Below the pieces are notes generated by a model. It searched no databases and was not told the origin of the DNA. It was given only the letters and a program-made list of their open reading frames with translations. The position numbers and the translations under genes are program-made. This document shows positions 1 to 64,000 of a DNA stretch of 64,000 nt, piece after piece (the stretch's first letter is position 1; every line of letters starts with the position of its first letter). The stretch comes from Sinorhizobium garamanticum (GTDB lineage: Bacteria > Pseudomonadota > Alphaproteobacteria > Rhizobiales > Rhizobiaceae): contig NZ_CP120373.1 in assembly GCF_029892065.1 (NCBI RefSeq), forward strand, positions 4,154,345 through 4,218,344, read 5' to 3'.

Positions 1-94
1 AAGCTTCATCGGACTGTCAGACAAGCATCAAGCAGCCGTCATCGAAGGCGCCTATCGGGGATCGGTCTCAGACCTCCAACCCAGGGTGAACTTC

Positions 95-1453
95 ATGACG
101 AAAGCACTTTTCGCCTCCGCGGCGCTGGCCCTTGTGATGACAACGACGGCGCTTGCCGAGGAGAAGGTCTTTCCGGCGACGCTGAAGGCGCATGCGATCC
201 TGCCGGCCAACACGATCATCGCGGCACCGGCTGATGCGGCGGACTATCTCAAGACCTCCGGAAAATTCACGACGGCCGACCGGAAGCGTGCTGTGGAACT
301 CGCCAGCGTGCCCGGCAAGGACGGCGTTCGCCCGACCGGACTGTCGCTGCCGTTCAATGGCCAGCCAATGCAGGGCTTTTCCGGGATCAAGACGATGCCG
401 GACGGTACCTTCTGGAGCCTTTCCGATAATGGATTCGGCAACAAGCTGAACTCGACCGACGCGATGCTGATGCTCCACCATCTCAAGATCGACTGGGAAG
501 CCGGCAAGGTCGAATCGCTGCAAACGGTATTCCTGTCCGATCCGGACCGCAAAGCACCGTTCCCGATCGTCATGGAAGGCTCGGCCAACCGCTATCTCAC
601 CGGCGCCGATTTCGATGTGGAATCGATCCAGCCGGTCGTCGACGGCTTCTGGGTCGGTGAAGAGTTCGGTCCCTACGTCCTGAAATTCGACACGGCCGGC
701 AAACTGACCGATGTCGTTGCGACCATTGTCGACGGCAAGCCGGTCATGTCGCCTGACAATCCCACCCTGACGCTGCAAGCGGACCCGTCCAAGAAAATGC
801 CGGCCTTCAACCTGAAGCGTTCCGGCGGCTATGAGGGTATGGCGATGTCCAAGGACGGCAGCAAGCTCTATGCCCTGCTCGAGGGGCCGATCTGGACCGA
901 CAATGAATCGGTCGAGCAGGCCAACGGTCGGCCGGCGCTCAGAATCATCGAACTCGATGTCGCGAGCAAAGCATGGACGGGCCGCAGTTGGCTCTATCCG
1001 CTCGCCGAAGGCGGCGAGGCGATCGGCGACTTCAACGTGCTCGACGAGAAGACCGCGCTCGTCATCGAGCGCGACAACGGCGCCGGCACTGTCGACAAGG
1101 CATGCGCAGATCCGAAGGACCCTAAGCCCGACTGCGTCGCGGTCGGCTCCAAGCTCAAGCGCATCTACAAGATCGAGATGACGGATGAAAATGCCGGCAA
1201 GGCGGTACGCAAGATCGGGTACATCGATCTCCTCAAGATCGCCGATCCGGACAACAGAAGGCGCCAGGGCGGCGGTGACGGCTACTACGACATGCCGTTC
1301 GTTACCATCGAGAATGTCGATCGCGTTGACGACACGCATATCATCGTCGGCAACGACAACAACCTGCCCTTCTCCGCCGGCCGCGCAATCGACAAGGCGG
1401 ACGACAATGAGTTCGTGCTGCTGGAAGTCGGAGAATTCCTGAAGGCCGAATGA
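95..1453 (+). CDS. Secreted phytase-like esterase-domain protein
   Basis: A 452-residue protein that begins with a clear Sec signal peptide (TKALFASAALALVM, ending around ALA-EE) and is therefore probably periplasmic. The rest resembles the esterase-like activity of phytase family: a beta-propeller-like chain with repeated motifs such as FSGIKTMPDGTFWSLSDNG, GEEFGPYVLKFD and YEGMAMSKDGSKLYALLEGP. The substrate cannot be read from the sequence; phosphate-ester hydrolysis is a family-level guess. I chose the ATG at 95, which has the purine-rich AGGGTG about 7 bases upstream; an in-frame GTG at 86 is possible. It converges on ppx, with a strong hairpin between them. The polyphosphate genes next door make a phosphate-related role attractive but unproven. 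Confidence 0.8.
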   Translation: MTKALFASAALALVMTTTALAEEKVFPATLKAHAILPANTIIAAPADAADYLKTSGKFTTADRKRAVELASVPGKDGVRPTGLSLPFNGQPMQGFSGIKTMPDGTFWSLSDNGFGNKLNSTDAMLMLHHLKIDWEAGKVESLQTVFLSDPDRKAPFPIVMEGSANRYLTGADFDVESIQPVVDGFWVGEEFGPYVLKFDTAGKLTDVVATIVDGKPVMSPDNPTLTLQADPSKKMPAFNLKRSGGYEGMAMSKDGSKLYALLEGPIWTDNESVEQANGRPALRIIELDVASKAWTGRSWLYPLAEGGEAIGDFNVLDEKTALVIERDNGAGTVDKACADPKDPKPDCVAVGSKLKRIYKIEMTDENAGKAVRKIGYIDLLKIADPDNRRRQGGGDGYYDMPFVTIENVDRVDDTHIIVGNDNNLPFSAGRAIDKADDNEFVLLEVGEFLKAE

Positions 1454-1460
1454 TCAAAAA

Positions 1461-1487
1461 GCGGCTGCGCGACCGACGCGCAGCCGC
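1461..1487. terminator. Bidirectional hairpin between convergent genes
   Basis: A perfect 10-bp GC-rich stem (GCGGCTGCGC / GCGCAGCCGC) with a 7-base loop lies between the stop of the secreted protein and the stop of ppx. A run of A precedes it on the plus strand, giving a T-run for leftward transcripts, so it should terminate ppx best. Confidence 0.7.
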
Positions 1488-1515
1488 CTCTTCACAGACG
1501 AATCGCGTGAGCCAA

Positions 1516-3039
1516 TCAGCTCTCGAAATGGAAGGCGAGTGTCTTGCCCGTCAGTTTGCTGAGCTGCTGAAGGCGACCGTCCAAGCGCTCGCCCTCAAAG
1601 TCGGAATAGTCCGCCGGCACGACGAATTCGAGATCTACATCCGGGCGCGGCGATCGCCGTAAACCGAGATGGCGCGTGACACCCGGCATCGATGCCGAGA
1701 AAAGATAGGCGACGCGCAGCAGGCCGCCCAAAAGTTTGGCGAGTTCAAGCAGGCGCGGCGTCGTGATGCCCGCGAGGGGCTCGGTGGCACCGTCGTCGCT
1801 AAGGCCTTCGAAGCGGTAATAGTTAGCAAGTGCGATATAGGCCCGGCCGGCATGCGTAATGCCGGAAAAGGACGAGTGCGCGATGATGTTGAGCGCCTGC
1901 AGACCGCGATAGTCCGGATGGGCCCGCCAACTGATGTCGGCGAGCAAGCAGGCGGCCTGACGGTATCTGCTCTCCTCTTCCGTCTCCTCCACGCCGAAGT
2001 GCGTAACCATGCGTCCGGTCCATTCCGCGAGTTCACGGGCATGTTCCGGCGAGCGGGCACGCAGGATCGCGATCTCGTCGGCGGCCGTCAGCAAGGGGTC
2101 CTGCAGGCGTTCGGCTTCAGAAAGAAGCGAGAAGAGATAGCCTTCCCGAACGCCGAGTGCGGAGAAAGAGATTCGCTCCGGCTTCATGATCGAGAGCGCC
2201 TCCTGCATCGTCACAGCCCCGAAGGGCAGCAGGCTGCGGCGGCTCTTGGAGATTGTCGCGTAGGCGGAAGGTTTGATGTTCTTCGGCTCGATCACCTCGG
2301 GCAGGAGAGACATCGCCTCGTCATAGGAAATCTCGTAGCCCTGCATCATATGCAGCGGGTAGTTGCGTGTCTCCATATGCAGCTTGGCGATCGATCGCCA
2401 TGTACCGCCGACGGCATAGAACGTGCGCCCGGTGCCGCCTTTGAGAACGGCCGCCTCCTTCATGAACTTGCGGACCCAAGTCCGAGCCTTGGACAACGAA
2501 CCGTTGCTGTGTTCGAAGAGCCGGATACCGCCGAGCGGCAGGGTAATACCTTTGCCGATGCGCTTGCCATTCACATCGACGAGTTCGAGGGAACCGCCGC
2601 CGAGGTCGCCGACGATCCCGTCAGGATCGTGATAGCCGCTGACGATGCCCATTGCGGAGAAATGGGCTTCCTGCTCGCCGGTGAGGATACGCACCTTGCA
2701 GCCCAGGATGGCTTCGGCCCTTTCGATGAAAGACGGACCGTTGGAGGCTTCTCGCGCAGCGGCCGTCGCCAGCGCATACATCGTGGTGGCGCGCGCCTGA
2801 TCGGACAGGGCGCGGAAGCGCTGCAGCGCCTTCAGCGCCCGTTCGACGTTCTCCTCCGCCATCCGGCCTGTCGCGTCGATGCCCTTGCCGAGGCCGCACA
2901 TCACCTTTTCGTTGAAAAGCACCGCCGGCGCGCGGCTGAGCCCTTCGTAGACGACAAGGCGAATAGAGTTGGAACCGATATCCACAACGGAGACCGGGCG
3001 GATGCCGGGCAAACGCCCCTGCGCTTCAGATTCGACCAT
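1516..3039 (-). CDS. ppx: Exopolyphosphatase, Ppx/GppA family
   Basis: Removes terminal phosphate from inorganic polyphosphate (or pppGpp in GppA-type members). The 507-residue product carries the ASKHA-fold nucleotide motifs near its start (VDIGSNSIRLVVYEG) and the second phosphate loop GDLGGGSLELV, followed by the C-terminal helical domain with an HD-like region (WRAHPDYRGL, AHSSFSG). The start at 3039 (MVESEAQG) lies 12 bases downstream of the ppk stop; an earlier ATG at 3063 would overlap ppk by 13 bases. It is the last gene of the leftward unit with ppk, so synthesis and breakdown of polyphosphate are co-transcribed. Confidence 0.93.
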   Translation of the reverse strand: MVESEAQGRLPGIRPVSVVDIGSNSIRLVVYEGLSRAPAVLFNEKVMCGLGKGIDATGRMAEENVERALKALQRFRALSDQARATTMYALATAAAREASNGPSFIERAEAILGCKVRILTGEQEAHFSAMGIVSGYHDPDGIVGDLGGGSLELVDVNGKRIGKGITLPLGGIRLFEHSNGSLSKARTWVRKFMKEAAVLKGGTGRTFYAVGGTWRSIAKLHMETRNYPLHMMQGYEISYDEAMSLLPEVIEPKNIKPSAYATISKSRRSLLPFGAVTMQEALSIMKPERISFSALGVREGYLFSLLSEAERLQDPLLTAADEIAILRARSPEHARELAEWTGRMVTHFGVEETEEESRYRQAACLLADISWRAHPDYRGLQALNIIAHSSFSGITHAGRAYIALANYYRFEGLSDDGATEPLAGITTPRLLELAKLLGGLLRVAYLFSASMPGVTRHLGLRRSPRPDVDLEFVVPADYSDFEGERLDGRLQQLSKLTGKTLAFHFES

Positions 3040-3050
3040 GCAATTCCAGT

Positions 3051-5243
3051 TTACTTGCGCCAACCGCTTTTCCAGCCGGCAATCAGCTTTGGTGCACTGG
3101 ATTTCAGAGCCTCGCCCCGGCCCGAGAGGCTGGGGTTGGTCATGAAGTAATGCTGCGCATTGAACGGCTCGGCATCCTTGCCGACTTCCATGCGGCGCGA
3201 CGTGCCGTCCGGAAGAATCTCGTAGCTCTGCTGGTTGTCGATGAGATTGCCCAGCATGATCTGCGAAAGAACCTGTTCGTGCACAGTCCGGTTGATGAGA
3301 GGCACAAGCGTCTCGACCCGCCGATCCAGATTGCGCGGCATAATATCCGCGGAGCCGATATAGACAAGTGCATTTTCGGACGGAAGGCCGTGGCCATTGC
3401 CGAAGCAGAATATGCGCGAATGCTCAAGGAAACGTCCGACGATCGATTTGACCCGGATATTGTCGGAGAGGCCGGGCACCTGCGGACGCAGGCAGCAGAT
3501 GCCACGCACGACGAGGTCGATTTCGACGCCGGCGCGGCTCGCCTTATAGAGCGAGTCGATGATTTCCGGATCGACGAGCGAGTTCATCTTCATCCAGATC
3601 GCGGCAGGACGGCCCGCCTCTGCATGCCCGATCTCTTCCTCGATATGCTTGAGGATCCGCGGGCGCAGCGTGTGCGGCGACACCGCCAGCTTCATGCCAG
3701 CTTCCGGTTCACCATAGCCGGTGATGAAATTGAAGATGTTCGCCATGTCGTGGGCAATCACCGGGTTGCAGGTGAAGAACGACAGGTCGGTGTAGATCTT
3801 CGCGGTCACCGGGTGATAGTTGCCGGTGCCGAGGTGGCAATAGGTCCTGAGCTTGCCTTCCTCCCGGCGCACGACCATCGACATCTTGGCGTGTGTTTTG
3901 AGCTCGATGAATCCGAAGACGACCTGAACGCCAGCGCGCTCCAGATCGCGCGCCCAGCGGATGTTTGCCTCTTCATCGAATCGCGCCTTGAGCTCGACAA
4001 GCGCCGTCACCGATTTGCCCGCGTCGGCGGCGTCGATCAGGGCACGCACGATCGGGCTGTCGTTCGAGGTGCGGTAGAGCGTCTGCTTGATCGCCAGCAC
4101 GTCCGGATCGCGCGCCGCCTGCAGGAGGAACTGCACGACGACGTCGAAGGATTCGTACGGGTGATGGACCACCATGTCCTTTTCGCGGATTGCCGCCAGG
4201 CAATCGCCGGCATGCTCGCGCACGCGCTCGGGGAAGCGCGGATTGTAAGGCTCGAAGCGCAGATCCTCGCGCGGGGCCCTGGTGATTTCCGAAAGCGTGT
4301 TGAGCGCAAGGAGGCCTGGCAGCACCGCGATGCGGTTATCCGGAACGCCGAGCTCTTGCACCACGAACTGGCGCAGCGATGCCGGCATTTCCGAATCCGT
4401 TTCGATGCGGATGACCGAACCGCGACGGCGGCGCTTGAGGGCCGTCTCGAAGAAGCGGACGAGGTCTTCTGCCTCTTCCTCGACTTCGATATCGCTGTCA
4501 CGAATGATACGGAAGGTTCCCGAACCCTGCACCTCGTAGCCCGGGAAAAGGCGGTCGATGAACTGGCTGACCACGTCCTCGAGCGTGATGTAGCGGATGA
4601 CATTCTTCACATCCGGCAGGCGGATAAACCGGTCGAGCGCCACCGGAAGGCGCAGCAGCGCCGTCATCGGCTCGCGTCCGGTCTTGCTGGCGAGCTGCAG
4701 CCCGATCGAAAAGCCGAGATTGGGGATGAACGGGAAAGGATGCGCCGGATCGATCGACAGCGGCGTCAACACCGGGAAGATCGACTGATCGAATTCGTTG
4801 GCGAGCCAGCTCCGGTCCTGCGCGGACAACGAGGCGGGACGGACGATGAGGATGTCTTCCTTCGCGAGATATTGCTGCAGTACGGCGAGCGACGCCTGCT
4901 GCTCCATCTGCAGGTTGTCGATTTCCTTGAGAATATCGTCGAGCTGTTCGGCCGGCGTCTTGCCGTCGGGGCTGCGAAGCACAATCCCCTGGCGCACCTG
5001 GCCTTCGATACCGGCGACGCGGACCATGAAGAACTCGTCGAGGTTGGCGGCCGAAATCGACAGGAAGCGAACACGCTCGAGCAACGGATGCGCCGTGTTC
5101 AGCGTTTCCTCAAGGACGCGACGGTTGAACTGAAGCCAGGAGAATTCGCGATTGATAAAGCGCTCGGGGCTCGTCAGCAGGTCTAGCTGCTCCGCAGACG
5201 CCTCGTGTTCCATGATTGCAGACGTCGCGCTATCCATTCCCAT
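3051..5243 (-). CDS. ppk: Polyphosphate kinase 1
   Basis: Catalyses reversible transfer of the ATP gamma-phosphate to a growing polyphosphate chain. The 730-residue length is normal for PPK1. Visible family features are the N-terminal [18 protein letters not shown] segment, the phospholipase-D-like domains, and the autophosphorylated histidine in the motif [10 protein letters not shown] with the following [10 protein letters not shown] block. It lies 59 bases downstream of hdaA and just upstream of ppx, all leftward. Linkage of a DnaA regulator to polyphosphate metabolism is a recurring alphaproteobacterial arrangement. Confidence 0.96.
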
Positions 5244-5302
5244 CAGACCCCATTATTCCAACCCTTACGCGCTATCCCACTTTGACGACGGAACTGTGAC
5301 AG

Positions 5303-5992
5303 TCAATCGGACAGGTGGGGATTTCCAAGCTCTGCCAGCACCTCCGCCGCCAGGGCGCGGGTGAGCCGCGTGCCGCGCGCAAGTGCCAAGTGGTCCAGTC
5401 GCTCGACGATCGTCTGAGCCGCCTCCAGCGAGCGCTCCATACGCGCGACGATATAGGCAACAAGGCGCTCATCGACGAAAAGCTGGCGATCGGCGAAGAG
5501 CTTGATGAGCACCTGCGTCAACAGCTCGTCGTCAGGCTCGCCGATTTCGACGACCGTCGCAGCCTTCAGGCGCGAGCGGAGATCGGGAAGCGTCACCGGC
5601 CATGACATCGGCCACAGGCGCGATGTTATCAGTAGCGCGGTGCCGTGCTGGCGCACGCTGTTGATGACATGGAAGAGCGCCGTATCATCGAAGCCCTGGC
5701 GATCGGCATCCTCGAAGAGAACCGGCTTTCTTGCAGCAATGTCGGCGGCATCCGAGCCGGCGACGGGATGAATCGTCTCGGCCCCCGCCCTTTCCCGCCA
5801 AATGCTGGCAAGATGCGACTTCCCGGAGCCGACCGGTCCGGCGATGATGACGACAGGCGATGGCCAATCGGGCCAATGGTCGACGATAGCGATGGCCGCA
5901 CTCAGCCGGTCGGAAACGAGCAGATCCTCGCGACCGGTTGCCGGATCATGGCCGAAGGCGAGCGGCAGTTGTTCGAACGGACGTCTTGTCAT
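5303..5992 (-). CDS. hdaA: DnaA-related replication regulator HdaA
   Basis: A 229-residue DnaA-like AAA+ protein without the DNA-binding domain IV, which matches Hda/HdaA, the partner of the sliding clamp that stimulates ATP hydrolysis by DnaA. The clamp-binding peptide QLPLAF is at residues 8-13 and the Walker A loop GPVGSGKS follows. The start is the ATG of MTRRPFEQLPLAF; the open frame extends upstream, but that part is low-complexity and lacks family similarity. It sits 25 bases downstream of the AI-2E family gene and upstream of ppk, probably in one operon. The sensor region is present, so it looks intact. Confidence 0.88.
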   Translation of the reverse strand: MTRRPFEQLPLAFGHDPATGREDLLVSDRLSAAIAIVDHWPDWPSPVVIIAGPVGSGKSHLASIWRERAGAETIHPVAGSDAADIAARKPVLFEDADRQGFDDTALFHVINSVRQHGTALLITSRLWPMSWPVTLPDLRSRLKAATVVEIGEPDDELLTQVLIKLFADRQLFVDERLVAYIVARMERSLEAAQTIVERLDHLALARGTRLTRALAAEVLAELGNPHLSD

Positions 5993-6017
5993 GCTGTACT
6001 CTGGACAATGGCGCGGC

Positions 6018-7139
6018 TCAGCCGGGCTCTTGGCCTTCTGACTGCTTCTCCGCGGCTGTCCTATGCCCGTGATAGAGATCACTATCAAGGTACCGCTGTA
6101 TACCGAAGCGGACAAGGACGCCGATCGCGGCGGCGGCCGGCACGGCGACGAGAAGACCGACGAAGCCGAAGAGAGCACCGAAGGCGAGCAGGGCGAACAT
6201 CAGCCAGACGGGGTGGAGACCGACGCTCTTGCCGACCAGCTTCGGCTGCAGAATGTTGCCCTCGAGGAACTGGCCGCTGAAGAACACGGCCAACACCAGC
6301 GCGATCGTAAGATAATTCGGCCAAAACTGGACCAATGCCACACCAACCGCCAGCACGAGACCCACCATCGAGCCGACATAGGGGATGAAGCTGATCATGC
6401 CGGCGAAAAGCCCGATCAGCAGCCCGAAATTGAGGCCGACGAGCGACAGGCCGATGGCGTAGTAGAGGCCGAGGATAATGCACAGCGAACCCTGGCCGCG
6501 AACGAAGCCGGCGATGGTCGTGTTCATGTCGCGGGCGATCTGGCGGACGATGTCGACATAGTCGCGCGGGATCCAGCTGTCGAGTTTTTCGACCATGCGG
6601 TCCCAGTCGAGCAGCAGATAGAACGCCACGACAGGCGTGATGATAAAGAGCGAAAGAATGTCCAGCAGTGCCATGCCGGAGTTCCACAGTTGCTGGAACA
6701 GTGTGCCCAGGAAACTTGCGCCCTGTTCGAGCAGCTTGGCCGAATTCTGCTTGATCGCCGTCATCTGGGCCGCAAGCCAGTCCGGAAGCAGCGCCGTCTG
6801 GCTATCCGTCAGGAAGGCCTGGAGGCTGGCAATATAGCCGGGCATCCTCTGGACGAAGTCGGCCGCTTGCGTGAAGATCAACGGGATGACGATCATCAGC
6901 GACAGCGCCAGCACGACGACGAAGGCAACAAGAATGACGATGGTCGCCATCAACCGGCTGAGGCCCAAACGCTGCAGCCGGTCGGCGACCGGATCGAGGA
7001 AATAGGCGAGCGCCATGCCGGCGAGAAACGGCAACAGGATCGAGCTGAAGAGCGTCAGGAAGACTATGAAGCCGGCGAGCACCAGCAGCCAGAAGACGAC
7101 CTGGCGCTTAAGACTGATACCGCTGACCTGACTGCCCAT
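6018..7139 (-). CDS. AI-2E transporter/PerM family membrane protein
   Basis: A 373-residue polytopic protein of the AI-2E exporter/PerM family. There are two hydrophobic segments near the N-terminus ([34 protein letters not shown]), an amphipathic middle region, and a C-terminal cluster of membrane segments including the family block [24 protein letters not shown] and [23 protein letters not shown]. Substrates of most family members are unknown; despite the family name, autoinducer-2 transport should not be assumed. The start at 7139 ([13 protein letters not shown]) is preferred to a longer frame with an arginine-rich leader. It is the first gene of the hdaA-ppk-ppx unit, and its promoter must lie in the 251-base divergent gap to purM. 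Confidence 0.85.
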
Positions 7140-7390
7140 TGCGCTCCCCGTCCCGCGTCTGGCGCAAGCGCCTCGCGTTCCATTCATTTGGACGAGATAG
7201 GGCGCGGTGCGCACACTGGTCAAGCCCGGCGCCGTTCACGCGGAGGCAAATCGGGCCCTCGCCGGTCGAAACACGGTGGGATGCGGGTAAAATGGCAAAA
7301 AAAGCCGGCAAGCGCCGGGAGTTGGCTTGCACTCCTTGTCCCGCCGTGCCAATCGCATCCGCAAAATTCGACGAGCCTTGGAGAACGAGC

Positions 7391-8461
7391 ATGAGCCAGT
7401 CGGGCAAGAATGGTCTCACCTATAGCGACGCAGGCGTCGACATCGATGCCGGCAACCTGATGGTGGAGAAGATCAAACCCCATGTGCGCTCCACGCGACG
7501 CCCGGGAGCCGATGGCGAGATTGGCGGTTTCGGCGGTCTCTTCGATCTCAAAGCTGCCGGTTTCACCGACCCGGTGCTGGTTGCGGCAAACGACGGCGTC
7601 GGCACCAAGCTCAAGATCGCCATCGACGCGAACAAGCACGATACGGTCGGCATCGATCTCGTCGCCATGTGCGTCAATGATCTCGTCGTGCAGGGCGCGG
7701 AACCGCTGTTCTTCCTCGACTATTTCGCGACCGGCAAGCTCGACCCTGACCAGGGTGCCGCGATCGTCGCCGGTATCGCCGCCGGCTGCCGGGATGCGGG
7801 CTGCGCGCTGATTGGCGGGGAGACGGCCGAAATGCCGGGCATGTATTCAGGCGGCGACTACGATCTCGCCGGCTTTGCCGTCGGCGCTGCCGAGCGCGGC
7901 CAGCTGCTGCCGGCGGGCGACATTGCCGAAGGTGACGTCATCCTCGGCCTCGTCTCGTCCGGCGTACACTCGAACGGCTACTCGCTGGTGCGCAAGATCG
8001 TTGCGCTGTCGGGACTGGCTTGGGACGCGCCGGCCCCGTTCGGCGAAGGCACACTCGCCGATCTCCTGCTGACGCCGACGCGCATCTACGTGAAGCCGTT
8101 GCTGAAGGCGATCCGCGAGACGGGAGCGATCAAGGCGCTCGCGCATATTACCGGCGGCGGATTTCCCGAAAACATTCCGCGCGTACTGCCGAAGCACCTT
8201 GCCGCCGAGATCGACCTCGACGCGATCAAGCCGCCGGCGGTCTTCTCCTGGCTTGCCAAGACTGGCGGCGTCGCCGCCAATGAGATGCTGCGCACGTTCA
8301 ACTGCGGCGTCGGCATGATCGCCGTCGTTCCGGCGACGGAGGCTGAAAAGGTCGCGACGATACTCACTGGCGAAGGCGAGACCGTCTTCACGCTCGGCCG
8401 CATGGTCGCGCGTGCCGAGGGCGCCGCAGGTACGATCTACAAGGGCAGCCTCTCCCTATGA
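7391..8461 (+). CDS. purM: Phosphoribosylformylglycinamidine cyclo-ligase
   Basis: Step 5 of purine biosynthesis: ATP-dependent ring closure of FGAM to aminoimidazole ribotide. The 356-residue product shows the AIR-synthase hallmarks: [13 protein letters not shown] at the start, [10 protein letters not shown], the glycine-rich [11 protein letters not shown] block and [16 protein letters not shown]. The start ATG of [11 protein letters not shown] is preceded by GGAGAACG; upstream in-frame codons give no family similarity. The stop overlaps the purN start by four bases (ATGA), indicating translational coupling. Confidence 0.97.
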
Positions 8462-9120
8462 GCGCGACTACGGCTAAGAAGCGGGTCGTCGTCTTCATTT
8501 CCGGCGGCGGCTCGAACATGCTTTCGCTGGCAAAGGCAGCAGCGGAACCGGACTTTCCCGCCGAAGTCATTGCAGTGATTGCTGACAAGGCGGAAGCCGG
8601 TGGCCTGGCCAAGGCGGCCGCCCTCGGCATCCCGACGTTTTCGTTCGTCCGAAAGGATTTCGACAGCAAGGAAGCGCACGAAGCGGCGATTCTCGCGGAA
8701 CTCGAGCGGCTCCGGCCCGACATCATCTGCCTTGCCGGCTATATGCGGCTGCTGTCGGCAGCATTCATCCAGCGTCATGAGGGCCGCATCCTCAATATTC
8801 ATCCGTCGCTGCTGCCGCTGTTTCCGGGGCTCCACACCCATCAGCGGGCGATCGATGCCGGCATGCGGCTTGCCGGCTGCACGGTTCATTTTGTCACCGA
8901 AGGCATGGACGACGGCCCGATCATCGCCCAGGCCGCGGTTCCGGTTCTGGCCGGCGACACGGCGGAAACGCTTGCCGCGCGCGTTCTGACCGTTGAACAC
9001 AAGATCTACCCGATGGCGCTGAGGCTCGTTGCCGAGGGCAAAATCGAAATGAAAGATGGGCGGGCTGCGAGCCATGCGGTCGGCGAGGCATCGGGCATCC
9101 TCGTTTCTCCCGCAATCTGA
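8458..9120 (+). CDS. purN: Phosphoribosylglycinamide formyltransferase
   Basis: Transfers a formyl group from 10-formyltetrahydrofolate to GAR in step 3 of purine synthesis. The 220-residue product has the N-terminal [11 protein letters not shown] phosphate-binding loop, the [16 protein letters not shown] motif with the catalytic histidine, and [17 protein letters not shown] with the catalytic aspartate. It overlaps purM by four bases. The last codons and the stop lie inside the first copy of a 21-bp tandem duplication (9106-9147), so an identical TGA is repeated 21 bases downstream. Confidence 0.97.
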
Positions 9121-9147
9121 CCCAGGTCTCCCGCAATCTGACCCAGA
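9106..9147 (+). repeat. 21-bp tandem duplication spanning the purN stop
   Basis: Two adjacent 21-bp units (9106-9126 and 9127-9147) that differ only in the last base (G versus A). The first unit contains the final purN codons and its TGA. Because 21 is a multiple of three, the frame after the stop repeats the same codons. It looks like a recent slippage or duplication event. Confidence 0.9.
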
Positions 9148-9157
9148 TCGTTGCCCG

Positions 9158-10534
9158 TCACCTCGCCGCCGCGAGCCTTCGGTCGAGCGCGTCGAGCACG
9201 CGGCGAGTCAAGGCGGGATAGTCCTCGTCGAAATGGTGGCCACCCTCGATGGCGACCACGTCCACGCGCGAAGATTTCAGATCCGGGCAAGCGTCGTCGT
9301 CCTCCTGCGTACCGTAGATGCATTGGACGAGCGACGGGTCGATTGCCTTGATGTCGTCGACCGGGTCGCCCCCCTCACCCTCCGCACCCAGCCAGCCGAG
9401 AACCGAGATCTTGTAGTCGGCATGATGCGAGAGCGCCATGAGCGTGAGCTGGCGCACGCGCGCACGATCGGATGGCGGGAGCAGGTTGTAGGTGCGCGGC
9501 AGGATGTCGGCGCCGAAGGAATAGCCGATTAGCAGGACGTTTCGGACATTCCAGCGCTTTCGATAATAGGTAATGATCCGCGCAAGATCGTCGGCGGTCG
9601 CTTGCGGCTGGCGTTCGGACCAGAAATAGCGCAGCGAATCCACCCCGACGACCGGAACGCCCTCTCGTTGCAGCACATTGCCGACCTCCTTGTCGATATC
9701 CCTCCAGCCGCCGTCGCCCGAATAGATCACGGCCATCGTGTCGCGCGTGGGCTCCGCATCGAGGATCGTCAGCGGAAGGCCGAAAGGGTTTTCGGCTTCG
9801 CCGCCCTCTGCGAGCACTCCGGAAAGCGCATCCGAAAGCGCTGTATAGGCATCATCCCCGGTATCACGCGTCTCGATCTCCGGATGTTTGGCGAGAAGCG
9901 CAGTCACGTGATCCTTCCCTGCGGCGGAAGCAGTTGGCGAAAACGTAACCGTCACGGGATCGGGCAACGATCCGTCGGTCAAACCATAGACCATGCGATC
10001 GCCCTCTCGAACCTTCTCGGCCGGCGTACAGAGCTGCTTCGTCAATGCGACGCCCTCTTCGGGATCGACCGCAAGCGTCTGACCGATGGTCGCGGGCGGG
10101 GATTGCGCGGCGATCGCCAGCGCCATGGCGCCGCCGGCGCCGACGCCCGCGACGATCGGCGGTCGATAAGCGCTGTTTTTGGCAGCGCGCTGAACCTGCT
10201 GGCTCAGCGATTCGATATCCGAAACCGCGTAGATGCAGCCGCCGTCATCCTTGGCAAGCGAAGCGAGATATGCCTTGAGATCGATGCCGATGACGAGCGC
10301 CTTGTCGTTTGCAAGCGCACGCGCGACCCCGTCTTCCTTCGCGGTCCATCCGGCGGTATCCGAAAGGAGCACAACGACCGCGGAAGCCTCGTCCTCGGGG
10401 AAAAGAATATGCGGCGACGGGATCATGCCGGTGTCGAATTGCGGTGCGTCGTCGGCCCACGTATGCAATGAGGCTGCTGCCCCGATCAGTGCCGCGGAAA
10501 AGGCAAGCTTCCAGATCTTTCTGATGCCGGTCAT
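9158..10534 (-). CDS. acvB: AcvB/VirJ-type periplasmic lysyl-PG hydrolase
   Basis: A 458-residue exported protein with a signal peptide (LAFSAALIGAAASLHTWA). The C-terminal half is a VirJ-type alpha/beta hydrolase: YSGDGGWRDIDKEVGN, then the nucleophile elbow IGYSFGAD (serine) and a late histidine (EGGHHFDED). Agrobacterium AcvB hydrolyses lysyl-phosphatidylglycerol made by LpiA, which fits the neighbour. Its ATG overlaps the lpiA stop (ATGA), so the two are translationally coupled. The first ~200 residues form a second, more divergent hydrolase-like domain, as in AcvB but not in short VirJ proteins. Confidence 0.9.
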   Translation of the reverse strand: MTGIRKIWKLAFSAALIGAAASLHTWADDAPQFDTGMIPSPHILFPEDEASAVVVLLSDTAGWTAKEDGVARALANDKALVIGIDLKAYLASLAKDDGGCIYAVSDIESLSQQVQRAAKNSAYRPPIVAGVGAGGAMALAIAAQSPPATIGQTLAVDPEEGVALTKQLCTPAEKVREGDRMVYGLTDGSLPDPVTVTFSPTASAAGKDHVTALLAKHPEIETRDTGDDAYTALSDALSGVLAEGGEAENPFGLPLTILDAEPTRDTMAVIYSGDGGWRDIDKEVGNVLQREGVPVVGVDSLRYFWSERQPQATADDLARIITYYRKRWNVRNVLLIGYSFGADILPRTYNLLPPSDRARVRQLTLMALSHHADYKISVLGWLGAEGEGGDPVDDIKAIDPSLVQCIYGTQEDDDACPDLKSSRVDVVAIEGGHHFDEDYPALTRRVLDALDRRLAAAR

Positions 10535-13140
10535 TTCCTTATCACTCCCTTGAGACCGCCGCCGATGAGGAACGTTGCGTCCATCAAAGCCAGGATCGGG
10601 TTGAGCCCGCCGCTCGCCACAAGGTAGCGGGGTTGCCAACGCGGGTGGAACTTGGACTTGAAGGCGCGCAGGCCCTTGAAGTTGTAAAAGCGTTCGCCGT
10701 GCTCGAAAAATACACGGCCGGCTCGATCCCACACGGGAGCTATCTGCCGGGAAGACATGCCCGAAAGTGGCGCCATGCCGAGATTGAAGCGCCGGTAGCC
10801 TTGCGCCTTGAGATATTCCATCAGTTGCACGAACAGGAAGTCCATCGAACCTTTGGGGGCGTCCGGCGAGAAGCGCATCAGGTCGATCGAGCCCTCCTCC
10901 TTGGTCGCGGTCGTGAGGATATTGGCGAAGGCAACGATGCGTCCCGCGCATTTAAGGACAGCGACCGGCTGCGCTGCAAGGTATTGGGGATCGAAGGCTC
11001 CGAGGGAGAAACTCTTCTCGTGTGCGCTGTGATGCGCGAGCCAGGCATCCGAAATTGCCGCGAGCTCTGGCAGGATTGCCGGCACTGCCTGGGGCTCAAC
11101 TATCGAGAATTCCAGTCCGTCACGCTGGCCGCGGCTGACCTGCTGGCGCAGGTTTGCCCATTTTCCACCCTTCAACTCGAACCGCATCAGATCGACCTCG
11201 GCAAGCTCGCCCAATCGGAAAGCCCGTAAGCCGGCGTCGGCGTAGTAGGCGAGCCCAAGGGGCGAAACCTGGTAGAACACCGCCCTGCAGCCATTGGCGC
11301 GCGCGGTCTCTATGAACTGCCAGATGAGATCCGGCCACGCTTCCAAGGGGCCGACGGGATCGAAGAGAGCGATCCAGGAACGCGCCCGCCGACCGTACAT
11401 GATGAAGGCGCTGCCGTCTGAAGAGAACATGACGCTCTTGTCGCCCATCCGCACGAGGTTGGCATCCGACATATCCTGGGCATCTACAATGGCGATCGCC
11501 CGCTCCAACGCCTCTTCCGATGCCGGCTCCACCGTTGTCGTGGCCGGGCGCATCAGGCTCCAGATGGCGATGGCACTCGCCCCGATCACAACCCCCAGGA
11601 AGGCACGAAGTCCGCGTGGCGCCTCGGCGGAAAACTCGAACTGCCACCAGAGCTCATGGCTGTATCCGACGTCGCGATAGACGAAAAGCAGGACAACAAA
11701 CGCGCCCAGGCAGACGACGCCGATCGCTGTGAGCCAAGGCGGCGTCAAAGCCTGACCGAACAGAGACGCGGGGCGAACGAAAAGCCGGCGGCTGGCAAGC
11801 AGCCCGACGACAAAGAATGCAAGCATACCCGCTTCAGCCAACGCCACCGCCTTCAGCAATGAAAGAAGCAGTGCAACCGTCGCAATCACGATCGACGCCC
11901 ACCAGGCACCGTCGAGGCGCAGCGCCAGTCCCCGCGCGACGATGACCAGCGCCAGGCCGAGCAGGCTCGCGAGGAAATGCGCGCCCTCGAGAAGTGGCAA
12001 CGGAACATAGCTTTCAAGGAATGCCAGGTTTTTGTCGGGCGTCGGCGTCACGCTCGACAGAACCAGCATGATGGCGAGTACAAGTGCCAACGTGGCCAGA
12101 AGCAATGGAGCAATCCGGCCTCCTATCCGGCGGACGCTCGATGCCGCGGGGCGACCAGCGAACTGACGTACCTCCACACCGACAATCACCACGATCGCGA
12201 TCAGCAGCGGCAGCACGTGATAGATGAGGCGGTAGAGAACCAGCGCGCCGAGGATCGTATCGACGTCGACCGCGCGGCCGAGCGTTGCAATCATCACCGC
12301 TTCGAAGACGCCGAGTCCCGCCGGCACATGGCTGAGTACGCCGATGCCGACCGCGAACGAATAGACCGCCAGAAAAGCAGGCCAGCCGATCGCTCCCGAT
12401 GGCAACAGGACGTAGAGAACGCTCGCGGATGCGGCAAGATCCAGCGCCGTTACCAGGAACTGGCGGGAGGCGGTTCTGGAGTCGGGCAGACGCAGGGTGA
12501 GGCGTCCGATGCTGACCTCGCGGCCCTCTCCGGCCAGGATAAAGGTGGTCAACAGGCCGCCGAGGACAACGATGGCGATGATCCGCAGCCAGAACGGTTC
12601 GAGCCCTGTCAGCGGAGCGACGTATTCGCCGACCGTCAGCAAGCTGAGGCAAGTGACCGCGGCAAGACCAAGCCCAAAGGCAAGCGTAACGAAGGCGATG
12701 ACGCGGGCTATCTCCTCCGGCCGCAGGCCGAGCCGGGAGTAGGACCGGTAGCGGATCGCCCCGCCGCTCAAGGCTCCGAAACCGGCCGTATTGCCAACGG
12801 CATAGGCACAGGCGGCCGTGAGCGCTACATCCGCGTAAGGCAGCTTGCGCTTGATGTAGTCGAGGGCTGCGACATCGTAGAAGGTGAGCGCGAGGAAGCT
12901 CAAGCCGGTGAACAGGATTGCGGCTGCGACCGACTTCCAACTCGTTTCCGCCAATGCCGAGACGACCTCGTCATAATGCACCTCGGCGGTCAGATGAAAG
13001 ATGGCCGCTCCGAAGAGCGCGATCACGAGAAGCGTGCCGATGGCGGAAAGATAGCGCTGGTTGCGCCTCAGAAACGGCCTCCATCCACTGTCGGCCTGGT
13101 GGTCTTGCGCTTCAATCTCGTGGGAAGAGCTGGACGCCAT
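10531..13140 (-). CDS. lpiA: Lysyl-phosphatidylglycerol synthase/flippase
   Basis: An 869-residue MprF/LpiA protein. The N-terminal ~500 residues contain a dozen or more hydrophobic segments (flippase-type domain; GFGALSGGAIRYRSY is a family block). The C-terminal ~300 residues are the cytosolic lysyltransferase domain, with MGDKSVMFSSDGSAFIMYG, SIDLMRFSPDAPKGSMDFLF and FNLGMAPLSGM. It moves lysine from Lys-tRNA to phosphatidylglycerol, lowering membrane negative charge; rhizobial lpiA is named for low-pH induction. It is coupled to acvB downstream. A direct repeat 62-85 bases upstream of the ATG is a candidate control site. Confidence 0.94.
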   Translation of the reverse strand: MASSSSHEIEAQDHQADSGWRPFLRRNQRYLSAIGTLLVIALFGAAIFHLTAEVHYDEVVSALAETSWKSVAAAILFTGLSFLALTFYDVAALDYIKRKLPYADVALTAACAYAVGNTAGFGALSGGAIRYRSYSRLGLRPEEIARVIAFVTLAFGLGLAAVTCLSLLTVGEYVAPLTGLEPFWLRIIAIVVLGGLLTTFILAGEGREVSIGRLTLRLPDSRTASRQFLVTALDLAASASVLYVLLPSGAIGWPAFLAVYSFAVGIGVLSHVPAGLGVFEAVMIATLGRAVDVDTILGALVLYRLIYHVLPLLIAIVVIVGVEVRQFAGRPAASSVRRIGGRIAPLLLATLALVLAIMLVLSSVTPTPDKNLAFLESYVPLPLLEGAHFLASLLGLALVIVARGLALRLDGAWWASIVIATVALLLSLLKAVALAEAGMLAFFVVGLLASRRLFVRPASLFGQALTPPWLTAIGVVCLGAFVVLLFVYRDVGYSHELWWQFEFSAEAPRGLRAFLGVVIGASAIAIWSLMRPATTTVEPASEEALERAIAIVDAQDMSDANLVRMGDKSVMFSSDGSAFIMYGRRARSWIALFDPVGPLEAWPDLIWQFIETARANGCRAVFYQVSPLGLAYYADAGLRAFRLGELAEVDLMRFELKGGKWANLRQQVSRGQRDGLEFSIVEPQAVPAILPELAAISDAWLAHHSAHEKSFSLGAFDPQYLAAQPVAVLKCAGRIVAFANILTTATKEEGSIDLMRFSPDAPKGSMDFLFVQLMEYLKAQGYRRFNLGMAPLSGMSSRQIAPVWDRAGRVFFEHGERFYNFKGLRAFKSKFHPRWQPRYLVASGGLNPILALMDATFLIGGGLKGVIRK

Positions 13141-13201
13141 GTTTCGCCCGTGCCGTTGAAGTAGACACGCAAGCTTTAACGCAGCTCTACACGAACAAAA
13201 A

Positions 13202-13225
13202 GTGAAACATCGGTAATGTGAAACA
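13202..13225 (-). promoter_or_regulatory. Direct octamer repeat upstream of lpiA
   Basis: On the minus strand the octamer TGTTTCAC occurs twice (13225-13218 and 13209-13202), head to tail with 16 bases between starts. Such spacing is roughly one and a half helical turns. It sits in the 99-base gap between the Nudix gene and lpiA, where an lpiA promoter is expected. The 9-mer TTTCACATT at the upstream copy recurs upstream of the RopB-like gene (19583-19591). Binding by any regulator is an inference. Confidence 0.35.
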
Positions 13226-13239
13226 GTAATGCTGGCCCG

Positions 13240-13836
13240 TTATAGAGCCAGAGCAGCAGGGTTCAACAACGCCCATTGCAGCAGCATAATCGTTTTGGCA
13301 TCGCAGATCTCACCAGTGCCGATCATAGCGACAGCCTTTTCGAAAGGGATTTCCAGCACCTCGATATCTTCGCCTTCATGCGCAAGCCCTCCGCCTGCCA
13401 TCACTCTCTTCGAAGCGTCGATGTGTCCCAGGAAAAAACTCGTCCGCTCCGTTACGGAGCCGGGGCTCATGTAAGCATCGAAGAGATGCATCGCACTTTC
13501 TATGCGATAGCCCGTCTCTTCCATCGCCTCGCGACAGATCGCCGTTTCAGGCGTCTCGCCGTCGAGAAGGCCGGCCGGCGCTTCGATGAGATATCCCGGC
13601 TCGCCCTGCAGAAATACGGGAATGCGAAGCTGGCGGACGAGGACCACCGACTGCCGCTCCGGATCGAAGAGCAGGATCGTTGCGGCGCGACCGTGGTCGT
13701 GGACTTCCCGGACCAGCCGGGCGGTTTGACCGTTGGACATTTCCTGTTCGAGCGTGACCTCCTCGAGACTGACGAAGCCTTTCCAGAGGGTTTTGCGGTC
13801 GATGATCCGGACGCGCGGGTCGGCATGTTCCGTCAT
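13240..13836 (-). CDS. NudK-like Nudix hydrolase
   Basis: A 198-residue Nudix pyrophosphatase. The Nudix helix is visible as AGLLDGETPETAICREAMEETGY with the REXXEE core, followed by YMSPGSVTER and GEDIEVLEIPF. This order and spacing resemble the NudK branch (GDP-mannose/ADP-sugar pyrophosphatases), so a nucleotide-sugar substrate is likely but the exact one is unknown. The start ATG (MTEHADPRVRI) has AAGGAT upstream. It lies between the molybdopterin oxidoreductase and lpiA on the same strand. Confidence 0.85.
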   Translation of the reverse strand: MTEHADPRVRIIDRKTLWKGFVSLEEVTLEQEMSNGQTARLVREVHDHGRAATILLFDPERQSVVLVRQLRIPVFLQGEPGYLIEAPAGLLDGETPETAICREAMEETGYRIESAMHLFDAYMSPGSVTERTSFFLGHIDASKRVMAGGGLAHEGEDIEVLEIPFEKAVAMIGTGEICDAKTIMLLQWALLNPAALAL

Positions 13837-13900
13837 GTGAGATCCTTGTTGGAAAGGGAATTCGGCTGAAACCGACAAGGCGCGATCGCCCGACCAATCT

Positions 13901-16015
13901 TCACACCCGACGCACCCAGACCCGGTTATCGTGGAAAGCCGCGCCGCCGTAGGGCGCGACCGCGTCGGCACCGGTCAAGACGTTGATACCCTCACCGTCG
14001 AGATGGGCGCCGTTCGGCCAAATCCCTTCGGCGATGACGACACCGCGGCGCGTGCCACCGCCGATCTTCGCATGCAACCGGACCTCGCCGCGGTCGTTGC
14101 CGAGCATGACGACATCGCCCTCGGCAACGCCGAGCGCAGCGGCGTCGTCAGCGTGGATCATGACTTCCGGTCGTCCCTCCTTCTGAACGGACGACGGCGT
14201 TTCGGAGAAGGTCGAATTCAGGAACGAGCGCGCCGGGGACGTCGCCAGTCTATATGGATGGCGTTCGTCGGCCACTTCGATCAGATCGACATGGTCCGGA
14301 AACTCCGGCAGCCTGCCGTGCGGGCCTTGCGGGCCCATCGATTTCGGCGGCCGGTTGGGTGCGGGCGTGCCGGTCCAATCGGCCTTGAAGCGGAACTTGC
14401 CGTCGGGATGCCCGAAGCCGTTGAGAAAATGTGCCTCCTCGAAAGCCGGCTGGCAATCGAGCCACTTCTCCTCTTTCATCCGCTCGTAACCGATGCCGTA
14501 ATTGGACAGCAGTCGATCGATATGCTGCCGTTCGGTGAGCCCAAAGCCTGGGTTGTCGGAAACGCCGAGGCGCTTTGCCAGCTCCTCGATGACGAAGAGA
14601 TTGGTGCGCACCGTCGGCGGCGGTTCGACGATCTTCGGACCGATGAGAATATGCTGGTGACCGCCGCCGCGATAAAGATCGTCGTGTTCGAGGAACATGG
14701 TGGCAGGCAGGACGATGTCCGCGAGCCGGGCGGTGTCGGTCATGAACTGCTCATGCACGGCCACGAAGAGGTCGTCGCGCAGGAAACCCTGTTTCACCAG
14801 CCGCTGCTCGGGCGCGACATTGACCGGGTTGGTGTTCTGGATGAGGAGCGCCGTCACGGGGCCGCGATGGCGCAGCGCCTCGGCATCCCCGGTCAGCACG
14901 CGGCCGATCTGCGATTGATCGAGCATGCGCACGTCGGGATCGTGGAATGCGGAACCGATGAGTTCGCGCTTGTCCAGCTTGAAGATGTCGTTGTTCGAGT
15001 GGAACGCGCCGCCGCCCTCGTGCTTCCAGGAACCGAGGACGGTGGCGATTGAAGCGGCCGCATGGATGGCGACGGAGCCGTTGCGCTGGCGGGTGAACCC
15101 GTAGCCTAGGCGGAAATAGGTCCTGGGCGTCGTTCCCACGAGCTTGGCGAAAGCTTCGATCTCCTCCACCGAGAGGCCGGTGATAGCGGAAGCCCAGTCC
15201 GGGCCACGTGTCTTAAGATGCGCTTCGAGACCCTCGGGATCATCAGCGAACTTCGCCATGTAGGCGCGATCGACATAGCCGTCGCGGAAGGCGATGTGCA
15301 TGACCGCGCAAGCCAGCGCGGCATCCGTGCCCGGTTTCAGCACGAGCCCCATATCGGCTTGCTTGACGGTCGGGTTCTCGTAGATGTCGATGACGACGAT
15401 TTTGGCGCCGCGATCCTTGCGCGCCTTGACCGCATGGGTCATCACGTTGACCTGCGTCGCGACCGCATTGGTGCCCCAGATCACGACGCAGTCGGCCTTG
15501 GCCATCTCGCGCGGGTCGGGGCCGCGCAAGGCTCCGGTCGCCATGGTGAAGCCGGTCCAGGCCATGTTCGTACAGATCGAGCCGAAGAAGCCGGAATAAC
15601 GCTTGGCGTGGCGCAGCCGCTCGATGGAGTCACGCTGGACCTGCCCCATCGTGCCCGCGTAGAAATAGGGCCAGACCGCCTCCGAGCCGTGCTTCTGCTC
15701 GGCTTTGACGAATTGATCGGCGATCTCGTCGAGCGCCGCTTCCCAGGAAATCTCCTGCCAGTTGCCCTCGCCCTTGGCGCCGGTGCGGCGTTGCGGCACC
15801 ATCAGCCGGCCGGGGTGGTAGATGCGCTCGGCATAGCGCGCAACCTTGGCGCAGATGACGCCGGCCGTGTAACTGTTTCCAGCCGCGCCACGCAGGCGGC
15901 CGATCTGGCCTTCGGCCGTGAGATCGACTTCAAGCGCACAGGCTGACGGACAGTCGTGCGGACAGACGGAGTAGCCGATCGATTTTTCTGCTTTGATAGG
16001 GGTCGCAACGTTCAT
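13901..16015 (-). CDS. Molybdopterin-dependent oxidoreductase
   Basis: A 704-residue member of the DMSO reductase superfamily. Near the N-terminus a CX3CX3C motif (Cys18, 22, 26 in CPHDCPSAC) with Cys55 should bind one [4Fe-4S] cluster. MGD-binding blocks follow (CVVIWGTNAVATQVNVM, VLKPGTDAALACAVMH, PVNVAPEQRLVKQGFL), and the C-terminal dinucleotide-binding domain starts around HPYRLATSPARSFLNSTF. No twin-arginine signal is visible, so it is probably cytosolic. Electron partner and substrate are unknown; no accessory subunit lies nearby. A second ATG 18 bases upstream (16033) is possible. It is divergent from rlmJ across 86 bases. Confidence 0.85.
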   Translation of the reverse strand: MNVATPIKAEKSIGYSVCPHDCPSACALEVDLTAEGQIGRLRGAAGNSYTAGVICAKVARYAERIYHPGRLMVPQRRTGAKGEGNWQEISWEAALDEIADQFVKAEQKHGSEAVWPYFYAGTMGQVQRDSIERLRHAKRYSGFFGSICTNMAWTGFTMATGALRGPDPREMAKADCVVIWGTNAVATQVNVMTHAVKARKDRGAKIVVIDIYENPTVKQADMGLVLKPGTDAALACAVMHIAFRDGYVDRAYMAKFADDPEGLEAHLKTRGPDWASAITGLSVEEIEAFAKLVGTTPRTYFRLGYGFTRQRNGSVAIHAAASIATVLGSWKHEGGGAFHSNNDIFKLDKRELIGSAFHDPDVRMLDQSQIGRVLTGDAEALRHRGPVTALLIQNTNPVNVAPEQRLVKQGFLRDDLFVAVHEQFMTDTARLADIVLPATMFLEHDDLYRGGGHQHILIGPKIVEPPPTVRTNLFVIEELAKRLGVSDNPGFGLTERQHIDRLLSNYGIGYERMKEEKWLDCQPAFEEAHFLNGFGHPDGKFRFKADWTGTPAPNRPPKSMGPQGPHGRLPEFPDHVDLIEVADERHPYRLATSPARSFLNSTFSETPSSVQKEGRPEVMIHADDAAALGVAEGDVVMLGNDRGEVRLHAKIGGGTRRGVVIAEGIWPNGAHLDGEGINVLTGADAVAPYGGAAFHDNRVWVRRV

Positions 16016-16101
16016 GGCTTTTCTATATGGCATCCGCTAAAGGGCAAAAAGCCCCATTCGCCATCCATCGAAACAATTGATCATAGCCATCGGCGGCGCT
16101 C

Positions 16102-16971
16102 ATGAACTACCGGCACATCTATCACGCAGGCAATTTCGCCGACGTCCTGAAACATGCGGTGCTGGCGCGGCTCGTCACGTATCTCAAGCAAAAGGACAAG
16201 GCCTTCCGGGTGCTCGACACGCATGCCGGCATCGGGCTCTATGACCTTTCGAGCGAGGAAGCCCAGAAGACCGGCGAATGGCGCGATGGCATCGGCCGAT
16301 TGCTCGATACGGAGCTTCCTGCCCCGGTCGCCGCTATCCTCGAACCCTATCTCGCGGCCGTTCGCGATCTCAATCCCGAGGGAGGCGTCACCCACTATCC
16401 CGGCTCACCGAAGCTCGTCCGCATGCTGTTTCGTCCGCAGGACCGGCTTTCGGCGATGGAACTGCATCCGGATGACTACGAGACGCTGCACCGCCTGTTC
16501 GATGGCGACTTCCAGAGCCGCATCACGAACCTCGATGGCTGGCTGGCGCTAGGCGCCCACCTGCCGCCGAAGGAAAAGCGCGGTCTCATTCTCGTCGATC
16601 CTCCGTTCGAGATCGAGGGCGAGTACGAGCGGCTGGTCGATGGCCTTGCGAAGGGATACCGACGCTTCGCCGGCGGCATCTTCTGCCTCTGGTATCCGCT
16701 GAAGAGAGGCGCACCGATAAAGGAATTCCACGCCGCGTTGAAAGCGCTGGAGATTCCAAAAACGCTCTGCGTGGAACTCGCGGTGCGCAGCGATCGCGAC
16801 ACCACGGGGCTTACGGGATCGGGCCTGGTCATCGTCAACCCGCCCTTCACGTTGAAGAGTGAACTCGATGTGGTGCTGCCCTTTCTGAAGACACATCTGG
16901 CTCAGGACCGCTTCGCGTCGGCCCGCTGCTTCTGGCTGCGGGGTGAAGCGACTCTCAACCCGGGGCCTTGA
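16102..16971 (+). CDS. rlmJ: 23S rRNA A2030 N6-methyltransferase
   Basis: The 289-residue product begins MNYRHIYHAGNFADVLKHAVL, a signature of RlmJ (formerly YhiR/ComJ). It carries the SAM-binding LDTHAGIGLYDL motif and the N6-adenine methylase catalytic tetrapeptide in LILVDPPFE. It methylates A2030 in 23S rRNA and is not usually essential. It stands alone, divergent from the molybdopterin enzyme. Confidence 0.93.
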   Translation: MNYRHIYHAGNFADVLKHAVLARLVTYLKQKDKAFRVLDTHAGIGLYDLSSEEAQKTGEWRDGIGRLLDTELPAPVAAILEPYLAAVRDLNPEGGVTHYPGSPKLVRMLFRPQDRLSAMELHPDDYETLHRLFDGDFQSRITNLDGWLALGAHLPPKEKRGLILVDPPFEIEGEYERLVDGLAKGYRRFAGGIFCLWYPLKRGAPIKEFHAALKALEIPKTLCVELAVRSDRDTTGLTGSGLVIVNPPFTLKSELDVVLPFLKTHLAQDRFASARCFWLRGEATLNPGP

Positions 16972-17016
16972 CGGATCGAGGGCGAAGGCGTCAATCTCCT
17001 GAAAGGATTCAGGGAG

Positions 17017-17454
17017 ATGGCCATGACTCGTACGCTTGCCGCATCGCTTCTGCTCTCGCTTTCCCTCACCACTGCTGCTCCGGCCGCCGACTATATCGGA
17101 GAGCCTGCACCCCACGCAGCCTATGCTGCCGGAGCCTGCAGCAATGCCTCCGTTCTGGGTTTCATCACCCGACGCTTCGACTACAAGGCCGCAAACTATC
17201 TTCATGCCAACCTCGCCATAGCCGAGATTCGCGACATGGGCCAAAATCGGTTCGAACCGCGTGACTATACCCATCTTGTCGAGCGTGAATATTGCTATGC
17301 GACTGCCGTGATGACCGACGGTGTGCGGCGTCCCCTCTGGTATCTGATCGAGCGGCCGTGGGGCTTTGCCGGTGTCGGCCGGAGCATCGAGTTCTGCGTG
17401 GGCGGCCTCGACCCCTGGTACGTCTACGGCGCGCATTGCGCTTCGCTTCGCTGA
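17017..17454 (+). CDS. Small secreted protein, function unknown
   Basis: A 145-residue protein with a standard signal peptide (RTLAASLLLSLSLTTAAPAA). The mature part has four cysteines (41, 93, 127, 141), enough for two disulfides, and is rich in aromatics near the C-terminus (DPWYVYGAHC). I do not recognise a family. Its stop is only five bases before the RNase T2 start, so the two are very likely co-transcribed, which raises a possible partnership with that exported nuclease. Confidence 0.75.
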   Translation: MAMTRTLAASLLLSLSLTTAAPAADYIGEPAPHAAYAAGACSNASVLGFITRRFDYKAANYLHANLAIAEIRDMGQNRFEPRDYTHLVEREYCYATAVMTDGVRRPLWYLIERPWGFAGVGRSIEFCVGGLDPWYVYGAHCASLR

Positions 17455-17459
17455 CTGCG

Positions 17460-18164
17460 GTGAAAAGGCTGCTGCCGGCGCTCGTCGCCGTTCTGACGAT
17501 CACCGCCTGCAGCGATGAAGGTGCGGACAAGACCGCCCCGAATTCCGGAACTGGCGGGGCGAAGACCGCGGCGACGGCTCCGGTTCTCGTCGGCAAAGGC
17601 TTCGACTTTTACGTCCTTTCCCTATCCTGGTCGCCCACCTGGTGTGGCAGCAACGATCCAACCGGAAAGACAGATCAATGCGAGGCCGGCAGCCGCCGTG
17701 GCCTCATCGTGCACGGACTCTGGCCACAGAATGAGAAGGGCTATCCGGAATATTGTCCGACGCGGCAATCGGATCGCGTCCCGGAAGCGCTCGGCCGGCA
17801 GTATCTCGACCTCATTCCCTCGATGGGGTTGATCGGTCATCAGTGGCGCAAGCACGGCACGTGCTCCGGCCTCAGCCAAGCGGACTATTTCGCCGTGGCG
17901 CGCGCCGCGCGTGAACGGCTCACGATCCCGCCGGAACTGGCTTCGACGGAAGGATCGCGCGATCTCCCAGTATCAGCGATCGAAGCCGCGCTTATCGCGA
18001 AAAATCCCGGCATGACGCCGGAGACGATCGCTGTTACCTGCGAAGCCAGGCTCCTTGAAGAAATCAGAATCTGCTTCGACAAGACACTGAAATTCAGGGC
18101 GTGCCCCGAAGTGGATCGCCAAGCCTGCAGAAGGGGCGCGGTTTCCCTGCCCCCTGCCCAATAA
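17460..18164 (+). CDS. Exported ribonuclease T2 (probable lipoprotein)
   Basis: A 234-residue T2-family RNase that cleaves RNA through 2',3'-cyclic intermediates. Both conserved active-site segments are present: IVHGLWPQN (CAS I) and HQWRKHGTCSG (CAS II), each with its catalytic histidine. The N-terminus (VKRLLPALVAVLTITAC) ends in a lipobox-like ITAC, suggesting a lipid-anchored periplasmic or outer-membrane enzyme. The start is a GTG at 17460, chosen because it opens the signal sequence directly; the upstream open frame is arginine-rich and overlaps the previous gene. The paired cysteines of the mature domain fit disulfide formation in the periplasm. Confidence 0.9.
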   Translation: MKRLLPALVAVLTITACSDEGADKTAPNSGTGGAKTAATAPVLVGKGFDFYVLSLSWSPTWCGSNDPTGKTDQCEAGSRRGLIVHGLWPQNEKGYPEYCPTRQSDRVPEALGRQYLDLIPSMGLIGHQWRKHGTCSGLSQADYFAVARAARERLTIPPELASTEGSRDLPVSAIEAALIAKNPGMTPETIAVTCEARLLEEIRICFDKTLKFRACPEVDRQACRRGAVSLPPAQ

Positions 18165-18180
18165 CAACGGAAGACTTCGA

Positions 18181-18771
18181 ATGAAGATACTCTATTCGCC
18201 TGCCTCCCCCTATTCGAACAAGGTCCGCATGGCCGCGCACCATATCGGGATCGCCGCAGAAAGCGTGCTGACGGACACGAACGCCAATCCGCCGGAACTG
18301 ATCGACAACAATCCGCTGGGCAAGATCCCGACCTTGATTACTGCGGACGGCAAGGCGATCTACGACAGCCGGGCGATCATGCATTTCCTCGACCGTGAAA
18401 CGAAGGGCAAGCTTTATCCGAAGAACGCAGCCAAGCGCACCGAAGTGGAAATCTTCGAGGCGCTTTGCGACGGCATTTGCGACAGCCTGCTGGCAATCGT
18501 CTACGAGAAGCGCTTTCACCCGCCGGAGAAGGTGCATCAACCCTGGATCGACCGCCAATGGGAAAAAGTCGAGCGCGCGTTGGATTACTTGAACGCCAAT
18601 CTGCCCAAGACCGGCGGCAAGCTCAATGCGGGTCATTTCGCGTTGGCCGCCCTGTTACGCTACATCGAATTGCGTTTCGCCGGCGAGTGGCAGCGAGGGC
18701 GGTCAAAGCTCAAGAACTGGCCGGCGAAGTTCGAGAAGCACTTTCCGGATTATTCCAATTTTAAGGCATGA
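18181..18771 (+). CDS. Glutathione S-transferase family protein
   Basis: A 196-residue two-domain GST. The N-terminal thioredoxin fold starts KILYSPASPYSNKVRMAA, with the usual serine region near Ser7-Ser12, the cis-proline segment GKIPTLI and the glutathione-contacting DSRAIMHFLD. The C-terminal helical domain carries the GHFALAALLRYIELRF block typical of bacterial GSTs. Substrate unknown. It ends three bases before a bidirectional terminator shared with the RopB-like gene. Confidence 0.88.
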   Translation: MKILYSPASPYSNKVRMAAHHIGIAAESVLTDTNANPPELIDNNPLGKIPTLITADGKAIYDSRAIMHFLDRETKGKLYPKNAAKRTEVEIFEALCDGICDSLLAIVYEKRFHPPEKVHQPWIDRQWEKVERALDYLNANLPKTGGKLNAGHFALAALLRYIELRFAGEWQRGRSKLKNWPAKFEKHFPDYSNFKA

Positions 18772-18773
18772 AA

Positions 18774-18798
18774 AAAGGCCGGGTCACCCCGGCCTTTT
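18774..18798. terminator. Rho-independent terminator between convergent genes
   Basis: A 7-bp GGCCGGG/CCCGGCC stem flanked by A-run and T-run (AAA...TTTT), four-base loop. It starts two bases after the GST stop and can serve both the GST gene and the leftward porin. Confidence 0.88.
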
Positions 18799-18819
18799 CG
18801 CTGATGCCATGTCGGTCGA

Positions 18820-19458
18820 TCAGAACTTGACGCCCATACCAACGCGGACGCTGTGCTCGTCATAGCCGGACGTGACGGTGCTGCCGCCAACGTTGAAGTC
18901 CTTGGAGGCGTAGTCGGTATAGCGATATTCGACGCGTGCGGTGATGTTGTCGGTAACCAGGGTTTCCGCACCGGCACCGGCCGTCCAGCCAACCATCGTA
19001 TTCTTGTCGGAGCCGCCCGGGGTCGAGAGCTTGGCCTTGCCGACAGCGAGACCGGCCGTACCATAGAGGAGAACCGGGTTCACATCGACACCGACGCGGC
19101 CACGGATCGAGCCATTGACGCCCTGCTCGACGCGACGGCCGCTGGAGTGAGAATCGTTGCCGGCATAGCCGATATCGGCTTCACCGCCGTATACGATCTG
19201 GCCGCTCTGCACGTTGTAACCGCCGTAAAGACCGCCGCCGAAACCAACGGAGGGGTTTGAGCCCGTCGCGTCAGCCTCGCCATGGTGCCAGTCGGCCGTG
19301 CCGCCGACATAGGCGCCCGACCAGTCCTTGGTCGCCGGTTCGCTGTATTCGGCAGCCGGAGCAGCCGGGACCTCATCGACGACGTCGGCGGCGTGGGCGG
19401 CCTGCAAGGCAACGAAAGCCATGGCCGAAGCCATGAGAGTGGTGGTCAGCGTACGCAT
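18820..19458 (-). CDS. ropB: RopB/Omp25-type outer membrane beta-barrel
   Basis: A 212-residue outer membrane protein. It has a signal peptide (LTTTLMASAMAFVALQAAHA), a short proline/alanine-rich periplasmic linker, then an eight-strand-type barrel that opens with WSGAYVGGTADWHHGEA and ends in the assembly signal GMGVKF (terminal Phe). The block ITARVEYRYTDYASKDF is typical of the Omp25/Omp31/RopB family of Rhizobiales. AAAGGAG lies six bases upstream of the ATG. RopB/AopB proteins affect envelope integrity and are linked to acid and ChvG/ChvI signalling in related species; that link is family knowledge, not shown here. Confidence 0.9.
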   Translation of the reverse strand: MRTLTTTLMASAMAFVALQAAHAADVVDEVPAAPAAEYSEPATKDWSGAYVGGTADWHHGEADATGSNPSVGFGGGLYGGYNVQSGQIVYGGEADIGYAGNDSHSSGRRVEQGVNGSIRGRVGVDVNPVLLYGTAGLAVGKAKLSTPGGSDKNTMVGWTAGAGAETLVTDNITARVEYRYTDYASKDFNVGGSTVTSGYDEHSVRVGMGVKF

Positions 19459-19819
19459 ACTATTCTCCTTTTCAACCGATGCTCCGATTCAATTGTATCT
19501 TTGCGGAACACCGGACATTCTGTGATTAACCCGCCCGGTCGAGGCGGAAATTGATCAGAAAATGCGGAATCTCAAGAGCTAAAATGTGAAATTTTGGCGG
19601 CGCGAACGCGGCTGAAATTAGATGTTGCCTTCGTGACACAGGGTATTTATTAACCATAATTCTAGATTAACGAAATCTATACTATAACAATTCGAAATAA
19701 TACAATTTATCCGCTTTGCATTAATTTTTCTGAAATGAATCCTTCAGGATAGTTTCAGGCTGGCGTTTCTTGCCTATATCTTCGTCCAGCGAGAACAGGA
19801 TTCGAGGGACGGGAAAAAG
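19459..19819. other. Divergent intergenic region with AT-rich tract
   Basis: This 361-base gap separates the porin from the short-chain dehydrogenase. About 120 bases (19615-19735) are markedly AT-rich for this genome, which suggests promoters or a protein-binding upstream region. A TACAAT-like -10 for the porin lies on the minus strand at 19497-19492. The 9-mer TTTCACATT (minus strand, 19591-19583) matches one upstream of lpiA. No open frame in it looks real. Confidence 0.5.
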
Positions 19820-20584
19820 TTGACGAGAACACTCAAGGCGGCGCTCGTAACCGGCGGCGCCCGGCGCATAGGCAAGGCAATAGTCGAAAATCTCGCCGCG
19901 CACGGCTTCGCCGTCGCCATCCATGCGAACAACTCGCTCGCCGAAGCGGACGCGCTGGCGAAGAGCCTCGCCGCGAACGGCGGCAAGGCGGTCACGCTGA
20001 AAGCCGACCTCACCGATTCCGCCGCCGCGTCCCAGGTCATCGCGGACGCGACGGCCTTGCTTGGCCCGCTCGACCTGCTCGTCAACAACGCTTCGATCTT
20101 CAAGAAGGACAGCCTGGACGCATTCGACGAGGATGTTTGGGAACGTCACTTCGCGCTCCACGTCAAGGCCCCTTCCCTGCTTGCGCGCGACTTTGCCCGG
20201 CAGCGACCGGACGACGTTTCCGGCCTTATCGTCAACGTCATAGACCAGCGCGTCTGGTCTCCAAATCCGCGATTTTATTCCTATATGCTGTCCAAGTCCG
20301 CACTGTGGACGGCAACCCAGACGATGGCGCAGGCGCTTGCCCCGCATGTTCGCGTCAACGGCATCGGGCCGGGGCCGACACTGCCGAACGAACGGCAGAA
20401 ACAGAGCGACTTTCAAGCGCAGGTCGACGCACTGATCCTCAAGCGCGGTCCGGCGCTCGAGGAGTTTGGACGCGCGATCCGCTTCCTTTTCGACACGCCG
20501 TCGGTTACCGGACAGATGATCGCGCTTGACGGCGGCCAGCATCTTGCCTGGGAGACGCCGGATATTCGGGAGATAGTGGAATGA
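19820..20584 (+). CDS. SDR family oxidoreductase (pteridine reductase-like)
   Basis: A 254-residue short-chain dehydrogenase. The NAD(P)-binding motif is [12 protein letters not shown]; an arginine in that loop favours NADPH, as in FolM/PTR1 pteridine reductases. LVNNASIF and the active-site stretch [21 protein letters not shown] (Tyr and Lys spaced YxxxK) are intact, and the C-terminal [12 protein letters not shown] is typical. Start is a TTG at 19820 preceded by GGGACGGG; no ATG nearby gives the N-terminal strand. It overlaps uvrC by four bases (ATGA). Dihydropterin or dihydrofolate reduction is the most likely role but not certain. Confidence 0.85.
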
Positions 20585-22605
20585 ACGGGCAGACGCCCAC
20601 CGATGGCGGCATCCTTTACGACGGCAGCGAAACCGATGACGACGACGATCTGCTCGACGTGACGGAAGGCGAGCGGCCGACGCCGGCGATCGATTGGGCG
20701 GAGAACCGTGTCGAAACGCAAGGCCTCAAGGGCGCGGAACTCATTCAGGCATTCGTCAAGCTCTTGCCGAACGGTCCGGGCGTCTACCGCATGTTCAATG
20801 ACGCCGGCGACGTGCTCTATGTCGGCAAGGCCCGCAGCCTCAAGAAACGGGTGAACAACTACGCGCAAGGCCGCGGCCATTCCAACCGCATTTCGCGGAT
20901 GATTCGCGAGACGGCGAACATGGAGTTCGTCACAACGCGGACGGAGATCGAGGCGCTGCTGCTCGAAGCCAACCTCATCAAGCGTCTGCGACCGCGCTTC
21001 AACGTGCTGCTGCGCGACGACAAATCCTTTCCGTACATCGTCGTCACCGGTGACAGCAGGGCGCCGGCGCTGTTCAAGCATCGCGGGGCCCGCAGCCGCA
21101 AGGGCGATTACTTCGGCCCCTTCGCCTCTGCCGGCGCGGTCGGAAGAACCATCAACTCGCTGCAGCGCGCCTTTCTTCTCAGAACGTGCACGGACAGCGT
21201 CTTCGAGACGCGCACCCGCCCCTGCCTTCTCTATCAGATCAAGCGCTGTTCGGCGCCTTGCACCGGCGAAATCAGCGATGCCGACTATGCCGAACTCGTT
21301 CGCGAGGCAAAGGATTTTCTCTCCGGCAAGAGCCAGGCCGTGAAAGCGACGATCGCTGCCGCCATGAGCGAAGCCTCGGAGAATCTCGATTTCGAGCGCG
21401 CCGCGCTCTACCGTGATCGCCTCGCGGCGCTGAGCCACGTGCAGAGCCATCAAGGCATCAATCCGGCAGGGGTCGAGGAGGCGGACGTCTTCGCGATCCA
21501 TCACGAAGGCGGGATTTCCTGCATCCAGGTCTTCTTCTTCCGGACCGGCCAGAACTGGGGCAACCGCGCTTATTTTCCGAAGGCCGATCCGTCGCTTCCT
21601 TCGTCGGAAGTGCTCAGCGCCTTTCTCGCCCAGTTCTACGACGACAAGCCCTGTCCGCGGCAGATCTTGCTTTGCGAAGCGGTCGAGGAACAGGAACTGC
21701 TCGGCCAGGCGCTCAGCGAGAAATCCGGCTACAAGGTATCGATCCTGGTTCCGCAGCGCGGCGAGAAAAAGGATCTCGTCGATCATGCGCTCGCAAATGC
21801 CCGCGAGGCCCATGGCCGCAAGCTTGCCGAGACGGCATCGCAATCGCGGCTGCTCGAAGGCTTTGCCAAGACTTTCCAACTGGAACAGGTGCCGCGCCGC
21901 ATCGAGATCTACGACAACTCGCATATCATGGGAACGAATGCCGTCGGAGGCATGGTCGTCGCCGGCGCCGAGGGTTTCGTCAAAGGCCAGTATCGCAAGT
22001 TCAATATCAAATCGACCGATATCACTCCGGGCGACGACTTCGGGATGATGCGCGAGGTGATGGCGCGACGCTTCTCGCGCCTCCTGAAAGAGGAAGGCAA
22101 ACCCGACCGCAGCGCAGAGCCCAGCGATGACGGCGCATTCCCGGCCTGGCCGGACGTCATCCTGATTGACGGCGGCCAGGGTCAGATGACCGCCGTCCGC
22201 GCAATACTCAAGGAACTCGACGTCGAGGACTGCGTAACGGCAATCGGCGTCGCCAAGGGCGTCGATCGCGACGCCGGCCGCGAGCGGTTTTTCGCCGAGG
22301 GCCGCGAGAGCTTCACGCTGCCGCCGCGCGATCCGGTGCTCTATTTCATCCAGAGACTGCGCGACGAGGCGCATCGCTTCGCCATCGGCTCGCACCGCGC
22401 CCGCCGAAAAAAGGAACTGGTCAAGAACCCGCTCGACGAGATCGCCGGCATCGGGCCGACGCGCAAGCGCGCGCTGCTCACTCACTTCGGCACGGCAAAG
22501 GCGGTTTCCCGGGCGGGCATCAACGACTTGATGGCGGTCAACGGCATCTCGGAAGCGGTCGCACGCCTTGTCTACGAACACTTTCACGAGGAGGGCGTCA
22601 AATAG
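20581..22605 (+). CDS. uvrC: UvrABC excinuclease subunit C
   Basis: Makes both incisions in nucleotide excision repair. The 674-residue product has the GIY-YIG nuclease domain ([19 protein letters not shown]) after a ~50-residue acidic N-terminal extension, the cysteine-containing [16 protein letters not shown], the UVR motif ([16 protein letters not shown]), the RNase H-like second nuclease ([30 protein letters not shown]) and the terminal helix-hairpin-helix ([16 protein letters not shown]). Coupled to the upstream dehydrogenase by a four-base overlap. No T-rich terminator is visible after it. Confidence 0.97.
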
Positions 22606-22698
22606 TTGTCCGGCACCGCCGCGCGCCCGACCCAAGGCATCAGGCAGTGCCGGCAATTCAGCCTGCGTTCAGATGAAATCCGCCAAATATGACAAACC

Positions 22699-22799
22699 GT
22701 ACACAATGACCTGTTGACCTTGTGGTCGCAAAGTCATTCTGTACACCTGAAACCCGGTGGGGATGAGGAAAGGCGTTCGGCGCCTTCCGCCCGCATCCC
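22699..22799 (+). promoter_or_regulatory. Structured intergenic element before pgsA
   Basis: Two inverted structures follow each other in the 255-base uvrC-pgsA gap. The first pairs GTACACAATGAC (22699-22710) with GTCATTCTGTAC (22733-22744), 11 of 12 positions complementary, around a 22-base interior that itself contains GACC-ttgt-GGTC. The second is a stem with outer arms GGGATG/CATCCC (22760-22765, 22794-22799) and inner arms GGAAaGGCG/CGCCTTCC around a TTCGG loop. A TTGACC hexamer (22714-22719) lies inside the first. It could be an operator plus promoter, a leader RNA, or a small RNA. Confidence 0.45.
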
Positions 22800-22860
22800 G
22801 ATCCGACCGTTAGAATCGATCGCGCCGATAGCCCCAGATCGCGGGAAATGAGGGATTGTC

Positions 22861-23469
22861 GTGTCCAGAGAAACCGAGTCCATGCCAACGCCCATCGCCT
22901 ATAGCGTCCCGAATCTGCTGACCTATTTTCGTATCCTGATCGTGCCGCTGATCGTTTTCTGCTTCTTCATCGAGGGCCGCCTCCACAGCTCCGACTTCGC
23001 ACGCTGGACTGCGCTCGTCCTGTTCGTCGCGGCTTCGATCACAGACTTCTTCGACGGCTATCTTGCCCGTATCTGGAAGCAGACGTCGAATATCGGCCGG
23101 ATGCTGGATCCGATCGCCGACAAACTGCTTGTTGCTTCGATCCTGCTTCTCGTTGCCGCCGACGGCACGATCGCGGGCTGGTCGATCTGGGCCGCGATCA
23201 TCATTCTCTGCCGCGAGATTCTTGTGTCCGGCCTGCGTGAATATCTTGCTGCGCTCAAGGTCAGCGTGCCGGTGACCCGCATCGCCAAGTGGAAAACGAC
23301 CATCCAGATGGTGGCGATCGCCTTCCTGCTGGCTGGGCCGGCCGGTGACAAGATCGTTCCCTATATCACTGAAGCCGGTATCGTGCTTCTGTGGATCGCG
23401 GCTGCAATCACGCTCTATACCGGCTATGATTATTTCCGCGCCGGTTTGAAACATGTGGTCAATGAATGA
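22861..23469 (+). CDS. pgsA: CDP-diacylglycerol--glycerol-3-P phosphatidyltransferase
   Basis: Makes phosphatidylglycerol phosphate, the committed step to phosphatidylglycerol and cardiolipin, at the inner membrane. The 202-residue protein has about five hydrophobic segments and the CDP-alcohol phosphotransferase signature: DFFDGYLAR, then GRMLDPIADK (DGxxAR-x8-GxxxDxxxD). A GTG start at 22861 is used; an ATG at 22882 (MPTPIAYSVPNLL) would give 195 residues and is almost as likely. It overlaps moaD by four bases. Its product is the substrate lipid for LpiA, encoded 10 kb away. Confidence 0.94.
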   Translation: MSRETESMPTPIAYSVPNLLTYFRILIVPLIVFCFFIEGRLHSSDFARWTALVLFVAASITDFFDGYLARIWKQTSNIGRMLDPIADKLLVASILLLVAADGTIAGWSIWAAIIILCREILVSGLREYLAALKVSVPVTRIAKWKTTIQMVAIAFLLAGPAGDKIVPYITEAGIVLLWIAAAITLYTGYDYFRAGLKHVVNE

Positions 23470-23726
23470 GCACGATCAACCTCGTCTATTTTTCCTGGGT
23501 TCGCGAACGTATCGGCAAGGGTGAGGAAACGCTGGAGCTTCCGGCTGATGTCGTGACCGTCGCCGATCTGCTTGCGCATCTGAAAACGCTCGGCGAGCAA
23601 TACGAGGCGGCGCTCGAACACCAGAACGTCATTCGCGCGGCGATCAACGAGGAGCATGTCGATCACGGCGAGCTAATTGCCGGCGCGCGCGAGATCGCCC
23701 TCTTTCCGCCGATGACGGGCGGCTGA
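23466..23726 (+). CDS. moaD: Molybdopterin synthase small subunit
   Basis: An 86-residue ubiquitin-fold sulfur carrier that ends in PPMTGG; the C-terminal Gly-Gly is thiocarboxylated and donates sulfur to form the dithiolene of molybdopterin. Overlaps pgsA by four bases and lies four bases before moaE. It supplies the cofactor needed by enzymes such as the molybdopterin oxidoreductase at 13901-16015. Confidence 0.94.
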   Translation: MSTINLVYFSWVRERIGKGEETLELPADVVTVADLLAHLKTLGEQYEAALEHQNVIRAAINEEHVDHGELIAGAREIALFPPMTGG

Positions 23727-23730
23727 AGCG

Positions 23731-24201
23731 ATGAACACCGCCGTCACCGTGCGCGTCCAGCGCGAAGACTTCGACCTCGCCGCCGAAGTCTCCGCGCTCT
23801 CCCGCGGCCGTGCGGACATCGGCGCGGTCGTGACGTTCTCGGGGCTCTGCCGCGACGAGGCGGGCGCACTTGGCGCGCTTGAGCTGGAGCATTATCCCGG
23901 TATGGCGGAGGCCGAGATTGAGCGCATCTGTCGGGAGGCGGTCAAACGCTTCGGCCTGCAGGCCGTGACCGCGATCCACCGCTTCGGCAAGATCATGCCC
24001 GGCGAAAACATCGTGCTGGTGATTGCCGCCTCGCCGCACCGGCAGGCGGCCTTCGACGGCGCGAACTTCGTCATGGATTTCCTGAAGACATCGGCCCCCT
24101 TCTGGAAGAAGGAACATCGTGCGGATGGCAGCGCCGGCGGCTGGGTCAGCGCCAAGGACGCCGACGACACGGCCCGGGACCGCTGGACGCAAAAGAACTG
24201 A
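23731..24201 (+). CDS. moaE: Molybdopterin synthase catalytic subunit
   Basis: A 156-residue MoaE. The family blocks GAVVTFSGLCRD, LELEHYPGMAEAEI, IHRFGKIMPGENIVLVIAASPHRQAAFDGANFVMDFLKTSAPFWKKE are visible; the lysine pair in FWKKE forms the active site with the MoaD tail. It ends directly against the stop of the leftward permease gene (the two stops form TGATCA) with no terminator between them, so the convergent transcripts probably overlap. Confidence 0.95.
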   Translation: MNTAVTVRVQREDFDLAAEVSALSRGRADIGAVVTFSGLCRDEAGALGALELEHYPGMAEAEIERICREAVKRFGLQAVTAIHRFGKIMPGENIVLVIAASPHRQAAFDGANFVMDFLKTSAPFWKKEHRADGSAGGWVSAKDADDTARDRWTQKN

Positions 24202-25098
24202 TCAGGGGATGACCTTTTCCCGGCGTGTCACGACCAGCACGATCACCAAAAAGCCGAAGATCGCGAAATCCCGCCACAGGATCGGGCCGTAGGCGCTCCA
24301 CAGCGTCTCGATCAGGCCGACCCCGGCCGCCCCGAGGGCGGCGAAGAGCGGCGCTGTCTGCCCACCGATTGCCGCAATGAACAGGACCTTGACGCCGAAG
24401 GTCAGGCCCGTGCCGAAATCCATATTGCCATAGTAGGACGCCGCAAGGATTCCGCAGAACGCAGCGATTAGCGACGCCGTGCCATAGGCAACGATATAAA
24501 CCGTTGCAGGGTCGATGCCGCAAAGCGCCGCCGCCTCGCGATCTTCCGACACGGCGCGCCAATAGCGCCCGACATAGGAGTGGGTGAGTAGCCAATGGCC
24601 GCCGGCGACCAGCGCCGCCAGCAGCGCGGTATTGATGAGCTGGACGGCAGTCAGTGCCACCGGAAAAACAGGATTCGGCCAGAACACGATGACCTGGTTC
24701 AGGAAGGGTGGCAACCACAGGCTTCGCGTTTCGGACGCGAGCCGTGCCGTTTCCATGAGCACCATCAGACTGCCGAGCGAAGCGACGACGACGGCATTGG
24801 CCGAGGAAAACGCCAGCGGCCGCATGACATAGCGCCCTGCGACGAGACCGGCGCCAAGTCCGAATGTCAGTGCCGCCGCCGCCCCGACACCGAGCGCCGC
24901 CGGTAGGACCAGCCACAGCCGATTCCAGCCGAAATCTGCGAAAAGCACGAACATCTGGCCGGCAAAGGCAAAGAGCGCGCCGTAGGTCAAGTCGGCCCGC
25001 CGAGTGACGGCAAAGGCAATCGCGTAACCGAAGGCCAGCGCCGCATAGAGTGCGGCTACGGGTACGGCGTTGGCGATCTGCTGAAGAAAATAGGCCAT
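24202..25098 (-). CDS. Orphan LivH-type ABC permease
   Basis: A 298-residue inner membrane protein of the branched-chain amino acid ABC permease (LivH) family, with about eight hydrophobic segments and the family blocks ALAFGYAIAFAVTRRADLTYG and GVKVLFIAAIGGQTAPLFAALGAAGVGLIETL. No LivM, LivG, LivF or binding protein lies nearby, which is unusual because these permeases act as heterodimers. The start ATG at 25098 (MAYFLQQIANAVP) is preferred to a TTG at 25125. It is divergent from a CGNR-type regulator across 67 bases containing a perfect inverted repeat. Substrate unknown. Confidence 0.85.
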   Translation of the reverse strand: MAYFLQQIANAVPVAALYAALAFGYAIAFAVTRRADLTYGALFAFAGQMFVLFADFGWNRLWLVLPAALGVGAAAALTFGLGAGLVAGRYVMRPLAFSSANAVVVASLGSLMVLMETARLASETRSLWLPPFLNQVIVFWPNPVFPVALTAVQLINTALLAALVAGGHWLLTHSYVGRYWRAVSEDREAAALCGIDPATVYIVAYGTASLIAAFCGILAASYYGNMDFGTGLTFGVKVLFIAAIGGQTAPLFAALGAAGVGLIETLWSAYGPILWRDFAIFGFLVIVLVVTRREKVIP

Positions 25099-25127
25099 GG
25101 CACATCCGCGTGGTGACAGAAGCAATA

Positions 25128-25155
25128 TAACTGGTAAAATCTGTTTGACCAGTTA
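25128..25155. promoter_or_regulatory. Perfect inverted repeat in divergent promoter region
   Basis: TAACTGGT (25128-25135) and ACCAGTTA (25148-25155) are exact reverse complements separated by 12 bases, so half-site centres are 20 bp apart, about two helical turns. The site occupies most of the 67-base gap between the permease and the CGNR regulator gene, ending 10 bases before the latter's ATG. This is the layout of an autoregulated operator. Confidence 0.55.
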
Positions 25156-25165
25156 GGATTTCCGC

Positions 25166-25726
25166 ATGAGTTTCAGTTGGACCGCGCACAGATTCTCGGG
25201 AGGCGCCCTGGCGCTGGATGTTGCCAATTCCGTGGTTTTGCGCTTCGATCCCGAGCGTCGGATCGACCGCTTCGCGGACCCCGCGGCGATGGATTCCTTT
25301 GCCGAGGCCGCAGGTCTCTATAGCGCCGAAAGAGAACGTTTCGGTACGCTTGCTCCGGCGCCGCCAGAGAACCGTAAATCACTCATCGGATTGCGCGAGG
25401 CGACGGACCGCCATTTTCGGGCGCAAGCCGGGGCCGAGGACAGGCCCGATCTGCTGGCAGACCTGCTCGAGGCGATTGCCACCGTCTTGCGTCAGCCGAC
25501 GGGCAACAGCCAAGGCACATCGCTTGATGTGGCGACCGCACATTCGGCACTCAGTCTTATTGCCAGTCCCGAGCCGGATCGCCTGAAAATATGTCCCAAT
25601 TGCTGCTGGCTGTTTCTCGACCGCAGCCGCAACAGAAGCCGTACCTGGTGCGACATGGCGGTTTGCGGCAACCGCACGAAAGCAAGACGCCATTATCGCC
25701 GCAACAGGCAGGGAGTTCAGCCATGA
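25166..25726 (+). CDS. CGNR zinc-finger (ABATE-domain) regulator
   Basis: A 186-residue protein with the N-terminal ABATE domain (GGALALDVANSVV, a stress- or ligand-responsive fold) and a C-terminal CGNR zinc finger: CPNC at 143-146, then WCDMAVCGNR with Cys162 and Cys167, and a basic tail (TKARRHYRRNR). Family members are putative transcription regulators. The divergent position opposite an orphan permease and the inverted repeat between them suggest it controls that transporter. Its stop overlaps the start of the next gene (ATGA). Confidence 0.85.
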   Translation: MSFSWTAHRFSGGALALDVANSVVLRFDPERRIDRFADPAAMDSFAEAAGLYSAERERFGTLAPAPPENRKSLIGLREATDRHFRAQAGAEDRPDLLADLLEAIATVLRQPTGNSQGTSLDVATAHSALSLIASPEPDRLKICPNCCWLFLDRSRNRSRTWCDMAVCGNRTKARRHYRRNRQGVQP

Positions 25727-26226
25727 AACGCATCATCATATCCGCTCTCTTTGCCGCGGCGGTACTTGTCGGCTGCCAGCGCGAAACCGGGCCGGACCCG
25801 CTGAAGTTGACCGGCAAGATGTTCGTCTTCAACTACCGCCTCGCCTATGCCGCCTACATGATCACGCTCAATAAAACTGAGCCGGTGCCGGACGGCAGCG
25901 TGGTCGTCGCCAGCTTCGAGAATCCGGCCGGCGGCGAACCGCTGACGCTGACGCGCAAGCTCTTCCCGAAGCTCGACAGAGTGACGCTGGAAAGCCCGGA
26001 GATAAGCTGCGTCAAGAAGCAGAGGCCCTACGCGGTGACGATCGAGGTCAAGGGGCCGGACGGCGCGACGCTGCAGAAATTGGAAACGACGGTGACGTCC
26101 GACCTCGATCAGGATGTCCTGCCGGCAAAGCCCCTCGTCGAAGGGCCGGCCTACGCCAAGAACCCGGAGGTCTTCGTGGGCGGCAGGGCGCCGGAGCGCT
26201 TCGAGACGGCGGCCTGCCCGACGTAA
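25723..26226 (+). CDS. Predicted lipoprotein, function unknown
   Basis: A 167-residue protein that begins MKRIIISALFAAAVLVGCQRE, a clear lipoprotein signal with lipobox LVGC. The mature part has short beta-type segments (GKMFVFNYRLAYAAYMITL; VTIEVKGPDGATLQKLETTVTSDLDQDVLP) and two further cysteines, but no family I recognise. Start codon overlaps the stop of the CGNR gene, so translation is coupled to that regulator. With the permease opposite, the three genes may form one functional unit. Confidence 0.8.
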   Translation: MKRIIISALFAAAVLVGCQRETGPDPLKLTGKMFVFNYRLAYAAYMITLNKTEPVPDGSVVVASFENPAGGEPLTLTRKLFPKLDRVTLESPEISCVKKQRPYAVTIEVKGPDGATLQKLETTVTSDLDQDVLPAKPLVEGPAYAKNPEVFVGGRAPERFETAACPT

Positions 26227-26273
26227 TACGCGGCAAGCATGTCTTTGTCCCGGAATGGCCTGTGACGTTCAGT

Positions 26274-26302
26274 AAAAAACCGGGGCATCGCCGCCCCGGT
26301 TT
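26274..26302 (-). terminator. Rho-independent terminator of ndk
   Basis: On the minus strand AACCGGGGC pairs with GCCCCGGTT around a six-base loop and is followed by a T-run. It lies 47 bases past the ndk stop and can also stop rightward transcripts. Confidence 0.88.
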
Positions 26303-26348
26303 CGAAGAGCCGTTTCAAGCCTTTGCCGGCCAAAACGAAGAAAGTGAA

Positions 26349-26771
26349 TCAGCCGACGATTTCGGTGCCGGCGAACCAGTAGGCGATTTCCTCAGCTGCC
26401 GTTTCCGGAGCATCCGAACCGTGGACCGAGTTTTCGCCGATCGACAGGGCATGGACCTTGCGGATGGTGCCTTCGGCAGCGTTTGCCGGATTGGTGGCGC
26501 CCATGACTTCGCGGTTCTTGGCAACGGCGTTCTCGCCTTCGAGGACCTGAACGACGGTCGGGCCGGAGGACATGAACTCGACCAGTTCGCCGAAGAACGG
26601 GCGGTCCTTGTGTACGGCGTAGAAGCCTTGAGCTTCGCGGCGGCTCATCCAGACGCGCTTCGAGGCGACGACGCGCAGGCCGGCATCTTCCAGCATCTTG
26701 GTGATGGCGCCGGTCAGGTTGCGCTTCGTCGCGTCCGGCTTGATCATCGAAAAAGTACGTTCAATCGCCAT
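26349..26771 (-). CDS. ndk: Nucleoside diphosphate kinase
   Basis: Transfers the gamma-phosphate between nucleoside triphosphates via a phosphohistidine. The 140-residue product is standard length: [15 protein letters not shown], then [26 protein letters not shown], and the active-site block [16 protein letters not shown] (His in VHGSD). Start ATG (MAIERTF) has AAGGGAAT upstream. Single gene with its own terminator. Confidence 0.97.
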
Positions 26772-27102
26772 TGGCTCAATTCCCTTGTTTCTTGAGAAGT
26801 GGCGGTTCATTAGCCGCCAATTCCGTGCAAAACAAGGGGGCGCAGCGATGTTTCGGCCCGGCCGGCGCGAGTTTCATGCCGCTGTCACGGAACGCCCGGA
26901 CCTCACGAAGATCGAGGCGGCGTTCGGGCCAACCGTCGTGCTCAGAATGCGGGCCGCCCGCCACGGCGCGGATCAAATCAGCATATTTGATAAGTGACAT
27001 TCGACACAGGAATGCCGATTTGCGCTACTGCATGTACCACAGCGTCCTTTGCGCGTCTGATAAGACGCGCGGCGCTGAGACGACCATACAGGGGGAATAC
27101 CA
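26772..27102. other. Divergent intergenic region ndk/DinB
   Basis: A 331-base gap. It contains a palindromic intergenic repeat at 27040-27077 and must hold the ndk and DinB-family promoters, which I cannot place confidently. A weak open frame runs through it (about 26850-26997) but has no start signal or recognisable product. Confidence 0.5.
27040..27077. repeat. Palindromic intergenic repeat, copy A
   Basis: A near-palindrome with outer arms CAGCG/CGCTG and a perfect inner stem GCGCGTCT-gata-AGACGCGC. The same layout (AGCGtcctttGCG...CGCggCGCT) recurs at 63818-63861 and, degenerate, at 48520-48558, so it is a dispersed family of the type called RIME or ABC elements in Sinorhizobium. Confidence 0.75.
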
Positions 27103-27615
27103 ATGCTCGACCATTATCGCATGTTCGCCGACTACAACCGTTGGGCCAACCGGCGGCTCTACGCCGCGGCAGCGGAGCTTTCCGATTCGGAGTTCCGCCA
27201 GAACAAAGGGGCGTTCTTCGGCTCGCTCCAAAGGACGCTCAATCATCTGCTGACAACGGATCGGATCTGGATGAAGCGGTTCACCAAGGAGGGCGAAGCG
27301 CCCTCGACGCTCGACGCGATCCTCCACGACGATCTCGCCAGCTTGACGGCAGCACGCGTGGCAGAAGACGAGCGCATCATCGCCTGGATAGACGGCCTCG
27401 ACGAGACCCGCCTAGCGGCGACGGTCAGCTATTCGCCGCTCAGCGTGCCGGGCCAAATCACGCAGAGGCTCGGACCAACGCTCGCCCATTTCTTTAACCA
27501 CCAGACCCATCACCGTGGTCAAGCGCACGCAACCCTGACGGCGCTCGGGCGCCCGTCATTGACGCTGGACCTGGTTTTCTTCCTGCGGGCCGACGGCCAG
27601 AAGTGGGCGGACTGA
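27103..27615 (+). CDS. DinB family protein (damage-inducible four-helix metal protein)
   Basis: A 170-residue four-helix DinB/YfiT-like protein. It starts MLDHYRMFADYNRWANRRLY, as the family does, with metal-ligand histidines at TLNHLLTTDRIW and the late motif FNHQTHHRGQAHATL. Many family members are metal-dependent thiol transferases or hydrolases; the name comes from a B. subtilis DNA-damage gene, and damage induction should not be assumed. Its last 60 bases overlap the 3' end of the convergent 883-residue fusion gene. Confidence 0.88.
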   Translation: MLDHYRMFADYNRWANRRLYAAAAELSDSEFRQNKGAFFGSLQRTLNHLLTTDRIWMKRFTKEGEAPSTLDAILHDDLASLTAARVAEDERIIAWIDGLDETRLAATVSYSPLSVPGQITQRLGPTLAHFFNHQTHHRGQAHATLTALGRPSLTLDLVFFLRADGQKWAD

Positions 27616-30207
27616 GCGAAGCTGCCCGGCGAACCGGTTCTGCCAATCACCCAAACCACCGCCGCTGTCCCTAAGCTGCGCCCGCAGCTTCACGAGGCGG
27701 CGTTGGCCAGCCCAAGCCGCCATTCCCAGCGCTGTCCCGCCAATAATGGAGCACAGCGAATAGACCGTTGGCGACACGATTGGCTGCACCGGCAGCAGCA
27801 GAAGTTCCGGCGCGAAACGATGCAGAATGTAGATATGAAAACCAGCGGCCGAGAGGGGCAGGATCAGTCTCGCGCTCCATTGCGGCATCCTGACCTGCGG
27901 CAGGAACAAAAGGGCGGCCAGGACCGCGATCTGCAAGAGATACTTGATCTTCGTCCCGATCCACACGCCTTCATAGAGCCCAAAAAACAGGAAGATGGCC
28001 GTTCCGGCGAGCATCAGCATGCCGCGCTTAAGCGGCGTATCGGCGATCGCAGCGCACCAGCCGATGACTGCCAGATAGAAAATCCACGGCAGCGTGAAAA
28101 TCTGACGGTTACCCATCTCGACGACCAGCGGCAATGCCAGGCGGGCGAGGAGAGCTGCCGCGAGCAACGCCATTCCGAGCGCAAAGGGTCTCGAGGCAGC
28201 CACACGCCGGACCAACGGCACCGCGAACAACGCCACAAAGACGACGAGCATCTGGCAATAGGCCTCGATGAACCAGTAGAGGTAAGGCACCATGCTGTGG
28301 CGCTCGGGATCGGCAAAACCGAGATTTCCGACCAGGAACACCGACGCCCAGGGCACCTCTCCCCAGACAAGGGCGTAGGCTGCGACGATCAGATAATAGG
28401 GTACGAGGATCTGCGTAAGCGGCCGCAGCAGCCGCAAGACCGCGCCTGACACCAAGACGCCGCGCTGGAAACGCGCGAGGCCGAAGCCCGCAAGGATGAC
28501 CATCGCCGCGGACCCGCCGGGGATAGGCCAAAGGGTCTCGTGGTGCAGGACGACGAGCAGGATCGCCAATGCCCGGATGAGCAGGTCGGTGGCGATGCGC
28601 CTGCTTTTGGTTTCACGCCGCCCCAGCGCCGCGAGTTCGGCGACCGACATCCCTTCCCAGGCCTCGGGTACATCGCCAAGCAACTTCTCCAGGCCGATCG
28701 AAAGCTGGACGAAACGCAGCGAGTCGCCGCCAAGCGAGAGGAAGCTATCGTCGGATCGAACCTTTTTCGGGCAAAAGACCTGGTTGAAAACCGCCTCGAC
28801 ACCGTCCGCGTTTGCGACGGAGCCGCTGTCCTTTTTCATCGCCTTGCGGAGAGCCTCGTAATCGATCTTGCCGGAGGCGAGCCGCGGCAGCGTATCGAGG
28901 CGCGAAGCCTTCACCTGCAAAAAGGTCAGCCCGCTCGCGGCAGCCAGCATGCCACGAATATCGTCGCAATCGTACGCTCCGACGTAGAAGGCGTGGATGC
29001 AGGTATCGTCACCGACGACGGCGGCCGTCGCGCCGCGGCGCTCGAGCATCACCTCCAGGCTATCGTGCGCGATCCGCAGGCCGGCGATCTTCGATATCCG
29101 CTTCGTCCGTCCAATTATCCGAAAGAAGCCGTCGGCGTCCCTCGTCGCCAGATCGCCGGTGCGCAATTCGGCAAACTCGCATCCGCGCGCGAGATCGGCG
29201 CGCGAAGAAGCGTAGCCCATCATCACGTTCGGCCCCCGATAGACGAGCTCGCCGGGCATATCCGTGCCGGTGACGAGTTGGCCCTCGTCATTCTCGATGC
29301 TCAGGCTCCCGCCCGGTATGGCGACGCCGATCCGGTCTTCCCTGCCCCGGAGGCGGTCGGGAGGAACATAGGCCATGCGGGCCGTCGCTTCCGTCTGGCC
29401 ATACATGACGAAAAAGGAAGCACCGCGCGCGGTGAGGTGTTCGTTGTAGAGACGAACCCTCTCGGACGCCAAGCGTCCCCCGGCGACGGTCATGAAGCGC
29501 AGGTCAGGAAATTCGCGCTCGCGAAAACCCACCTTTTCCAGAAGCTCGTAAGAGTAGGGAACGCCTGAAAGATTGGTGCTGCCGCTTTCGGCAAGTCCAT
29601 CGAGGAAACCGCCATCCAGGATGGAGAGGCCCGGAACGTAGAGGCTTGCGCCGACCGACAAGTGGGCGTTCAGCACGGAAAGGCCGTAGGAATAGTGAAA
29701 CGGCAGGATAAGGCAGCTTCGATCCGAAGCCGTGAGGCCGAGATAGTCGGCGATCGAAGATGCATTCGACTGAATGTTCGCAGCAGACAGTCTCACGCAT
29801 TTGCCGTGCCCGGTGCTGCCGGATGTCGAGAGCAGGACCGCAAGATCCGGATGAAGCTGCGACTTGCTTTCCGCCGAACGTTCCGTCCGCCATCGGCCGT
29901 CGCAGCGGCGATAACAAAACTCAGGCTCCAGAAACTTTCGATCCGGAGTACCGGGGCCCTGGATGGCAATCGCATGTCCGGCTTCCAGTGCCGCGAGGTA
30001 GGCGATTATGGCGTGTTCCGAGAGATCAGCCTCCAGCATGACCAGCCCGCGCTCGCCGCGCCACTGCGATGCCTGACGATCGACGCGCTCGGCCAGATCG
30101 CAATAGCTTACGGTCCGTCCTCCGGGCAGCAGCAACGCGGGCCGCTCTCCCCAGGCAGCCAGGTTCGCAGCGAACAACGGGAATTTCGACAAATCGCCTG
30201 CGCTCAA
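27556..30207 (-). CDS. Adenylation-carrier-membrane acyltransferase fusion
   Basis: An 883-residue three-part protein. Residues 1-455 are an AMP-forming adenylation domain: A3 loop STSGSTGHGK (127-136), A5 MYGQTEAT (268-275), RTGDLATRDADGFFRIIGR (349-367) and catalytic Lys447 in RLASGKIDY. Residues ~465-530 are a carrier domain with phosphopantetheine Ser496 in LGGDSLR. From ~541 on there are about ten membrane segments of acyltransferase-3 type, opening RALAILLVVLHHE (His555/556). So it should activate an acid, load it on its own carrier and pass it to an acceptor at or across the inner membrane, like DltA/C/B or AlmE/F/G combined. Substrate and acceptor are unknown. Start is a TTG with GGAGG upstream. 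Confidence 0.85.
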   Translation of the reverse strand: MSAGDLSKFPLFAANLAAWGERPALLLPGGRTVSYCDLAERVDRQASQWRGERGLVMLEADLSEHAIIAYLAALEAGHAIAIQGPGTPDRKFLEPEFCYRRCDGRWRTERSAESKSQLHPDLAVLLSTSGSTGHGKCVRLSAANIQSNASSIADYLGLTASDRSCLILPFHYSYGLSVLNAHLSVGASLYVPGLSILDGGFLDGLAESGSTNLSGVPYSYELLEKVGFREREFPDLRFMTVAGGRLASERVRLYNEHLTARGASFFVMYGQTEATARMAYVPPDRLRGREDRIGVAIPGGSLSIENDEGQLVTGTDMPGELVYRGPNVMMGYASSRADLARGCEFAELRTGDLATRDADGFFRIIGRTKRISKIAGLRIAHDSLEVMLERRGATAAVVGDDTCIHAFYVGAYDCDDIRGMLAAASGLTFLQVKASRLDTLPRLASGKIDYEALRKAMKKDSGSVANADGVEAVFNQVFCPKKVRSDDSFLSLGGDSLRFVQLSIGLEKLLGDVPEAWEGMSVAELAALGRRETKSRRIATDLLIRALAILLVVLHHETLWPIPGGSAAMVILAGFGLARFQRGVLVSGAVLRLLRPLTQILVPYYLIVAAYALVWGEVPWASVFLVGNLGFADPERHSMVPYLYWFIEAYCQMLVVFVALFAVPLVRRVAASRPFALGMALLAAALLARLALPLVVEMGNRQIFTLPWIFYLAVIGWCAAIADTPLKRGMLMLAGTAIFLFFGLYEGVWIGTKIKYLLQIAVLAALLFLPQVRMPQWSARLILPLSAAGFHIYILHRFAPELLLLPVQPIVSPTVYSLCSIIGGTALGMAAWAGQRRLVKLRAQLRDSGGGLGDWQNRFAGQLRSVRPLLAVGPQEENQVQRQ

Positions 30208-30231
30208 GACCGCCTCCTATTTCAGCGAGGC

Positions 30232-30260
30232 GGCATATTATTGGTGACTTTAACAGTCAA
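30232..30260 (-). promoter_or_regulatory. Possible sigma70 promoter for the fusion gene
   Basis: On the minus strand TTGACT (30260-30255) and TATGCC (30237-30232) are 17 bases apart, 25 bases upstream of the TTG start. The -35 is good and the -10 weak, so this is a tentative call. TGACT-ttaac-AGTCA forms a short inverted repeat over the -35. Confidence 0.3.
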
Positions 30261-30462
30261 GTATAAGGCGACGGCAAAAGCGACAACTTCTGTGACAATC
30301 GGTGCGGCAAACAGCAGCACCGACCGCCTCGCCGCGGCCAATCATGATTCAGCAACCATATCGTGCATTTTGCTCCCGTTTGCTCGGATATTTTCAGGAT
30401 CTCTTAAATTCGCGCCGGAGATAGTGCGAGGCGAATTCGACACCGGTATCAAAGGCACAGCA

Positions 30463-31542
30463 ATGACCCAGCATCCTCCAACGGCGCGCGGCCGATCGCA
30501 GGCACGAAATGCGGCGATCATCCAAAAATTGGCGCATTCGATGATGCGGCTCGGCGTCGCTGCCCTCCCCCGCAATTACGAGCTGATTTATGAAGCGCTG
30601 TCCGGTCAGATGCCGCAATTGTCGCGCGACCTCGCGGCGCTCGGTCCGGAGCCGACGCAAGAAGCGCTGGACGAGCTTGGCATCAAGCACAAATTGGTTG
30701 GCCACAGCGCACTTGCGGCGGACCGGGCCCGGGCGGAGGCGCAACAGGCACTCGCCGAGCTGACGACGATGCTCGCCGACACGTTGGCGCGAAAGCACGT
30801 CTTCAACAGTCAGCTGAAGCGGTTCGCCGCTCGACTTGCCTCCGATCCGGTCGCAACCATGTCGGAGTTCGCCGATGAAGCGGCACGGTTACGCGACGCG
30901 GCAGGGCGGCTGATGAATGAGGAAACCGCACTTCGCGCAACGATAGAGACGCATTCCCAACGCCTAGGCGAATTGGAAGGCGATCTCGAAGAAAGCCGCA
31001 TGGCTCTCACTCGGGATCGACTGACTGGTCTGCCGAACCAGACCGCCCTTTCGAAAAGGCTTGCGGCCGTTTTCGAGACTCAGCCATCCGGTCGGTCCGC
31101 GGCACTTGTCCTGGCAACCGTTGAAGGATTGCGAGACCTTGGAGAACAACATGGCGGTGCATTGGCGCAAAAGGTGCTGAGCGAGCTCGCCGCCATCTTC
31201 CGCAAGACGATCAAGAAGAACGACTTCGTTGCGCGGGTCGGCCCGCAGGAGTTCGCTTTCGTCTGCAACGACGTCACGGCGGAAAACGCCGAGGCGATTG
31301 CGCGGCGCATCCATCAAAGCGTGGCAGAGCTGGCGATCACACCGCCTGGCCGTGCTTTCACAAGCGAAACACTCTCCCTTGCCGCCGGCATTGCGCTAAC
31401 TCCGGCTGCGACGAGCGCGGCTGAGCTGCTGGGACAGGCCGAACTTGCATTGACCGCGGCACGGGCGCACGGGGGCATGCAGGTCTATTCGTCAGACATA
31501 GAGAAGACAAGCGGCAAGGCCTGTGTGCCGGCTGCCGCCTGA
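30463..31542 (+). CDS. Degenerate GGDEF-domain protein
   Basis: A 359-residue cytosolic protein. The N-terminal ~180 residues are helical (a block MMRLGVAALPRNYELIYEALSG, then coiled-coil-like ESRMAL). The C-terminal GGDEF-like domain keeps DRLTGLPNQ but the signature is GPQEF (260-264) instead of GGD/EEF, the metal-binding Asp stretch reads LATVEGL, and the inhibitory-site arginine is Lys (KKND). It is therefore unlikely to make cyclic-di-GMP and may act as a receptor or scaffold. Start ATG (MTQHPPTARG) was chosen where the helical domain begins. Divergent from the acyltransferase fusion. Confidence 0.82.
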   Translation: MTQHPPTARGRSQARNAAIIQKLAHSMMRLGVAALPRNYELIYEALSGQMPQLSRDLAALGPEPTQEALDELGIKHKLVGHSALAADRARAEAQQALAELTTMLADTLARKHVFNSQLKRFAARLASDPVATMSEFADEAARLRDAAGRLMNEETALRATIETHSQRLGELEGDLEESRMALTRDRLTGLPNQTALSKRLAAVFETQPSGRSAALVLATVEGLRDLGEQHGGALAQKVLSELAAIFRKTIKKNDFVARVGPQEFAFVCNDVTAENAEAIARRIHQSVAELAITPPGRAFTSETLSLAAGIALTPAATSAAELLGQAELALTAARAHGGMQVYSSDIEKTSGKACVPAAA

Positions 31543-31620
31543 CATCTCCGCCTCAATCGTGCAATGCGTCGTAGGTGACGGCGCGCCGGGCATGGCTTCA
31601 CCGGCATCGCCAAATATGAA

Positions 31621-31655
31621 GCGACCCAGCTCCGCGTTTGGCGGGACCGGGTCGC
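31621..31655. terminator. Possible hairpin terminator
   Basis: GCGACCC (31621-31627) pairs with GGGTCGC (31649-31655), with inner CCGC/GCGG pairs. There is no T-run, so termination ability is uncertain. It lies between the convergent GGDEF gene and the first small exported protein. Confidence 0.4.
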
Positions 31656-31674
31656 TCGGTTCGCTATTGGCAGA

Positions 31675-31959
31675 TTAACGGGCGTTCTGGTCGCCGTCGC
31701 CGGAGACGTTCACTGCTGCGCGGCCATTGGCAATCGCACCAGTCGACGCCGCATCGACGGACTTGTTGTCAACACCGGCGTAAAATTCACCGTTGTCGGC
31801 GGTGTTCGCCGAAACGCCGGTGCCGGCCGAGGCCGCCGCGCGCCCCGTGAAGAGCGGCTTCGAGCTGACGCCTTCGTAGTAGCTGCCGCCGGCGCTTGCC
31901 GTGGAGGCGACGCCAGTCACAGCGACGGCTACGAGAAGGGCTGCAATGGATTTATTCAT
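31675..31959 (-). CDS. Small exported protein, paralogue 1
   Basis: A 94-residue protein with a signal peptide (KSIAALLVAVAVTGVASTASA). The mature start GGSYYEGVSSKPLFTGRA is nearly the same as in the neighbouring gene at 32035-32319, and a second weaker copy of the motif follows (GEFYAGVDNKSVD). It is rich in Gly, Ala, Ser and Asn, without cysteine, and looks unstructured. Function unknown. It lies 75 bases downstream of its paralogue and in the same direction; AGGATCGTTCC-type context on the complementary strand leaves only a weak ribosome site (GGAACGATCCTA before ATG). Confidence 0.75.
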   Translation of the reverse strand: MNKSIAALLVAVAVTGVASTASAGGSYYEGVSSKPLFTGRAAASAGTGVSANTADNGEFYAGVDNKSVDAASTGAIANGRAAVNVSGDGDQNAR

Positions 31960-32034
31960 TAGGATCGTTCCTTGCTGAAACAGATGCGGGCGCGGCGTTC
32001 TCACGCCGTGCCCGCGCTTGGGAGGAGGCTCGCG

Positions 32035-32319
32035 TTAGCGGCTAATACCCTGATAATATTCACCGTCGCCGCCCGAAATGTAGGCAGGCTGCGAGCCGGA
32101 GCTCGAGACCGAACCGGTAGACGTGCGGTCGAGCGAGCCATTGCGGCCACGGACGCCATCGGCCGAAGCGTCACGCGCCTTGGGTGCGCGGTCGGTGAAA
32201 AGCGGCTTGTCGCTGACGCCTTCATAGTAGCTGCCGCCGGCAAAAGCGGCGGATGCGCCGCCGAGAACAGCAGTGGCAACCAGGGCTGCAGCAAGCGCTG
32301 TATGGATTGCATTCCTCAT
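32035..32319 (-). CDS. Small exported protein, paralogue 2
   Basis: Also 94 residues, with signal peptide RNAIHTALAAALVATAVLGG...FA and mature start GGSYYEGVSDKPLFTDRAP. The C-terminus repeats the motif as GGDGEYYQGISR. Between them lies a Ser/Asp/Gly-rich linker. Same length and same two-ended motif as the gene 75 bases downstream, so a local duplication is likely. An ATG two codons upstream (MIMRN) is also possible; GGAGAGATG gives a good ribosome site. Function unknown. Confidence 0.75.
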   Translation of the reverse strand: MRNAIHTALAAALVATAVLGGASAAFAGGSYYEGVSDKPLFTDRAPKARDASADGVRGRNGSLDRTSTGSVSSSGSQPAYISGGDGEYYQGISR

Positions 32320-32635
32320 GATCATCTCTCCTGAGCGGTCGTTGCTTGAACGACGATTTCGTAAGAATTGCCCGGACCGGTTTCCTTCCAACGCGGTGGC
32401 CTTGCCGATAGCGTTCGATGTGATCCGGTGGTCGGAGGAGCTTGGGAGCGCTCTTCCACAATCTATGTGGTCCCTCATGATGATGTTTGGAAGTATTGAT
32501 TATCGGAACACGTTGTCCACGATTCGATAACAATCGCCCCTTGAAAAATGCAACCGGGGCCCCATCAGGCACCAGTCACGGCTGTCACCGGCGCACCCCT
32601 TGCCTTCCCGGAAAAGTCCGGGCAAAAGGCGCGGC
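32320..32635. other. Divergent intergenic region
   Basis: A 316-base gap between the leftward exported-protein pair and the rightward ABC-F gene. I see no convincing open frame, repeat or terminator; it must contain two promoters, which I could not place. Confidence 0.4.
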
Positions 32636-34525
32636 ATGATCCAGATCGCCGGTCTCTCCGCCCGCATTGCGGGCCGCCTTCTCATCGAAAATGCTTCCGT
32701 GACGCTTCCGGCGGGCACGAAGGCGGGGCTTGTCGGACGCAACGGGGCGGGTAAATCGACGCTCTTCCGGGTGATTACCGGCGACTTGTCGGCGGAAGCC
32801 GGCAGTGTGTCGTTGCCGAAAAATGCGCGCATCGGCCAGGTGGCGCAGGAAGCGCCCGGCACAGAGGAGCCGCTGATCGAGATCGTGCTCAAGGCGGACA
32901 AGGAACGCACCGCGCTCATCGCCGAGGCCGAGACCGCGACCGATCCACACCGGATCGCCGAGATCCAGACGCGACTTGCCGACATCGGTGCCCATTCCGC
33001 GGAAGCGCGCGCGGCGAGCATTCTCGCCGGTCTCGGCTTCGACCATGAGGCGCAGCGGCGTCCTGCTTCATCCTTCTCCGGTGGCTGGCGCATGCGCGTG
33101 GCGCTGGCGGCCGTTCTCTTTTCCGAACCCGACCTGCTGCTTCTCGACGAGCCGACCAACTACCTCGACCTCGAAGGCACGTTGTGGCTCGAGGACTATA
33201 TCCGCCGCTATCCCCACACGGTCATCATTATCAGCCACGATCGTGACCTCCTGAACACCGCCGTCAACGCGATCGTTCACCTCGACCAGAAGAAACTGAC
33301 CTTCTATCGCGGTTCCTATGATCAGTTCGAACGGCAGAAGGCAGAAGCCGACGAATTGCAGATGAAGGCGAAGGCCAAGAACGAAGCGGCGCGCAAGCAT
33401 CTGCAGAGCTTCATCGACCGCTTCAAGGCAAAGGCGTCGAAGGCCCGCCAGGCGCAGAGCCGCGTCAAGGCGCTGGAGCGCATGGGCACCGTGGCGGCCG
33501 TCATTGAGGAGCACGTTCAGGGCTTCTCCTTTCCTGATCCTGAGAAACAGGTGGCTTCTCCGATCGCCGCCATCCAGGGCGGTGCAGTCGGCTACGAACC
33601 GGGCAAGCCGATCCTCAAGCGCCTCAATCTCCGCATCGACGCGGACGATCGCATCGCCTTGCTCGGCTCGAACGGCAACGGCAAGTCGACCTTCGCGAAA
33701 TTCATCTCCGGCCGACTCCAAGCGGAAGCCGGCGATGTACGGATCGCCCCTGGACTGAAGATAGGCTTCTTCGCCCAGCACCAGCTTGACGATCTGGTGC
33801 CGACGCAAAGCGCGGTGGAGCACGTCCGCCGCCGCATGCCCGATGCGCCGGAAGCAAAGGTTCGCTCGCGCGTCGCACAAATGGGGCTTGCGACAGAAAA
33901 GATGGATACGGCGGCGAAGGATCTTTCCGGCGGCGAGAAGGCGCGGCTTCTGATGGGGCTTGCCGCATTCGACGCGCCGAACCTGCTGATCCTCGACGAG
34001 CCGACCAACCATCTCGACATCGACAGCCGCAACGCACTGATCGCCGCACTTAACGACTATTCCGGTGCTGTCATCCTCATCTCGCACGACCGGCATTTGA
34101 TCGAGGCCACTGCCGACCGGCTGTGGCTCGTGCGCGATGGAACCGTGGCCAGCTACGATGGCGACCTCGAAGACTATCGCAGCCTGATCGTCGGCGGCCC
34201 TAAGCCCCGGGACGACAAGTCGAAGATCAATGGATTGGACGAGGCCCTCTCGAAGGCGGATCAGCGCAAGGCCAATGCCGACAGGCGCGCGTCGCTGGCG
34301 CCCCTCAAGAAAAGGATCAATGAGATCGAATCGTTGATGGGGAAACTGGAGAAACTGATTCAAGCACTTGATGCCGAGCTTGCAGATCCGGGTCTGTATG
34401 AAAAAGCTCCGGCAAAGGCCGCGCAGAAGGCCAAGGAGCGCGCAGATGCCGCCGCGAAACTGGCCGAGGCGGAGGAGCGGTGGCTGGAGCTGTCGACCGA
34501 ATACGAAGAGGCGATGATCAGTTGA
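32636..34525 (+). CDS. ABC-F family ATPase
   Basis: A 629-residue soluble protein with two ATP-binding cassettes and no membrane segments. Cassette 1: GRNGAGKS, SFSGGWRMRVALA, LLLLDEPTNYLD. Cassette 2: GSNGNGKS, LSGGEKARLLMGL, LILDEPTNHLD. A charged linker of about 80 residues (KAKNEAARKHLQSFIDRFKAKASKA) joins them, and a lysine/glutamate-rich coiled coil ends the protein, as in Uup/YheS-type ABC-F factors. These act on the ribosome (translation rescue or regulation). Start ATG opens MIQIAGLSARIAGR; no antibiotic-resistance role can be inferred. Confidence 0.92.
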   Translation: MIQIAGLSARIAGRLLIENASVTLPAGTKAGLVGRNGAGKSTLFRVITGDLSAEAGSVSLPKNARIGQVAQEAPGTEEPLIEIVLKADKERTALIAEAETATDPHRIAEIQTRLADIGAHSAEARAASILAGLGFDHEAQRRPASSFSGGWRMRVALAAVLFSEPDLLLLDEPTNYLDLEGTLWLEDYIRRYPHTVIIISHDRDLLNTAVNAIVHLDQKKLTFYRGSYDQFERQKAEADELQMKAKAKNEAARKHLQSFIDRFKAKASKARQAQSRVKALERMGTVAAVIEEHVQGFSFPDPEKQVASPIAAIQGGAVGYEPGKPILKRLNLRIDADDRIALLGSNGNGKSTFAKFISGRLQAEAGDVRIAPGLKIGFFAQHQLDDLVPTQSAVEHVRRRMPDAPEAKVRSRVAQMGLATEKMDTAAKDLSGGEKARLLMGLAAFDAPNLLILDEPTNHLDIDSRNALIAALNDYSGAVILISHDRHLIEATADRLWLVRDGTVASYDGDLEDYRSLIVGGPKPRDDKSKINGLDEALSKADQRKANADRRASLAPLKKRINEIESLMGKLEKLIQALDAELADPGLYEKAPAKAAQKAKERADAAAKLAEAEERWLELSTEYEEAMIS

Positions 34526-34527
34526 TC

Positions 34528-34680
34528 CGCTGCATGTTTCCTCAAAATCGACTTGAGGAATCATGCACTAGATCACGATGATTTTGGTCGAATCAATCCA
34601 AAATCATAAACGTGATCGATTCCAATGAGTTAGAGCGGGATGCGAGCGGAAATCCGCACACACTTTTCCCCATCCCGCTG
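34528..34680. repeat. Composite mosaic of intergenic palindromes
   Basis: Three palindromic modules fill the gap between the ABC-F and GNAT genes: a module around GCTGCATG...GAGGAATCATGCA (34529-34568), a long inverted repeat GATCACG-ATGATTTTGG / CCAAAATCAT-AAACGTGATC (34571-34617), and AGCGGGATG...CATCCCGCT with inner GCGGA/TCCGC (34634-34679). The first and third have relatives at 48455-48504 and 54112-54153. Confidence 0.75.
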
Positions 34681-34699
34681 TAATACCGCGACGCTGCAG

Positions 34700-35542
34700 T
34701 CAGCCAAGCTCGAATGTCGTGATCCCGTAGATCCGCCCCAGGGGAAGATCCGGTGCCGGACCGCGGTACATGCGGGCGGTTTCGAAGACCGGCTTCATGT
34801 TGTAGCGTTCGCACAGTGCTTTTGCGGACGCGTTCGGCTCGGGGATGTCGAGATAGATCTGACTGCCCTTGGCATCGGCGGCAAGCTTGCGAAAAATGAG
34901 ATCGGCCCCGGTCTCGGTGTCGGCGAAGAGCGGACCGATCTTGAACCCCTCTCTGCAGGCCCGCAGCGTTCCGTAACCGGTGATCGTTCCATCACGCAGC
35001 AGCACGACGCTTCGGCGTGTCTTCAGCTGCTTCGTCCATTCGCGCAGAAAAGCATCGCGCCTTGCCGGGTTGAACCTGGGATCGTATTCGATCAATGCAG
35101 GCGCATGGATCGGCGCCGCGTCGATCAGGTTCGTGCCGGGCGGCTCCTTCACGTCGACGACGCCGCCGTAGCGCATATTCGCGTGAGACCGGACGAAGCC
35201 CGATTTCCGATAGTTCTCCTGTTGCGCCACCACGCCGTCGAGCCCAATGGTCCGTCCGCCCGCCTCGGCAATCGCCCGCTTCCACAGAGCCAGGCCAATG
35301 CCCCTACCGCGATACGCGGGGTGAGCGACGTAAAAGCCGAGAAACGCGTAGTCGGTGCCGTAACGCACGAGGGAGATCGCGGCAGCAAGCGTGTCCTCCT
35401 CGGTCGAGACCCAATAGCCTCCCGGGTCGGCCGCCCAGAACGCGTTGGCATCCTCCAGTCCGGGATTCCATCCCTCTCGCGCAGCCCAGTCGATGATCGT
35501 GTCGAGTTCGGCGCGCGTCGCGTGGCGAATGGTTTGTGTCAT
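34700..35542 (-). CDS. GNAT family N-acetyltransferase, two-domain
   Basis: A 280-residue acetyltransferase. The N-terminal GNAT domain shows the acetyl-CoA loop HPAYRGRGIGLALWKRA, with LGFYVAHP before it and the late ENYRKSGF strand. A second, degenerate GNAT-like domain follows (VVLLRDGTITGYGTLRACREGFKIGPLFAD). Two-domain proteins of this kind are common in Rhizobiales; the acceptor substrate is unknown. Divergent from the sugar dehydrogenase across 199 bases. Confidence 0.85.
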   Translation of the reverse strand: MTQTIRHATRAELDTIIDWAAREGWNPGLEDANAFWAADPGGYWVSTEEDTLAAAISLVRYGTDYAFLGFYVAHPAYRGRGIGLALWKRAIAEAGGRTIGLDGVVAQQENYRKSGFVRSHANMRYGGVVDVKEPPGTNLIDAAPIHAPALIEYDPRFNPARRDAFLREWTKQLKTRRSVVLLRDGTITGYGTLRACREGFKIGPLFADTETGADLIFRKLAADAKGSQIYLDIPEPNASAKALCERYNMKPVFETARMYRGPAPDLPLGRIYGITTFELG

Positions 35543-35741
35543 TGCAAATCCTCAACAACCCGCTTTACGGTACCGATACTGTCTGCCGGCGAACAGCCAA
35601 ATTATCCTCGCCGACGACAAAGGACGCGACGCCTTGTGCAATCCGCGTGACAGCGCGATGCATGCCCGAACCGCGCTTGCCCGCTGCCTTCAATCTGCTA
35701 CAAGGATCGAGAATAAATCATACTAATCCGAGCGAAGCACC

Positions 35742-36668
35742 ATGACCCCTATTCAAATTGCGATTGTCGGCGTCGGCAAGATCGTGCGCGATCAGCACCT
35801 GCCGGCTATTTCAAAGAACGCTGACTATCGGCTGATCGCGGCGGCAAGCCGCCACGGAACGGTCGACGGCATCGACAATTTCAAGTCCATTGAGGCCATG
35901 CTGGAGGCAGTGCCGGCGATCGACGCCGTCTCGCTGTGCATGCCGCCGCAATACCGCTATGAGGCGGCACACGTGGCGCTCCAGGCCGGCAAGCACGTCT
36001 TCCTCGAGAAGCCCCCGGGCGCGACCTTGAGCGAGGTTGCCGATCTCGAAGCGCTGGCGGCGGCGAAGGGCGTTTCGCTCTTTGCAAGCTGGCATTCACG
36101 CTATGCGCCGGCAGTCGAAGCCGCCAAGGCGTTTCTTGCGTCGACCGCGATCCGCAACGTCAAGATCATCTGGAAGGAGGATGTCCGCCACTGGCATCCG
36201 AATCAGGAATGGATCTGGGCAGCCGGCGGGCTTGGCGTCTTCGACCCGGGCATTAATGCGCTCTCGATCGTCACCCATATCCTGCCCCGCCCGATCTTCA
36301 TCACGTCGGCGACGCTCGAGTTTCCGGAGAACCGCGACGCGCCGATCGCTGCGACGATCGCGTTCCGCGACGCGGGCAAGCTCAGCGTTTCGGCTGAGTT
36401 CGACTGGCGCCAGACCGGCAAGCAGAGTTGGGACATCGTCGCGGAAACCGATGCCGGCGAGATGGTTCTCTCCGAAGGTGGTGCCAAACTGGCCGTCGAC
36501 GGCAAGCTCGTGCACGAGGAACCGGAACAGGAATATCCGATGCTGTACCGGCGCTTTGCCGAGCTCATCAAGGCCGGCAAATCCGATGTCGATCTAGCGC
36601 CTCTGCGTCATGTCGCCGACGCCTTCATGCTTGGCCGCCGCAAGTTCGTCGACGCCTTCCACGACTAA
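35742..36668 (+). CDS. gal: D-galactose / L-arabinose 1-dehydrogenase
   Basis: A 308-residue Gfo/Idh/MocA oxidoreductase. The start IAIVGVGKIVRDQHLPAI and blocks DAVSLCMPPQYRYEAAH, KHVFLEKPPGATLSEV, SWHSRYAPAVE, KEDVRHWHPNQEWIW and GGLGVFDPGINALSIVTHILP closely follow the Azospirillum L-arabinose 1-dehydrogenase/rhizobial galactose dehydrogenase subfamily. It oxidises the sugar to the lactone with NAD(P), the entry to the De Ley-Doudoroff or arabonate pathways. Later pathway enzymes are not in the window. Confidence 0.88.
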   Translation: MTPIQIAIVGVGKIVRDQHLPAISKNADYRLIAAASRHGTVDGIDNFKSIEAMLEAVPAIDAVSLCMPPQYRYEAAHVALQAGKHVFLEKPPGATLSEVADLEALAAAKGVSLFASWHSRYAPAVEAAKAFLASTAIRNVKIIWKEDVRHWHPNQEWIWAAGGLGVFDPGINALSIVTHILPRPIFITSATLEFPENRDAPIAATIAFRDAGKLSVSAEFDWRQTGKQSWDIVAETDAGEMVLSEGGAKLAVDGKLVHEEPEQEYPMLYRRFAELIKAGKSDVDLAPLRHVADAFMLGRRKFVDAFHD

Positions 36669-36721
36669 AATGATGTGGCGGCGGGTGGCTTGCCCTCGCC
36701 GCCATTGCGGATTGCCCCTCT

Positions 36722-36770
36722 CCTCGGGTTTAACCCGAGGACTAGCCCTCTCCCCGCCTGCGGGAGAGGG
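36722..36770. repeat. Two adjacent intergenic hairpins
   Basis: CCTCGGGTTTAACCCGAGG (36722-36740) is a perfect 19-base palindromic hairpin, and CCCTCTCCCCGC-ct-GCGGGAGAGGG (36746-36770) is a second, 11- to 12-bp stem. Both lie in the 197-base gap between the converging galactose dehydrogenase and holC genes and resemble dispersed rhizobial REP-type sequences; they may also terminate transcription. Confidence 0.7.
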
Positions 36771-36865
36771 GACGAAGGCGGCGCGGCGTATCCCTTCGTC
36801 TCACCTGCGGGGAGAAGGCGCCGGCAGGCGCATGACGGGCCACCCGAGCTTTGATGCAAAGCCGA

Positions 36866-37315
36866 TCAGGCCTTCTTCTCCCACCTTCCGTCCCTGTTCT
36901 GCTGCCAATAGGTGAGGTTGTGCCCCTCCCCTTTGAGCCGCCGCCATTGGGCGCGTGCCGCCTCGAGCTGCTGCTGATCATAACCGTCAAACATGAAGAC
37001 CACGCGCTCATAGTCGGTCACCGGCGGCGGCTCCGCGCCATCCAGGATGAAGCGTACCGTCGCCGCATTCTGGTTGCTTTCATTGGCAACGATCAGGATC
37101 GGCTGGTCCGCCGCGAAGTCGCCGGCGTCGGTACCATGTGGCAGAAAGCTGTCGTCGCGATAGACCCAAAGGTGCGTGTCCAGCACGTCGCGGCGCTCCG
37201 AATCGATCGTTTGCACGACCACCCGCCATCCGCGCTCGACACTCTTGTCGAGCAGCGGCGGTAGTGCGTCCTCAAGTTTCGATTCCGTCAGGTGATAGAA
37301 AAGGATCTCGGTCAT
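36866..37315 (-). CDS. holC: DNA polymerase III chi subunit
   Basis: A 149-residue HolC, the clamp-loader subunit that contacts SSB and links it to psi. Family features: MTEILFYHLTESKLEDALPPLLDKS at the start, GWRVVVQTIDSERRDVLDTHLW, and YERVVFMFDGYDQQQLEAARAQWRRLK near the end. The start ATG is in frame inside a longer open stretch whose N-terminal part has no similarity. It follows pepA on the same strand (40 bases), the usual alphaproteobacterial pepA-holC order. Confidence 0.92.
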   Translation of the reverse strand: MTEILFYHLTESKLEDALPPLLDKSVERGWRVVVQTIDSERRDVLDTHLWVYRDDSFLPHGTDAGDFAADQPILIVANESNQNAATVRFILDGAEPPPVTDYERVVFMFDGYDQQQLEAARAQWRRLKGEGHNLTYWQQNRDGRWEKKA

Positions 37316-37355
37316 GCCGATCGCTCCCGGACACCCCGCTGCGAGGACGAAACGG

Positions 37356-38849
37356 TCAGGCTTCGTAGCTCGTGCGGACCAGCTCGTCGAGAAGGCGCAC
37401 GCCGAAACCGGATCCCCAGGACTGGTTGATCTCGTCGGTCGGCGAGCCCATGGCGGTTCCGGCAATGTCGAGGTGCGCCCAGGGCGTATCCTTGACGAAG
37501 CGCTTCAGAAACTGGGCAGCCGTCACCGAACCGCCGTGTCGACCGCCCGTGTTCTTCATGTCAGCGAATTTGCTGTCGATCATCTTGTCGAATTCTTTGC
37601 CGAGCGGCATCCGCCAGAGGCGCTCGTGCGTCGTGATGCCGGCTGCGAGCAACCGTTCGGCCAGACGATCATCGTTCGAGAACAGACCGGCATAGTGGCT
37701 GCTAAGCGCCACCATGATGGCGCCGGTGAGCGTCGCAAGATCGATCATCGCCTGCGGCTTGAAGCGATCGTTGCAATACCAGAGCGCATCGCACAGGACG
37801 AGCCTGCCCTCCGCATCCGTGTTGATCACCTCGATCGTCTGGCCGGACATCGAGGTGACGATGTCACCCGGCCTCTGGGCGCTGCCGTCCGGCATGTTTT
37901 CGACGAGCCCGATGATGCCGACTGCGTTGACATTTGCCTGCCGTGCGGCGAGCACATGCATAAGGCCGGTGACCGCCGCAGCACCGGCCATGTCACCCTT
38001 CATCTCCTCCATGCCGGACGCGGGCTTGATCGAGATGCCGCCTGTGTCGAAAACGACGCCTTTGCCGACGAAGGCGATGGGCTTCTCTTTCGCCTTTCCG
38101 CCTTTCCACTGCATGACGACGAGGCGCGGCGGCCTGGACGAGCCCTGGGCAACGCCAAGCAGCGCGCCCATTCCGAGCTTCTTCATCTCCCGCTCGGTGA
38201 GGATCTCCACTTCGACGCCAAGCTTTTCCAGTTCCTTCGCCTTGGCGGCGAATTCCACCGGCCCAAGCACGTTGGCAGGCTCGTTGACGAGGTCGCGTGC
38301 GAGAAAGACGCCTTCTCCGACCGCCTGAGCGACGGCGAACGCCTTCTTGGCGGCGATCACCGTACCGGTGACGATCGTGACCTTGACCGGTTTTTGCTGA
38401 GATTTTGGCTCGTCGTCGGATTTCTTGGTCTTGTAGCTATCGAAGGAATAGGCATTCATCTCCATGCCAAGAGCGAAGTCCGCGGCAGCCTTGCCCGTGA
38501 CTTCGACACCGGGAGCATCAAGGAAGACCGTGACCTTTTCAGCGGAACGCAGCTTCGCGGCAACCGCGCCGCCGGCCTTCAGCCAGTCATGATTCGTCAG
38601 CGCGGACGCGTCGCCGAGCCCGAGAAGGAGAATCCGATCGGCCGACGATCCATGAGGAGCGACGATGTCGAGCGTCGAGAGCGCCTTGCCCGTGAACTTG
38701 CCGACCTTGGCCGCTTTCGGCAAAACGCCTTCCGGATCAGCGACCGCCGCACCGGCTGCTTCCTTGGCACCGGCCACCTGAAGAAGGACGGCGACACCGC
38801 CAGCGGGGCGGTGGGACTTACTGAAAGCGAATTCGAATTTCGTCGGCAT
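37356..38849 (-). CDS. pepA: Leucyl aminopeptidase
   Basis: A 497-residue M17 zinc/manganese exopeptidase. The catalytic C-terminal domain is evident: [33 protein letters not shown], and the family signature [14 protein letters not shown], with metal ligands in these blocks. Removes N-terminal residues from peptides; some PepA proteins also bind DNA. It is upstream of holC and divergent from lptF across 312 bases. Confidence 0.96.
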
Positions 38850-39161
38850 ACAACACTCCGGGCATTTCTAACTTGGATCCGCCCGCTCTGTTACCGGACG
38901 GTTACAGTGACAAACATTCGCGACGCCGGCCACCGTCAAAGCTGTGGCGCGCACCCTTCTCGCTTTTCAGCCGCTTGGCAAGATGCCCGCAGGTGTTTAC
39001 ATGCAGTTAACCGCAGTTGTTGGCCTTATATTATCCCTGTTGTTCGAGAATCGAATTCTTGGGGCACAATCGGCGGAGTCCCGATCGGTCATGAGTAAGC
39101 CATTGAGCAAGCAGGGAACGCGGGATGGAAGATTTGAGCAGGATTTGGACCGGATACGGAC
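38850..39161. other. Divergent intergenic region pepA/lptF
   Basis: A 312-base gap that should hold the pepA and lptF promoters. An AT-rich stretch near 39025-39065 (TTATATTATCC, GAATCGAATTCTTGG) is the likeliest promoter area. A 73-codon open frame ends just inside lptF but lacks a ribosome site and recognisable product. Confidence 0.45.
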
Positions 39162-40331
39162 ATGAAGCTGATTGAACGCTACATCTTCCGACGCGCCGCG
39201 ACCATGTTCCTCGCGACGCTCCTGCCGCTGATGGGAATCGTCTGGACGACTCAGGCCCTGACGAACGTGAACCTGGTCACTGACAGCGGTCAGTCGATCT
39301 TCGCCTTCCTGAAACTCGCGACACTGATCCTGCCGTCGGTCGTTCCGATCATACTCCCGTTTGCGCTCGTGATCGGCGTGGCTCAGACGCTCAGCGCAAT
39401 GAATACCGATTCGGAGCTGACGGTTCTGAACGCGGCTGGCAGCTCCCGCATGTCGATCATCCGGCCGGTCATCTATCTTGCCGCCGGATTGAGCGTGCTG
39501 TCCTTTGCCATCGACAATTTCGTCGAGCCCTATTCACGTGTCGCCGTGCGCCGGATGATCGCGACGGCCCATGCCGATCTGCTCTCCGCCGTCGTCCAGG
39601 AGAACGCCTTCCGTAAGATCACCGACGGGCTTTATGTCCAGGTGGGCGCCCGCCGCAGCGGCGGCGTGCTGCAGGGCATCTTCGTTGCCGATTCGCGCAA
39701 CCCGAATTTCGAGCTCGTCTATTATGCTCGCGAAGGCGCCGTCGACGAGGAAAGCTCGGCTCTGGTGATGAAGGATGGCGAGGTCCACCGCAAGCTGCCG
39801 GATGGCGGCGTCTCCGTTATCAAGTTCGACTCCTATGCCTTCGACCTGACCGACATGACCAAGGCCGTGGGCGAGGCCAACATCCGCGCCAAGGATCGCG
39901 ACCTTTTCTACCTGCTCAACCCCGATCCCAACGATCCAGCCTACAAGCGAGCGCCGCTGGCCTTTACGGCGGAGCTCCACAAGCGTTTCACCGAATGGAC
40001 CTACCCGCTGCTGTTCGCCCTCATGGCGCTCGTCGTCAGCAGCGATGCGCGCTCTCACCGCGAGGCGCGCGTACATCCGATGATCAGCGCGCTCGGCGCG
40101 GCGCTTGTGATCCGGTGGATGACGTTCTACGCGGCAAATAGTGCCGAGGATTCCATCTGGTTCGTTCCGCTCATGTATTTCGTTCCCCTCGCCGCCGGCG
40201 CATTTGCGATCCATCAGCTGGCCAGCAACCGCCGGCTCGACATACCGACGACATGGCGGGAAAAACTGTCCGAGCTCACGACCCGGTTCCGCTTCATGCG
40301 GCCGGCGGGCGCTGACGGGGAGCAGGCTTAA
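39162..40331 (+). CDS. lptF: LPS export ABC transporter permease LptF
   Basis: A 389-residue inner membrane permease of the LptB2FG complex that extracts lipopolysaccharide from the inner membrane. It starts MKLIERYIFRRAATMFLATLLPLMG as the family does, has two N-terminal plus several C-terminal membrane segments and a central periplasmic beta-jellyroll domain (~residues 130-270). Its stop overlaps the lptG start (TAATG). LptB and LptC are encoded elsewhere. Confidence 0.95.
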   Translation: MKLIERYIFRRAATMFLATLLPLMGIVWTTQALTNVNLVTDSGQSIFAFLKLATLILPSVVPIILPFALVIGVAQTLSAMNTDSELTVLNAAGSSRMSIIRPVIYLAAGLSVLSFAIDNFVEPYSRVAVRRMIATAHADLLSAVVQENAFRKITDGLYVQVGARRSGGVLQGIFVADSRNPNFELVYYAREGAVDEESSALVMKDGEVHRKLPDGGVSVIKFDSYAFDLTDMTKAVGEANIRAKDRDLFYLLNPDPNDPAYKRAPLAFTAELHKRFTEWTYPLLFALMALVVSSDARSHREARVHPMISALGAALVIRWMTFYAANSAEDSIWFVPLMYFVPLAAGAFAIHQLASNRRLDIPTTWREKLSELTTRFRFMRPAGADGEQA

Positions 40332-41413
40332 TGATCCTCAATACGCTCGGACGCTATTTCTTCAAGCGCTACACGATTACGACCTTCTGGTTTCTCGTCG
40401 GCATCTTCGCGCTGATCTTCATCATCGATTTCAGCGAGCTTGCCAGCCGCATGTCGGCGCTGCCCCACTATACGGTGAGCGGCGCGCTGCTAATGACGAC
40501 GTTTCGCATCCCGACGATCATGCAGCAGACGGTCCCCTTCATCGCGCTCTTTGCAGCGATGGCCGCATTGATCTCGCTGAACCGTCGCTACGAATTGGTC
40601 GTCACGCGGGCCGCAGGCATTTCCGTCTGGCAGTTCCTTCGCCCCTTCGTGCTCGGCGCGTTTCTGTTCGGGCTGCTCGCCGTGGCTGTGCTCAACCCGC
40701 TTGCAGCCTGGGGGACGAAGAGGGCCGAGGCACTCGAAGCCGAGTGGGGCTCGTCCCGTTCCGCCCAAGCAAATTCGATTCCCTGGCTCCGCCAGATCTA
40801 CGACGGCACCGATACGATCATCGGAGCGCGTTCCGTTCAGAACGGCGGAACGGAACTGATCAACGTCACCGTCATCCACTTCGATCCACAGGGCACGATC
40901 ACCAAGAGGCAGGACGCGAAGTCTGCGAAACTCGAAGATGGTTACTGGCTTCTTAACGATGTTACGGAAACCGGCGGTGGCCAGCTACCTCGTCGTCAGG
41001 AAACGGCACAACTTCCCACCAATCTGAAGGCGGAATTCGTCCAGGAGCGCCTGGCAAAGGCTGATTCCATTCAGTTTTTTGACCTTCCGCGGAAGATCGA
41101 GGTAGCCCAGTCCTTCGGCTTCTCCACCAACGCCATGGAAACGCAATTCCACTCCCTGCTCGCTCTGCCGTGGCTGCTTGTGGCGATGACTTTGATCGCG
41201 GCATGTGTCTCTTTGAAATTTAGCCGGTTCAACCAATCGCGCTCCGTAATTCTCGGTGGAATCGTCTCGGGCTTCGTGCTTTATGTCGTCACCGTGCTTG
41301 TCAAAGCATTCGGGAGCAGCGGTATTGTGCCTCCGTTCGTTGCAGCCTGGTTGCCAGTTGTTGTAGCGATGGCGCTGGGCTCGACGATTCTACTGCATCA
41401 GGAGGATGGCTAG
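40331..41413 (+). CDS. lptG: LPS export ABC transporter permease LptG
   Basis: A 360-residue partner of LptF. It starts LGRYFFKRYTITTFWFLVGIFALIFIIDFSE, with PTIMQQTVPFIALFAAMAALISLNRRYELVVTRAAGISVWQ as the cytosolic coupling-helix region, a central periplasmic domain, and C-terminal membrane segments. Start overlaps lptF and the stop overlaps the GTG of lptD, so lptF-lptG-lptD are translationally coupled. Confidence 0.95.
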   Translation: MILNTLGRYFFKRYTITTFWFLVGIFALIFIIDFSELASRMSALPHYTVSGALLMTTFRIPTIMQQTVPFIALFAAMAALISLNRRYELVVTRAAGISVWQFLRPFVLGAFLFGLLAVAVLNPLAAWGTKRAEALEAEWGSSRSAQANSIPWLRQIYDGTDTIIGARSVQNGGTELINVTVIHFDPQGTITKRQDAKSAKLEDGYWLLNDVTETGGGQLPRRQETAQLPTNLKAEFVQERLAKADSIQFFDLPRKIEVAQSFGFSTNAMETQFHSLLALPWLLVAMTLIAACVSLKFSRFNQSRSVILGGIVSGFVLYVVTVLVKAFGSSGIVPPFVAAWLPVVVAMALGSTILLHQEDG

Positions 41414-43761
41414 TGGCGGCAGGCAACCGCAAACGCATGAGGCTGATCAATGCTGCCCTGCTTGCAGGCGTGGCATTGCATACACTTGCCATGGGAATGA
41501 ATGCGCCTGTCCTGGCGCAGGACACATCGGCACGAATCGATTCGCTGCAGCCGAACATTCCGGCTGACGCAAAGCTGCTGCTGTCCGCCAATGAGCTCAT
41601 CTACAATCGCGACGCGGAAACCGTCACCGCGCGCGGTAGTGTTCAGATCGCGTACGGCGGCTACAGGATGGTCGCCCGTCAAATCGTCTACGACCAGAAG
41701 TCGGGGCGAATCATCGCGACTGGCGAGATCCAGCTGGTGGAACCGGATGGCAATATTGTCTACGCCGACAAGATGGACGTCACCGACGACTTCGGCAACG
41801 GTTTCGTCCAGGCCCTGCGGATCGAGACGACCGATCTGACGCGGCTGGCGGCGGAAACCGGTGAGCGCCGAAACGGCGAGGAGTTCATCCTCAACAAGGC
41901 CGTCTATACCGCCTGCACGCCCTGCAATATCAAGCCGGAGCACCGGTCGCTGTGGCACATCAAGGCGGAGCGTGTGATCCAGAACGGCAGGACGCACACG
42001 ATTCGGCTGGAACACGCCTATTTCGAGCTTTTCGGCAAACCGATTGCCTATATTCCGGCAATGGAGATCCCGGACCACACGGTCAAGCGCAAGAGCGGGT
42101 TTCTGTTTCCGAAGTTCCGCTATGCGCAGAAACTTGGCGCCGGTGTGGGCGTCCCTTACTACTGGGCGATCTCGCCTTATATGGACGCAACCGTCACAGC
42201 AACGGGACTGACGCGGCAAGGCTTCTTGCTCGAGGGCGAGTTCCGTCAGTCGTTCCATAACGGCTTGCACACGCTGAACGTGGCCGGCATCAGCCAGCTC
42301 GACAGGGACCAGTTCACGCCGGGAACCGTCGATGCCGAGGAAACCAATCGCGGTATGGTGGCATCGAAGGGCGAATTCCAGATCAATCCGCGCTGGACCT
42401 TTGGCTGGAACGTGCTCGTCCAATCGGACGCCAACTTTGCCAAGACTTATGATCTGGAGAGCTTCGACGGCACGACCTATACCAATCAGGCCTACCTGAC
42501 CGGCCTCGGCAAGCGCAACTACTTCGATCTGCGCGCCTTCTATTTCGACATCCAGGACGCCGACGCCAACAGCATCGAGGAAAATCAGCAGCCTGCGGCT
42601 CAGGTGCTCGACTACTCCTATTTTGCGCCCGAATCCGTACTGGGCGGCGAGCTCAGCGCAGACGTGAACTTCACGAACGTCAAGCGCAACCGACTGGACA
42701 GCATCAACGTTCTCGGCGTCGAGCGCTTCCGCGGCCTTGAAGGCACCGCGCACCGTCTAACCGCGGAACTCGAATGGAAGCGGACATACATTGCGCCCGG
42801 CGGTCTCGTATTGACGCCGTTGCTGGCGGCACGCGGCGATGCGTTGGGCCTCAACATGGACGATCCAGGCCCCGACTACAGCGGCGACTACACCAGCAGC
42901 GACGCGGTCACGCGGCGCATGCTGACCGCCGGTCTCGAGGCGCGCTACCCGATCCTCTTTGCCGGCGAGAACAGCAGCCACGTGCTGGAACCAATCGGCC
43001 AGATCTATGTCCGGCCGGACGAACAGTATGCCGGTGGACTCCCGAACGAGGACGCACAGAGCTTTGTCTTCGATGCAACCAACCTTTTCGATCGTGACAA
43101 ATACTCTGGTTTCGATCGTATCGAAGGCGGAACGCGCGCCAATCTCGGCATCCGCTATACCGGAAGCTTCGACAATGGTTACGGCTTGCGCGCCATCGCT
43201 GGCCAGTCGTTCCACCTTGGCGGGCTCAACTCCTTTGCAACCGACGATCTCGTCAAGGCCGGAGCGGATTCGGGTCTGGAAACCAAGAGTTCGGACTATG
43301 TGGCGATGGTCGGCATCGATGCGCCCTACGGCCTGATGGCAAGTCTTTCCGGACGACTGGACGAGGACGACTTTGCCCTGCGCCGCGCTGACGCCACGGT
43401 CGGCTATCTCGGCCTGACATGGCAGGCGGCCATGACCTACACGCGGATCGAAGCACAGCCGACCTACGGCTCGCCCTCCGACCAGGACGAAATCCGGACG
43501 GCCGCTGCCTACCGATTCCATGATTATTGGTCGGTGTTCGGAGCAGTGACCTACGACATCAACAATGATGTCATTTCCCGCAACGGCTTCGGCATCACCT
43601 ATGATGATCAGGATACGTTGTTCTCGATTGTCTACCAGCAGGAGCGTGATACCGACAGTTCGGTCGCAAACGATTGGTCGATCGGCGCTCGCATCAGCTT
43701 CCGTACTCTCGGCGACATTGACGTCGGCGACACCACGTTCGACGAACTGGACTACTACTGA
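41413..43761 (+). CDS. lptD: LPS assembly outer membrane protein LptD
   Basis: A 782-residue outer membrane translocon for LPS. A signal peptide (LINAALLAGVALHTLAMGMNAPVLA) precedes the OstA-type periplasmic jellyroll (ANELIYNRDAETVTARGSV, IVYDQKSGRIIATGEIQLV), then the large barrel, including the family block PYYWAISPYMDATVTATGLTRQG. Start is GTG at 41413, overlapping the lptG stop. Cysteines (e.g. TACTPC) may form the disulfides required for activity in other LptDs. Confidence 0.95.
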   Translation: MAAGNRKRMRLINAALLAGVALHTLAMGMNAPVLAQDTSARIDSLQPNIPADAKLLLSANELIYNRDAETVTARGSVQIAYGGYRMVARQIVYDQKSGRIIATGEIQLVEPDGNIVYADKMDVTDDFGNGFVQALRIETTDLTRLAAETGERRNGEEFILNKAVYTACTPCNIKPEHRSLWHIKAERVIQNGRTHTIRLEHAYFELFGKPIAYIPAMEIPDHTVKRKSGFLFPKFRYAQKLGAGVGVPYYWAISPYMDATVTATGLTRQGFLLEGEFRQSFHNGLHTLNVAGISQLDRDQFTPGTVDAEETNRGMVASKGEFQINPRWTFGWNVLVQSDANFAKTYDLESFDGTTYTNQAYLTGLGKRNYFDLRAFYFDIQDADANSIEENQQPAAQVLDYSYFAPESVLGGELSADVNFTNVKRNRLDSINVLGVERFRGLEGTAHRLTAELEWKRTYIAPGGLVLTPLLAARGDALGLNMDDPGPDYSGDYTSSDAVTRRMLTAGLEARYPILFAGENSSHVLEPIGQIYVRPDEQYAGGLPNEDAQSFVFDATNLFDRDKYSGFDRIEGGTRANLGIRYTGSFDNGYGLRAIAGQSFHLGGLNSFATDDLVKAGADSGLETKSSDYVAMVGIDAPYGLMASLSGRLDEDDFALRRADATVGYLGLTWQAAMTYTRIEAQPTYGSPSDQDEIRTAAAYRFHDYWSVFGAVTYDINNDVISRNGFGITYDDQDTLFSIVYQQERDTDSSVANDWSIGARISFRTLGDIDVGDTTFDELDYY

Positions 43762-43802
43762 GGTCCAGGCCTGCGCCGGACGCCTGTAACTTTATTCTGC
43801 TG

Positions 43803-43827
43803 GCTGCGCGTCTTCGGGACGCGCAGC
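43803..43827 (+). other. UUCG-capped hairpin after lptD
   Basis: GCTGCGCGTC-TTCGG-GACGCGCAGC, a perfect 10-bp stem with a UUCG-type loop, 42 bases after the lptD stop and 138 before the surA-like start. No T-run follows, so it is probably an mRNA-stabilising or attenuating hairpin rather than a full terminator. Confidence 0.65.
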
Positions 43828-43964
43828 ACCTAAGGTTGACCATGTGGTCTTGTCATCGTTTGGCCGCATGTATTATGCATTTCCTCCAACTGACACAGGG
43901 AAGGCGCAGGCTGGCCGTCCGACACGGACTGCAGGCAGTTGGGGCGCGGGACGGACAGGGAAAT

Positions 43965-44903
43965 ATGATGGGCGGGAAATCGATCTTGAGGGTGATGTCG
44001 GCGCTGGTGCTTGCCGGCACGCTAAGCGTCACTGTATGCGCGACGGCACAGGCCGCAAGCGCAGTCAAGGTGATCGTCAACAATGTCGTAATCACTTCGG
44101 GCGACATCGCGAAGCGCGTAGCCTTTCTTCGCCTTCAACGCCAAGGAGGCGGCCCAGAGGAAGCGAAGCGGCAACTTGTCGACGAAGTGCTGAAGCGCGG
44201 CGAGATCGCGCGCGTCCAGCAGTCGGTCAGCACCCAGGACGTTGACGCCGCCTTTGCGCGGTTTGCCGCGGGAAACAAGATGTCGGCCGACCAACTCGGC
44301 AAGATCCTCGACCAGGCTGGTGTCGGCGTCGATCATTTCAAGCAGTATATCGCCGTTCAGATGAGTTGGCCCCGCGTCGTCAATTTCCGCTTCGGCAACG
44401 CCAATCGCCTCACCGGCGGCGACCTTGTGAAGCGCATGATGGAAGGCGGCGGCAACAAGCCTGTGACGACGGAATATTTCCTCCAGCAGGTCATCTTCGT
44501 CATTCCGGAATCCAAGCGCGGCGCGATTACGGCAAAACGGCAGGCCGAAGCGAACGCTTCGCGGTCGCAGTTCCCCGGTTGCGATACGTCCAAGGTCTTT
44601 GCGGCCAATTATCGCGACGTCTCGATTCGCAGCCTCGGCCGCGTGCTTGCCCAGCAATTGCCGGAAGACTGGAAGCCGCTCATCGAAAAGGCTGGCGACG
44701 GCATGACGACTGGCACGCGCGTCACCGAAAAGGGTGTCGAATATCTTGCAATCTGCAAGAAGCGTCAGGTCAACGACGATACTGCCGCCGAAATCGTCTT
44801 CCGGGCTGAGGACCTCGGCAAGAAGAAAGCTGGCGGTGACGACCCGAACAGCGCGAAGTACCTCGAAGAACTGCGTGAAAAGGCGCAGATCATCAACAAG
44901 TAA
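43965..44903 (+). CDS. SurA-type periplasmic chaperone
   Basis: A 312-residue exported protein (signal LRVMSALVLAGTLSVTVCATAQAAS) with the SurA N-terminal chaperone domain: VKVIVNNVVITSGDIAKRVAFL and RQLVDEVLKRGEIARVQQ. The C-terminal half is parvulin-like (YFLQQVIFVIPESKR ... RVLAQQLPEDWKPLIEKAGDG) but divergent, so isomerase activity is uncertain. It should escort barrel proteins such as LptD. The ATGATG at 43965 has GACAGGG upstream. Ten bases before pdxA, as in other alphaproteobacteria. Confidence 0.85.
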   Translation: MMGGKSILRVMSALVLAGTLSVTVCATAQAASAVKVIVNNVVITSGDIAKRVAFLRLQRQGGGPEEAKRQLVDEVLKRGEIARVQQSVSTQDVDAAFARFAAGNKMSADQLGKILDQAGVGVDHFKQYIAVQMSWPRVVNFRFGNANRLTGGDLVKRMMEGGGNKPVTTEYFLQQVIFVIPESKRGAITAKRQAEANASRSQFPGCDTSKVFAANYRDVSIRSLGRVLAQQLPEDWKPLIEKAGDGMTTGTRVTEKGVEYLAICKKRQVNDDTAAEIVFRAEDLGKKKAGGDDPNSAKYLEELREKAQIINK

Positions 44904-44912
44904 CGGGCGACC

Positions 44913-45941
44913 ATGAACAAGACGAGCGGCAGGCCGATCGCCCTGACGATGGGCGACCCGGCCGGTATCGGCCCGGACATCAGCCTGGCCGTGTGGGCAA
45001 GGCGCGAGACACGGGCGACGCCGCCCTTCCTCCTGATTGGCGATCCTGCGGTGCTTTCGGCCCGCGCAAAGGCTCTCGGCCAAGCGGTGCGGATAACGGA
45101 AACCGATTGCCTCGATGCCTGCGCGGTCTTCGCGGACGCCCTACCCGTATTGCCGGTGCTGTGTGCGGCTCCGGTTGTCGCCGGTCAACCCGATGCGGCC
45201 AACGCCTTCGCCGTCACCGCCGCCATCGATACCGCCGTGCGGCTCGTCATGGCCGGCGAAGCAACGGCGGTCGCCACCAACCCTATTGCCAAGGCTGTGC
45301 TCTACGAAGCCGGCTTTCGCTTCCCTGGCCACACCGAATACCTCGCGCATCTCGCGGAAAAGGAAACCGGGGTGCCCGCCCTGCCGGTGATGATGCTGGC
45401 CGGACCGAAGCTGCGTGCGGTTCCCGTCACGATCCATATTCCGCTCAAGGATGTTCCCGGCGCGCTGACGCAGGACTTGATCCACCAGACCTGCATGATA
45501 ACGGCTGCCGACCTCCGAAGCCGCTTCGGCTTGGCGAGGCCGCGCCTTGCGGTGGCCGGTCTCAACCCGCACGCGGGCGAAGGCGGTGCGCTCGGCCTCG
45601 AGGACGATGCCCTCATCCGTCCCGTCGTAAACCGGCTCCGCGCCGAGGGACTGGATATCGTCGGCCCCCTCCCGGCTGATACTATGTTCCACGACCGCGC
45701 CAGGGAGACCTACGACGCAGCGATCTGCATGTATCATGACCAGGCATTGATACCCGCGAAGGCGCTTGGCTTCGACGACAGCGTGAATGTCACGCTCGGG
45801 CTGCCCTTTATCAGAACGTCGCCGGACCACGGCACCGCTTTCGGCATCGCCGCAAAAGGCATCGCGCGCGAAGACAGTCTGCTAGCAGCGCTTCGCCTCG
45901 GAGCGGAGCTCGCCGCCAATACGGAAGGGACGCATCGCTGA
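44913..45941 (+). CDS. pdxA: 4-hydroxythreonine-4-phosphate dehydrogenase
   Basis: A 342-residue PdxA, which oxidises 4-phosphohydroxy-threonine with NAD in pyridoxal phosphate synthesis. Family blocks: [40 protein letters not shown] (metal and substrate contacts), [18 protein letters not shown] and [37 protein letters not shown]. The stop overlaps the start of rsmA (TGATG), so translation is coupled. Confidence 0.96.
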
Positions 45942-46771
45942 TGGCGGCGCTCGACGGTCTGCCGCCGCTCAGAGACGTCATCCAGCGTCACGGTCTCGAC
46001 GCAAAGAAGGCGCTCGGGCAGAATTTCCTGCTGGACCTCAATCTCACCCAGAAGATCGCGCGTACGGCCGGTCCGCTCGACGGCGTGACCGTCATCGAAG
46101 TTGGACCGGGGCCGGGTGGCCTCACGCGGGCGATCCTGGCGCTCGGCGCCAAAAAGGTCGTGGCGATCGAACGCGACGCCCGCTGCCTGCCGGCACTAGC
46201 CGAAGTCGCCGCCCACTATCCTGGACGGCTCGACGTGATCGAGGCCGATGCGCTGAAGGTCCCATTCGAAACGCTCGCCAGCGGCCCGGTGCGCATCATC
46301 GCCAACCTGCCCTACAACGTCGGCACGCAGCTTCTCGTCAACTGGCTGCTGCCGGAGCAATGGCCGCCGTTCTGGCAGTCGATGACGCTGATGTTCCAGC
46401 GCGAAGTTGGTCTGCGGATCGTGGCGGGTGCCGACGACGACCACTATGGCCGTCTGGGCGTTCTCTGTGGCTGGCGGACAAAGGCGCGCATGGCCTTCGA
46501 CGTTTCACCGCAAGCTTTCACGCCGCCGCCCAAGGTCACCTCGTCAGTCGTCCATCTGGAGCCGATCGCCGACCCGATCCCTTGCCCTGTCTCCGCCCTC
46601 GAAAAAGTGACGCAGGCCGCCTTCGGCCAACGCCGCAAAATGCTGCGTCAGAGCCTGAAAAGCCTGGGTGGCGAGGCGCTGCTGGCAAGGGCTGACATCG
46701 ATCCCCAAAGGCGCGCCGAAACGCTGACCGTCGAGGAATTTTGTCGCCTTGCGAACTGTCTCGGTGGTTAG
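45941..46771 (+). CDS. rsmA: 16S rRNA A1518/A1519 dimethyltransferase
   Basis: A 276-residue KsgA/RsmA. Visible motifs: [14 protein letters not shown], the SAM loop [15 protein letters not shown], and the catalytic NLPYNVG in the adenine-dimethylase class. Dimethylates two adenosines in helix 45 of 16S rRNA during small-subunit maturation. Last gene of the lptF-to-rsmA run; a palindromic repeat follows it before the convergent gmk. Confidence 0.96.
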
Positions 46772-46860
46772 AGCAATTCCAGGAAACGTGTGTGGCGGTT
46801 TTCCGTCCGGAATTGCGCAAATTCAAAGAGATAGATCATTTCACTGTTTCGATGAAACAA
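46771..46860. repeat. Palindromic intergenic repeat, GCAATTCC type
   Basis: GCAATTCC (46773-46780) and GGAATTGC (46809-46816) enclose a 28-base interior; a small GTTTC-gat-GAAAC hairpin follows at 46846-46858. The pattern matches the short mosaic elements common between rhizobial genes. It separates convergent rsmA and gmk and may terminate both. Confidence 0.7.
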
Positions 46861-46886
46861 TGAAGGTCCAGAGACGCCCTTCTTGA

Positions 46887-47546
46887 TTAAAAGGGATTTT
46901 CCATCAGCAGCCCGTTGACGAACTCGAACAGGCCGGGGCGGCGGTCGCGGCGCAGGCGTTCGGCTTCCACGATCGCCCGGACGGCAGAGAACGCCCGATC
47001 GAGATCGTCGTTGACGACGATATAGTCGTATTCACGCCAATGTTCGATCTCTGCGCGTGAATTGGCGAGCCGGGTTGCAATCACTTCCTCGCTGTCCTCG
47101 GCGCGCCGGTGCAGCCGCGACTGCAATTCGGCCATGGACGGCGGCAGAATGAAGATCGAGACGACATCGCCGCCCATCTTTTCCTGCAATTGCTGGGCGC
47201 CCTGCCAATCGATGTCGAAGAGCATGTCACGACCTTCGGCCATCGCCGCCTCGACGGCATCGCGCGGGGTTCCATAGAAGTTGCCGTGCACCTCCGCCCA
47301 TTCGAGGAGCGAGTCTGTCGTTCGCAGCGCCTCGAATTCGCGGATCGACTTGAAAAAATAATGCCGCCCCTCGATCTCGCTCGAGCGCTTGGCGCGTGTC
47401 GTCACGCTCACCGAGATGCTGAGTTCCGGATCGGCCTCCAAGAGGTTGCGGGCGATCGTCGACTTACCGGCACCCGACGGCGACGAAATTACGAGCATCA
47501 ACCCACGGCGGGCGATCTTGATGGGCGAAGCGGTCGCCGATTTCAT
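46887..47546 (-). CDS. gmk: Guanylate kinase
   Basis: Phosphorylates GMP to GDP. The 219-residue enzyme has the P-loop [10 protein letters not shown], the GMP-binding [17 protein letters not shown] and the [11 protein letters not shown] segment. It starts three bases after the yicC stop, so yicC-gmk form one transcript, as is usual. Confidence 0.96.
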
Positions 47547-47549
47547 GTC

Positions 47550-48437
47550 TTACTCCAGATTCTGAACCTGCTCGCGAAACTGATCGATCACGACCTTCAA
47601 CTCGATTCCAGCGGCCGAAACGGCGGCCGCATTCGACTTCGAACAGATGGTATTCGATTCGCGGTTAAATTCCTGTGCCAGGAAATCCAGCTTGCGGCCG
47701 ACGGGGCCGCCCTTAGCGAGAAGATCGCGAGCGGCGGCGACGTGCGAACCGAGACGGTCGATCTCCTCTCTAAGATCCGCTTTCGTGGCAAGCAAAGCGA
47801 CCTCCGCGTGCAGTCTTTCGCGGTCGAGGGAGGACGCGCCCTCCATTATCAGCGCCACCTGCTGCGCCAGCCGTTCGGCGATCGCGGAAGGGCTCCGGGA
47901 CGGGTCGCTCTCCACGCTGGCTGTCAATTGCTCGATGCGATCCACATGCGCAAGCAGGATCTGGCCGAGCGCCGCCCCCTCCTCTTCGCGCATGGACCGC
48001 AAGTCTCCAAGCGCGAGCGCCAAGCCGGAGAGGATATCGGCGTCGCGTCCGGCGCGCTCGCTTTCGCTTTCTTCCGGCTCCCGAAAGTCGACGATGCCGC
48101 GGATCGAGAGCAGCGTGTCGAACTTCAGCGGCGCGGGATCGACGAGATCACCAAGCTGCTCGCGCAGCCTCAATACGGCCGACAACGCACCCTGGTTGAT
48201 GACGGCCTCGACGGCGGCCTCGCCGCCGCTGACGTTGAGGCCGATTTGCAGATTGCCGCGAGCGAAATATTCCGAGGCAAGGCGCCGGCAGTCGGGCTCG
48301 AAGCGTTCAAGGCCCTGCGGCAAGCGGAGGCGAATATCGAGCCCCTTGCCGTTAACCGACCGCAATTCCCAGGCCCAGCGATGGCGTCCGCTGCTGCCTT
48401 CCCTCCTTGCAAAGCCAGTCATCGATTGGAGCGGCAT
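47550..48437 (-). CDS. YicC family stress-associated endoribonuclease-like protein
   Basis: A 295-residue YicC/YloC protein, starting MPLQSMTGFARREG, with the family's WELRSVNGKGLDIRLRLPQGLE, and the C-terminal DUF1732 part (LDFLAQEFNRESNTICSKSNAAAVSAAGIELKVVIDQFREQVQNLE). E. coli YicC has RNase-related activity; the role here is unknown. The second ATG of an ATGATG pair is chosen because GGAGG lies five bases upstream of it. Confidence 0.9.
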   Translation of the reverse strand: MPLQSMTGFARREGSSGRHRWAWELRSVNGKGLDIRLRLPQGLERFEPDCRRLASEYFARGNLQIGLNVSGGEAAVEAVINQGALSAVLRLREQLGDLVDPAPLKFDTLLSIRGIVDFREPEESESERAGRDADILSGLALALGDLRSMREEEGAALGQILLAHVDRIEQLTASVESDPSRSPSAIAERLAQQVALIMEGASSLDRERLHAEVALLATKADLREEIDRLGSHVAAARDLLAKGGPVGRKLDFLAQEFNRESNTICSKSNAAAVSAAGIELKVVIDQFREQVQNLE

Positions 48438-48454
48438 CATTACCTCCGTCCGCT

Positions 48455-48558
48455 GCTGCATGTTTTCCTAAATCGACGTCGATTCGAAGATGAAGCCATG
48501 CAGCGTTTCAAAGTGCGATGGCGACCTCTGCGCGTCTGAAAAGCCGCGGGGCGCTGCA
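48455..48558. repeat. Composite palindromic repeat, copy B
   Basis: GCTGCATG (48455-48462) and CATGCAGC (48497-48504) form an inverted pair; next to it 48520-48558 is a degenerate copy of the AGCGtcctttGCG... element seen at 27040 and 63818. It lies in the gap between mltG and yicC (48438-48640). The two modules in series make a mosaic like that at 34528-34680. Confidence 0.65.
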
Positions 48559-48640
48559 GTCGCAAAACCAATAGGGCGACGGCGCGGCATCCCGCAAGGG
48601 ATATCCGCGCCGCACCCTGTCCGTCCACAATAAGGGCCTG

Positions 48641-49849
48641 TTACTGCGCCGCCTCGGCCGGTGTCACTGTCGGCTCGGCGGTTTTGGCCGCTTCTGCCGC
48701 CTTGGCTGCCTCTGCCGCCTTCTCCGCTTCGACCTTTCTCCAACGCCTGACGTTGGCGTTGTGTTCATCCAGCGTCGCGGCAAAGACATGGCCGCCCGTT
48801 CCGTCCGCGACGAAATAAAGTTCCGGCGTGCGCGAAGGGTTGGCGACGGCTTCGAGTGCCGCGCGGCCCGGATTGGCGATCGGGGTCGGCGGCAGCCCTT
48901 TGATGAGATAGGTGTTGTATGGCGTTTGCTTATCAAGGTCCGACTTCAGGATTGCCCGGTCCGCCGGCTTCCCCTCCCCGCCGAAGATGCCGTAGATAAT
49001 GGTGGGGTCGGATTGCAGCCGCATGCCCTTTTCGAGGCGGTTGATAAAGACCGATGCCACGCGCGGCCGCTCGTCTGCGCGGCCCGTTTCCTTTTCGACG
49101 ATCGAGGCCAGTGTCACGAACTCCTCGACGTTCGTGACCGGAAGATCGGGGTCGCGCATTTCCCAGATCTGATCGACCAAAGCCTTCTGCGCCGCAATCA
49201 TCTGCTGAACGATCTCGGCACGCTTGGTGCCGCGGGTGAACTTGTAAGTGTCAGGCTTGAGCGAGCCCTCCGACGGCAGATCCAGCGGCAGGTCGCCGAC
49301 CAGCACCGGATCGTCGGCAAGCTTCTTGAACATCTGCTTGACCGTCAGTCCCTCCGGAAGCGAAACGGAGTACAGGATCGACTTGCCGGACTTCAGCAGT
49401 TGCATGATTTCCTGCATCGACGATCCGGCCTTGATCTCGTATTCGCCCGCTTTCAGGGTTTCGTTGTCGAGATAGGCCTCAGACACGAAACGGAACACGC
49501 GTCCGTCGGTAATGATGTTGTTGCGCTCAAGGCCGCTGGCAATTTCGCTGATGCCGGCGCCATTGCGAACAATGAAGTTCTTGTTGGCTTCCAGCGGGCC
49601 GGGCTTTTCGTATTCGTGCATCGCATAATAGACCGCGCCGGCGGCTGCGAGCGCCACGAAGACGATGACCGTCATCACGAAATTGAGAAAGATGACGACC
49701 TGGCTGCGCGCCTTGCGGGAACGCTTCGGCGGTTGCGGAACCTTTTCCGGGCGCAGGGCCTCGCTTGCCGATTTCGGGATGATCGGCCCATTGCTCCCGG
49801 TTTCATTGCGGCCGAACTGTGCCGCGCTGTTATCGTTTGAGTCGCTCAC
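48641..49849 (-). CDS. mltG: Endolytic murein transglycosylase MltG
   Basis: Cleaves nascent peptidoglycan glycan strands at the inner membrane, setting strand length. The 402-residue protein has a cytosolic N-terminus, one membrane anchor (FLNFVMTVIVFVALAAAGAVYYA), a LysM-like region and the YceG catalytic domain with TLASIVEKETGRADERPRVASVF (catalytic Glu) and LQSDPTIIYG. The last ~35 residues are an alanine/glutamate/lysine repeat (AEAAKAAEAAK), an extra low-complexity tail. It is transcribed away from fabF across 431 bases... same strand, so it may share the fatty-acid cluster's direction but not necessarily its promoter. Confidence 0.93.
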   Translation of the reverse strand: MSDSNDNSAAQFGRNETGSNGPIIPKSASEALRPEKVPQPPKRSRKARSQVVIFLNFVMTVIVFVALAAAGAVYYAMHEYEKPGPLEANKNFIVRNGAGISEIASGLERNNIITDGRVFRFVSEAYLDNETLKAGEYEIKAGSSMQEIMQLLKSGKSILYSVSLPEGLTVKQMFKKLADDPVLVGDLPLDLPSEGSLKPDTYKFTRGTKRAEIVQQMIAAQKALVDQIWEMRDPDLPVTNVEEFVTLASIVEKETGRADERPRVASVFINRLEKGMRLQSDPTIIYGIFGGEGKPADRAILKSDLDKQTPYNTYLIKGLPPTPIANPGRAALEAVANPSRTPELYFVADGTGGHVFAATLDEHNANVRRWRKVEAEKAAEAAKAAEAAKTAEPTVTPAEAAQ

Positions 49850-50280
49850 GATTATCCCGAATCCGAAATTCGCAATCTCGACTGAGCTGCCACCGATGCG
49901 AATTTCGGCTTAGACCGACGGCAAGCTGAATGTGTCAGAGCAATGGATGTTCTACAAATTGTCAGAAATGCCTTGCGCGAACATAGTCTCGGCGTCGCCG
50001 ACCTGCGACGGCGAATCCTCCGATTACAGCTTGTAGCGAGCAATGCGGCAAAAAGCAGGATCACAAGCCGGCGTTTGAACTGCGCCGGATGGTCGAAAGC
50101 GGTTTTCCGACGCGATGACGATCCTTGGCAGATCTAGCCGAGAACCGCCATGATCGATTGTCTCGTGTAATCGGTCTTAAAGTGCGCCGCATTCAAATGG
50201 ACCCACGCGATGCGCTTTAAGTCTTTGTTTGCATGCATGTCGTTGTCCCGAAACCGCGGCACACTTTCGGGCGACATGCA
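49850..50280. other. Gap between fabF and mltG with repeats
   Basis: A 431-base gap between two leftward genes. Most of its right half is palindrome-rich: TGCATGTCG...CGACATGCA (50234-50280) abuts the fabF stop, and a second imperfect palindrome lies near 50084-50127. The left part should contain the mltG promoter. No coding sequence is credible. Confidence 0.55.
50234..50280. repeat. Palindromic repeat, TGCATGTCG type
   Basis: TGCATGTCG (50234-50242) is the exact complement of CGACATGCA (50272-50280), with inner CCCGAAA/TTTCGGG arms. It ends exactly at the fabF stop codon, so it could act as the fabF 3' hairpin. Confidence 0.75.
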
Positions 50281-51546
50281 TTAGTTGCCGTTATAGCGGC
50301 GCAGCACCAGCGAGGCATTCGTGCCGCCGAAACCAAAGGAGTTCGACAGCGCGACGTTGATCTCCCGCTTGCGCGCAACATGCGGCACCAGGTCGATCTT
50401 TGTCTCGACGGAGGGATTGTCGAGGTTCAGGGTCGGCGGAGCGATATTGTCGCGAATCGCAAGCGCCGAGAAGATCGCCTCGATCGCGCCCGCGGCGCCG
50501 AGCAGGTGTCCGATTGCCGACTTGGTCGACGACATGGATATCTTGGAAGCGCTGTTGCCGACCAGCCGCTCGACCGCGCCGAGCTCGATCGTGTCGGCCA
50601 TCGTCGACGTGCCGTGAGCATTGATATAGTCGATATCGGCGGCCATCAGACCGGCGCGCTTCAATGCCATTTGCATGCAACGATAGGCGCCGTCGCCGTC
50701 CTCGGATGGAGCGGTGATGTGGAAGGCGTCGCCGGACAGACCATAGCCGACGATTTCGGCATAGATCTTGGCGCCGCGTGCCTTCGCATGTTCCAGCTCT
50801 TCGAGGATGACGACGCCTGCGCCCTCACCCATGACGAAACCGTCGCGATCGGCGTCATAGGGGCGCGATGCCTTTTCCGGGTTATCGTTGTGCTGGGTCG
50901 AGAGCGCCTTGCAGGCCGCGAAACCTGCGAGCGAGATGCGGCAGATCGGCGATTCGGTGCCGCCCGCCACCATCACGTCGGCATCGCCGAGCGCGATCAG
51001 CCGACTTGCGTCGCCGATCGCGTGCGCGCCCGTCGAGCAGGCGGTCACCACCGAATGGTTCGGGCCACGCAGCTTGTGGCGAATGGAAACCTGACCCGAC
51101 GCGAGATTGATCAGACGGCCGGGAATGAAGAACGGAGAAATACGACGCGGGCCCTTGTCGCGCAGCGTATAGCCCGCGTCGACGATACCCTCGAGACCAC
51201 CGATGCCAGAGCCGATCAGCACGCCGGTCGCAATCTGGTCCTCATCGCTTTCCGGCTTCCAGTCGGCATCGGCCAGTGCCATGTCGGCGGCCGCCATCGC
51301 ATAAACGATGAAGGGATCGACCTTGCGCTGCTCCTTCGGCTCCATCCAGTCGTCAGCATTGAAGGTACCGTCCGAGCCGTCGCCGAAAGGAATACGGCAG
51401 GCGATCTTGGCAGGAAGATCCTCAACCTCGAATTCGGTGACCTTGCGCGCAGCGTTCTGGCCCGCGATAAGACGCGACCAACTGACCTCGGTTCCGCAAC
51501 CCAAAGGAGATACCATGCCGGTACCGGTGATAACGACACGTCTCAT
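50281..51546 (-). CDS. fabF: Beta-ketoacyl-ACP synthase II
   Basis: Elongates acyl-ACP with malonyl-ACP. The 421-residue enzyme has the thiolase fold and catalytic Cys in VTACSTGAHAIGDAS, the first histidine in NAHGTSTMADTIE, and the second in KSAIGHLLGAAG, plus SFGFGGTNASL at the end. It follows acpP across 216 bases that contain two strong hairpins; the order fabD-fabG-acpP-fabF is the standard cluster. Confidence 0.97.
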   Translation of the reverse strand: MRRVVITGTGMVSPLGCGTEVSWSRLIAGQNAARKVTEFEVEDLPAKIACRIPFGDGSDGTFNADDWMEPKEQRKVDPFIVYAMAAADMALADADWKPESDEDQIATGVLIGSGIGGLEGIVDAGYTLRDKGPRRISPFFIPGRLINLASGQVSIRHKLRGPNHSVVTACSTGAHAIGDASRLIALGDADVMVAGGTESPICRISLAGFAACKALSTQHNDNPEKASRPYDADRDGFVMGEGAGVVILEELEHAKARGAKIYAEIVGYGLSGDAFHITAPSEDGDGAYRCMQMALKRAGLMAADIDYINAHGTSTMADTIELGAVERLVGNSASKISMSSTKSAIGHLLGAAGAIEAIFSALAIRDNIAPPTLNLDNPSVETKIDLVPHVARKREINVALSNSFGFGGTNASLVLRRYNGN

Positions 51547-51697
51547 AAACCGTGACCCACCCTGACTGTTCAGTTCTAGAGCCGGACCGGACCACGCGTG
51601 ACGACCCCGATCCGTGCATCCATTGTAAGCTTCTCATGTGACGATCAGAGGGAAAGGCGGGAACGCTTTGCTGATCGAGACCCGCGGTCGACGCAGG

Positions 51698-51741
51698 CCA
51701 GCCCACTCCCTGGGCTGGTACGGGCCGCACATGCGGCCCGT
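51698..51741 (-). terminator. Twin hairpins between acpP and fabF
   Basis: CCAGCCCA/TGGGCTGG (51698-51718) and ACGGGCCGC/GCGGCCCGT (51720-51741) are two perfect stems side by side, 22 bases after the acpP stop. No T-run follows, so partial termination or 3'-end protection of an abundant acpP message is likelier than full stop. Confidence 0.55.
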
Positions 51742-51762
51742 CAACGGCCTAGACCGTAAAGA

Positions 51763-51999
51763 TCAGGCTTGAGCCTTCTCGATGAACTTGACGGCGTCGC
51801 CGACGGTCAGGATCGAATCTGCTGCGTCATCTGGGATCTCGACACCGAATTCTTCTTCGAATGCCATGACCAATTCGACGGTGTCGAGCGAGTCCGCGCC
51901 GAGGTCATCGATGAAGCTTGCGCCTTCGCTGACCTTTTCGGCGTCGACGCCAAGATGATCAATAACAATTTTCTTCACGCGTTCTGCGATATCGCTCAT
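51763..51999 (-). CDS. acpP: Acyl carrier protein
   Basis: The 78-residue acidic carrier of fatty acid synthesis. Phosphopantetheine attaches to the serine of [21 protein letters not shown]. Start ATG ([19 protein letters not shown]) has GAGGAACTCC upstream on the coding strand. It should be among the most abundant messages here. It may also be a donor for lipid A and ornithine lipid acylation. Confidence 0.98.
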
Positions 52000-52332
52000 G
52001 TCGGAGTTCCTCGACCTTGGTTTCTCTGCGGCGCCATTCTTGGCGCCGTCACTTTCATTCAAGCCTGATAGACCAAGATGGTCCGCCGGGCAATCCATCC
52101 AACCGAACCCGCGGAAAACCCAAGGCAGCAAGGGCTGCCGGACACCTAGCCGGACCGGTCGACTGCGCACAGTCATGGCCCGATTAACACGGTTTAAGTC
52201 TGCCGCAAAGGGCGAAAATGCCCGACATTCGCTTGGTCAACATTGAATTTCAGGCATTTGGCATCGACCGGTGAAGGCGGCGAACCAGGTGGCGGCGACG
52301 GGTCACATGCGCCGTTCGCCGCCGGTGTCGGA
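52000..52332. other. Gap between fabG and acpP
   Basis: A 333-base region, unusually long for the inside of this cluster, so acpP probably has its own promoter. A TTGACC hexamer lies on the minus strand at 52240-52235, but I see no good -10 at 17 bases. No open frame is credible and no obvious terminator follows fabG. Confidence 0.45.
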
Positions 52333-53070
52333 TCAGATCATCGCCATGCCGCCATTGACGTGAATGGTCTGGCCGGTGACGTACCCTGCTTCGTTCGAAG
52401 CGAGATATGCAACGGCGGATGCGACCTCTGCACCCGAGCCCATCCGCCGCATCGGGATCGCACCCATGATGGCCTCCTTCTGCTTGTCATTAAGCTTACC
52501 GGTCATCGCACTTTCGATGAAGCCCGGAGCGACGCAGTTGACGGTAACGTTACGGGTGGCGATTTCCTGCGCGAGCGACTTGGAGAAGCCGATCATGCCG
52601 GCCTTCGAGGCACAATAGTTGGCCTGCCCTGGATTCCCGGTGACGCCGACGACGGAGGTGATGTTGACGATGCGGCCGAATCGGCGACGCATCATCGGGT
52701 GAGTGAGCTCACGGGTCAGGCGGAAGACCGCCGTGAGATTGACCTCGATGACGCTGTCCCAGTCTTCATCACTCATGCGGACGAAAAGCCCGTCCTTGGT
52801 GATGCCAGCATTGTTGACGAGGATATCGACGCCGCCGAGTTCAGCCTCCGCCTTCTCGCCAAGCGCCTTGACTTCGGCACGGTCGGAAAGGTTGGCAGGG
52901 AAGATCTGGACACGCTCGCCAAGCGTGTTGGCGAGCGCTTCGAGCTTCTCGACGCGCGTGCCATGCAGGCCGACGATGGCGCCCTGTGCGTGCAGGATGC
53001 GGGCGATTTCCTCGCCGATTCCGCCGGATGCGCCGGTGACGAGAGCCTTGCGGCCGGAAAGATCAAACAT
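52333..53070 (-). CDS. fabG: 3-oxoacyl-ACP reductase
   Basis: NADPH-dependent reductase of the fatty acid cycle. The 245-residue SDR has TGASGGIGEEI, ILVNNAGIT, catalytic Ser-Tyr-Lys in NITSVVGVTGNPGQANYCASKAG, and the C-terminal VTGQTIHVNGGMAMI. 26 bases downstream of fabD, so co-transcribed. Confidence 0.97.
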   Translation of the reverse strand: MFDLSGRKALVTGASGGIGEEIARILHAQGAIVGLHGTRVEKLEALANTLGERVQIFPANLSDRAEVKALGEKAEAELGGVDILVNNAGITKDGLFVRMSDEDWDSVIEVNLTAVFRLTRELTHPMMRRRFGRIVNITSVVGVTGNPGQANYCASKAGMIGFSKSLAQEIATRNVTVNCVAPGFIESAMTGKLNDKQKEAIMGAIPMRRMGSGAEVASAVAYLASNEAGYVTGQTIHVNGGMAMI

Positions 53071-53096
53071 GGGCTTGTTCCTTATAGCTGGAGCGC

Positions 53097-54041
53097 TCAG
53101 GCCAGAAGGGCGGCGAGCGCCGTGTCGATATCGGCGGGCGTATTGACGGCGATGCCGCTGACAGTTTTGTCGATCCGCCGAGCAAGTCCCGTCAGGACCT
53201 TGCCCGAGCCGATTTCATAAAGCGTGGTGACGTTGTTGGCCGCAAACCACTCGACCGTTTCGCGCCAACGCACCTGGCCGGTCACTTGCTCGACGAGCAA
53301 CCGGGCGATCTCGCCGGCGTCGCTCACCGGAGCAGCCAGAACATTCGCCACAAGCGGAACGGAGGGGTCGCGCTTCTCGACCCTGGCGAGTGCGTCGCGC
53401 ATGGCGTCAGCGGCGGGCGCCATCAGCGAGGAGTGGAAAGGTGCGGAGACCGGCAGCATGAGCGCGCGTTTGGCGCCCTTTGCCGAGGCGAGTGCGGCTG
53501 CCTTCTCCACTGCCTGCTTCTCGCCCGAGATCACCAACTGCCCGCCGCCATTGTCGTTGGCGATCTGGCAGGAGCCGAGCGAGGACGCCTCACGACAAAC
53601 CGCGTCAACGTCCGCATGTTCCAGGCCGATGATGGCCGCCATTGCGCCTTTGCCGACGGGGACAGCCGCCTGCATCGCATTGCCGCGAATGCGCAGGAGC
53701 CGTGCGGCATCGGCAAGCGAAAATGTTCCGGCAGCGCAAAGTGCTGAATATTCGCCAAGCGAATGGCCGGCGACGAAAGCGACCTTGTTCTTGAGATCGA
53801 GCCCCTTGGCCTCAAGCACGCGGATCACGGCCATGGAGACGGCCATCAGCGCCGGCTGAGCGTTTGCCGTCAGCGTCAGCGTTTCCTCCGGTCCGTTCCA
53901 CATGACGTCCGACAGCTTCTCGCCGAGCGCTTCATCGACCTCGGCGAAGACGGCCGCCGCCTCCGGAAAGGCGTCCGCCAGATCCTTGCCCATGCCGACA
54001 GCCTGACTGCCCTGCCCGGGGAACGTGAATGCAATGCTCAT
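53097..54041 (-). CDS. fabD: Malonyl-CoA:ACP transacylase
   Basis: Loads malonate on ACP. The 314-residue enzyme begins AFTFPGQGSQAVGMGKDLAD, has the nucleophile elbow GHSLGEYSAL and the catalytic histidine in VSAPFHSSLM. First gene of the leftward fabD-fabG-acpP-fabF cluster; divergent from the aldo-keto reductase across 344 bases. Confidence 0.97.
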   Translation of the reverse strand: MSIAFTFPGQGSQAVGMGKDLADAFPEAAAVFAEVDEALGEKLSDVMWNGPEETLTLTANAQPALMAVSMAVIRVLEAKGLDLKNKVAFVAGHSLGEYSALCAAGTFSLADAARLLRIRGNAMQAAVPVGKGAMAAIIGLEHADVDAVCREASSLGSCQIANDNGGGQLVISGEKQAVEKAAALASAKGAKRALMLPVSAPFHSSLMAPAADAMRDALARVEKRDPSVPLVANVLAAPVSDAGEIARLLVEQVTGQVRWRETVEWFAANNVTTLYEIGSGKVLTGLARRIDKTVSGIAVNTPADIDTALAALLA

Positions 54042-54385
54042 GGGGTGCCCCTCCCTGGATCATGAGACGATCGGAACCAACCAGACCCTCGCGATCGTTC
54101 TTTACACATTAGAGCGGATGCCGGCGCAAACCGCCTCACATGCCTCATCCGCGCCAGTTTTCCTCTCCATTCACATTCCTGAAGAGGGTGTCAAGCGCGG
54201 AGGCCGTCCTTCACCGCTGCGAACAGGCTTTTGCCCTTGATCTTCGTCAATCAAGGCGTAAGTTTGCCCGCGCATTTGCTGCCGCGCCCGCAAAACAGCC
54301 ATAGACCGCGGCACCACTCAATTTATTGGCGGCGCGCCCTTCCCTCCCACCGGCGCGAAACCGCCCTCCACGAGGACGCTACTTC
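54042..54385. other. Divergent intergenic region with repeat
   Basis: A 344-base gap between fabD and the aldo-keto reductase. It holds an imperfect palindrome, AGAGCGGATG...CATCCGCGC (54110-54153), related to the third module of the mosaic at 34528-34680. The promoters were not placed with confidence. Confidence 0.5.
54110..54153. repeat. Palindromic repeat, AGCGGATG type
   Basis: GCGGATG (54114-54120) pairs with CATCCGC (54146-54152) around an interior that is nearly self-complementary (CCGGCG...CGCC). The same layout with AGCGGGATG/CATCCCGCT is at 34634-34679. Confidence 0.6.
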
Positions 54386-55429
54386 ATGCGCTACAACACG
54401 CTGGGCCGCACAGGCATCAAGGTTTCGGAAATCTGCCTCGGCACAATGACCTGGGGCTCGCAGAATACGCAGAGCGAAGCCCATGGACAGCTTAATTACG
54501 CCTTCGACCGTGGCGTCAATTTCATCGATACGGCCGAACTCTATCCGACGACACCGCTTTCGGCGGAAACCTACGGCAACACGGAACGCATCATCGGGAA
54601 CTGGCTGGCGGCACGCGGCCGGCGCGACGAGGTGGTCCTCGCGACCAAGGTCGCCGGCCCCGGCCGTCCTTATATCCGCGACGGCGGACCAATGACGCCC
54701 GAAGGGATCGAGGAGGCCCTGAATGCCAGCCTCAAGCGGCTGAAGACGGACTATGTGGACCTCTACCAGCTTCATTGGCCGAATCGCGGCCACTATCACT
54801 TCCGCAATGCCTGGTCCTACGACCCGTCGAAGCAGGACAAGGAGCATGTCGCCGCCGACCTGAAGGCGATCCTCGACAAGCTTGGCGAGCTCGTGAAGGC
54901 CGGCAAGATCCGCGCGATCGGCCTCTCCAACGATACCGCCTGGGGCACGATGAGGATGCTCGATCTTTCCAACAGATGTGGCCTGCCGCGCGTCGCGACT
55001 ATCCAGAACGAATACAACCTGCTCTATCGCGCTTATGATCTCGATCTGGCGGAGCTGTCCCATCATGAGGATGTCGGCCTGCTTGCCTATTCGCCGCTCG
55101 CGGCCGGTCTCCTGACCGGCAAATATCTGGAGGGGGCAAAACCTGCAGGATCGCGCCTGTCGATCAACGGCGATCTCGGCGGCCGCTTCACGCCGCACCA
55201 GGAACCCGCCGTTGCCGCCTATGTAGCGCTCGCCCGCGAGCATGGCCTCGATCCGGCGCAGATGGCGATTGCCTTCTGCCTGGCACGCCCTTTCATGGCT
55301 TCGGTCATCATCGGCGCAACGTCGACGGAACAATTGAGGACCGACATCGGCGGTGCCGCTATCACGCTTTCGCAAGATGTGATGAACGGCATCCGGCGCC
55401 TCCATCGGCTCTACCCGGCGCCGATCTGA
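54386..55429 (+). CDS. Aldo-keto reductase, Tas type
   Basis: A 347-residue NADP(H)-dependent aldo-keto reductase. Catalytic tetrad residues are visible in FIDTAELYP (Asp, Tyr), VVLATKVAG (Lys) and LYQLHWPN (His). Length and the blocks NTLGRTGIKVSEICLGTMTWG and GASVIIGATS-type ending place it in the Tas branch. Start ATG (MRYNTLGRTG) has GAGGA ten bases upstream. Physiological substrate unknown. It converges on the copper-storage-like gene. Confidence 0.92.
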   Translation: MRYNTLGRTGIKVSEICLGTMTWGSQNTQSEAHGQLNYAFDRGVNFIDTAELYPTTPLSAETYGNTERIIGNWLAARGRRDEVVLATKVAGPGRPYIRDGGPMTPEGIEEALNASLKRLKTDYVDLYQLHWPNRGHYHFRNAWSYDPSKQDKEHVAADLKAILDKLGELVKAGKIRAIGLSNDTAWGTMRMLDLSNRCGLPRVATIQNEYNLLYRAYDLDLAELSHHEDVGLLAYSPLAAGLLTGKYLEGAKPAGSRLSINGDLGGRFTPHQEPAVAAYVALAREHGLDPAQMAIAFCLARPFMASVIIGATSTEQLRTDIGGAAITLSQDVMNGIRRLHRLYPAPI

Positions 55430-55453
55430 GCCGTTCCCGCCGCGAAGCGGGGC

Positions 55454-55786
55454 TCAAGCCGCCATCTGACGGCAACTCTCGGCGCAGCGCCAGCAGGCTT
55501 CGGCGCATTCGGCCATGTCGCCGATGCGCTCGCAATCCTTGGCGCATTCGGTGCAGATTTCCGCACATTCCCGGCACAGATGCGGGTGATGAGGGCTCCC
55601 GATCAACATGAAATGCGCCGCGGTCCGGCAGATCTCGGCGCAGGCCGCCATCAGCCTGAAATGCGCCGGCTCGGTATGTTCGCCGCCCGCCTGGAGGCAA
55701 TGATTCATCGCGGTCGACAGGCAGGCGGCATAGCAATCCAGGCAATTGTCGATGCACGCTTGCATTCTTGGATCAACATGGGCCAT
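55454..55786 (-). CDS. Cytosolic four-helix copper-storage-like protein
   Basis: A 110-residue cysteine-rich protein with 16 cysteines arranged as CX2-3C helices (residues 11, 15, 18, 22, 30, 49, 53, 71, 74, 78, 81, 85, 94, 98, 101, 105). This matches the DUF326/Csp family, whose four-helix bundles bind many Cu(I) ions in their core. There is no signal peptide, so it is Csp3-like and cytosolic. No CueR, CopA or copper ATPase is next to it. The start ATG is MAHVDPRMQAC; the longer open frame upstream has no similarity. Confidence 0.9.
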   Translation of the reverse strand: MAHVDPRMQACIDNCLDCYAACLSTAMNHCLQAGGEHTEPAHFRLMAACAEICRTAAHFMLIGSPHHPHLCRECAEICTECAKDCERIGDMAECAEACWRCAESCRQMAA

Positions 55787-56132
55787 CGTCGACTCCCGCT
55801 GTTTTGAGTTGCCGTTATCCAACAGCAACGCTTGGTGATTGTTCCCACGGACAGCCCCGGACGCCGAAGTTCGGATCGCGGCTTGCATTTCAGCGGAAAA
55901 TCCGTATAAGCGCGCTGTTCGAAACACCCGGTCTTCTGGCTGGTGGCTGAACGGAGGGCCGGTTTCCGCGTTGGAAGCCGCCAGGAATGCAAGGCATTCC
56001 AGCCTCCCGTGTCTCCGCTCTCGACCGTCTCGATACAACACTTTCTTGCCGGCCGCCTCGCGGCCCATAGAACAGTCGTTGAGGCTTAGCCGCCGAGGTC
56101 CGGGCTGATTAACGCAAGAAAGGCAAGCCACA
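55787..56132. other. Leader/promoter region of rpsF
   Basis: A 346-base divergent gap. A perfect hairpin GGAATGC-aag-GCATTCC lies at 55984-56000, and a GC-rich stem near 56048-56070 (GCCGGCCGCC...). The stretch 56087-56110 (TAGCCGCCGAGGTCCGGGCTGA) contains CCG and GGT elements reminiscent of the S6:S18 autoregulatory leader, but I cannot confirm a fold. The ribosome site of rpsF is AAGAAAGG. Confidence 0.4.
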
Positions 56133-56582
56133 ATGGCTCTTTATGAACACGTATTCCTTGCCCGGCAGGATATCACGCCGCAGCAGGTCGATGCCCTCGT
56201 CGAGCAGTACAAGGGTGTCATCGAAGCGAACGGCGGCAAGGTCGGTCGCGTTGAGAACTGGGGCCTGAAGTCCCTCACCTACCGCATCAAGAAGAACCGC
56301 AAGGCTCATTACGTCCTGATGGACATCGATGCTCCGGCACCGGCCGTGCACGAAGTAGAGCGCCAGATGCGCATCAACGAAGACGTCCTGCGCTACATGA
56401 CGATCGCCGTCGAAAAGCACGAGGAAGGCCCGTCCGCGATGATGCAGAAGCGCGATCGCGACGATCGTCCGCGCCGCGATGGCGACCGTCCGGACCGTGG
56501 TGGTTTCGGCGATCGTGGTCCGCGCCCGGACCGTGGCGACCGTGAAGACCGTCCGCGCCGTCCGCGTGAAGACCGCGCGTAA
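56133..56582 (+). CDS. rpsF: 30S ribosomal protein S6
   Basis: The conserved S6 fold spans residues 1-105 ([44 protein letters not shown]). It then carries a 43-residue tail that is 16 Arg and 11 Asp, mostly RD/RP repeats. Such extensions occur in alphaproteobacterial S6 but their role is unclear. S6 pairs with S18, encoded next. First gene of rpsF-rpsR-DUF2232-rplI. Confidence 0.97.
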
Positions 56583-56606
56583 CCCGAAGCTTAGGAGATA
56601 AAAACA

Positions 56607-56855
56607 ATGGCTGAAGTTTCTTCCGCTCCGGTACGCCGTCCGTTCCACCGTCGCCGCAAGACCTGCCCCTTCTCGGGCGCGAACGCTCCGCGGATCGACT
56701 ACAAGGACGTCCGCCTCCTGCAGCGCTACATTTCCGAGCGCGGCAAGATCGTTCCGTCCCGCATCACGGCCGTATCCCAGAAGAAGCAGCGCGAACTCGC
56801 CCAGGCGATCAAGCGCGCACGCTTCCTCGGCCTGCTGCCCTACGTCGTATCGTAA
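56607..56855 (+). CDS. rpsR: 30S ribosomal protein S18
   Basis: An 82-residue S18: [65 protein letters not shown]. 24 bases after rpsF with AGGAGAT upstream. Binds 16S rRNA as a dimer with S6. Confidence 0.98.
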
Positions 56856-57049
56856 GGCGAACTGACTCTCCGTCAGTCGGTTGACTCGACGGAAGCTGAC
56901 TCCGAGGCAAGGCACTTCCGCACCGTGAGTGCCTTGCTTTTCTCCCTTCCGCGGTGGGCGCGGATCGGAACCGGCGCATGCGCCAAAATCCCATGTTGGG
57001 GCCAAAGCTCGACGGCGACCCCTAACTGCGTTGAAGCAGGACAGCGAAC

Positions 57050-58003
57050 GTGAATATCTGGAACAGGACATCGCTGATCACCGGCGCCCTCGCCGGCATT
57101 ACCGCCGCCGTTCTGTCGATGGGCGCGAACACGCAGTCGTCCTTTGCGATCGTTCTCTACGCAGCGTCCGCACTGCCCATCCTGATCGCCGGCCTCGGCT
57201 GGGGCAACGCAGCCGCGATCGTCGCGATCGTCGTTGCCGGCGCGACTGCCGCCACGCTCGTTTCCTCCTATTTCGCGCTGCTGATCCTGCTCGTGACGCT
57301 TGTTCCGGCCGGCTGGCTCAGCCACCTCGCAAACCTTGCGCGCCCGGCCCCCGAACTCGGCGGCCCCGACGGCGCCCTAGCCTGGTATCCGTTGTCTGAC
57401 ATCCTCGGCCATCTCGCCGGGCTCGTTACCGTCGGCATGATCATCGTCGGCTACATCGTCGGTTACGATTCCAGCGTCTCGGACCAGATGATCGACATGG
57501 TGATCGAGGCGGTAAAGGCGCAGGAGCCGCTCTACAATCCGGATGCCGCGGCAATTGCCCAGATCAAGTCGATGTTCACGCTCGCGCTGCCGCTCGTGCA
57601 GGGTGCAATCTGGGTGCTGATGCTATTTGCCGCCTATTATCTCGCAACCCGGACCGTCCAGATGTCCGGAGGGTCGCTGCGTCCGCGCGAAGACATTCCG
57701 TCGTCGTTGAGGATGCCGCGCAACGCCATTTTTATGTTTCTCGCCGGCCTGGTCCTCGCCTTTCTCGGCGGAGCGCCGGCGGCGATCGGCGCCCTCATTT
57801 GCGGCACGTTCGGCGCAGGCTTCCTGCTCTCGGGCTTTGCCTCGTTCCACTTCCGCACGCGTGGCAAGTCCTGGCGGCTTCCCGTTCTGTGGATCGCCTA
57901 CCTGTCGGTGCTCGTGTTCACGATCCCGGCTGTGTTCTTCCTCCTGTCCGGCCTGACCGACACGCGACGCACCATCGCGGTCACGCCGACGGGAAAAAAC
58001 TGA
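57050..58003 (+). CDS. DUF2232 membrane protein
   Basis: A 317-residue polytopic protein with about eight hydrophobic segments (e.g. SLITGALAGITAAVLSMG; LPILIAGLGWGNAAAIVAIVVAGATAATLV; AIFMFLAGLVLAFLGGAPAAIGALICGTFGAGFLL). It belongs to the DUF2232 family, which in Rhizobiales lies between rpsR and rplI; function unknown. GTG start at 57050. Location suggests a growth-linked inner-membrane role. Confidence 0.85.
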   Translation: MNIWNRTSLITGALAGITAAVLSMGANTQSSFAIVLYAASALPILIAGLGWGNAAAIVAIVVAGATAATLVSSYFALLILLVTLVPAGWLSHLANLARPAPELGGPDGALAWYPLSDILGHLAGLVTVGMIIVGYIVGYDSSVSDQMIDMVIEAVKAQEPLYNPDAAAIAQIKSMFTLALPLVQGAIWVLMLFAAYYLATRTVQMSGGSLRPREDIPSSLRMPRNAIFMFLAGLVLAFLGGAPAAIGALICGTFGAGFLLSGFASFHFRTRGKSWRLPVLWIAYLSVLVFTIPAVFFLLSGLTDTRRTIAVTPTGKN

Positions 58004-58038
58004 CCAACGAAACAACGACAAACTGAAAGGAAATCGAA

Positions 58039-58614
58039 ATGGAAGTCATTCTCCTCGAACGCATCGCCAAGCTCGGCCAGATGGGCGAAACCGTAAAGGT
58101 TCGCGACGGCTTCGCACGCAACTACCTGCTGCCGCTCGGCAAGGCGCTGCGCGCCAACTCCGCCAACAAGGCACGTTTTGAATCCGAGCGCGCGACGCTC
58201 GAAGCCCGCAACCTCGAGCGCAAGTCCGAAGCCCAGAAGGTCGCAGACAAGCTCGACGGCAAGTCCTTCATCATCGTCCGCTCCGCTGGTGAAACCGGCC
58301 AGCTCTACGGCTCGGTTGCTGCCCGTGACATCGTCGAGGCGCTTGCTGCCGAAGGCTTCAACATCAACCGCAACCAGGTCGATCTCAACCACCCGATCAA
58401 GGCGATCGGCGTGCACAAGGTCACGCTGCACCTGCATGCGGAAGTCGAGATCGCCGTCGAAGTCAACGTCGCCCGTTCGACGGAAGAAGCCGAGCGCCAG
58501 GCCAAGGGCGAAAGCCTGACGTCCGCCGACGCCATCTACGGTGTCGACGAAGACGCCCTGAAGCCGGAAGACTTCTTCAACCCGGAAGCCGAGTTCGAAA
58601 CTGAAGAAGAATAA
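58039..58614 (+). CDS. rplI: 50S ribosomal protein L9
   Basis: A 191-residue L9, longer than the usual ~150. The N-terminal domain ([37 protein letters not shown]) and central helix are standard. The C-terminal domain is followed by a ~40-residue acidic tail ([24 protein letters not shown]), common in alphaproteobacteria. AAAGGAAAT ribosome site. A strong terminator follows. Confidence 0.97.
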
Positions 58615-58633
58615 TCTTCAAAGGCATACTTCG

Positions 58634-58668
58634 AAAAAAGGCCCGGATCCTTCGATCCGGGCTTTTTT
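58634..58668 (+). terminator. Rho-independent terminator of the rpsF-rplI unit
   Basis: GCCCGGATC (58641-58649) pairs with GATCCGGGC (58654-58662), four-base loop, flanked by A5 and a six-T run. A textbook intrinsic terminator 20 bases past rplI. Confidence 0.94.
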
Positions 58669-58997
58669 GTCTGCAGCGAGCGGCGGCAGTGAAGCGCATC
58701 TACGCGCACCCGCACGATGGTGATTCAGCGGCCTTGTCGACTTGGATGACGGTTGCAGAGGGACGTTCGAACGCGAATCGGGTACGTTGCCAGCACTCAC
58801 GACGTCAACCGCCACTGCCCGGCGATGGATATTTTTTCGGCGCTTCGACGCTGCCCCTGTGGATCAGTCGAACAACGGGCAAAGGCAGTGGGCGGGGTTG
58901 CATGCTTCGGCACTGTTGCACGCTTACACTAGACTCGTGAGGGCGTAGAAAGCACACGGGATAGCTCAGAAAAATTACACGCGGAAACGGACAGACG
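58669..58997. other. Promoter region of dnaB
   Basis: A 329-base gap. TGTGGATCA (58858-58866) matches the DnaA-box consensus TGTGGATAA at 8 of 9 positions. A TAGACT hexamer at 58930-58935 could be a -10, but no good -35 accompanies it. No credible open frame. Confidence 0.4.
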
Positions 58998-60497
58998 ATG
59001 AACGACGCAGCGCGCAAGCTCGCTCCCTTGGCCAAGGATCAGGCGGACCAGCACTATCGCGAAGCGCCGAACAATCTCGAAGCCGAGCAGGCCTTGCTTG
59101 GCGCGATCCTGGTCAACAACGACGCGTTCTACCGGGTGTCCGATTTCCTGAAGCCGGTGCATCTGTTCGAGCCGTTGCACCGCCGCATCTTCGAGGTTGC
59201 CGGCGAGATCATCCGCATGGGCAAGACCGCCAACCCGGTCACGATCAAGACCTTCCTCAAGGCGGACGAAAAAGTCGGCGACCTGACCGTTGCCCAATAT
59301 CTCGCACGCCTTGCGGCCGAAGCCGTGTCGATCATCAATGCCGAGGATTACGGCCGCGCCATCTACGACCTGGCGCTCCGCCGCTCACTGATCACCATCG
59401 GCGAGGATATGGTCAACATCGCCTATGACGCGCCGCTCGACATGCCTCCGCAGAGCCAGATCGAGGACGCGGAGCGGCGCCTTTTCGAACTTGCCGAAAC
59501 AGGACGCTATGACGGCGGCTTCCAGTCATTCAGCGACGCTGTGACACTCGCCATCGACATGGCTGCGACGGCGAAGGACAGGGACGGCCATCTCTCCGGC
59601 ATTTCGACCGGCATCCAATCGCTCGATGGAAAGATGGGCGGCCTGCAGCGTTCGGACCTGATCATACTCGCCGGGCGCCCTGGCATGGGCAAGACGTCGC
59701 TCGCGACCAACATCGCCTACAACATCGCCGCAGCTTATGAGCCCGAGGTGCAACCGGACGGCTCCTTCAAGGCGAGGAACGGCGGTGTCGTAGGCTTCTA
59801 TTCCCTCGAAATGTCGTCCGAGCAGCTCGCCACGCGTATCATCTCCGAGCAGACCGAGGTTTCGTCCTCGAAGATCCGGCGCGGCGACATTTCGGAAGCC
59901 GATTTCGAGAAGCTCGTCGCCTGCTCGATGATGATGCAGAAGGTGCCGCTCTATATCGACCAGACCGGTGGTATCTCGATCGCCCAGCTCGCGGCGCGCG
60001 CCCGTCGCCTCAAACGTCAGCGTGGCCTCGACGTGCTCGTGGTCGACTACGTCCAACTCATGACCGGTTCCAAGAAATCGGGCGAGAACCGGGTGCAGGA
60101 AATCACCGAAATCACCACCGGCCTCAAGGCGCTCGGCAAGGAACTGAACGTGCCGATCATCGCGCTCTCACAGCTCTCGCGCGCCGTGGAAAGCCGTGAA
60201 GACAAGCGCCCGCAGCTCTCGGACCTGCGTGAATCCGGATCGATCGAGCAGGACGCCGACGTCGTCCTCTTCGTGTTCCGCGAGGAATACTATGTGAAGA
60301 ACATGGAACCGCGCGACGAACTCGATCCGAAATACGAAGATTGGAAGATGAAGATGGAGCAGGTGAAGGGCACGGCCGACGTGATCATCGCCAAACAGCG
60401 ACATGGGCCGACCGGCACGGTGAAGCTCGCCTTCCAGTCCGAATTCACGCGCTTCTCGGACCTGGCGGATCCGTCCTTCACACAGTACGAGCACTGA
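58998..60497 (+). CDS. dnaB: Replicative DNA helicase
   Basis: A 499-residue DnaB. N-terminal primase-interaction domain (LEAEQALLGAILVNNDAFY), then the RecA-type motor with Walker A AGRPGMGKTS, GFYSLEMSSEQLATRI, Walker B LDVLVVDYVQLM, and SQLSRAVESREDKRPQLSDLRESGSIEQDADVVLFVFREEYY. No intein interrupts it. Ordinary length for alphaproteobacteria. Convergent with azlD. Confidence 0.97.
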   Translation: MNDAARKLAPLAKDQADQHYREAPNNLEAEQALLGAILVNNDAFYRVSDFLKPVHLFEPLHRRIFEVAGEIIRMGKTANPVTIKTFLKADEKVGDLTVAQYLARLAAEAVSIINAEDYGRAIYDLALRRSLITIGEDMVNIAYDAPLDMPPQSQIEDAERRLFELAETGRYDGGFQSFSDAVTLAIDMAATAKDRDGHLSGISTGIQSLDGKMGGLQRSDLIILAGRPGMGKTSLATNIAYNIAAAYEPEVQPDGSFKARNGGVVGFYSLEMSSEQLATRIISEQTEVSSSKIRRGDISEADFEKLVACSMMMQKVPLYIDQTGGISIAQLAARARRLKRQRGLDVLVVDYVQLMTGSKKSGENRVQEITEITTGLKALGKELNVPIIALSQLSRAVESREDKRPQLSDLRESGSIEQDADVVLFVFREEYYVKNMEPRDELDPKYEDWKMKMEQVKGTADVIIAKQRHGPTGTVKLAFQSEFTRFSDLADPSFTQYEH

Positions 60498-60534
60498 GCT
60501 GGCAGGCAGCGCGTCCTCGCTCCGCTCCGGCCTC

Positions 60535-60840
60535 TCACGCGCCGATCAGCGCTCTGGCGACGGCCACAACAATCACACCCGTCGCAACCGCCGCCAGCAG
60601 CGGCAGCCGCGTCGCGGCGAGCGCCGTCGCGAGCGCCGCAAGCGTTTCGGCCGGTCCGGTGACAAGCGCGGTCGGGGCGATGACGGCCATTAGGACAGCC
60701 GGCGGTATGGCCTCCAAGGCCCTTCTTTGTTGCGGTCCGATTGTCACGAAACGGATGAGTAGCAAGCCGCTGATGCGTGTCAGAACCGTCGCTGCGGCCA
60801 TCGCCAGGATCGCGAGAAAAACATTCGGATCGACTGTCAT
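60535..60840 (-). CDS. azlD: AzlD family small membrane protein
   Basis: A 101-residue protein with three to four membrane segments (FLAILAMAAATVLTRISGLLL; IPPAVLMAVIAPTALV; LPLLAAVATGVIVVAVARAL). It is the small subunit of the AzlCD/LIV-E branched-chain amino acid exporter. Start ATG (MTVDPNVF) overlaps the azlC stop (ATGA), so the two are coupled. It sits at the 3' end of dnaB, convergent. Confidence 0.9.
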   Translation of the reverse strand: MTVDPNVFLAILAMAAATVLTRISGLLLIRFVTIGPQQRRALEAIPPAVLMAVIAPTALVTGPAETLAALATALAATRLPLLAAVATGVIVVAVARALIGA

Positions 60841-61538
60841 GCACAGGCCTCCCGGCGCTGATCGATGACAAGCGTTGCAATGACGCCGGCGGCAGCACCT
60901 GCAGCGATATACCAGACGCCGGACAGCAATTGGTGAGTCAGCACCGCCGCCGCGGCACTTGCCGCAAGCACGGCGCCGGTCTCGCGCCCCTTCCAGAACC
61001 CCATCAGCAGAACGACAAAGACCGCCGGAAAGGCAAAGTCGAGACCGATTGCCTTCGGGTCGCCAAGGAAAGCGCCGGCCACCGAGCCCGCGAGGCTTGT
61101 CAAAACCCACACGAAGTAGAAAGGCACAGCAAGACCGGCATACCAGGCGGCGGACAGGCGAGCCTGTGCTGCCCGGGTCTCGGCCATTGCCCAGATTTCA
61201 TCGGCAAGCAGCAGCATTGCGGCGTATTTCGCCGGGCCGGAGAAAGCGGGCATCTTGGTGCCAATCGAGGCGCTCATCAGCACGTGCCGGATATTGACGA
61301 GCAGTGCCGAAAAACCGAGCGCCGCCCAGGACGCCGGATGACTCCAGATGTCCATTGCGACGAACTGCGAGCCGCCGGCAAAGACGAAGGCACTCATCAG
61401 CGTCACCTCGAGGCTGGACAGACCCTTGCTTGCCGCAACGGCACCAAAGACAAGGCCGATCGGCATAACGGCGACGATGAGCGGCGCCATGGCCCTGACG
61501 CCACCAGCAAACTCTCGAAAAACATCCTTGGTATTCAC
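60837..61538 (-). CDS. azlC: AzlC family branched-chain amino acid exporter
   Basis: A 233-residue polytopic protein (MNTKDVFREFAGGVRAMAPLIVAVMPIGLVFG; LMSAFVFAGGSQFVAMDIW; PAFSGPAKYAAMLLLADEIWAMAET). I chose the GTG at 61538, which has GGAG eight bases upstream; an ATG at 61565 or TTG at 61568 would lengthen it without family support. With AzlD it likely exports branched-chain or other hydrophobic amino acids. Transcribed after the AraC-type gene (73 bases). Confidence 0.9.
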   Translation of the reverse strand: MNTKDVFREFAGGVRAMAPLIVAVMPIGLVFGAVAASKGLSSLEVTLMSAFVFAGGSQFVAMDIWSHPASWAALGFSALLVNIRHVLMSASIGTKMPAFSGPAKYAAMLLLADEIWAMAETRAAQARLSAAWYAGLAVPFYFVWVLTSLAGSVAGAFLGDPKAIGLDFAFPAVFVVLLMGFWKGRETGAVLAASAAAAVLTHQLLSGVWYIAAGAAAGVIATLVIDQRREACA

Positions 61539-61611
61539 GCCCGTCACTCCGCATTTCAATTGCATCAACGCAATAGATGCGAAGAAGGCGGCGCGTCTTG
61601 AACGAAAGTGA

Positions 61612-62469
61612 TCAGCCGGCCCGGAAGGCGCCCGGAGTCACGCCGGTTCTTGCTTTGAAGTGGCGGGTGAAGTGCGCCTGATCGGCAAAGCCGCAATGAT
61701 AGGCCGTATCGACCGCCGACCAGCCCTGCCGCAGCAGCGTCTTTGCTTCGCGCACGCGCTTGTCGGTCAAGAAGGCGTGCGGGGTAATGTGGAATTCCTT
61801 GCGGAATGCGCGAATCAGATGCGCACGGCTGAGCCCAGCCACCTCAGCAAGCTCGTCGAGGCCCAGGTCGCGGGAATAGTTGGCGATCAGATAGTCCCTC
61901 GCGCGATGCACGGCCGAAGGCTCGCGCGTCTCCACGGGAAGGATGATGGCGCTGCCGTGACGCTGGAAAAGCTTGGCCAGGAAGCCGAACATTCCCTCGT
62001 CCGCCTCCAGGGCACCCGCCCTTTCCTCGAGGGCCCTGTGGGCGCGATGAAAGGCGACGGCAAGCTCAGGATCACGAAGCAGCAGTCGCGAGAAGCAGGG
62101 CGTTCCTCTGAAGGCGCGACCGGTGACGTCCTCGATGACATCGACCAGCAGTTCCACGGACGGATAGATCATGCGGTAGCGGTAGCCGTCTAGGCCTGGA
62201 TGCCCGTCGTGAATCTCGTCGGGATTGATGAGATAGAGATCGCCGGGGCCGGTCTGTGATCGTTCGCCCTTAATCGTGCTGATCTGCGAGCCCGCCTCGA
62301 TTGCGCCGATGCTGAACGTGTCGTGGGCATGGGGCGCAAACTCATGGGTGATGAAGGTGGCGCTCAGGCATTCCATGCCCTTGAACCGCGCATCACGCCA
62401 GAAGCGTGTCTGCTCGGCGCCCTTGAGCGGCATGGCCTCGATGGCCTCTTCCTGCGAGATCGTCTGCAT
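61612..62469 (-). CDS. AraC-family regulator with cupin sensor domain
   Basis: A 285-residue transcription factor. The N-terminal cupin-type ligand domain (FITHEFAPHAHDTFSIGAIEAG, GDLYLINPDEIHDGHPG) precedes the two helix-turn-helix motifs (LGLDELAEVAGLSRAHLIRAFRKEFHITPHAFL; AVDTAYHCGFADQAHFTRHFKARTGVTPG). It leads into azlC and azlD, so it is very probably their regulator and senses an effector such as an amino acid. Divergent from alr. Confidence 0.92.
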   Translation of the reverse strand: MQTISQEEAIEAMPLKGAEQTRFWRDARFKGMECLSATFITHEFAPHAHDTFSIGAIEAGSQISTIKGERSQTGPGDLYLINPDEIHDGHPGLDGYRYRMIYPSVELLVDVIEDVTGRAFRGTPCFSRLLLRDPELAVAFHRAHRALEERAGALEADEGMFGFLAKLFQRHGSAIILPVETREPSAVHRARDYLIANYSRDLGLDELAEVAGLSRAHLIRAFRKEFHITPHAFLTDKRVREAKTLLRQGWSAVDTAYHCGFADQAHFTRHFKARTGVTPGAFRAG

Positions 62470-62612
62470 CGCTCAAAGGTTAGCGGCATCATCATTGCGC
62501 GTCTTGCACAAAAGTGCTCGTTAGGTTCAGCGGCCGCCGGGGACAGCCGATCGTTTGCCGCCTTCGCCGCCAGCATGTATTGCTGCTGTATCGTCCACTC
62601 AGAGCTTCCGGT

Positions 62613-63752
62613 ATGCACGACCCTGAATTCCTCTCCGCCTCCAACAGGCTCACCATCGACCTCGCGGCGCTGGCCGACAATTGGCGCGCCATGAACGAAC
62701 GCTCCGGCGCGGCTCGCGCGGCCGCCGTTCTCAAGGCGGATGCCTATGGGCTCGGCATCGCGCAGGCGGCCCCAGCCCTTTACGCCGCCGGCGCACGCGA
62801 CTTCTTCGTCGCCAACGCGGAAGAAGGCGCGGAGCTCCGCCCGTTGGTTCCGGATGGGCGCATCTACATTCTGGCCGGCATGTGGCCGGGCAACGAGGAA
62901 CTTTTCTTCGACAATGATCTCGTGCCGATCATCAACTCGGAGGAGCAACTCGCCGTCTTCATGGCGGCGCTTTCCGAACGCGGCGACCATCCTTGCGTAC
63001 TTCACGTCGACACCGGCATGAACCGGCTCGGGCTGTCGGTCGAGGAAGCCGTCACGCTTGCCAACGATCCTGCGCGTCCGGCGAGCTTCTCGCCCGTGCT
63101 GATCATGAGCCATCTTGCCTGCGGCGACGATCCGAAACACCCGATGAATCTCTATCAGCTCGAGCGCTTCCGTGAGACGGTCGCCGCCTTCGAGGGCGTC
63201 CCGGCGAGCCTTGCGAATTCCGGCGGTGTCTTCCTCGGAAAGGACTACCATTTCGATCTTACCCGTCCCGGAATCGCGGTTTATGGCGGCGAGGCGGTAA
63301 ACGGTGCGATCAACCCGATGAAGCCGGTGGTGACCGCCGAAGCGCGCATCATCCAGGTCCGCAAGGTTCCCTCCGGCGCCACGGCGAGCTACGGCGCATC
63401 GGCTCGCTTCTCCCGCGAAAGCCGCATCGCAACGGTCGCGATCGGCTACGCCGACGGATATCACCGTTCGGTTTCCGGCGGCGGTGTGACGCTCAGGCAG
63501 GCGATGCCCTCGGGCGCCTATGGCTTCCTGCACGGCAGGAAGGTGCCGCATGTCGGCCGCGTCACCATGGACCTCAGCCTGTTCGACGTCACCGACCTCC
63601 CGGAAAAGGCTGTCCGCGCCGGCGATTATATCGAGCTCTTCGGCCGCAATGTCGCGATAGACGACGTCGCGCGCGCCGGCGGAACGATCGGTTACGAGTT
63701 GCTGACGAGCCTCGGGCATCGCTATCATCGAAGCTATATTGGCGGCTCTTGA
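62613..63752 (+). CDS. alr: Alanine racemase
   Basis: Makes D-alanine for peptidoglycan. The 379-residue PLP enzyme has the cofactor lysine in AAVLKADAYGLG, the C-terminal barrel with catalytic tyrosine in ATASYGASARF, and the VGRVTMDLSLFDVTD block. The start ATG (MHDPEFLSASNR) follows an open frame without similarity. dnaB-to-alr spacing is interrupted by the azlCD/AraC block. Confidence 0.96.
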   Translation: MHDPEFLSASNRLTIDLAALADNWRAMNERSGAARAAAVLKADAYGLGIAQAAPALYAAGARDFFVANAEEGAELRPLVPDGRIYILAGMWPGNEELFFDNDLVPIINSEEQLAVFMAALSERGDHPCVLHVDTGMNRLGLSVEEAVTLANDPARPASFSPVLIMSHLACGDDPKHPMNLYQLERFRETVAAFEGVPASLANSGGVFLGKDYHFDLTRPGIAVYGGEAVNGAINPMKPVVTAEARIIQVRKVPSGATASYGASARFSRESRIATVAIGYADGYHRSVSGGGVTLRQAMPSGAYGFLHGRKVPHVGRVTMDLSLFDVTDLPEKAVRAGDYIELFGRNVAIDDVARAGGTIGYELLTSLGHRYHRSYIGGS

Positions 63753-63755
63753 ACG

Positions 63756-63807
63756 CTAGAGCATCCCGATTTCAGCGCCATCGCTGAAGGCGGATAAGAT
63801 GCTCTAG
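63756..63807. repeat. Palindromic repeat after alr, CTAGAGCAT type
   Basis: CTAGAGCAT (63756-63764) pairs with ATGCTCTAG (63799-63807), and an inner perfect hairpin TTCAGCG-ccat-CGCTGAA lies at 63771-63788. It follows the alr stop by three bases and may double as its 3' hairpin. Confidence 0.75.
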
Positions 63808-63817
63808 AATCAAAGAG

Positions 63818-63861
63818 CTAGAGCGTCCTTTGTGCGTTCGTTTGAACGCACGGCGCTCTAG
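63818..63861. repeat. Palindromic intergenic repeat, copy C
   Basis: CTAGAGCG (63818-63825) pairs with CGCTCTAG (63854-63861) and the inner TGCGTTC-gttt-GAACGCA stem is perfect. It is the same family as 27040-27077 and the degenerate 48520-48558. The 139 bases after it, to the window end, show no gene. Confidence 0.8.
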
Positions 63862-64000
63862 ACCTTCGTTGCTTCTACGGACAGTCGCCGAAAAACACCC
63901 TTCCGGGCTGCATTTCGCGGCATTATGTGAACGACGGCGGTGATTCTCGGAATCACGGCCGTATTCACGCAGTCTCCCGCATATCCGAAAGCTAGTCTCG

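Follow-up and report, generated by a model that had tools for sequence, protein, structure and literature searches.

The 64,000-nucleotide window (the whole stretch of Sinorhizobium garamanticum DNA analyzed) contains a gene for an 883-residue protein in which an adenylation domain, a carrier domain, and an acyltransferase-3 (AT3) domain are fused (Table 1). The coordinates and protein length given by an earlier sequence-only reading of this DNA were correct, and the gene lies on the minus strand. All 33 same-genus genomes, including the one studied here, feature a match covering at least 840 of the 883 residues, with an internal TAG in the gene of one of them (G023), and the gene neighbors agree among the loci compared. 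The fusion gene is a real, conserved gene. Relatives were confirmed in at least 549 stretches, 80 of which were kept for comparison; invariant columns were taken from a 50-row family alignment and residue-by-residue counts from a 78-row alignment.

Table 1. Features of the fusion gene and its upstream region (positions within the window).
Feature	Position	Strand	Remarks
Fusion gene, 883 aa, adenylation + carrier + AT3	27556..30207	minus	TTG start
AT3 membrane domain, ten long helices, residues about 540-840	27688..28590	minus	
H556 of the AT3 R-X10-H motif	28540..28542	minus	Invariant; motif from PMC9833829
R545 of the AT3 R-X10-H motif	28573..28575	minus	Invariant; motif from PMC9833829
Carrier (PCP-type) domain, residues about 465-530	28618..28815	minus	
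S496, predicted phosphopantetheine attachment serine	28720..28722	minus	Invariant
Adenylation (AMP-binding) domain, residues about 11-462	28822..30177	minus	
K447, catalytic lysine	28867..28869	minus	50/50 aligned members
R277, invariant pocket residue	29377..29379	minus	Counterpart of VinN Arg331, a proposed carboxylate binder, in the alignment
Y172-S173-Y174	29686..29694	minus	S173 aligned with VinN Asp230 and with an Asp in LgrA (first A domain)
Shine-Dalgarno AGGAGG	30213..30218	minus	
IRO box (putative RirA operator TGA-N9-TCA), TGACTGTTAAAGTCA	30245..30259	.	Sequence as read on the minus strand; 52 bp from first base to start codon
Putative -35 hexamer TTGACT	30255..30260	minus	Overlaps the IRO box

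Domain architecture of the fused protein

The three-domain architecture proposed previously, namely an AMP-forming, a carrier, and an AT3 domain, was borne out by Pfam, alignments, and AlphaFold2. In a Pfam search with the window protein, the AMP-binding domain was clear (E 8e-39), whereas PP-binding (E 0.0025; 18.5 bits versus a cut-off of 20.8) and Acyl_transf_3 (PF01757; E 0.03; 13.8 bits versus a cut-off of 31) scored below their cut-offs, so that the carrier and AT3 domains are marginal when this sequence is considered alone. Both are firmer across the family: all 50 scanned members matched AMP-binding, 43 matched PP-binding, and 41 matched Acyl_transf_3 (E≤0.01; best 8.3e-14), the window protein itself being outside these 41. 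K447, S496, R545, and H556 represent invariant columns of the 50-row alignment, and the latter three were each counted in 78 of 78 rows of the larger one. Its invariance supports Ser496 as the predicted carrier site.

The AlphaFold2 model of the whole protein achieved a mean pLDDT of 86.1 and a pTM of 0.52, the latter leaving the relative placement of the domains unsure. For the membrane half, values of 88.7 (pLDDT) and 0.87 (pTM) were obtained, and ten long helices were counted by eye in the model, as well as in a simple hydrophobicity scan. The 50 Foldseek matches listed for the whole model were solely adenylating enzymes and NRPS proteins. The membrane half had no PDB match at E≤0.001, with HGSNAT (8vli) as a weak match (E 0.95, TMq 0.40, prob 0.60), and a single BFVD match (A0A345N001, E 2.6e-4). 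The AT3 similarity of this half, on which the earlier interpretation depended, is weak in the window sequence and firm in the family.

The members resemble described AT3 enzymes (PF01757; OafA/OafB, OatA) in the Pfam match of 41 of the 50, in their ten long helices, and in an R-X10-H motif in the first helix in 78 of 78 sequences, the motif being defined in PMC9833829. They differ in the A-PCP loading module placed in front: for the AT3 enzymes described in PMC9558356, the donors are acyl-CoA and the fusion partners SGNH or alanine racemase. An RXXR motif on TMH3 is highly, but not absolutely, conserved in AT3 enzymes (PMC9833829), and one of its arginines contacts the CoA 3'-phosphate in OafB models. 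This motif is not conserved in the fusion family (R592 in 17/78 and R595 in 44/78), the window protein carrying R592-L-L-R595.

Condensation and thioesterase domains were absent from the window protein (Pfam, maximum E 10) and from the family table (E≤0.01), in agreement with the earlier remark on the missing thioesterase; of the domains defining an NRPS siderophore synthetase, only the adenylation and carrier domains are present. An IucA/IucC domain was not found in the window protein. Furthermore, no NRPS gene occurred among ten window ORFs tested, as had been claimed. Contig C3 of this genome has matches located in long NRPS-like open frames, which would fit a loading module feeding an NRPS line elsewhere; however, the protein has its own transferase fused to it, lacks condensation and thioesterase domains, and is encoded in all 33 same-genus genomes, with agreeing neighbors in the loci compared, and this explanation is extremely improbable.

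Predicted upstream operators and neighboring ferric importers

The IRO box, TGA-N9-TCA, has been described as the RirA operator (PMC6386902, PMC8822346). It was detected in 23 out of 29 Rhizobiales upstream regions, compared to 218 out of 5832 background tiles (3.7%). Among the 64 three-base dyads compared in these 29 regions, the runner-up reached 4, and setting TGA/TCA apart by any other distance between 3 and 15 gave at most 2. All 20 same-genus loci examined, out of 33 genomes existing and including the window, carry the box, as do three of four additional Rhizobiaceae loci. The TGA half of the box overlaps the conserved -35 element TTGAC, so that half of this conservation has another cause. 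In the Actinobacteria, the IdeR box (consensus TWAGGTWAGSCTWACCTWA, PMC9505556; ≤5 mismatches allowed) was found in 32 of 39 operons, whereas only 4 background tiles out of 2060 had one. Of the seven operons without a box, L085 was missed because of a mis-set start and features a box with three mismatches, correcting the count to 33 of 39. The gene appears, on sequence grounds, to carry predicted iron-repressor operators in two phyla whose repressors are unrelated to each other.

A scan of 19 further relatives, gammaproteobacterial and others, yielded no convincing Fur box; the best candidate (L102; 13/19 at -276, with 0/47 background tiles as good) was given little weight, and the Rhodobacterales/gamma group showed no conserved dyad. 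RirA ChIP-seq of S. fredii yielded 10 peaks, and the fusion gene is not named among the targets; these published data do not confirm RirA binding at the gene.

The importer trio FbpABC was counted within 7 kb of 40 actinobacterial and 35 Rhizobiales loci. Since the initial neighbor ORF picker was crude and errs in high-GC genomes, the counts were redone by tblastn. The trio adjoins the gene in 27/40 actinobacterial and 3/35 Rhizobiales loci (30/75) in four arrangements, represented by 18, 5, 4, and 3 loci after the L085 importer, first filed as downstream, was corrected to upstream and divergent. In the Rhizobiales, 32 of 35 loci are without the trio nearby. A ferric importer also lies beside the gene on a Paracoccus plasmid, and two binding proteins tested belong to two different ferric-binding types (SfuA/YfuA versus 1y9u/1q35-type FbpA).

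The window itself is devoid of the trio, and the only FbpA match of the genome is located at a distance of about 3.6 Mb, counted in contig coordinates. This FbpA gene is divergent from a RirA-like gene, and its product shares 55% identity with the importer protein encoded next to the fusion gene in Pararhizobium. No iron gene occurs among the ten window ORFs tested, which include DinB, GGDEF, ABC-F, and Gfo/Idh/MocA.

The S. meliloti ortholog, assigned by gene order, is SMc00592; in the literature searched, SMc00590-00594 appears in a single paper. In a published expression table, its profile is closest to those of SMb21431, exbD, hmuT, hmuV, and exbB, the table being a selected set with about half of its rows representing iron genes. 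This resemblance to the hmu/exb iron genes is supportive. Both the architecture taken alone and the ten window ORFs free of iron genes would suit a Dlt/Alm-like decoration of the surface with no connection to iron, in line with the sequence-only reading. This is very unlikely, as the IRO box, the IdeR boxes, the importer linkage, and the iron-like expression stand against it and make a role in iron acquisition much likelier than generic decoration, which, on the operator and importer evidence, was demoted from main idea to rival. A self-loading transferase acting on an extracytoplasmic acceptor is possible and fits the AT3 topology.

Adenylation pocket and related enzymes

The best NCBIfam match of the protein was the exosortase-associated ligase TIGR03098 (1e-43, below its cut-off), and the second-best PDB match was 3wvn, which we take to be VinN. 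The best-scoring matches, together with R277 as the equivalent of Arg331, relate the protein to the carrier-protein-directed AMP ligases VinN/BolO and TIGR03098. In VinN, Asp230 and Ser299 serve amino and carboxyl recognition, according to PMC7756342. Unlike VinN, the fusion family has S or C at the first position and A242 at the second, and adds the PCP and AT3 domains. The S173 column contains S in 45, C in 33, and D in none of the 78 rows, while R277 is invariant there.

The comparison of A-domain specificity yielded a retained R277 and a lost Asp230 equivalent, and it carries the prediction of the acid no further than the pocket. The substrate is probably some small carboxylic acid other than an ordinary alpha-amino acid, and it probably lacks a canonically held alpha-amino group. 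On account of the conserved R277 and the lost Asp230, it is possibly a hydroxy- or dicarboxylate such as malate. This idea is weakened by a standalone Deinococcus A domain that has identical pocket residues and resides in an exopolysaccharide cluster.

DltA-type A domains carry an amino-binding Asp where the fusion family has S or C. Apart from this difference, the DltA-DltC-DltB-DltD system for D-alanylation of teichoic acid shares the logic of adenylating an acid, loading a carrier, and employing a membrane acyltransferase. Dlt consists of separate proteins, whereas the fusion family combines these functions in one polypeptide, with an AT3 instead of an MBOAT membrane half and with predicted iron regulation. 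The earlier comparison with Dlt/Alm is purely a functional analogy: no MBOAT domain was found in the window protein or in the 50 scanned members (Pfam).

Every single domain is already known. In the literature searched, the A-PCP-AT3 architecture was not described, either alone or in connection with iron. We know of no earlier AT3 domain joined to a loading module of its own.

Proposed role in iron supply

A role in an iron-capture step not described before is probable, because iron-repressor sites occur in rhizobia and actinobacteria and a ferric importer is a frequent neighbor. The explanation we favor, to which we give an even chance, is a self-contained enzyme induced by iron starvation, which activates an acid, passes it through its AT3 domain to an acceptor, and helps to deliver Fe3+ to FbpABC. 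Under low iron, RirA (IdeR/DtxR in Actinobacteria) would leave the operator and the gene would be expressed. The cytoplasmic A domain would then adenylate a small carboxylic acid and load the phosphopantetheine arm of S496, which would reach into the fused ten-helix domain through its cytoplasmic mouth, where R545/H556 would transfer the acyl group to an acceptor that we infer to be most likely extracytoplasmic. The acylated product may bind or mobilize Fe3+, acting as a chelator that is either tethered to the surface or weak and short-range, and may feed the ferric importer FbpABC/SfuABC, whose genes adjoin the fusion gene in many relatives.

FbpABC/SfuABC, encoded beside the gene in 30/75 loci, are known solely as importers, and the literature searched contained no link between them and an A-PCP-AT3 enzyme. 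As far as we know, the iron source of Fbp/Sfu/Hit-type importers is unclear where no siderophore is made, and the fusion family is a concrete candidate for supplying them; if its product is an iron ligand, the family would add a synthesis that is carrier-loaded and embedded in the membrane. Tentatively, and possible rather than probable, a single protein producing a tethered or short-range Fe3+ ligand for FbpABC would constitute an additional chelator route beside NRPS and NRPS-independent synthetases. If true, ferric importers without a known siderophore would have a ligand source in Alphaproteobacteria and Actinobacteria alike.

A true siderophore, released after the AT3 half has coupled the acid to an acceptor such as a small amine or alcohol, would share the iron-repressor boxes and the importer linkage, and would also suit the FecCD siderophore-type permease gene following the gene in L070 and the possible exporter, an MFS transporter gene, located directly after it in Pararhizobium (L110) and R. 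giardinii (L040). However, in published data only 2 of 40 S. fredii strains are CAS-positive, and an S. meliloti rhbA rirA double mutant no longer produces siderophore, which makes a strong free siderophore from the fusion gene unlikely. Furthermore, the annotation of the 16 plasmid regions examined first contains no TonB-receptor gene, and the MFS gene is limited to L110 and L040, those near L053 and L041/L042 encoding different proteins; the idea of a conserved exporter was dropped since the L110 gene recurs in L040 alone. A released siderophore is therefore doubtful, with a small chance of being correct.

The surface-tethered or short-range chelator also has to be weighed against envelope remodeling under iron starvation, in which a lipid, LPS, or polysaccharide would be acylated, changing surface charge or permeability without chelation. 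This is unlikely, albeit worth serious consideration: FbpABC recurs beside the gene in four arrangements and as two importer types, which speaks for direct participation in iron uptake beyond shared regulation, while the Deinococcus A domain with the same pocket in an exopolysaccharide cluster argues for remodeling. The same applies to the distant relatives L056 and L065, which are located among polysaccharide-like ORFs (translations judged by eye) and fall outside the two iron-linked clades of the tree.

Architecture and distribution of the fusion protein

The fusion gene encodes a protein of 883 residues and starts at a TTG codon preceded by AGGAGG. For the window protein, the Pfam match was strong for AMP-binding (8e-39), marginal for PP-binding (0.0025), and weak for Acyl_transf_3 (0.03, under the family cut-off). 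At E ≤ 0.01, these profiles matched 50, 43, and 41 of the 50 family members scanned, respectively, so that the carrier and acyltransferase-3 (AT3) assignments are firm at the family level. The adenylation (A) domain lysine K447, the carrier serine S496, and R545 and H556 of the AT3 motif R-X10-H, described as absolutely conserved across AT3 proteins in the available text of PMC9833829, represent invariant columns in a 50-row alignment. The latter three were each found in 78/78 rows of a second alignment, in which close Sinorhizobium/Ensifer relatives account for many rows. In the AlphaFold2 model, ten long helices were counted by eye in residues 540–840; because the overall pTM is 0.52, no claim is made on the relative placement of the three domains. 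The sequence-only reading, proposing three domains in one polypeptide with S496 as carrier site and an AT3-like membrane half, was thus borne out, and the architecture is regarded as virtually certain.

Stand-alone, SGNH, and alanine-racemase architectures are covered in the available text of an AT3 review, from which both ‘AMP-binding’ and ‘adenyl’ are missing (PMC9558356). No account of the fused architecture was found in the literature searched; an earlier regulon listing of the S. meliloti copy is possible, older RirA regulon and transcriptome work being outside the scope.

The gene was detected in 33/33 same-genus genomes (own included), with matches spanning at least 840 of the 883 residues, and a comparable full-length match occurred in one of the 27 other genomes of that search (G045). 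Among 398 genomes sampled across the phylum, 14 matched at 1e-80, eight over both halves and six over the A domain or little more. Full-length relatives among the matches listed belong to other Rhizobiales, Rhodobacterales, a few gammaproteobacteria (e.g., L053, L058, and L059), and many Actinobacteria. Roseateles XES5, a betaproteobacterial record flagged as unverified, carries a copy that falls with Shinella in the tree and was counted with the Rhizobiales. The tree, a quick method with SH-aLRT supports only, comprised an actinobacterial clade (35 rows, support 100) joined to a proteobacterial clade (37 rows, support 99) with support 84, and eight divergent rows outside both.

Candidate iron operators upstream of the fusion gene

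RirA is the iron repressor of Rhizobiales and binds IRO boxes, TGA-N9-TCA (available text of PMC6386902 and PMC8822346). A candidate IRO box lies 52 bp from the start codon in the window, and in 20/20 same-genus loci examined a box was found 51–54 bp upstream, with most inner bases variable. Within 110 bp upstream, 23 of 29 loci (nearly all Rhizobiales) carried an IRO box, compared with 218/5832 equal-sized background tiles, target tiles included. When all 64 three-base dyads with IRO spacing were compared over the 29 loci, the runner-up reached only 4, and TGA/TCA at other spacings was found in at most 2. Since the TGA half belongs to a conserved TTGAC −35 element, only the TCA half represents independent evidence; TTGAC-N8-TCA occurred in 49/5832 background tiles. 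Boxes were also present in L116, L119, L120, and L048. Later-fetched Rhizobiaceae loci carried one in 3/4 cases, a check that is only partly independent because two of the three, L132 and L134, closely match L045 and L048 in their promoters, which are nearly identical. No upstream IRO box was found in L037, L041, L049, L060, L078, and L111 (of the 29), or in L131 and L123 (outside them). The window genome encodes a 154-residue Rrf2 protein of S. fredii RirA length with three closely spaced cysteines.

In Actinobacteria, boxes were called upstream of each operon’s first gene, allowing up to five mismatches to the published IdeR consensus TWAGGTWAGSCTWACCTWA (available text of PMC9505556). They were detected in 32/39 operons versus 4/2060 tiles of equal size taken from other parts of these loci, the misses being L081, L085, L091, L093, L095 (contig cut), L100, and L103; L085 was counted as a miss because its ORF start is mis-set, a three-mismatch box being present in its promoter region. 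In 7 of 12 scanned loci without the full ferric importer trio (L064, L066, L087, L089, L094, L104, and L118), the box lies upstream of the fusion gene itself, indicating that it is not merely borrowed from the importer. IdeR/DtxR and RirA are unrelated repressors, and two lineages therefore appear to have placed the fusion gene under iron control separately.

In S. meliloti, the gene order is Gfo/Idh/MocA oxidoreductase, GNAT, ABC-F, hypothetical, fusion gene, DinB, GST, and ndk. Based on the anchors gal (SMc00588) with the adjoining SMc00589 (PMC3687685, in part) and ndk (SMc00595; PMC2912261 and PMC4941405, in part), the fusion gene is SMc00592, an assignment by gene counting, not sequence. 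The available part of PMC2848241 contains SMc00592 in Table 2 as ‘Hypothetical, transmembrane protein’. Its four values are closest to those of SMb21431, exbD, hmuT, hmuV, and exbB. Of the 14 nearest rows, 13 represent iron genes by our own labels, with 18/35 other rows so labelled; the table is a selection of genes, and its values were compared irrespective of which passed the authors’ criteria. Taken together, transcription of the fusion gene is very probably iron-controlled.

Ferric importer neighbourhoods and proposed role

An importer trio (binding protein, permease, and ATPase of a ferric ABC importer, ≤7 kb from the fusion gene) was found in 27/40 actinobacterial loci (two further partial), 3/35 Rhizobiales, and 0/20 others, where the one partial case is a Paracoccus plasmid whose binding-protein and ATPase genes span the start of the record. 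Four arrangements were distinguished (18, 4, 4, and 4 loci; 18, 5, 4, and 3 with L085 correctly filed). Records of R. fascians, R. opacus, M. chubuense, R. gordoniae, and Pararhizobium carry the annotation ‘iron ABC transporter’. The actinobacterial binding protein of L082 matches SfuA/YfuA/HitA-type ferric-binding structures (1xvx, 1.7e-127), whereas that of Pararhizobium (L110) matches FbpA-type structures best (1y9u/1q35, 1.1e-141); judged from these differing types, the association probably had more than one origin. No importer lies beside the fusion gene in the window genome. An FbpA of this genome, 55% identical to that of Pararhizobium, is encoded directly divergent from the 154-residue Rrf2 gene, and an fbpA–rirA neighbourhood was likewise reported in S. 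fredii (available text of PMC6386902).

Given iron control and importer linkage, the likeliest function of the fusion protein is to produce or position something that would help bring Fe3+ to FbpABC, and a direct role in iron acquisition is considered fairly likely. Against this reading, the fusion gene is absent among the S. fredii RirA ChIP-seq targets named in the available text of PMC8822346; the neighbour survey suggested by the sequence-only reading found no adjacent trio in 32/35 Rhizobiales loci; and scans of gammaproteobacterial and Rhodobacterales relatives revealed no recognisable iron operator. Two gammaproteobacterial loci, L053 and L059, share the string AGGACTTACTC upstream of the gene. 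Whether the product itself binds iron is somewhat doubtful. A strong free siderophore is unlikely, since only 2/40 S. fredii strains were CAS-positive (available text of PMC6386902), yet all 33 genus members searched carry the gene, and since the published S. meliloti rhbA rirA double mutant loses siderophore production. The preferred alternatives are a ligand that is weak or tethered and a surface change under iron starvation that involves no chelation.

A directly following MFS transporter gene was seen in just two related records (proteins 89% identical), which makes an exporter possible, though not established. One or both of the adenylate-cyclase-annotated genes that flank the R. etli copy reappear in related Rhizobium loci, and several Ensifer/Sinorhizobium loci have a GGDEF-related ORF upstream.

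Coordinates of the fusion gene and of features in the window and related loci
Record	Position	Strand	Feature
Window	27556-30207	-	Fusion gene
Window	27103-27615	+	Convergent DinB gene; overlaps fusion-gene 3' end by 60 nt (27556-27615)
Window	30245-30259		Candidate IRO box
Window	30463-31542		GGDEF diguanylate cyclase gene, divergent from fusion gene
L110 (Pararhizobium)	14627-15841		MFS gene converging on fusion-gene 3' end
L040 (R. giardinii)	12609-13817		MFS gene converging on fusion-gene 3' end
L109 (R. etli CIAT 652 plasmid pA)	9540-11312, 14677-17682		Adenylate-cyclase-annotated genes on both sides of fusion gene
L110, L119, L120 (Pararhizobium, Roseateles XES5, Shinella)	6659-7937, 11564-12802, 11588-12826		MerR-type regulator and glutaredoxin or MauE/DoxX membrane gene near fusion gene
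L140 (Paracoccus)	3257-5582		Three phospholipid-synthesis genes after ferric importer ATPase
L070 (Kibdelosporangium)	12371-13375		FecCD ferric-siderophore permease gene after fusion gene
L122 (Deinococcus plasmid)	5383-10771		Exopolysaccharide cluster

Proposed acyl transfer and substrate

In the proposed mechanism, the A domain would adenylate an acid, and the S496 arm, loaded by a phosphopantetheinyl transferase of the genome (two PF01648 matches being candidates), would donate it to the fused AT3 half. In OafB models, acyl-CoA threads the AT3 pore and reaches a site at the extracytoplasmic face, and Arg14 and one RXXR arginine touch the CoA 3'-phosphate (available text of PMC9833829). A carrier-bound arm lacks this phosphate, and the RXXR arginines are kept in only 17 and 44 of 78 family rows, consistent with the fused carrier being the donor; R545, the Arg14 equivalent, is however fully kept. 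By analogy with many characterised AT3 systems (available text of PMC9558356), the acceptor is probably extracytoplasmic.

The A domain resembles carrier- or CoA-directed ligases, its PDB list being headed by an oxalate-CoA ligase and 3wvn, which we take to be VinN; TIGR03098 heads the NCBIfam list, under its cut-off. For VinN with 3-methylaspartate, Asp230 was proposed to hold the amino group and Ser299 and Arg331 the carboxyl group (available text of PMC7756342). In the HMMER alignment of 3wvn, a numbering offset of 16 brings D, S, and R precisely onto these positions, whose counterparts in the fusion protein are S173, A242, and R277. Within the 78 rows, position 173 is S in 45 and C in 33, and R277 is invariant. 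Unlike VinN, the family thus has no Asp at 173, and the pocket weakly points to an acid that has no canonically held alpha-amino group and may carry a second acidic group. The specificity comparison called for by the sequence-only reading yielded this hint only, weakened because a standalone A domain from the Deinococcus exopolysaccharide cluster has the same pocket residues; a hydroxy- or dicarboxylate in particular is rather unlikely. Besides this A domain, the Deinococcus cluster holds ACP, SDR, acyl-protein synthetase, and acyl-CoA reductase genes.
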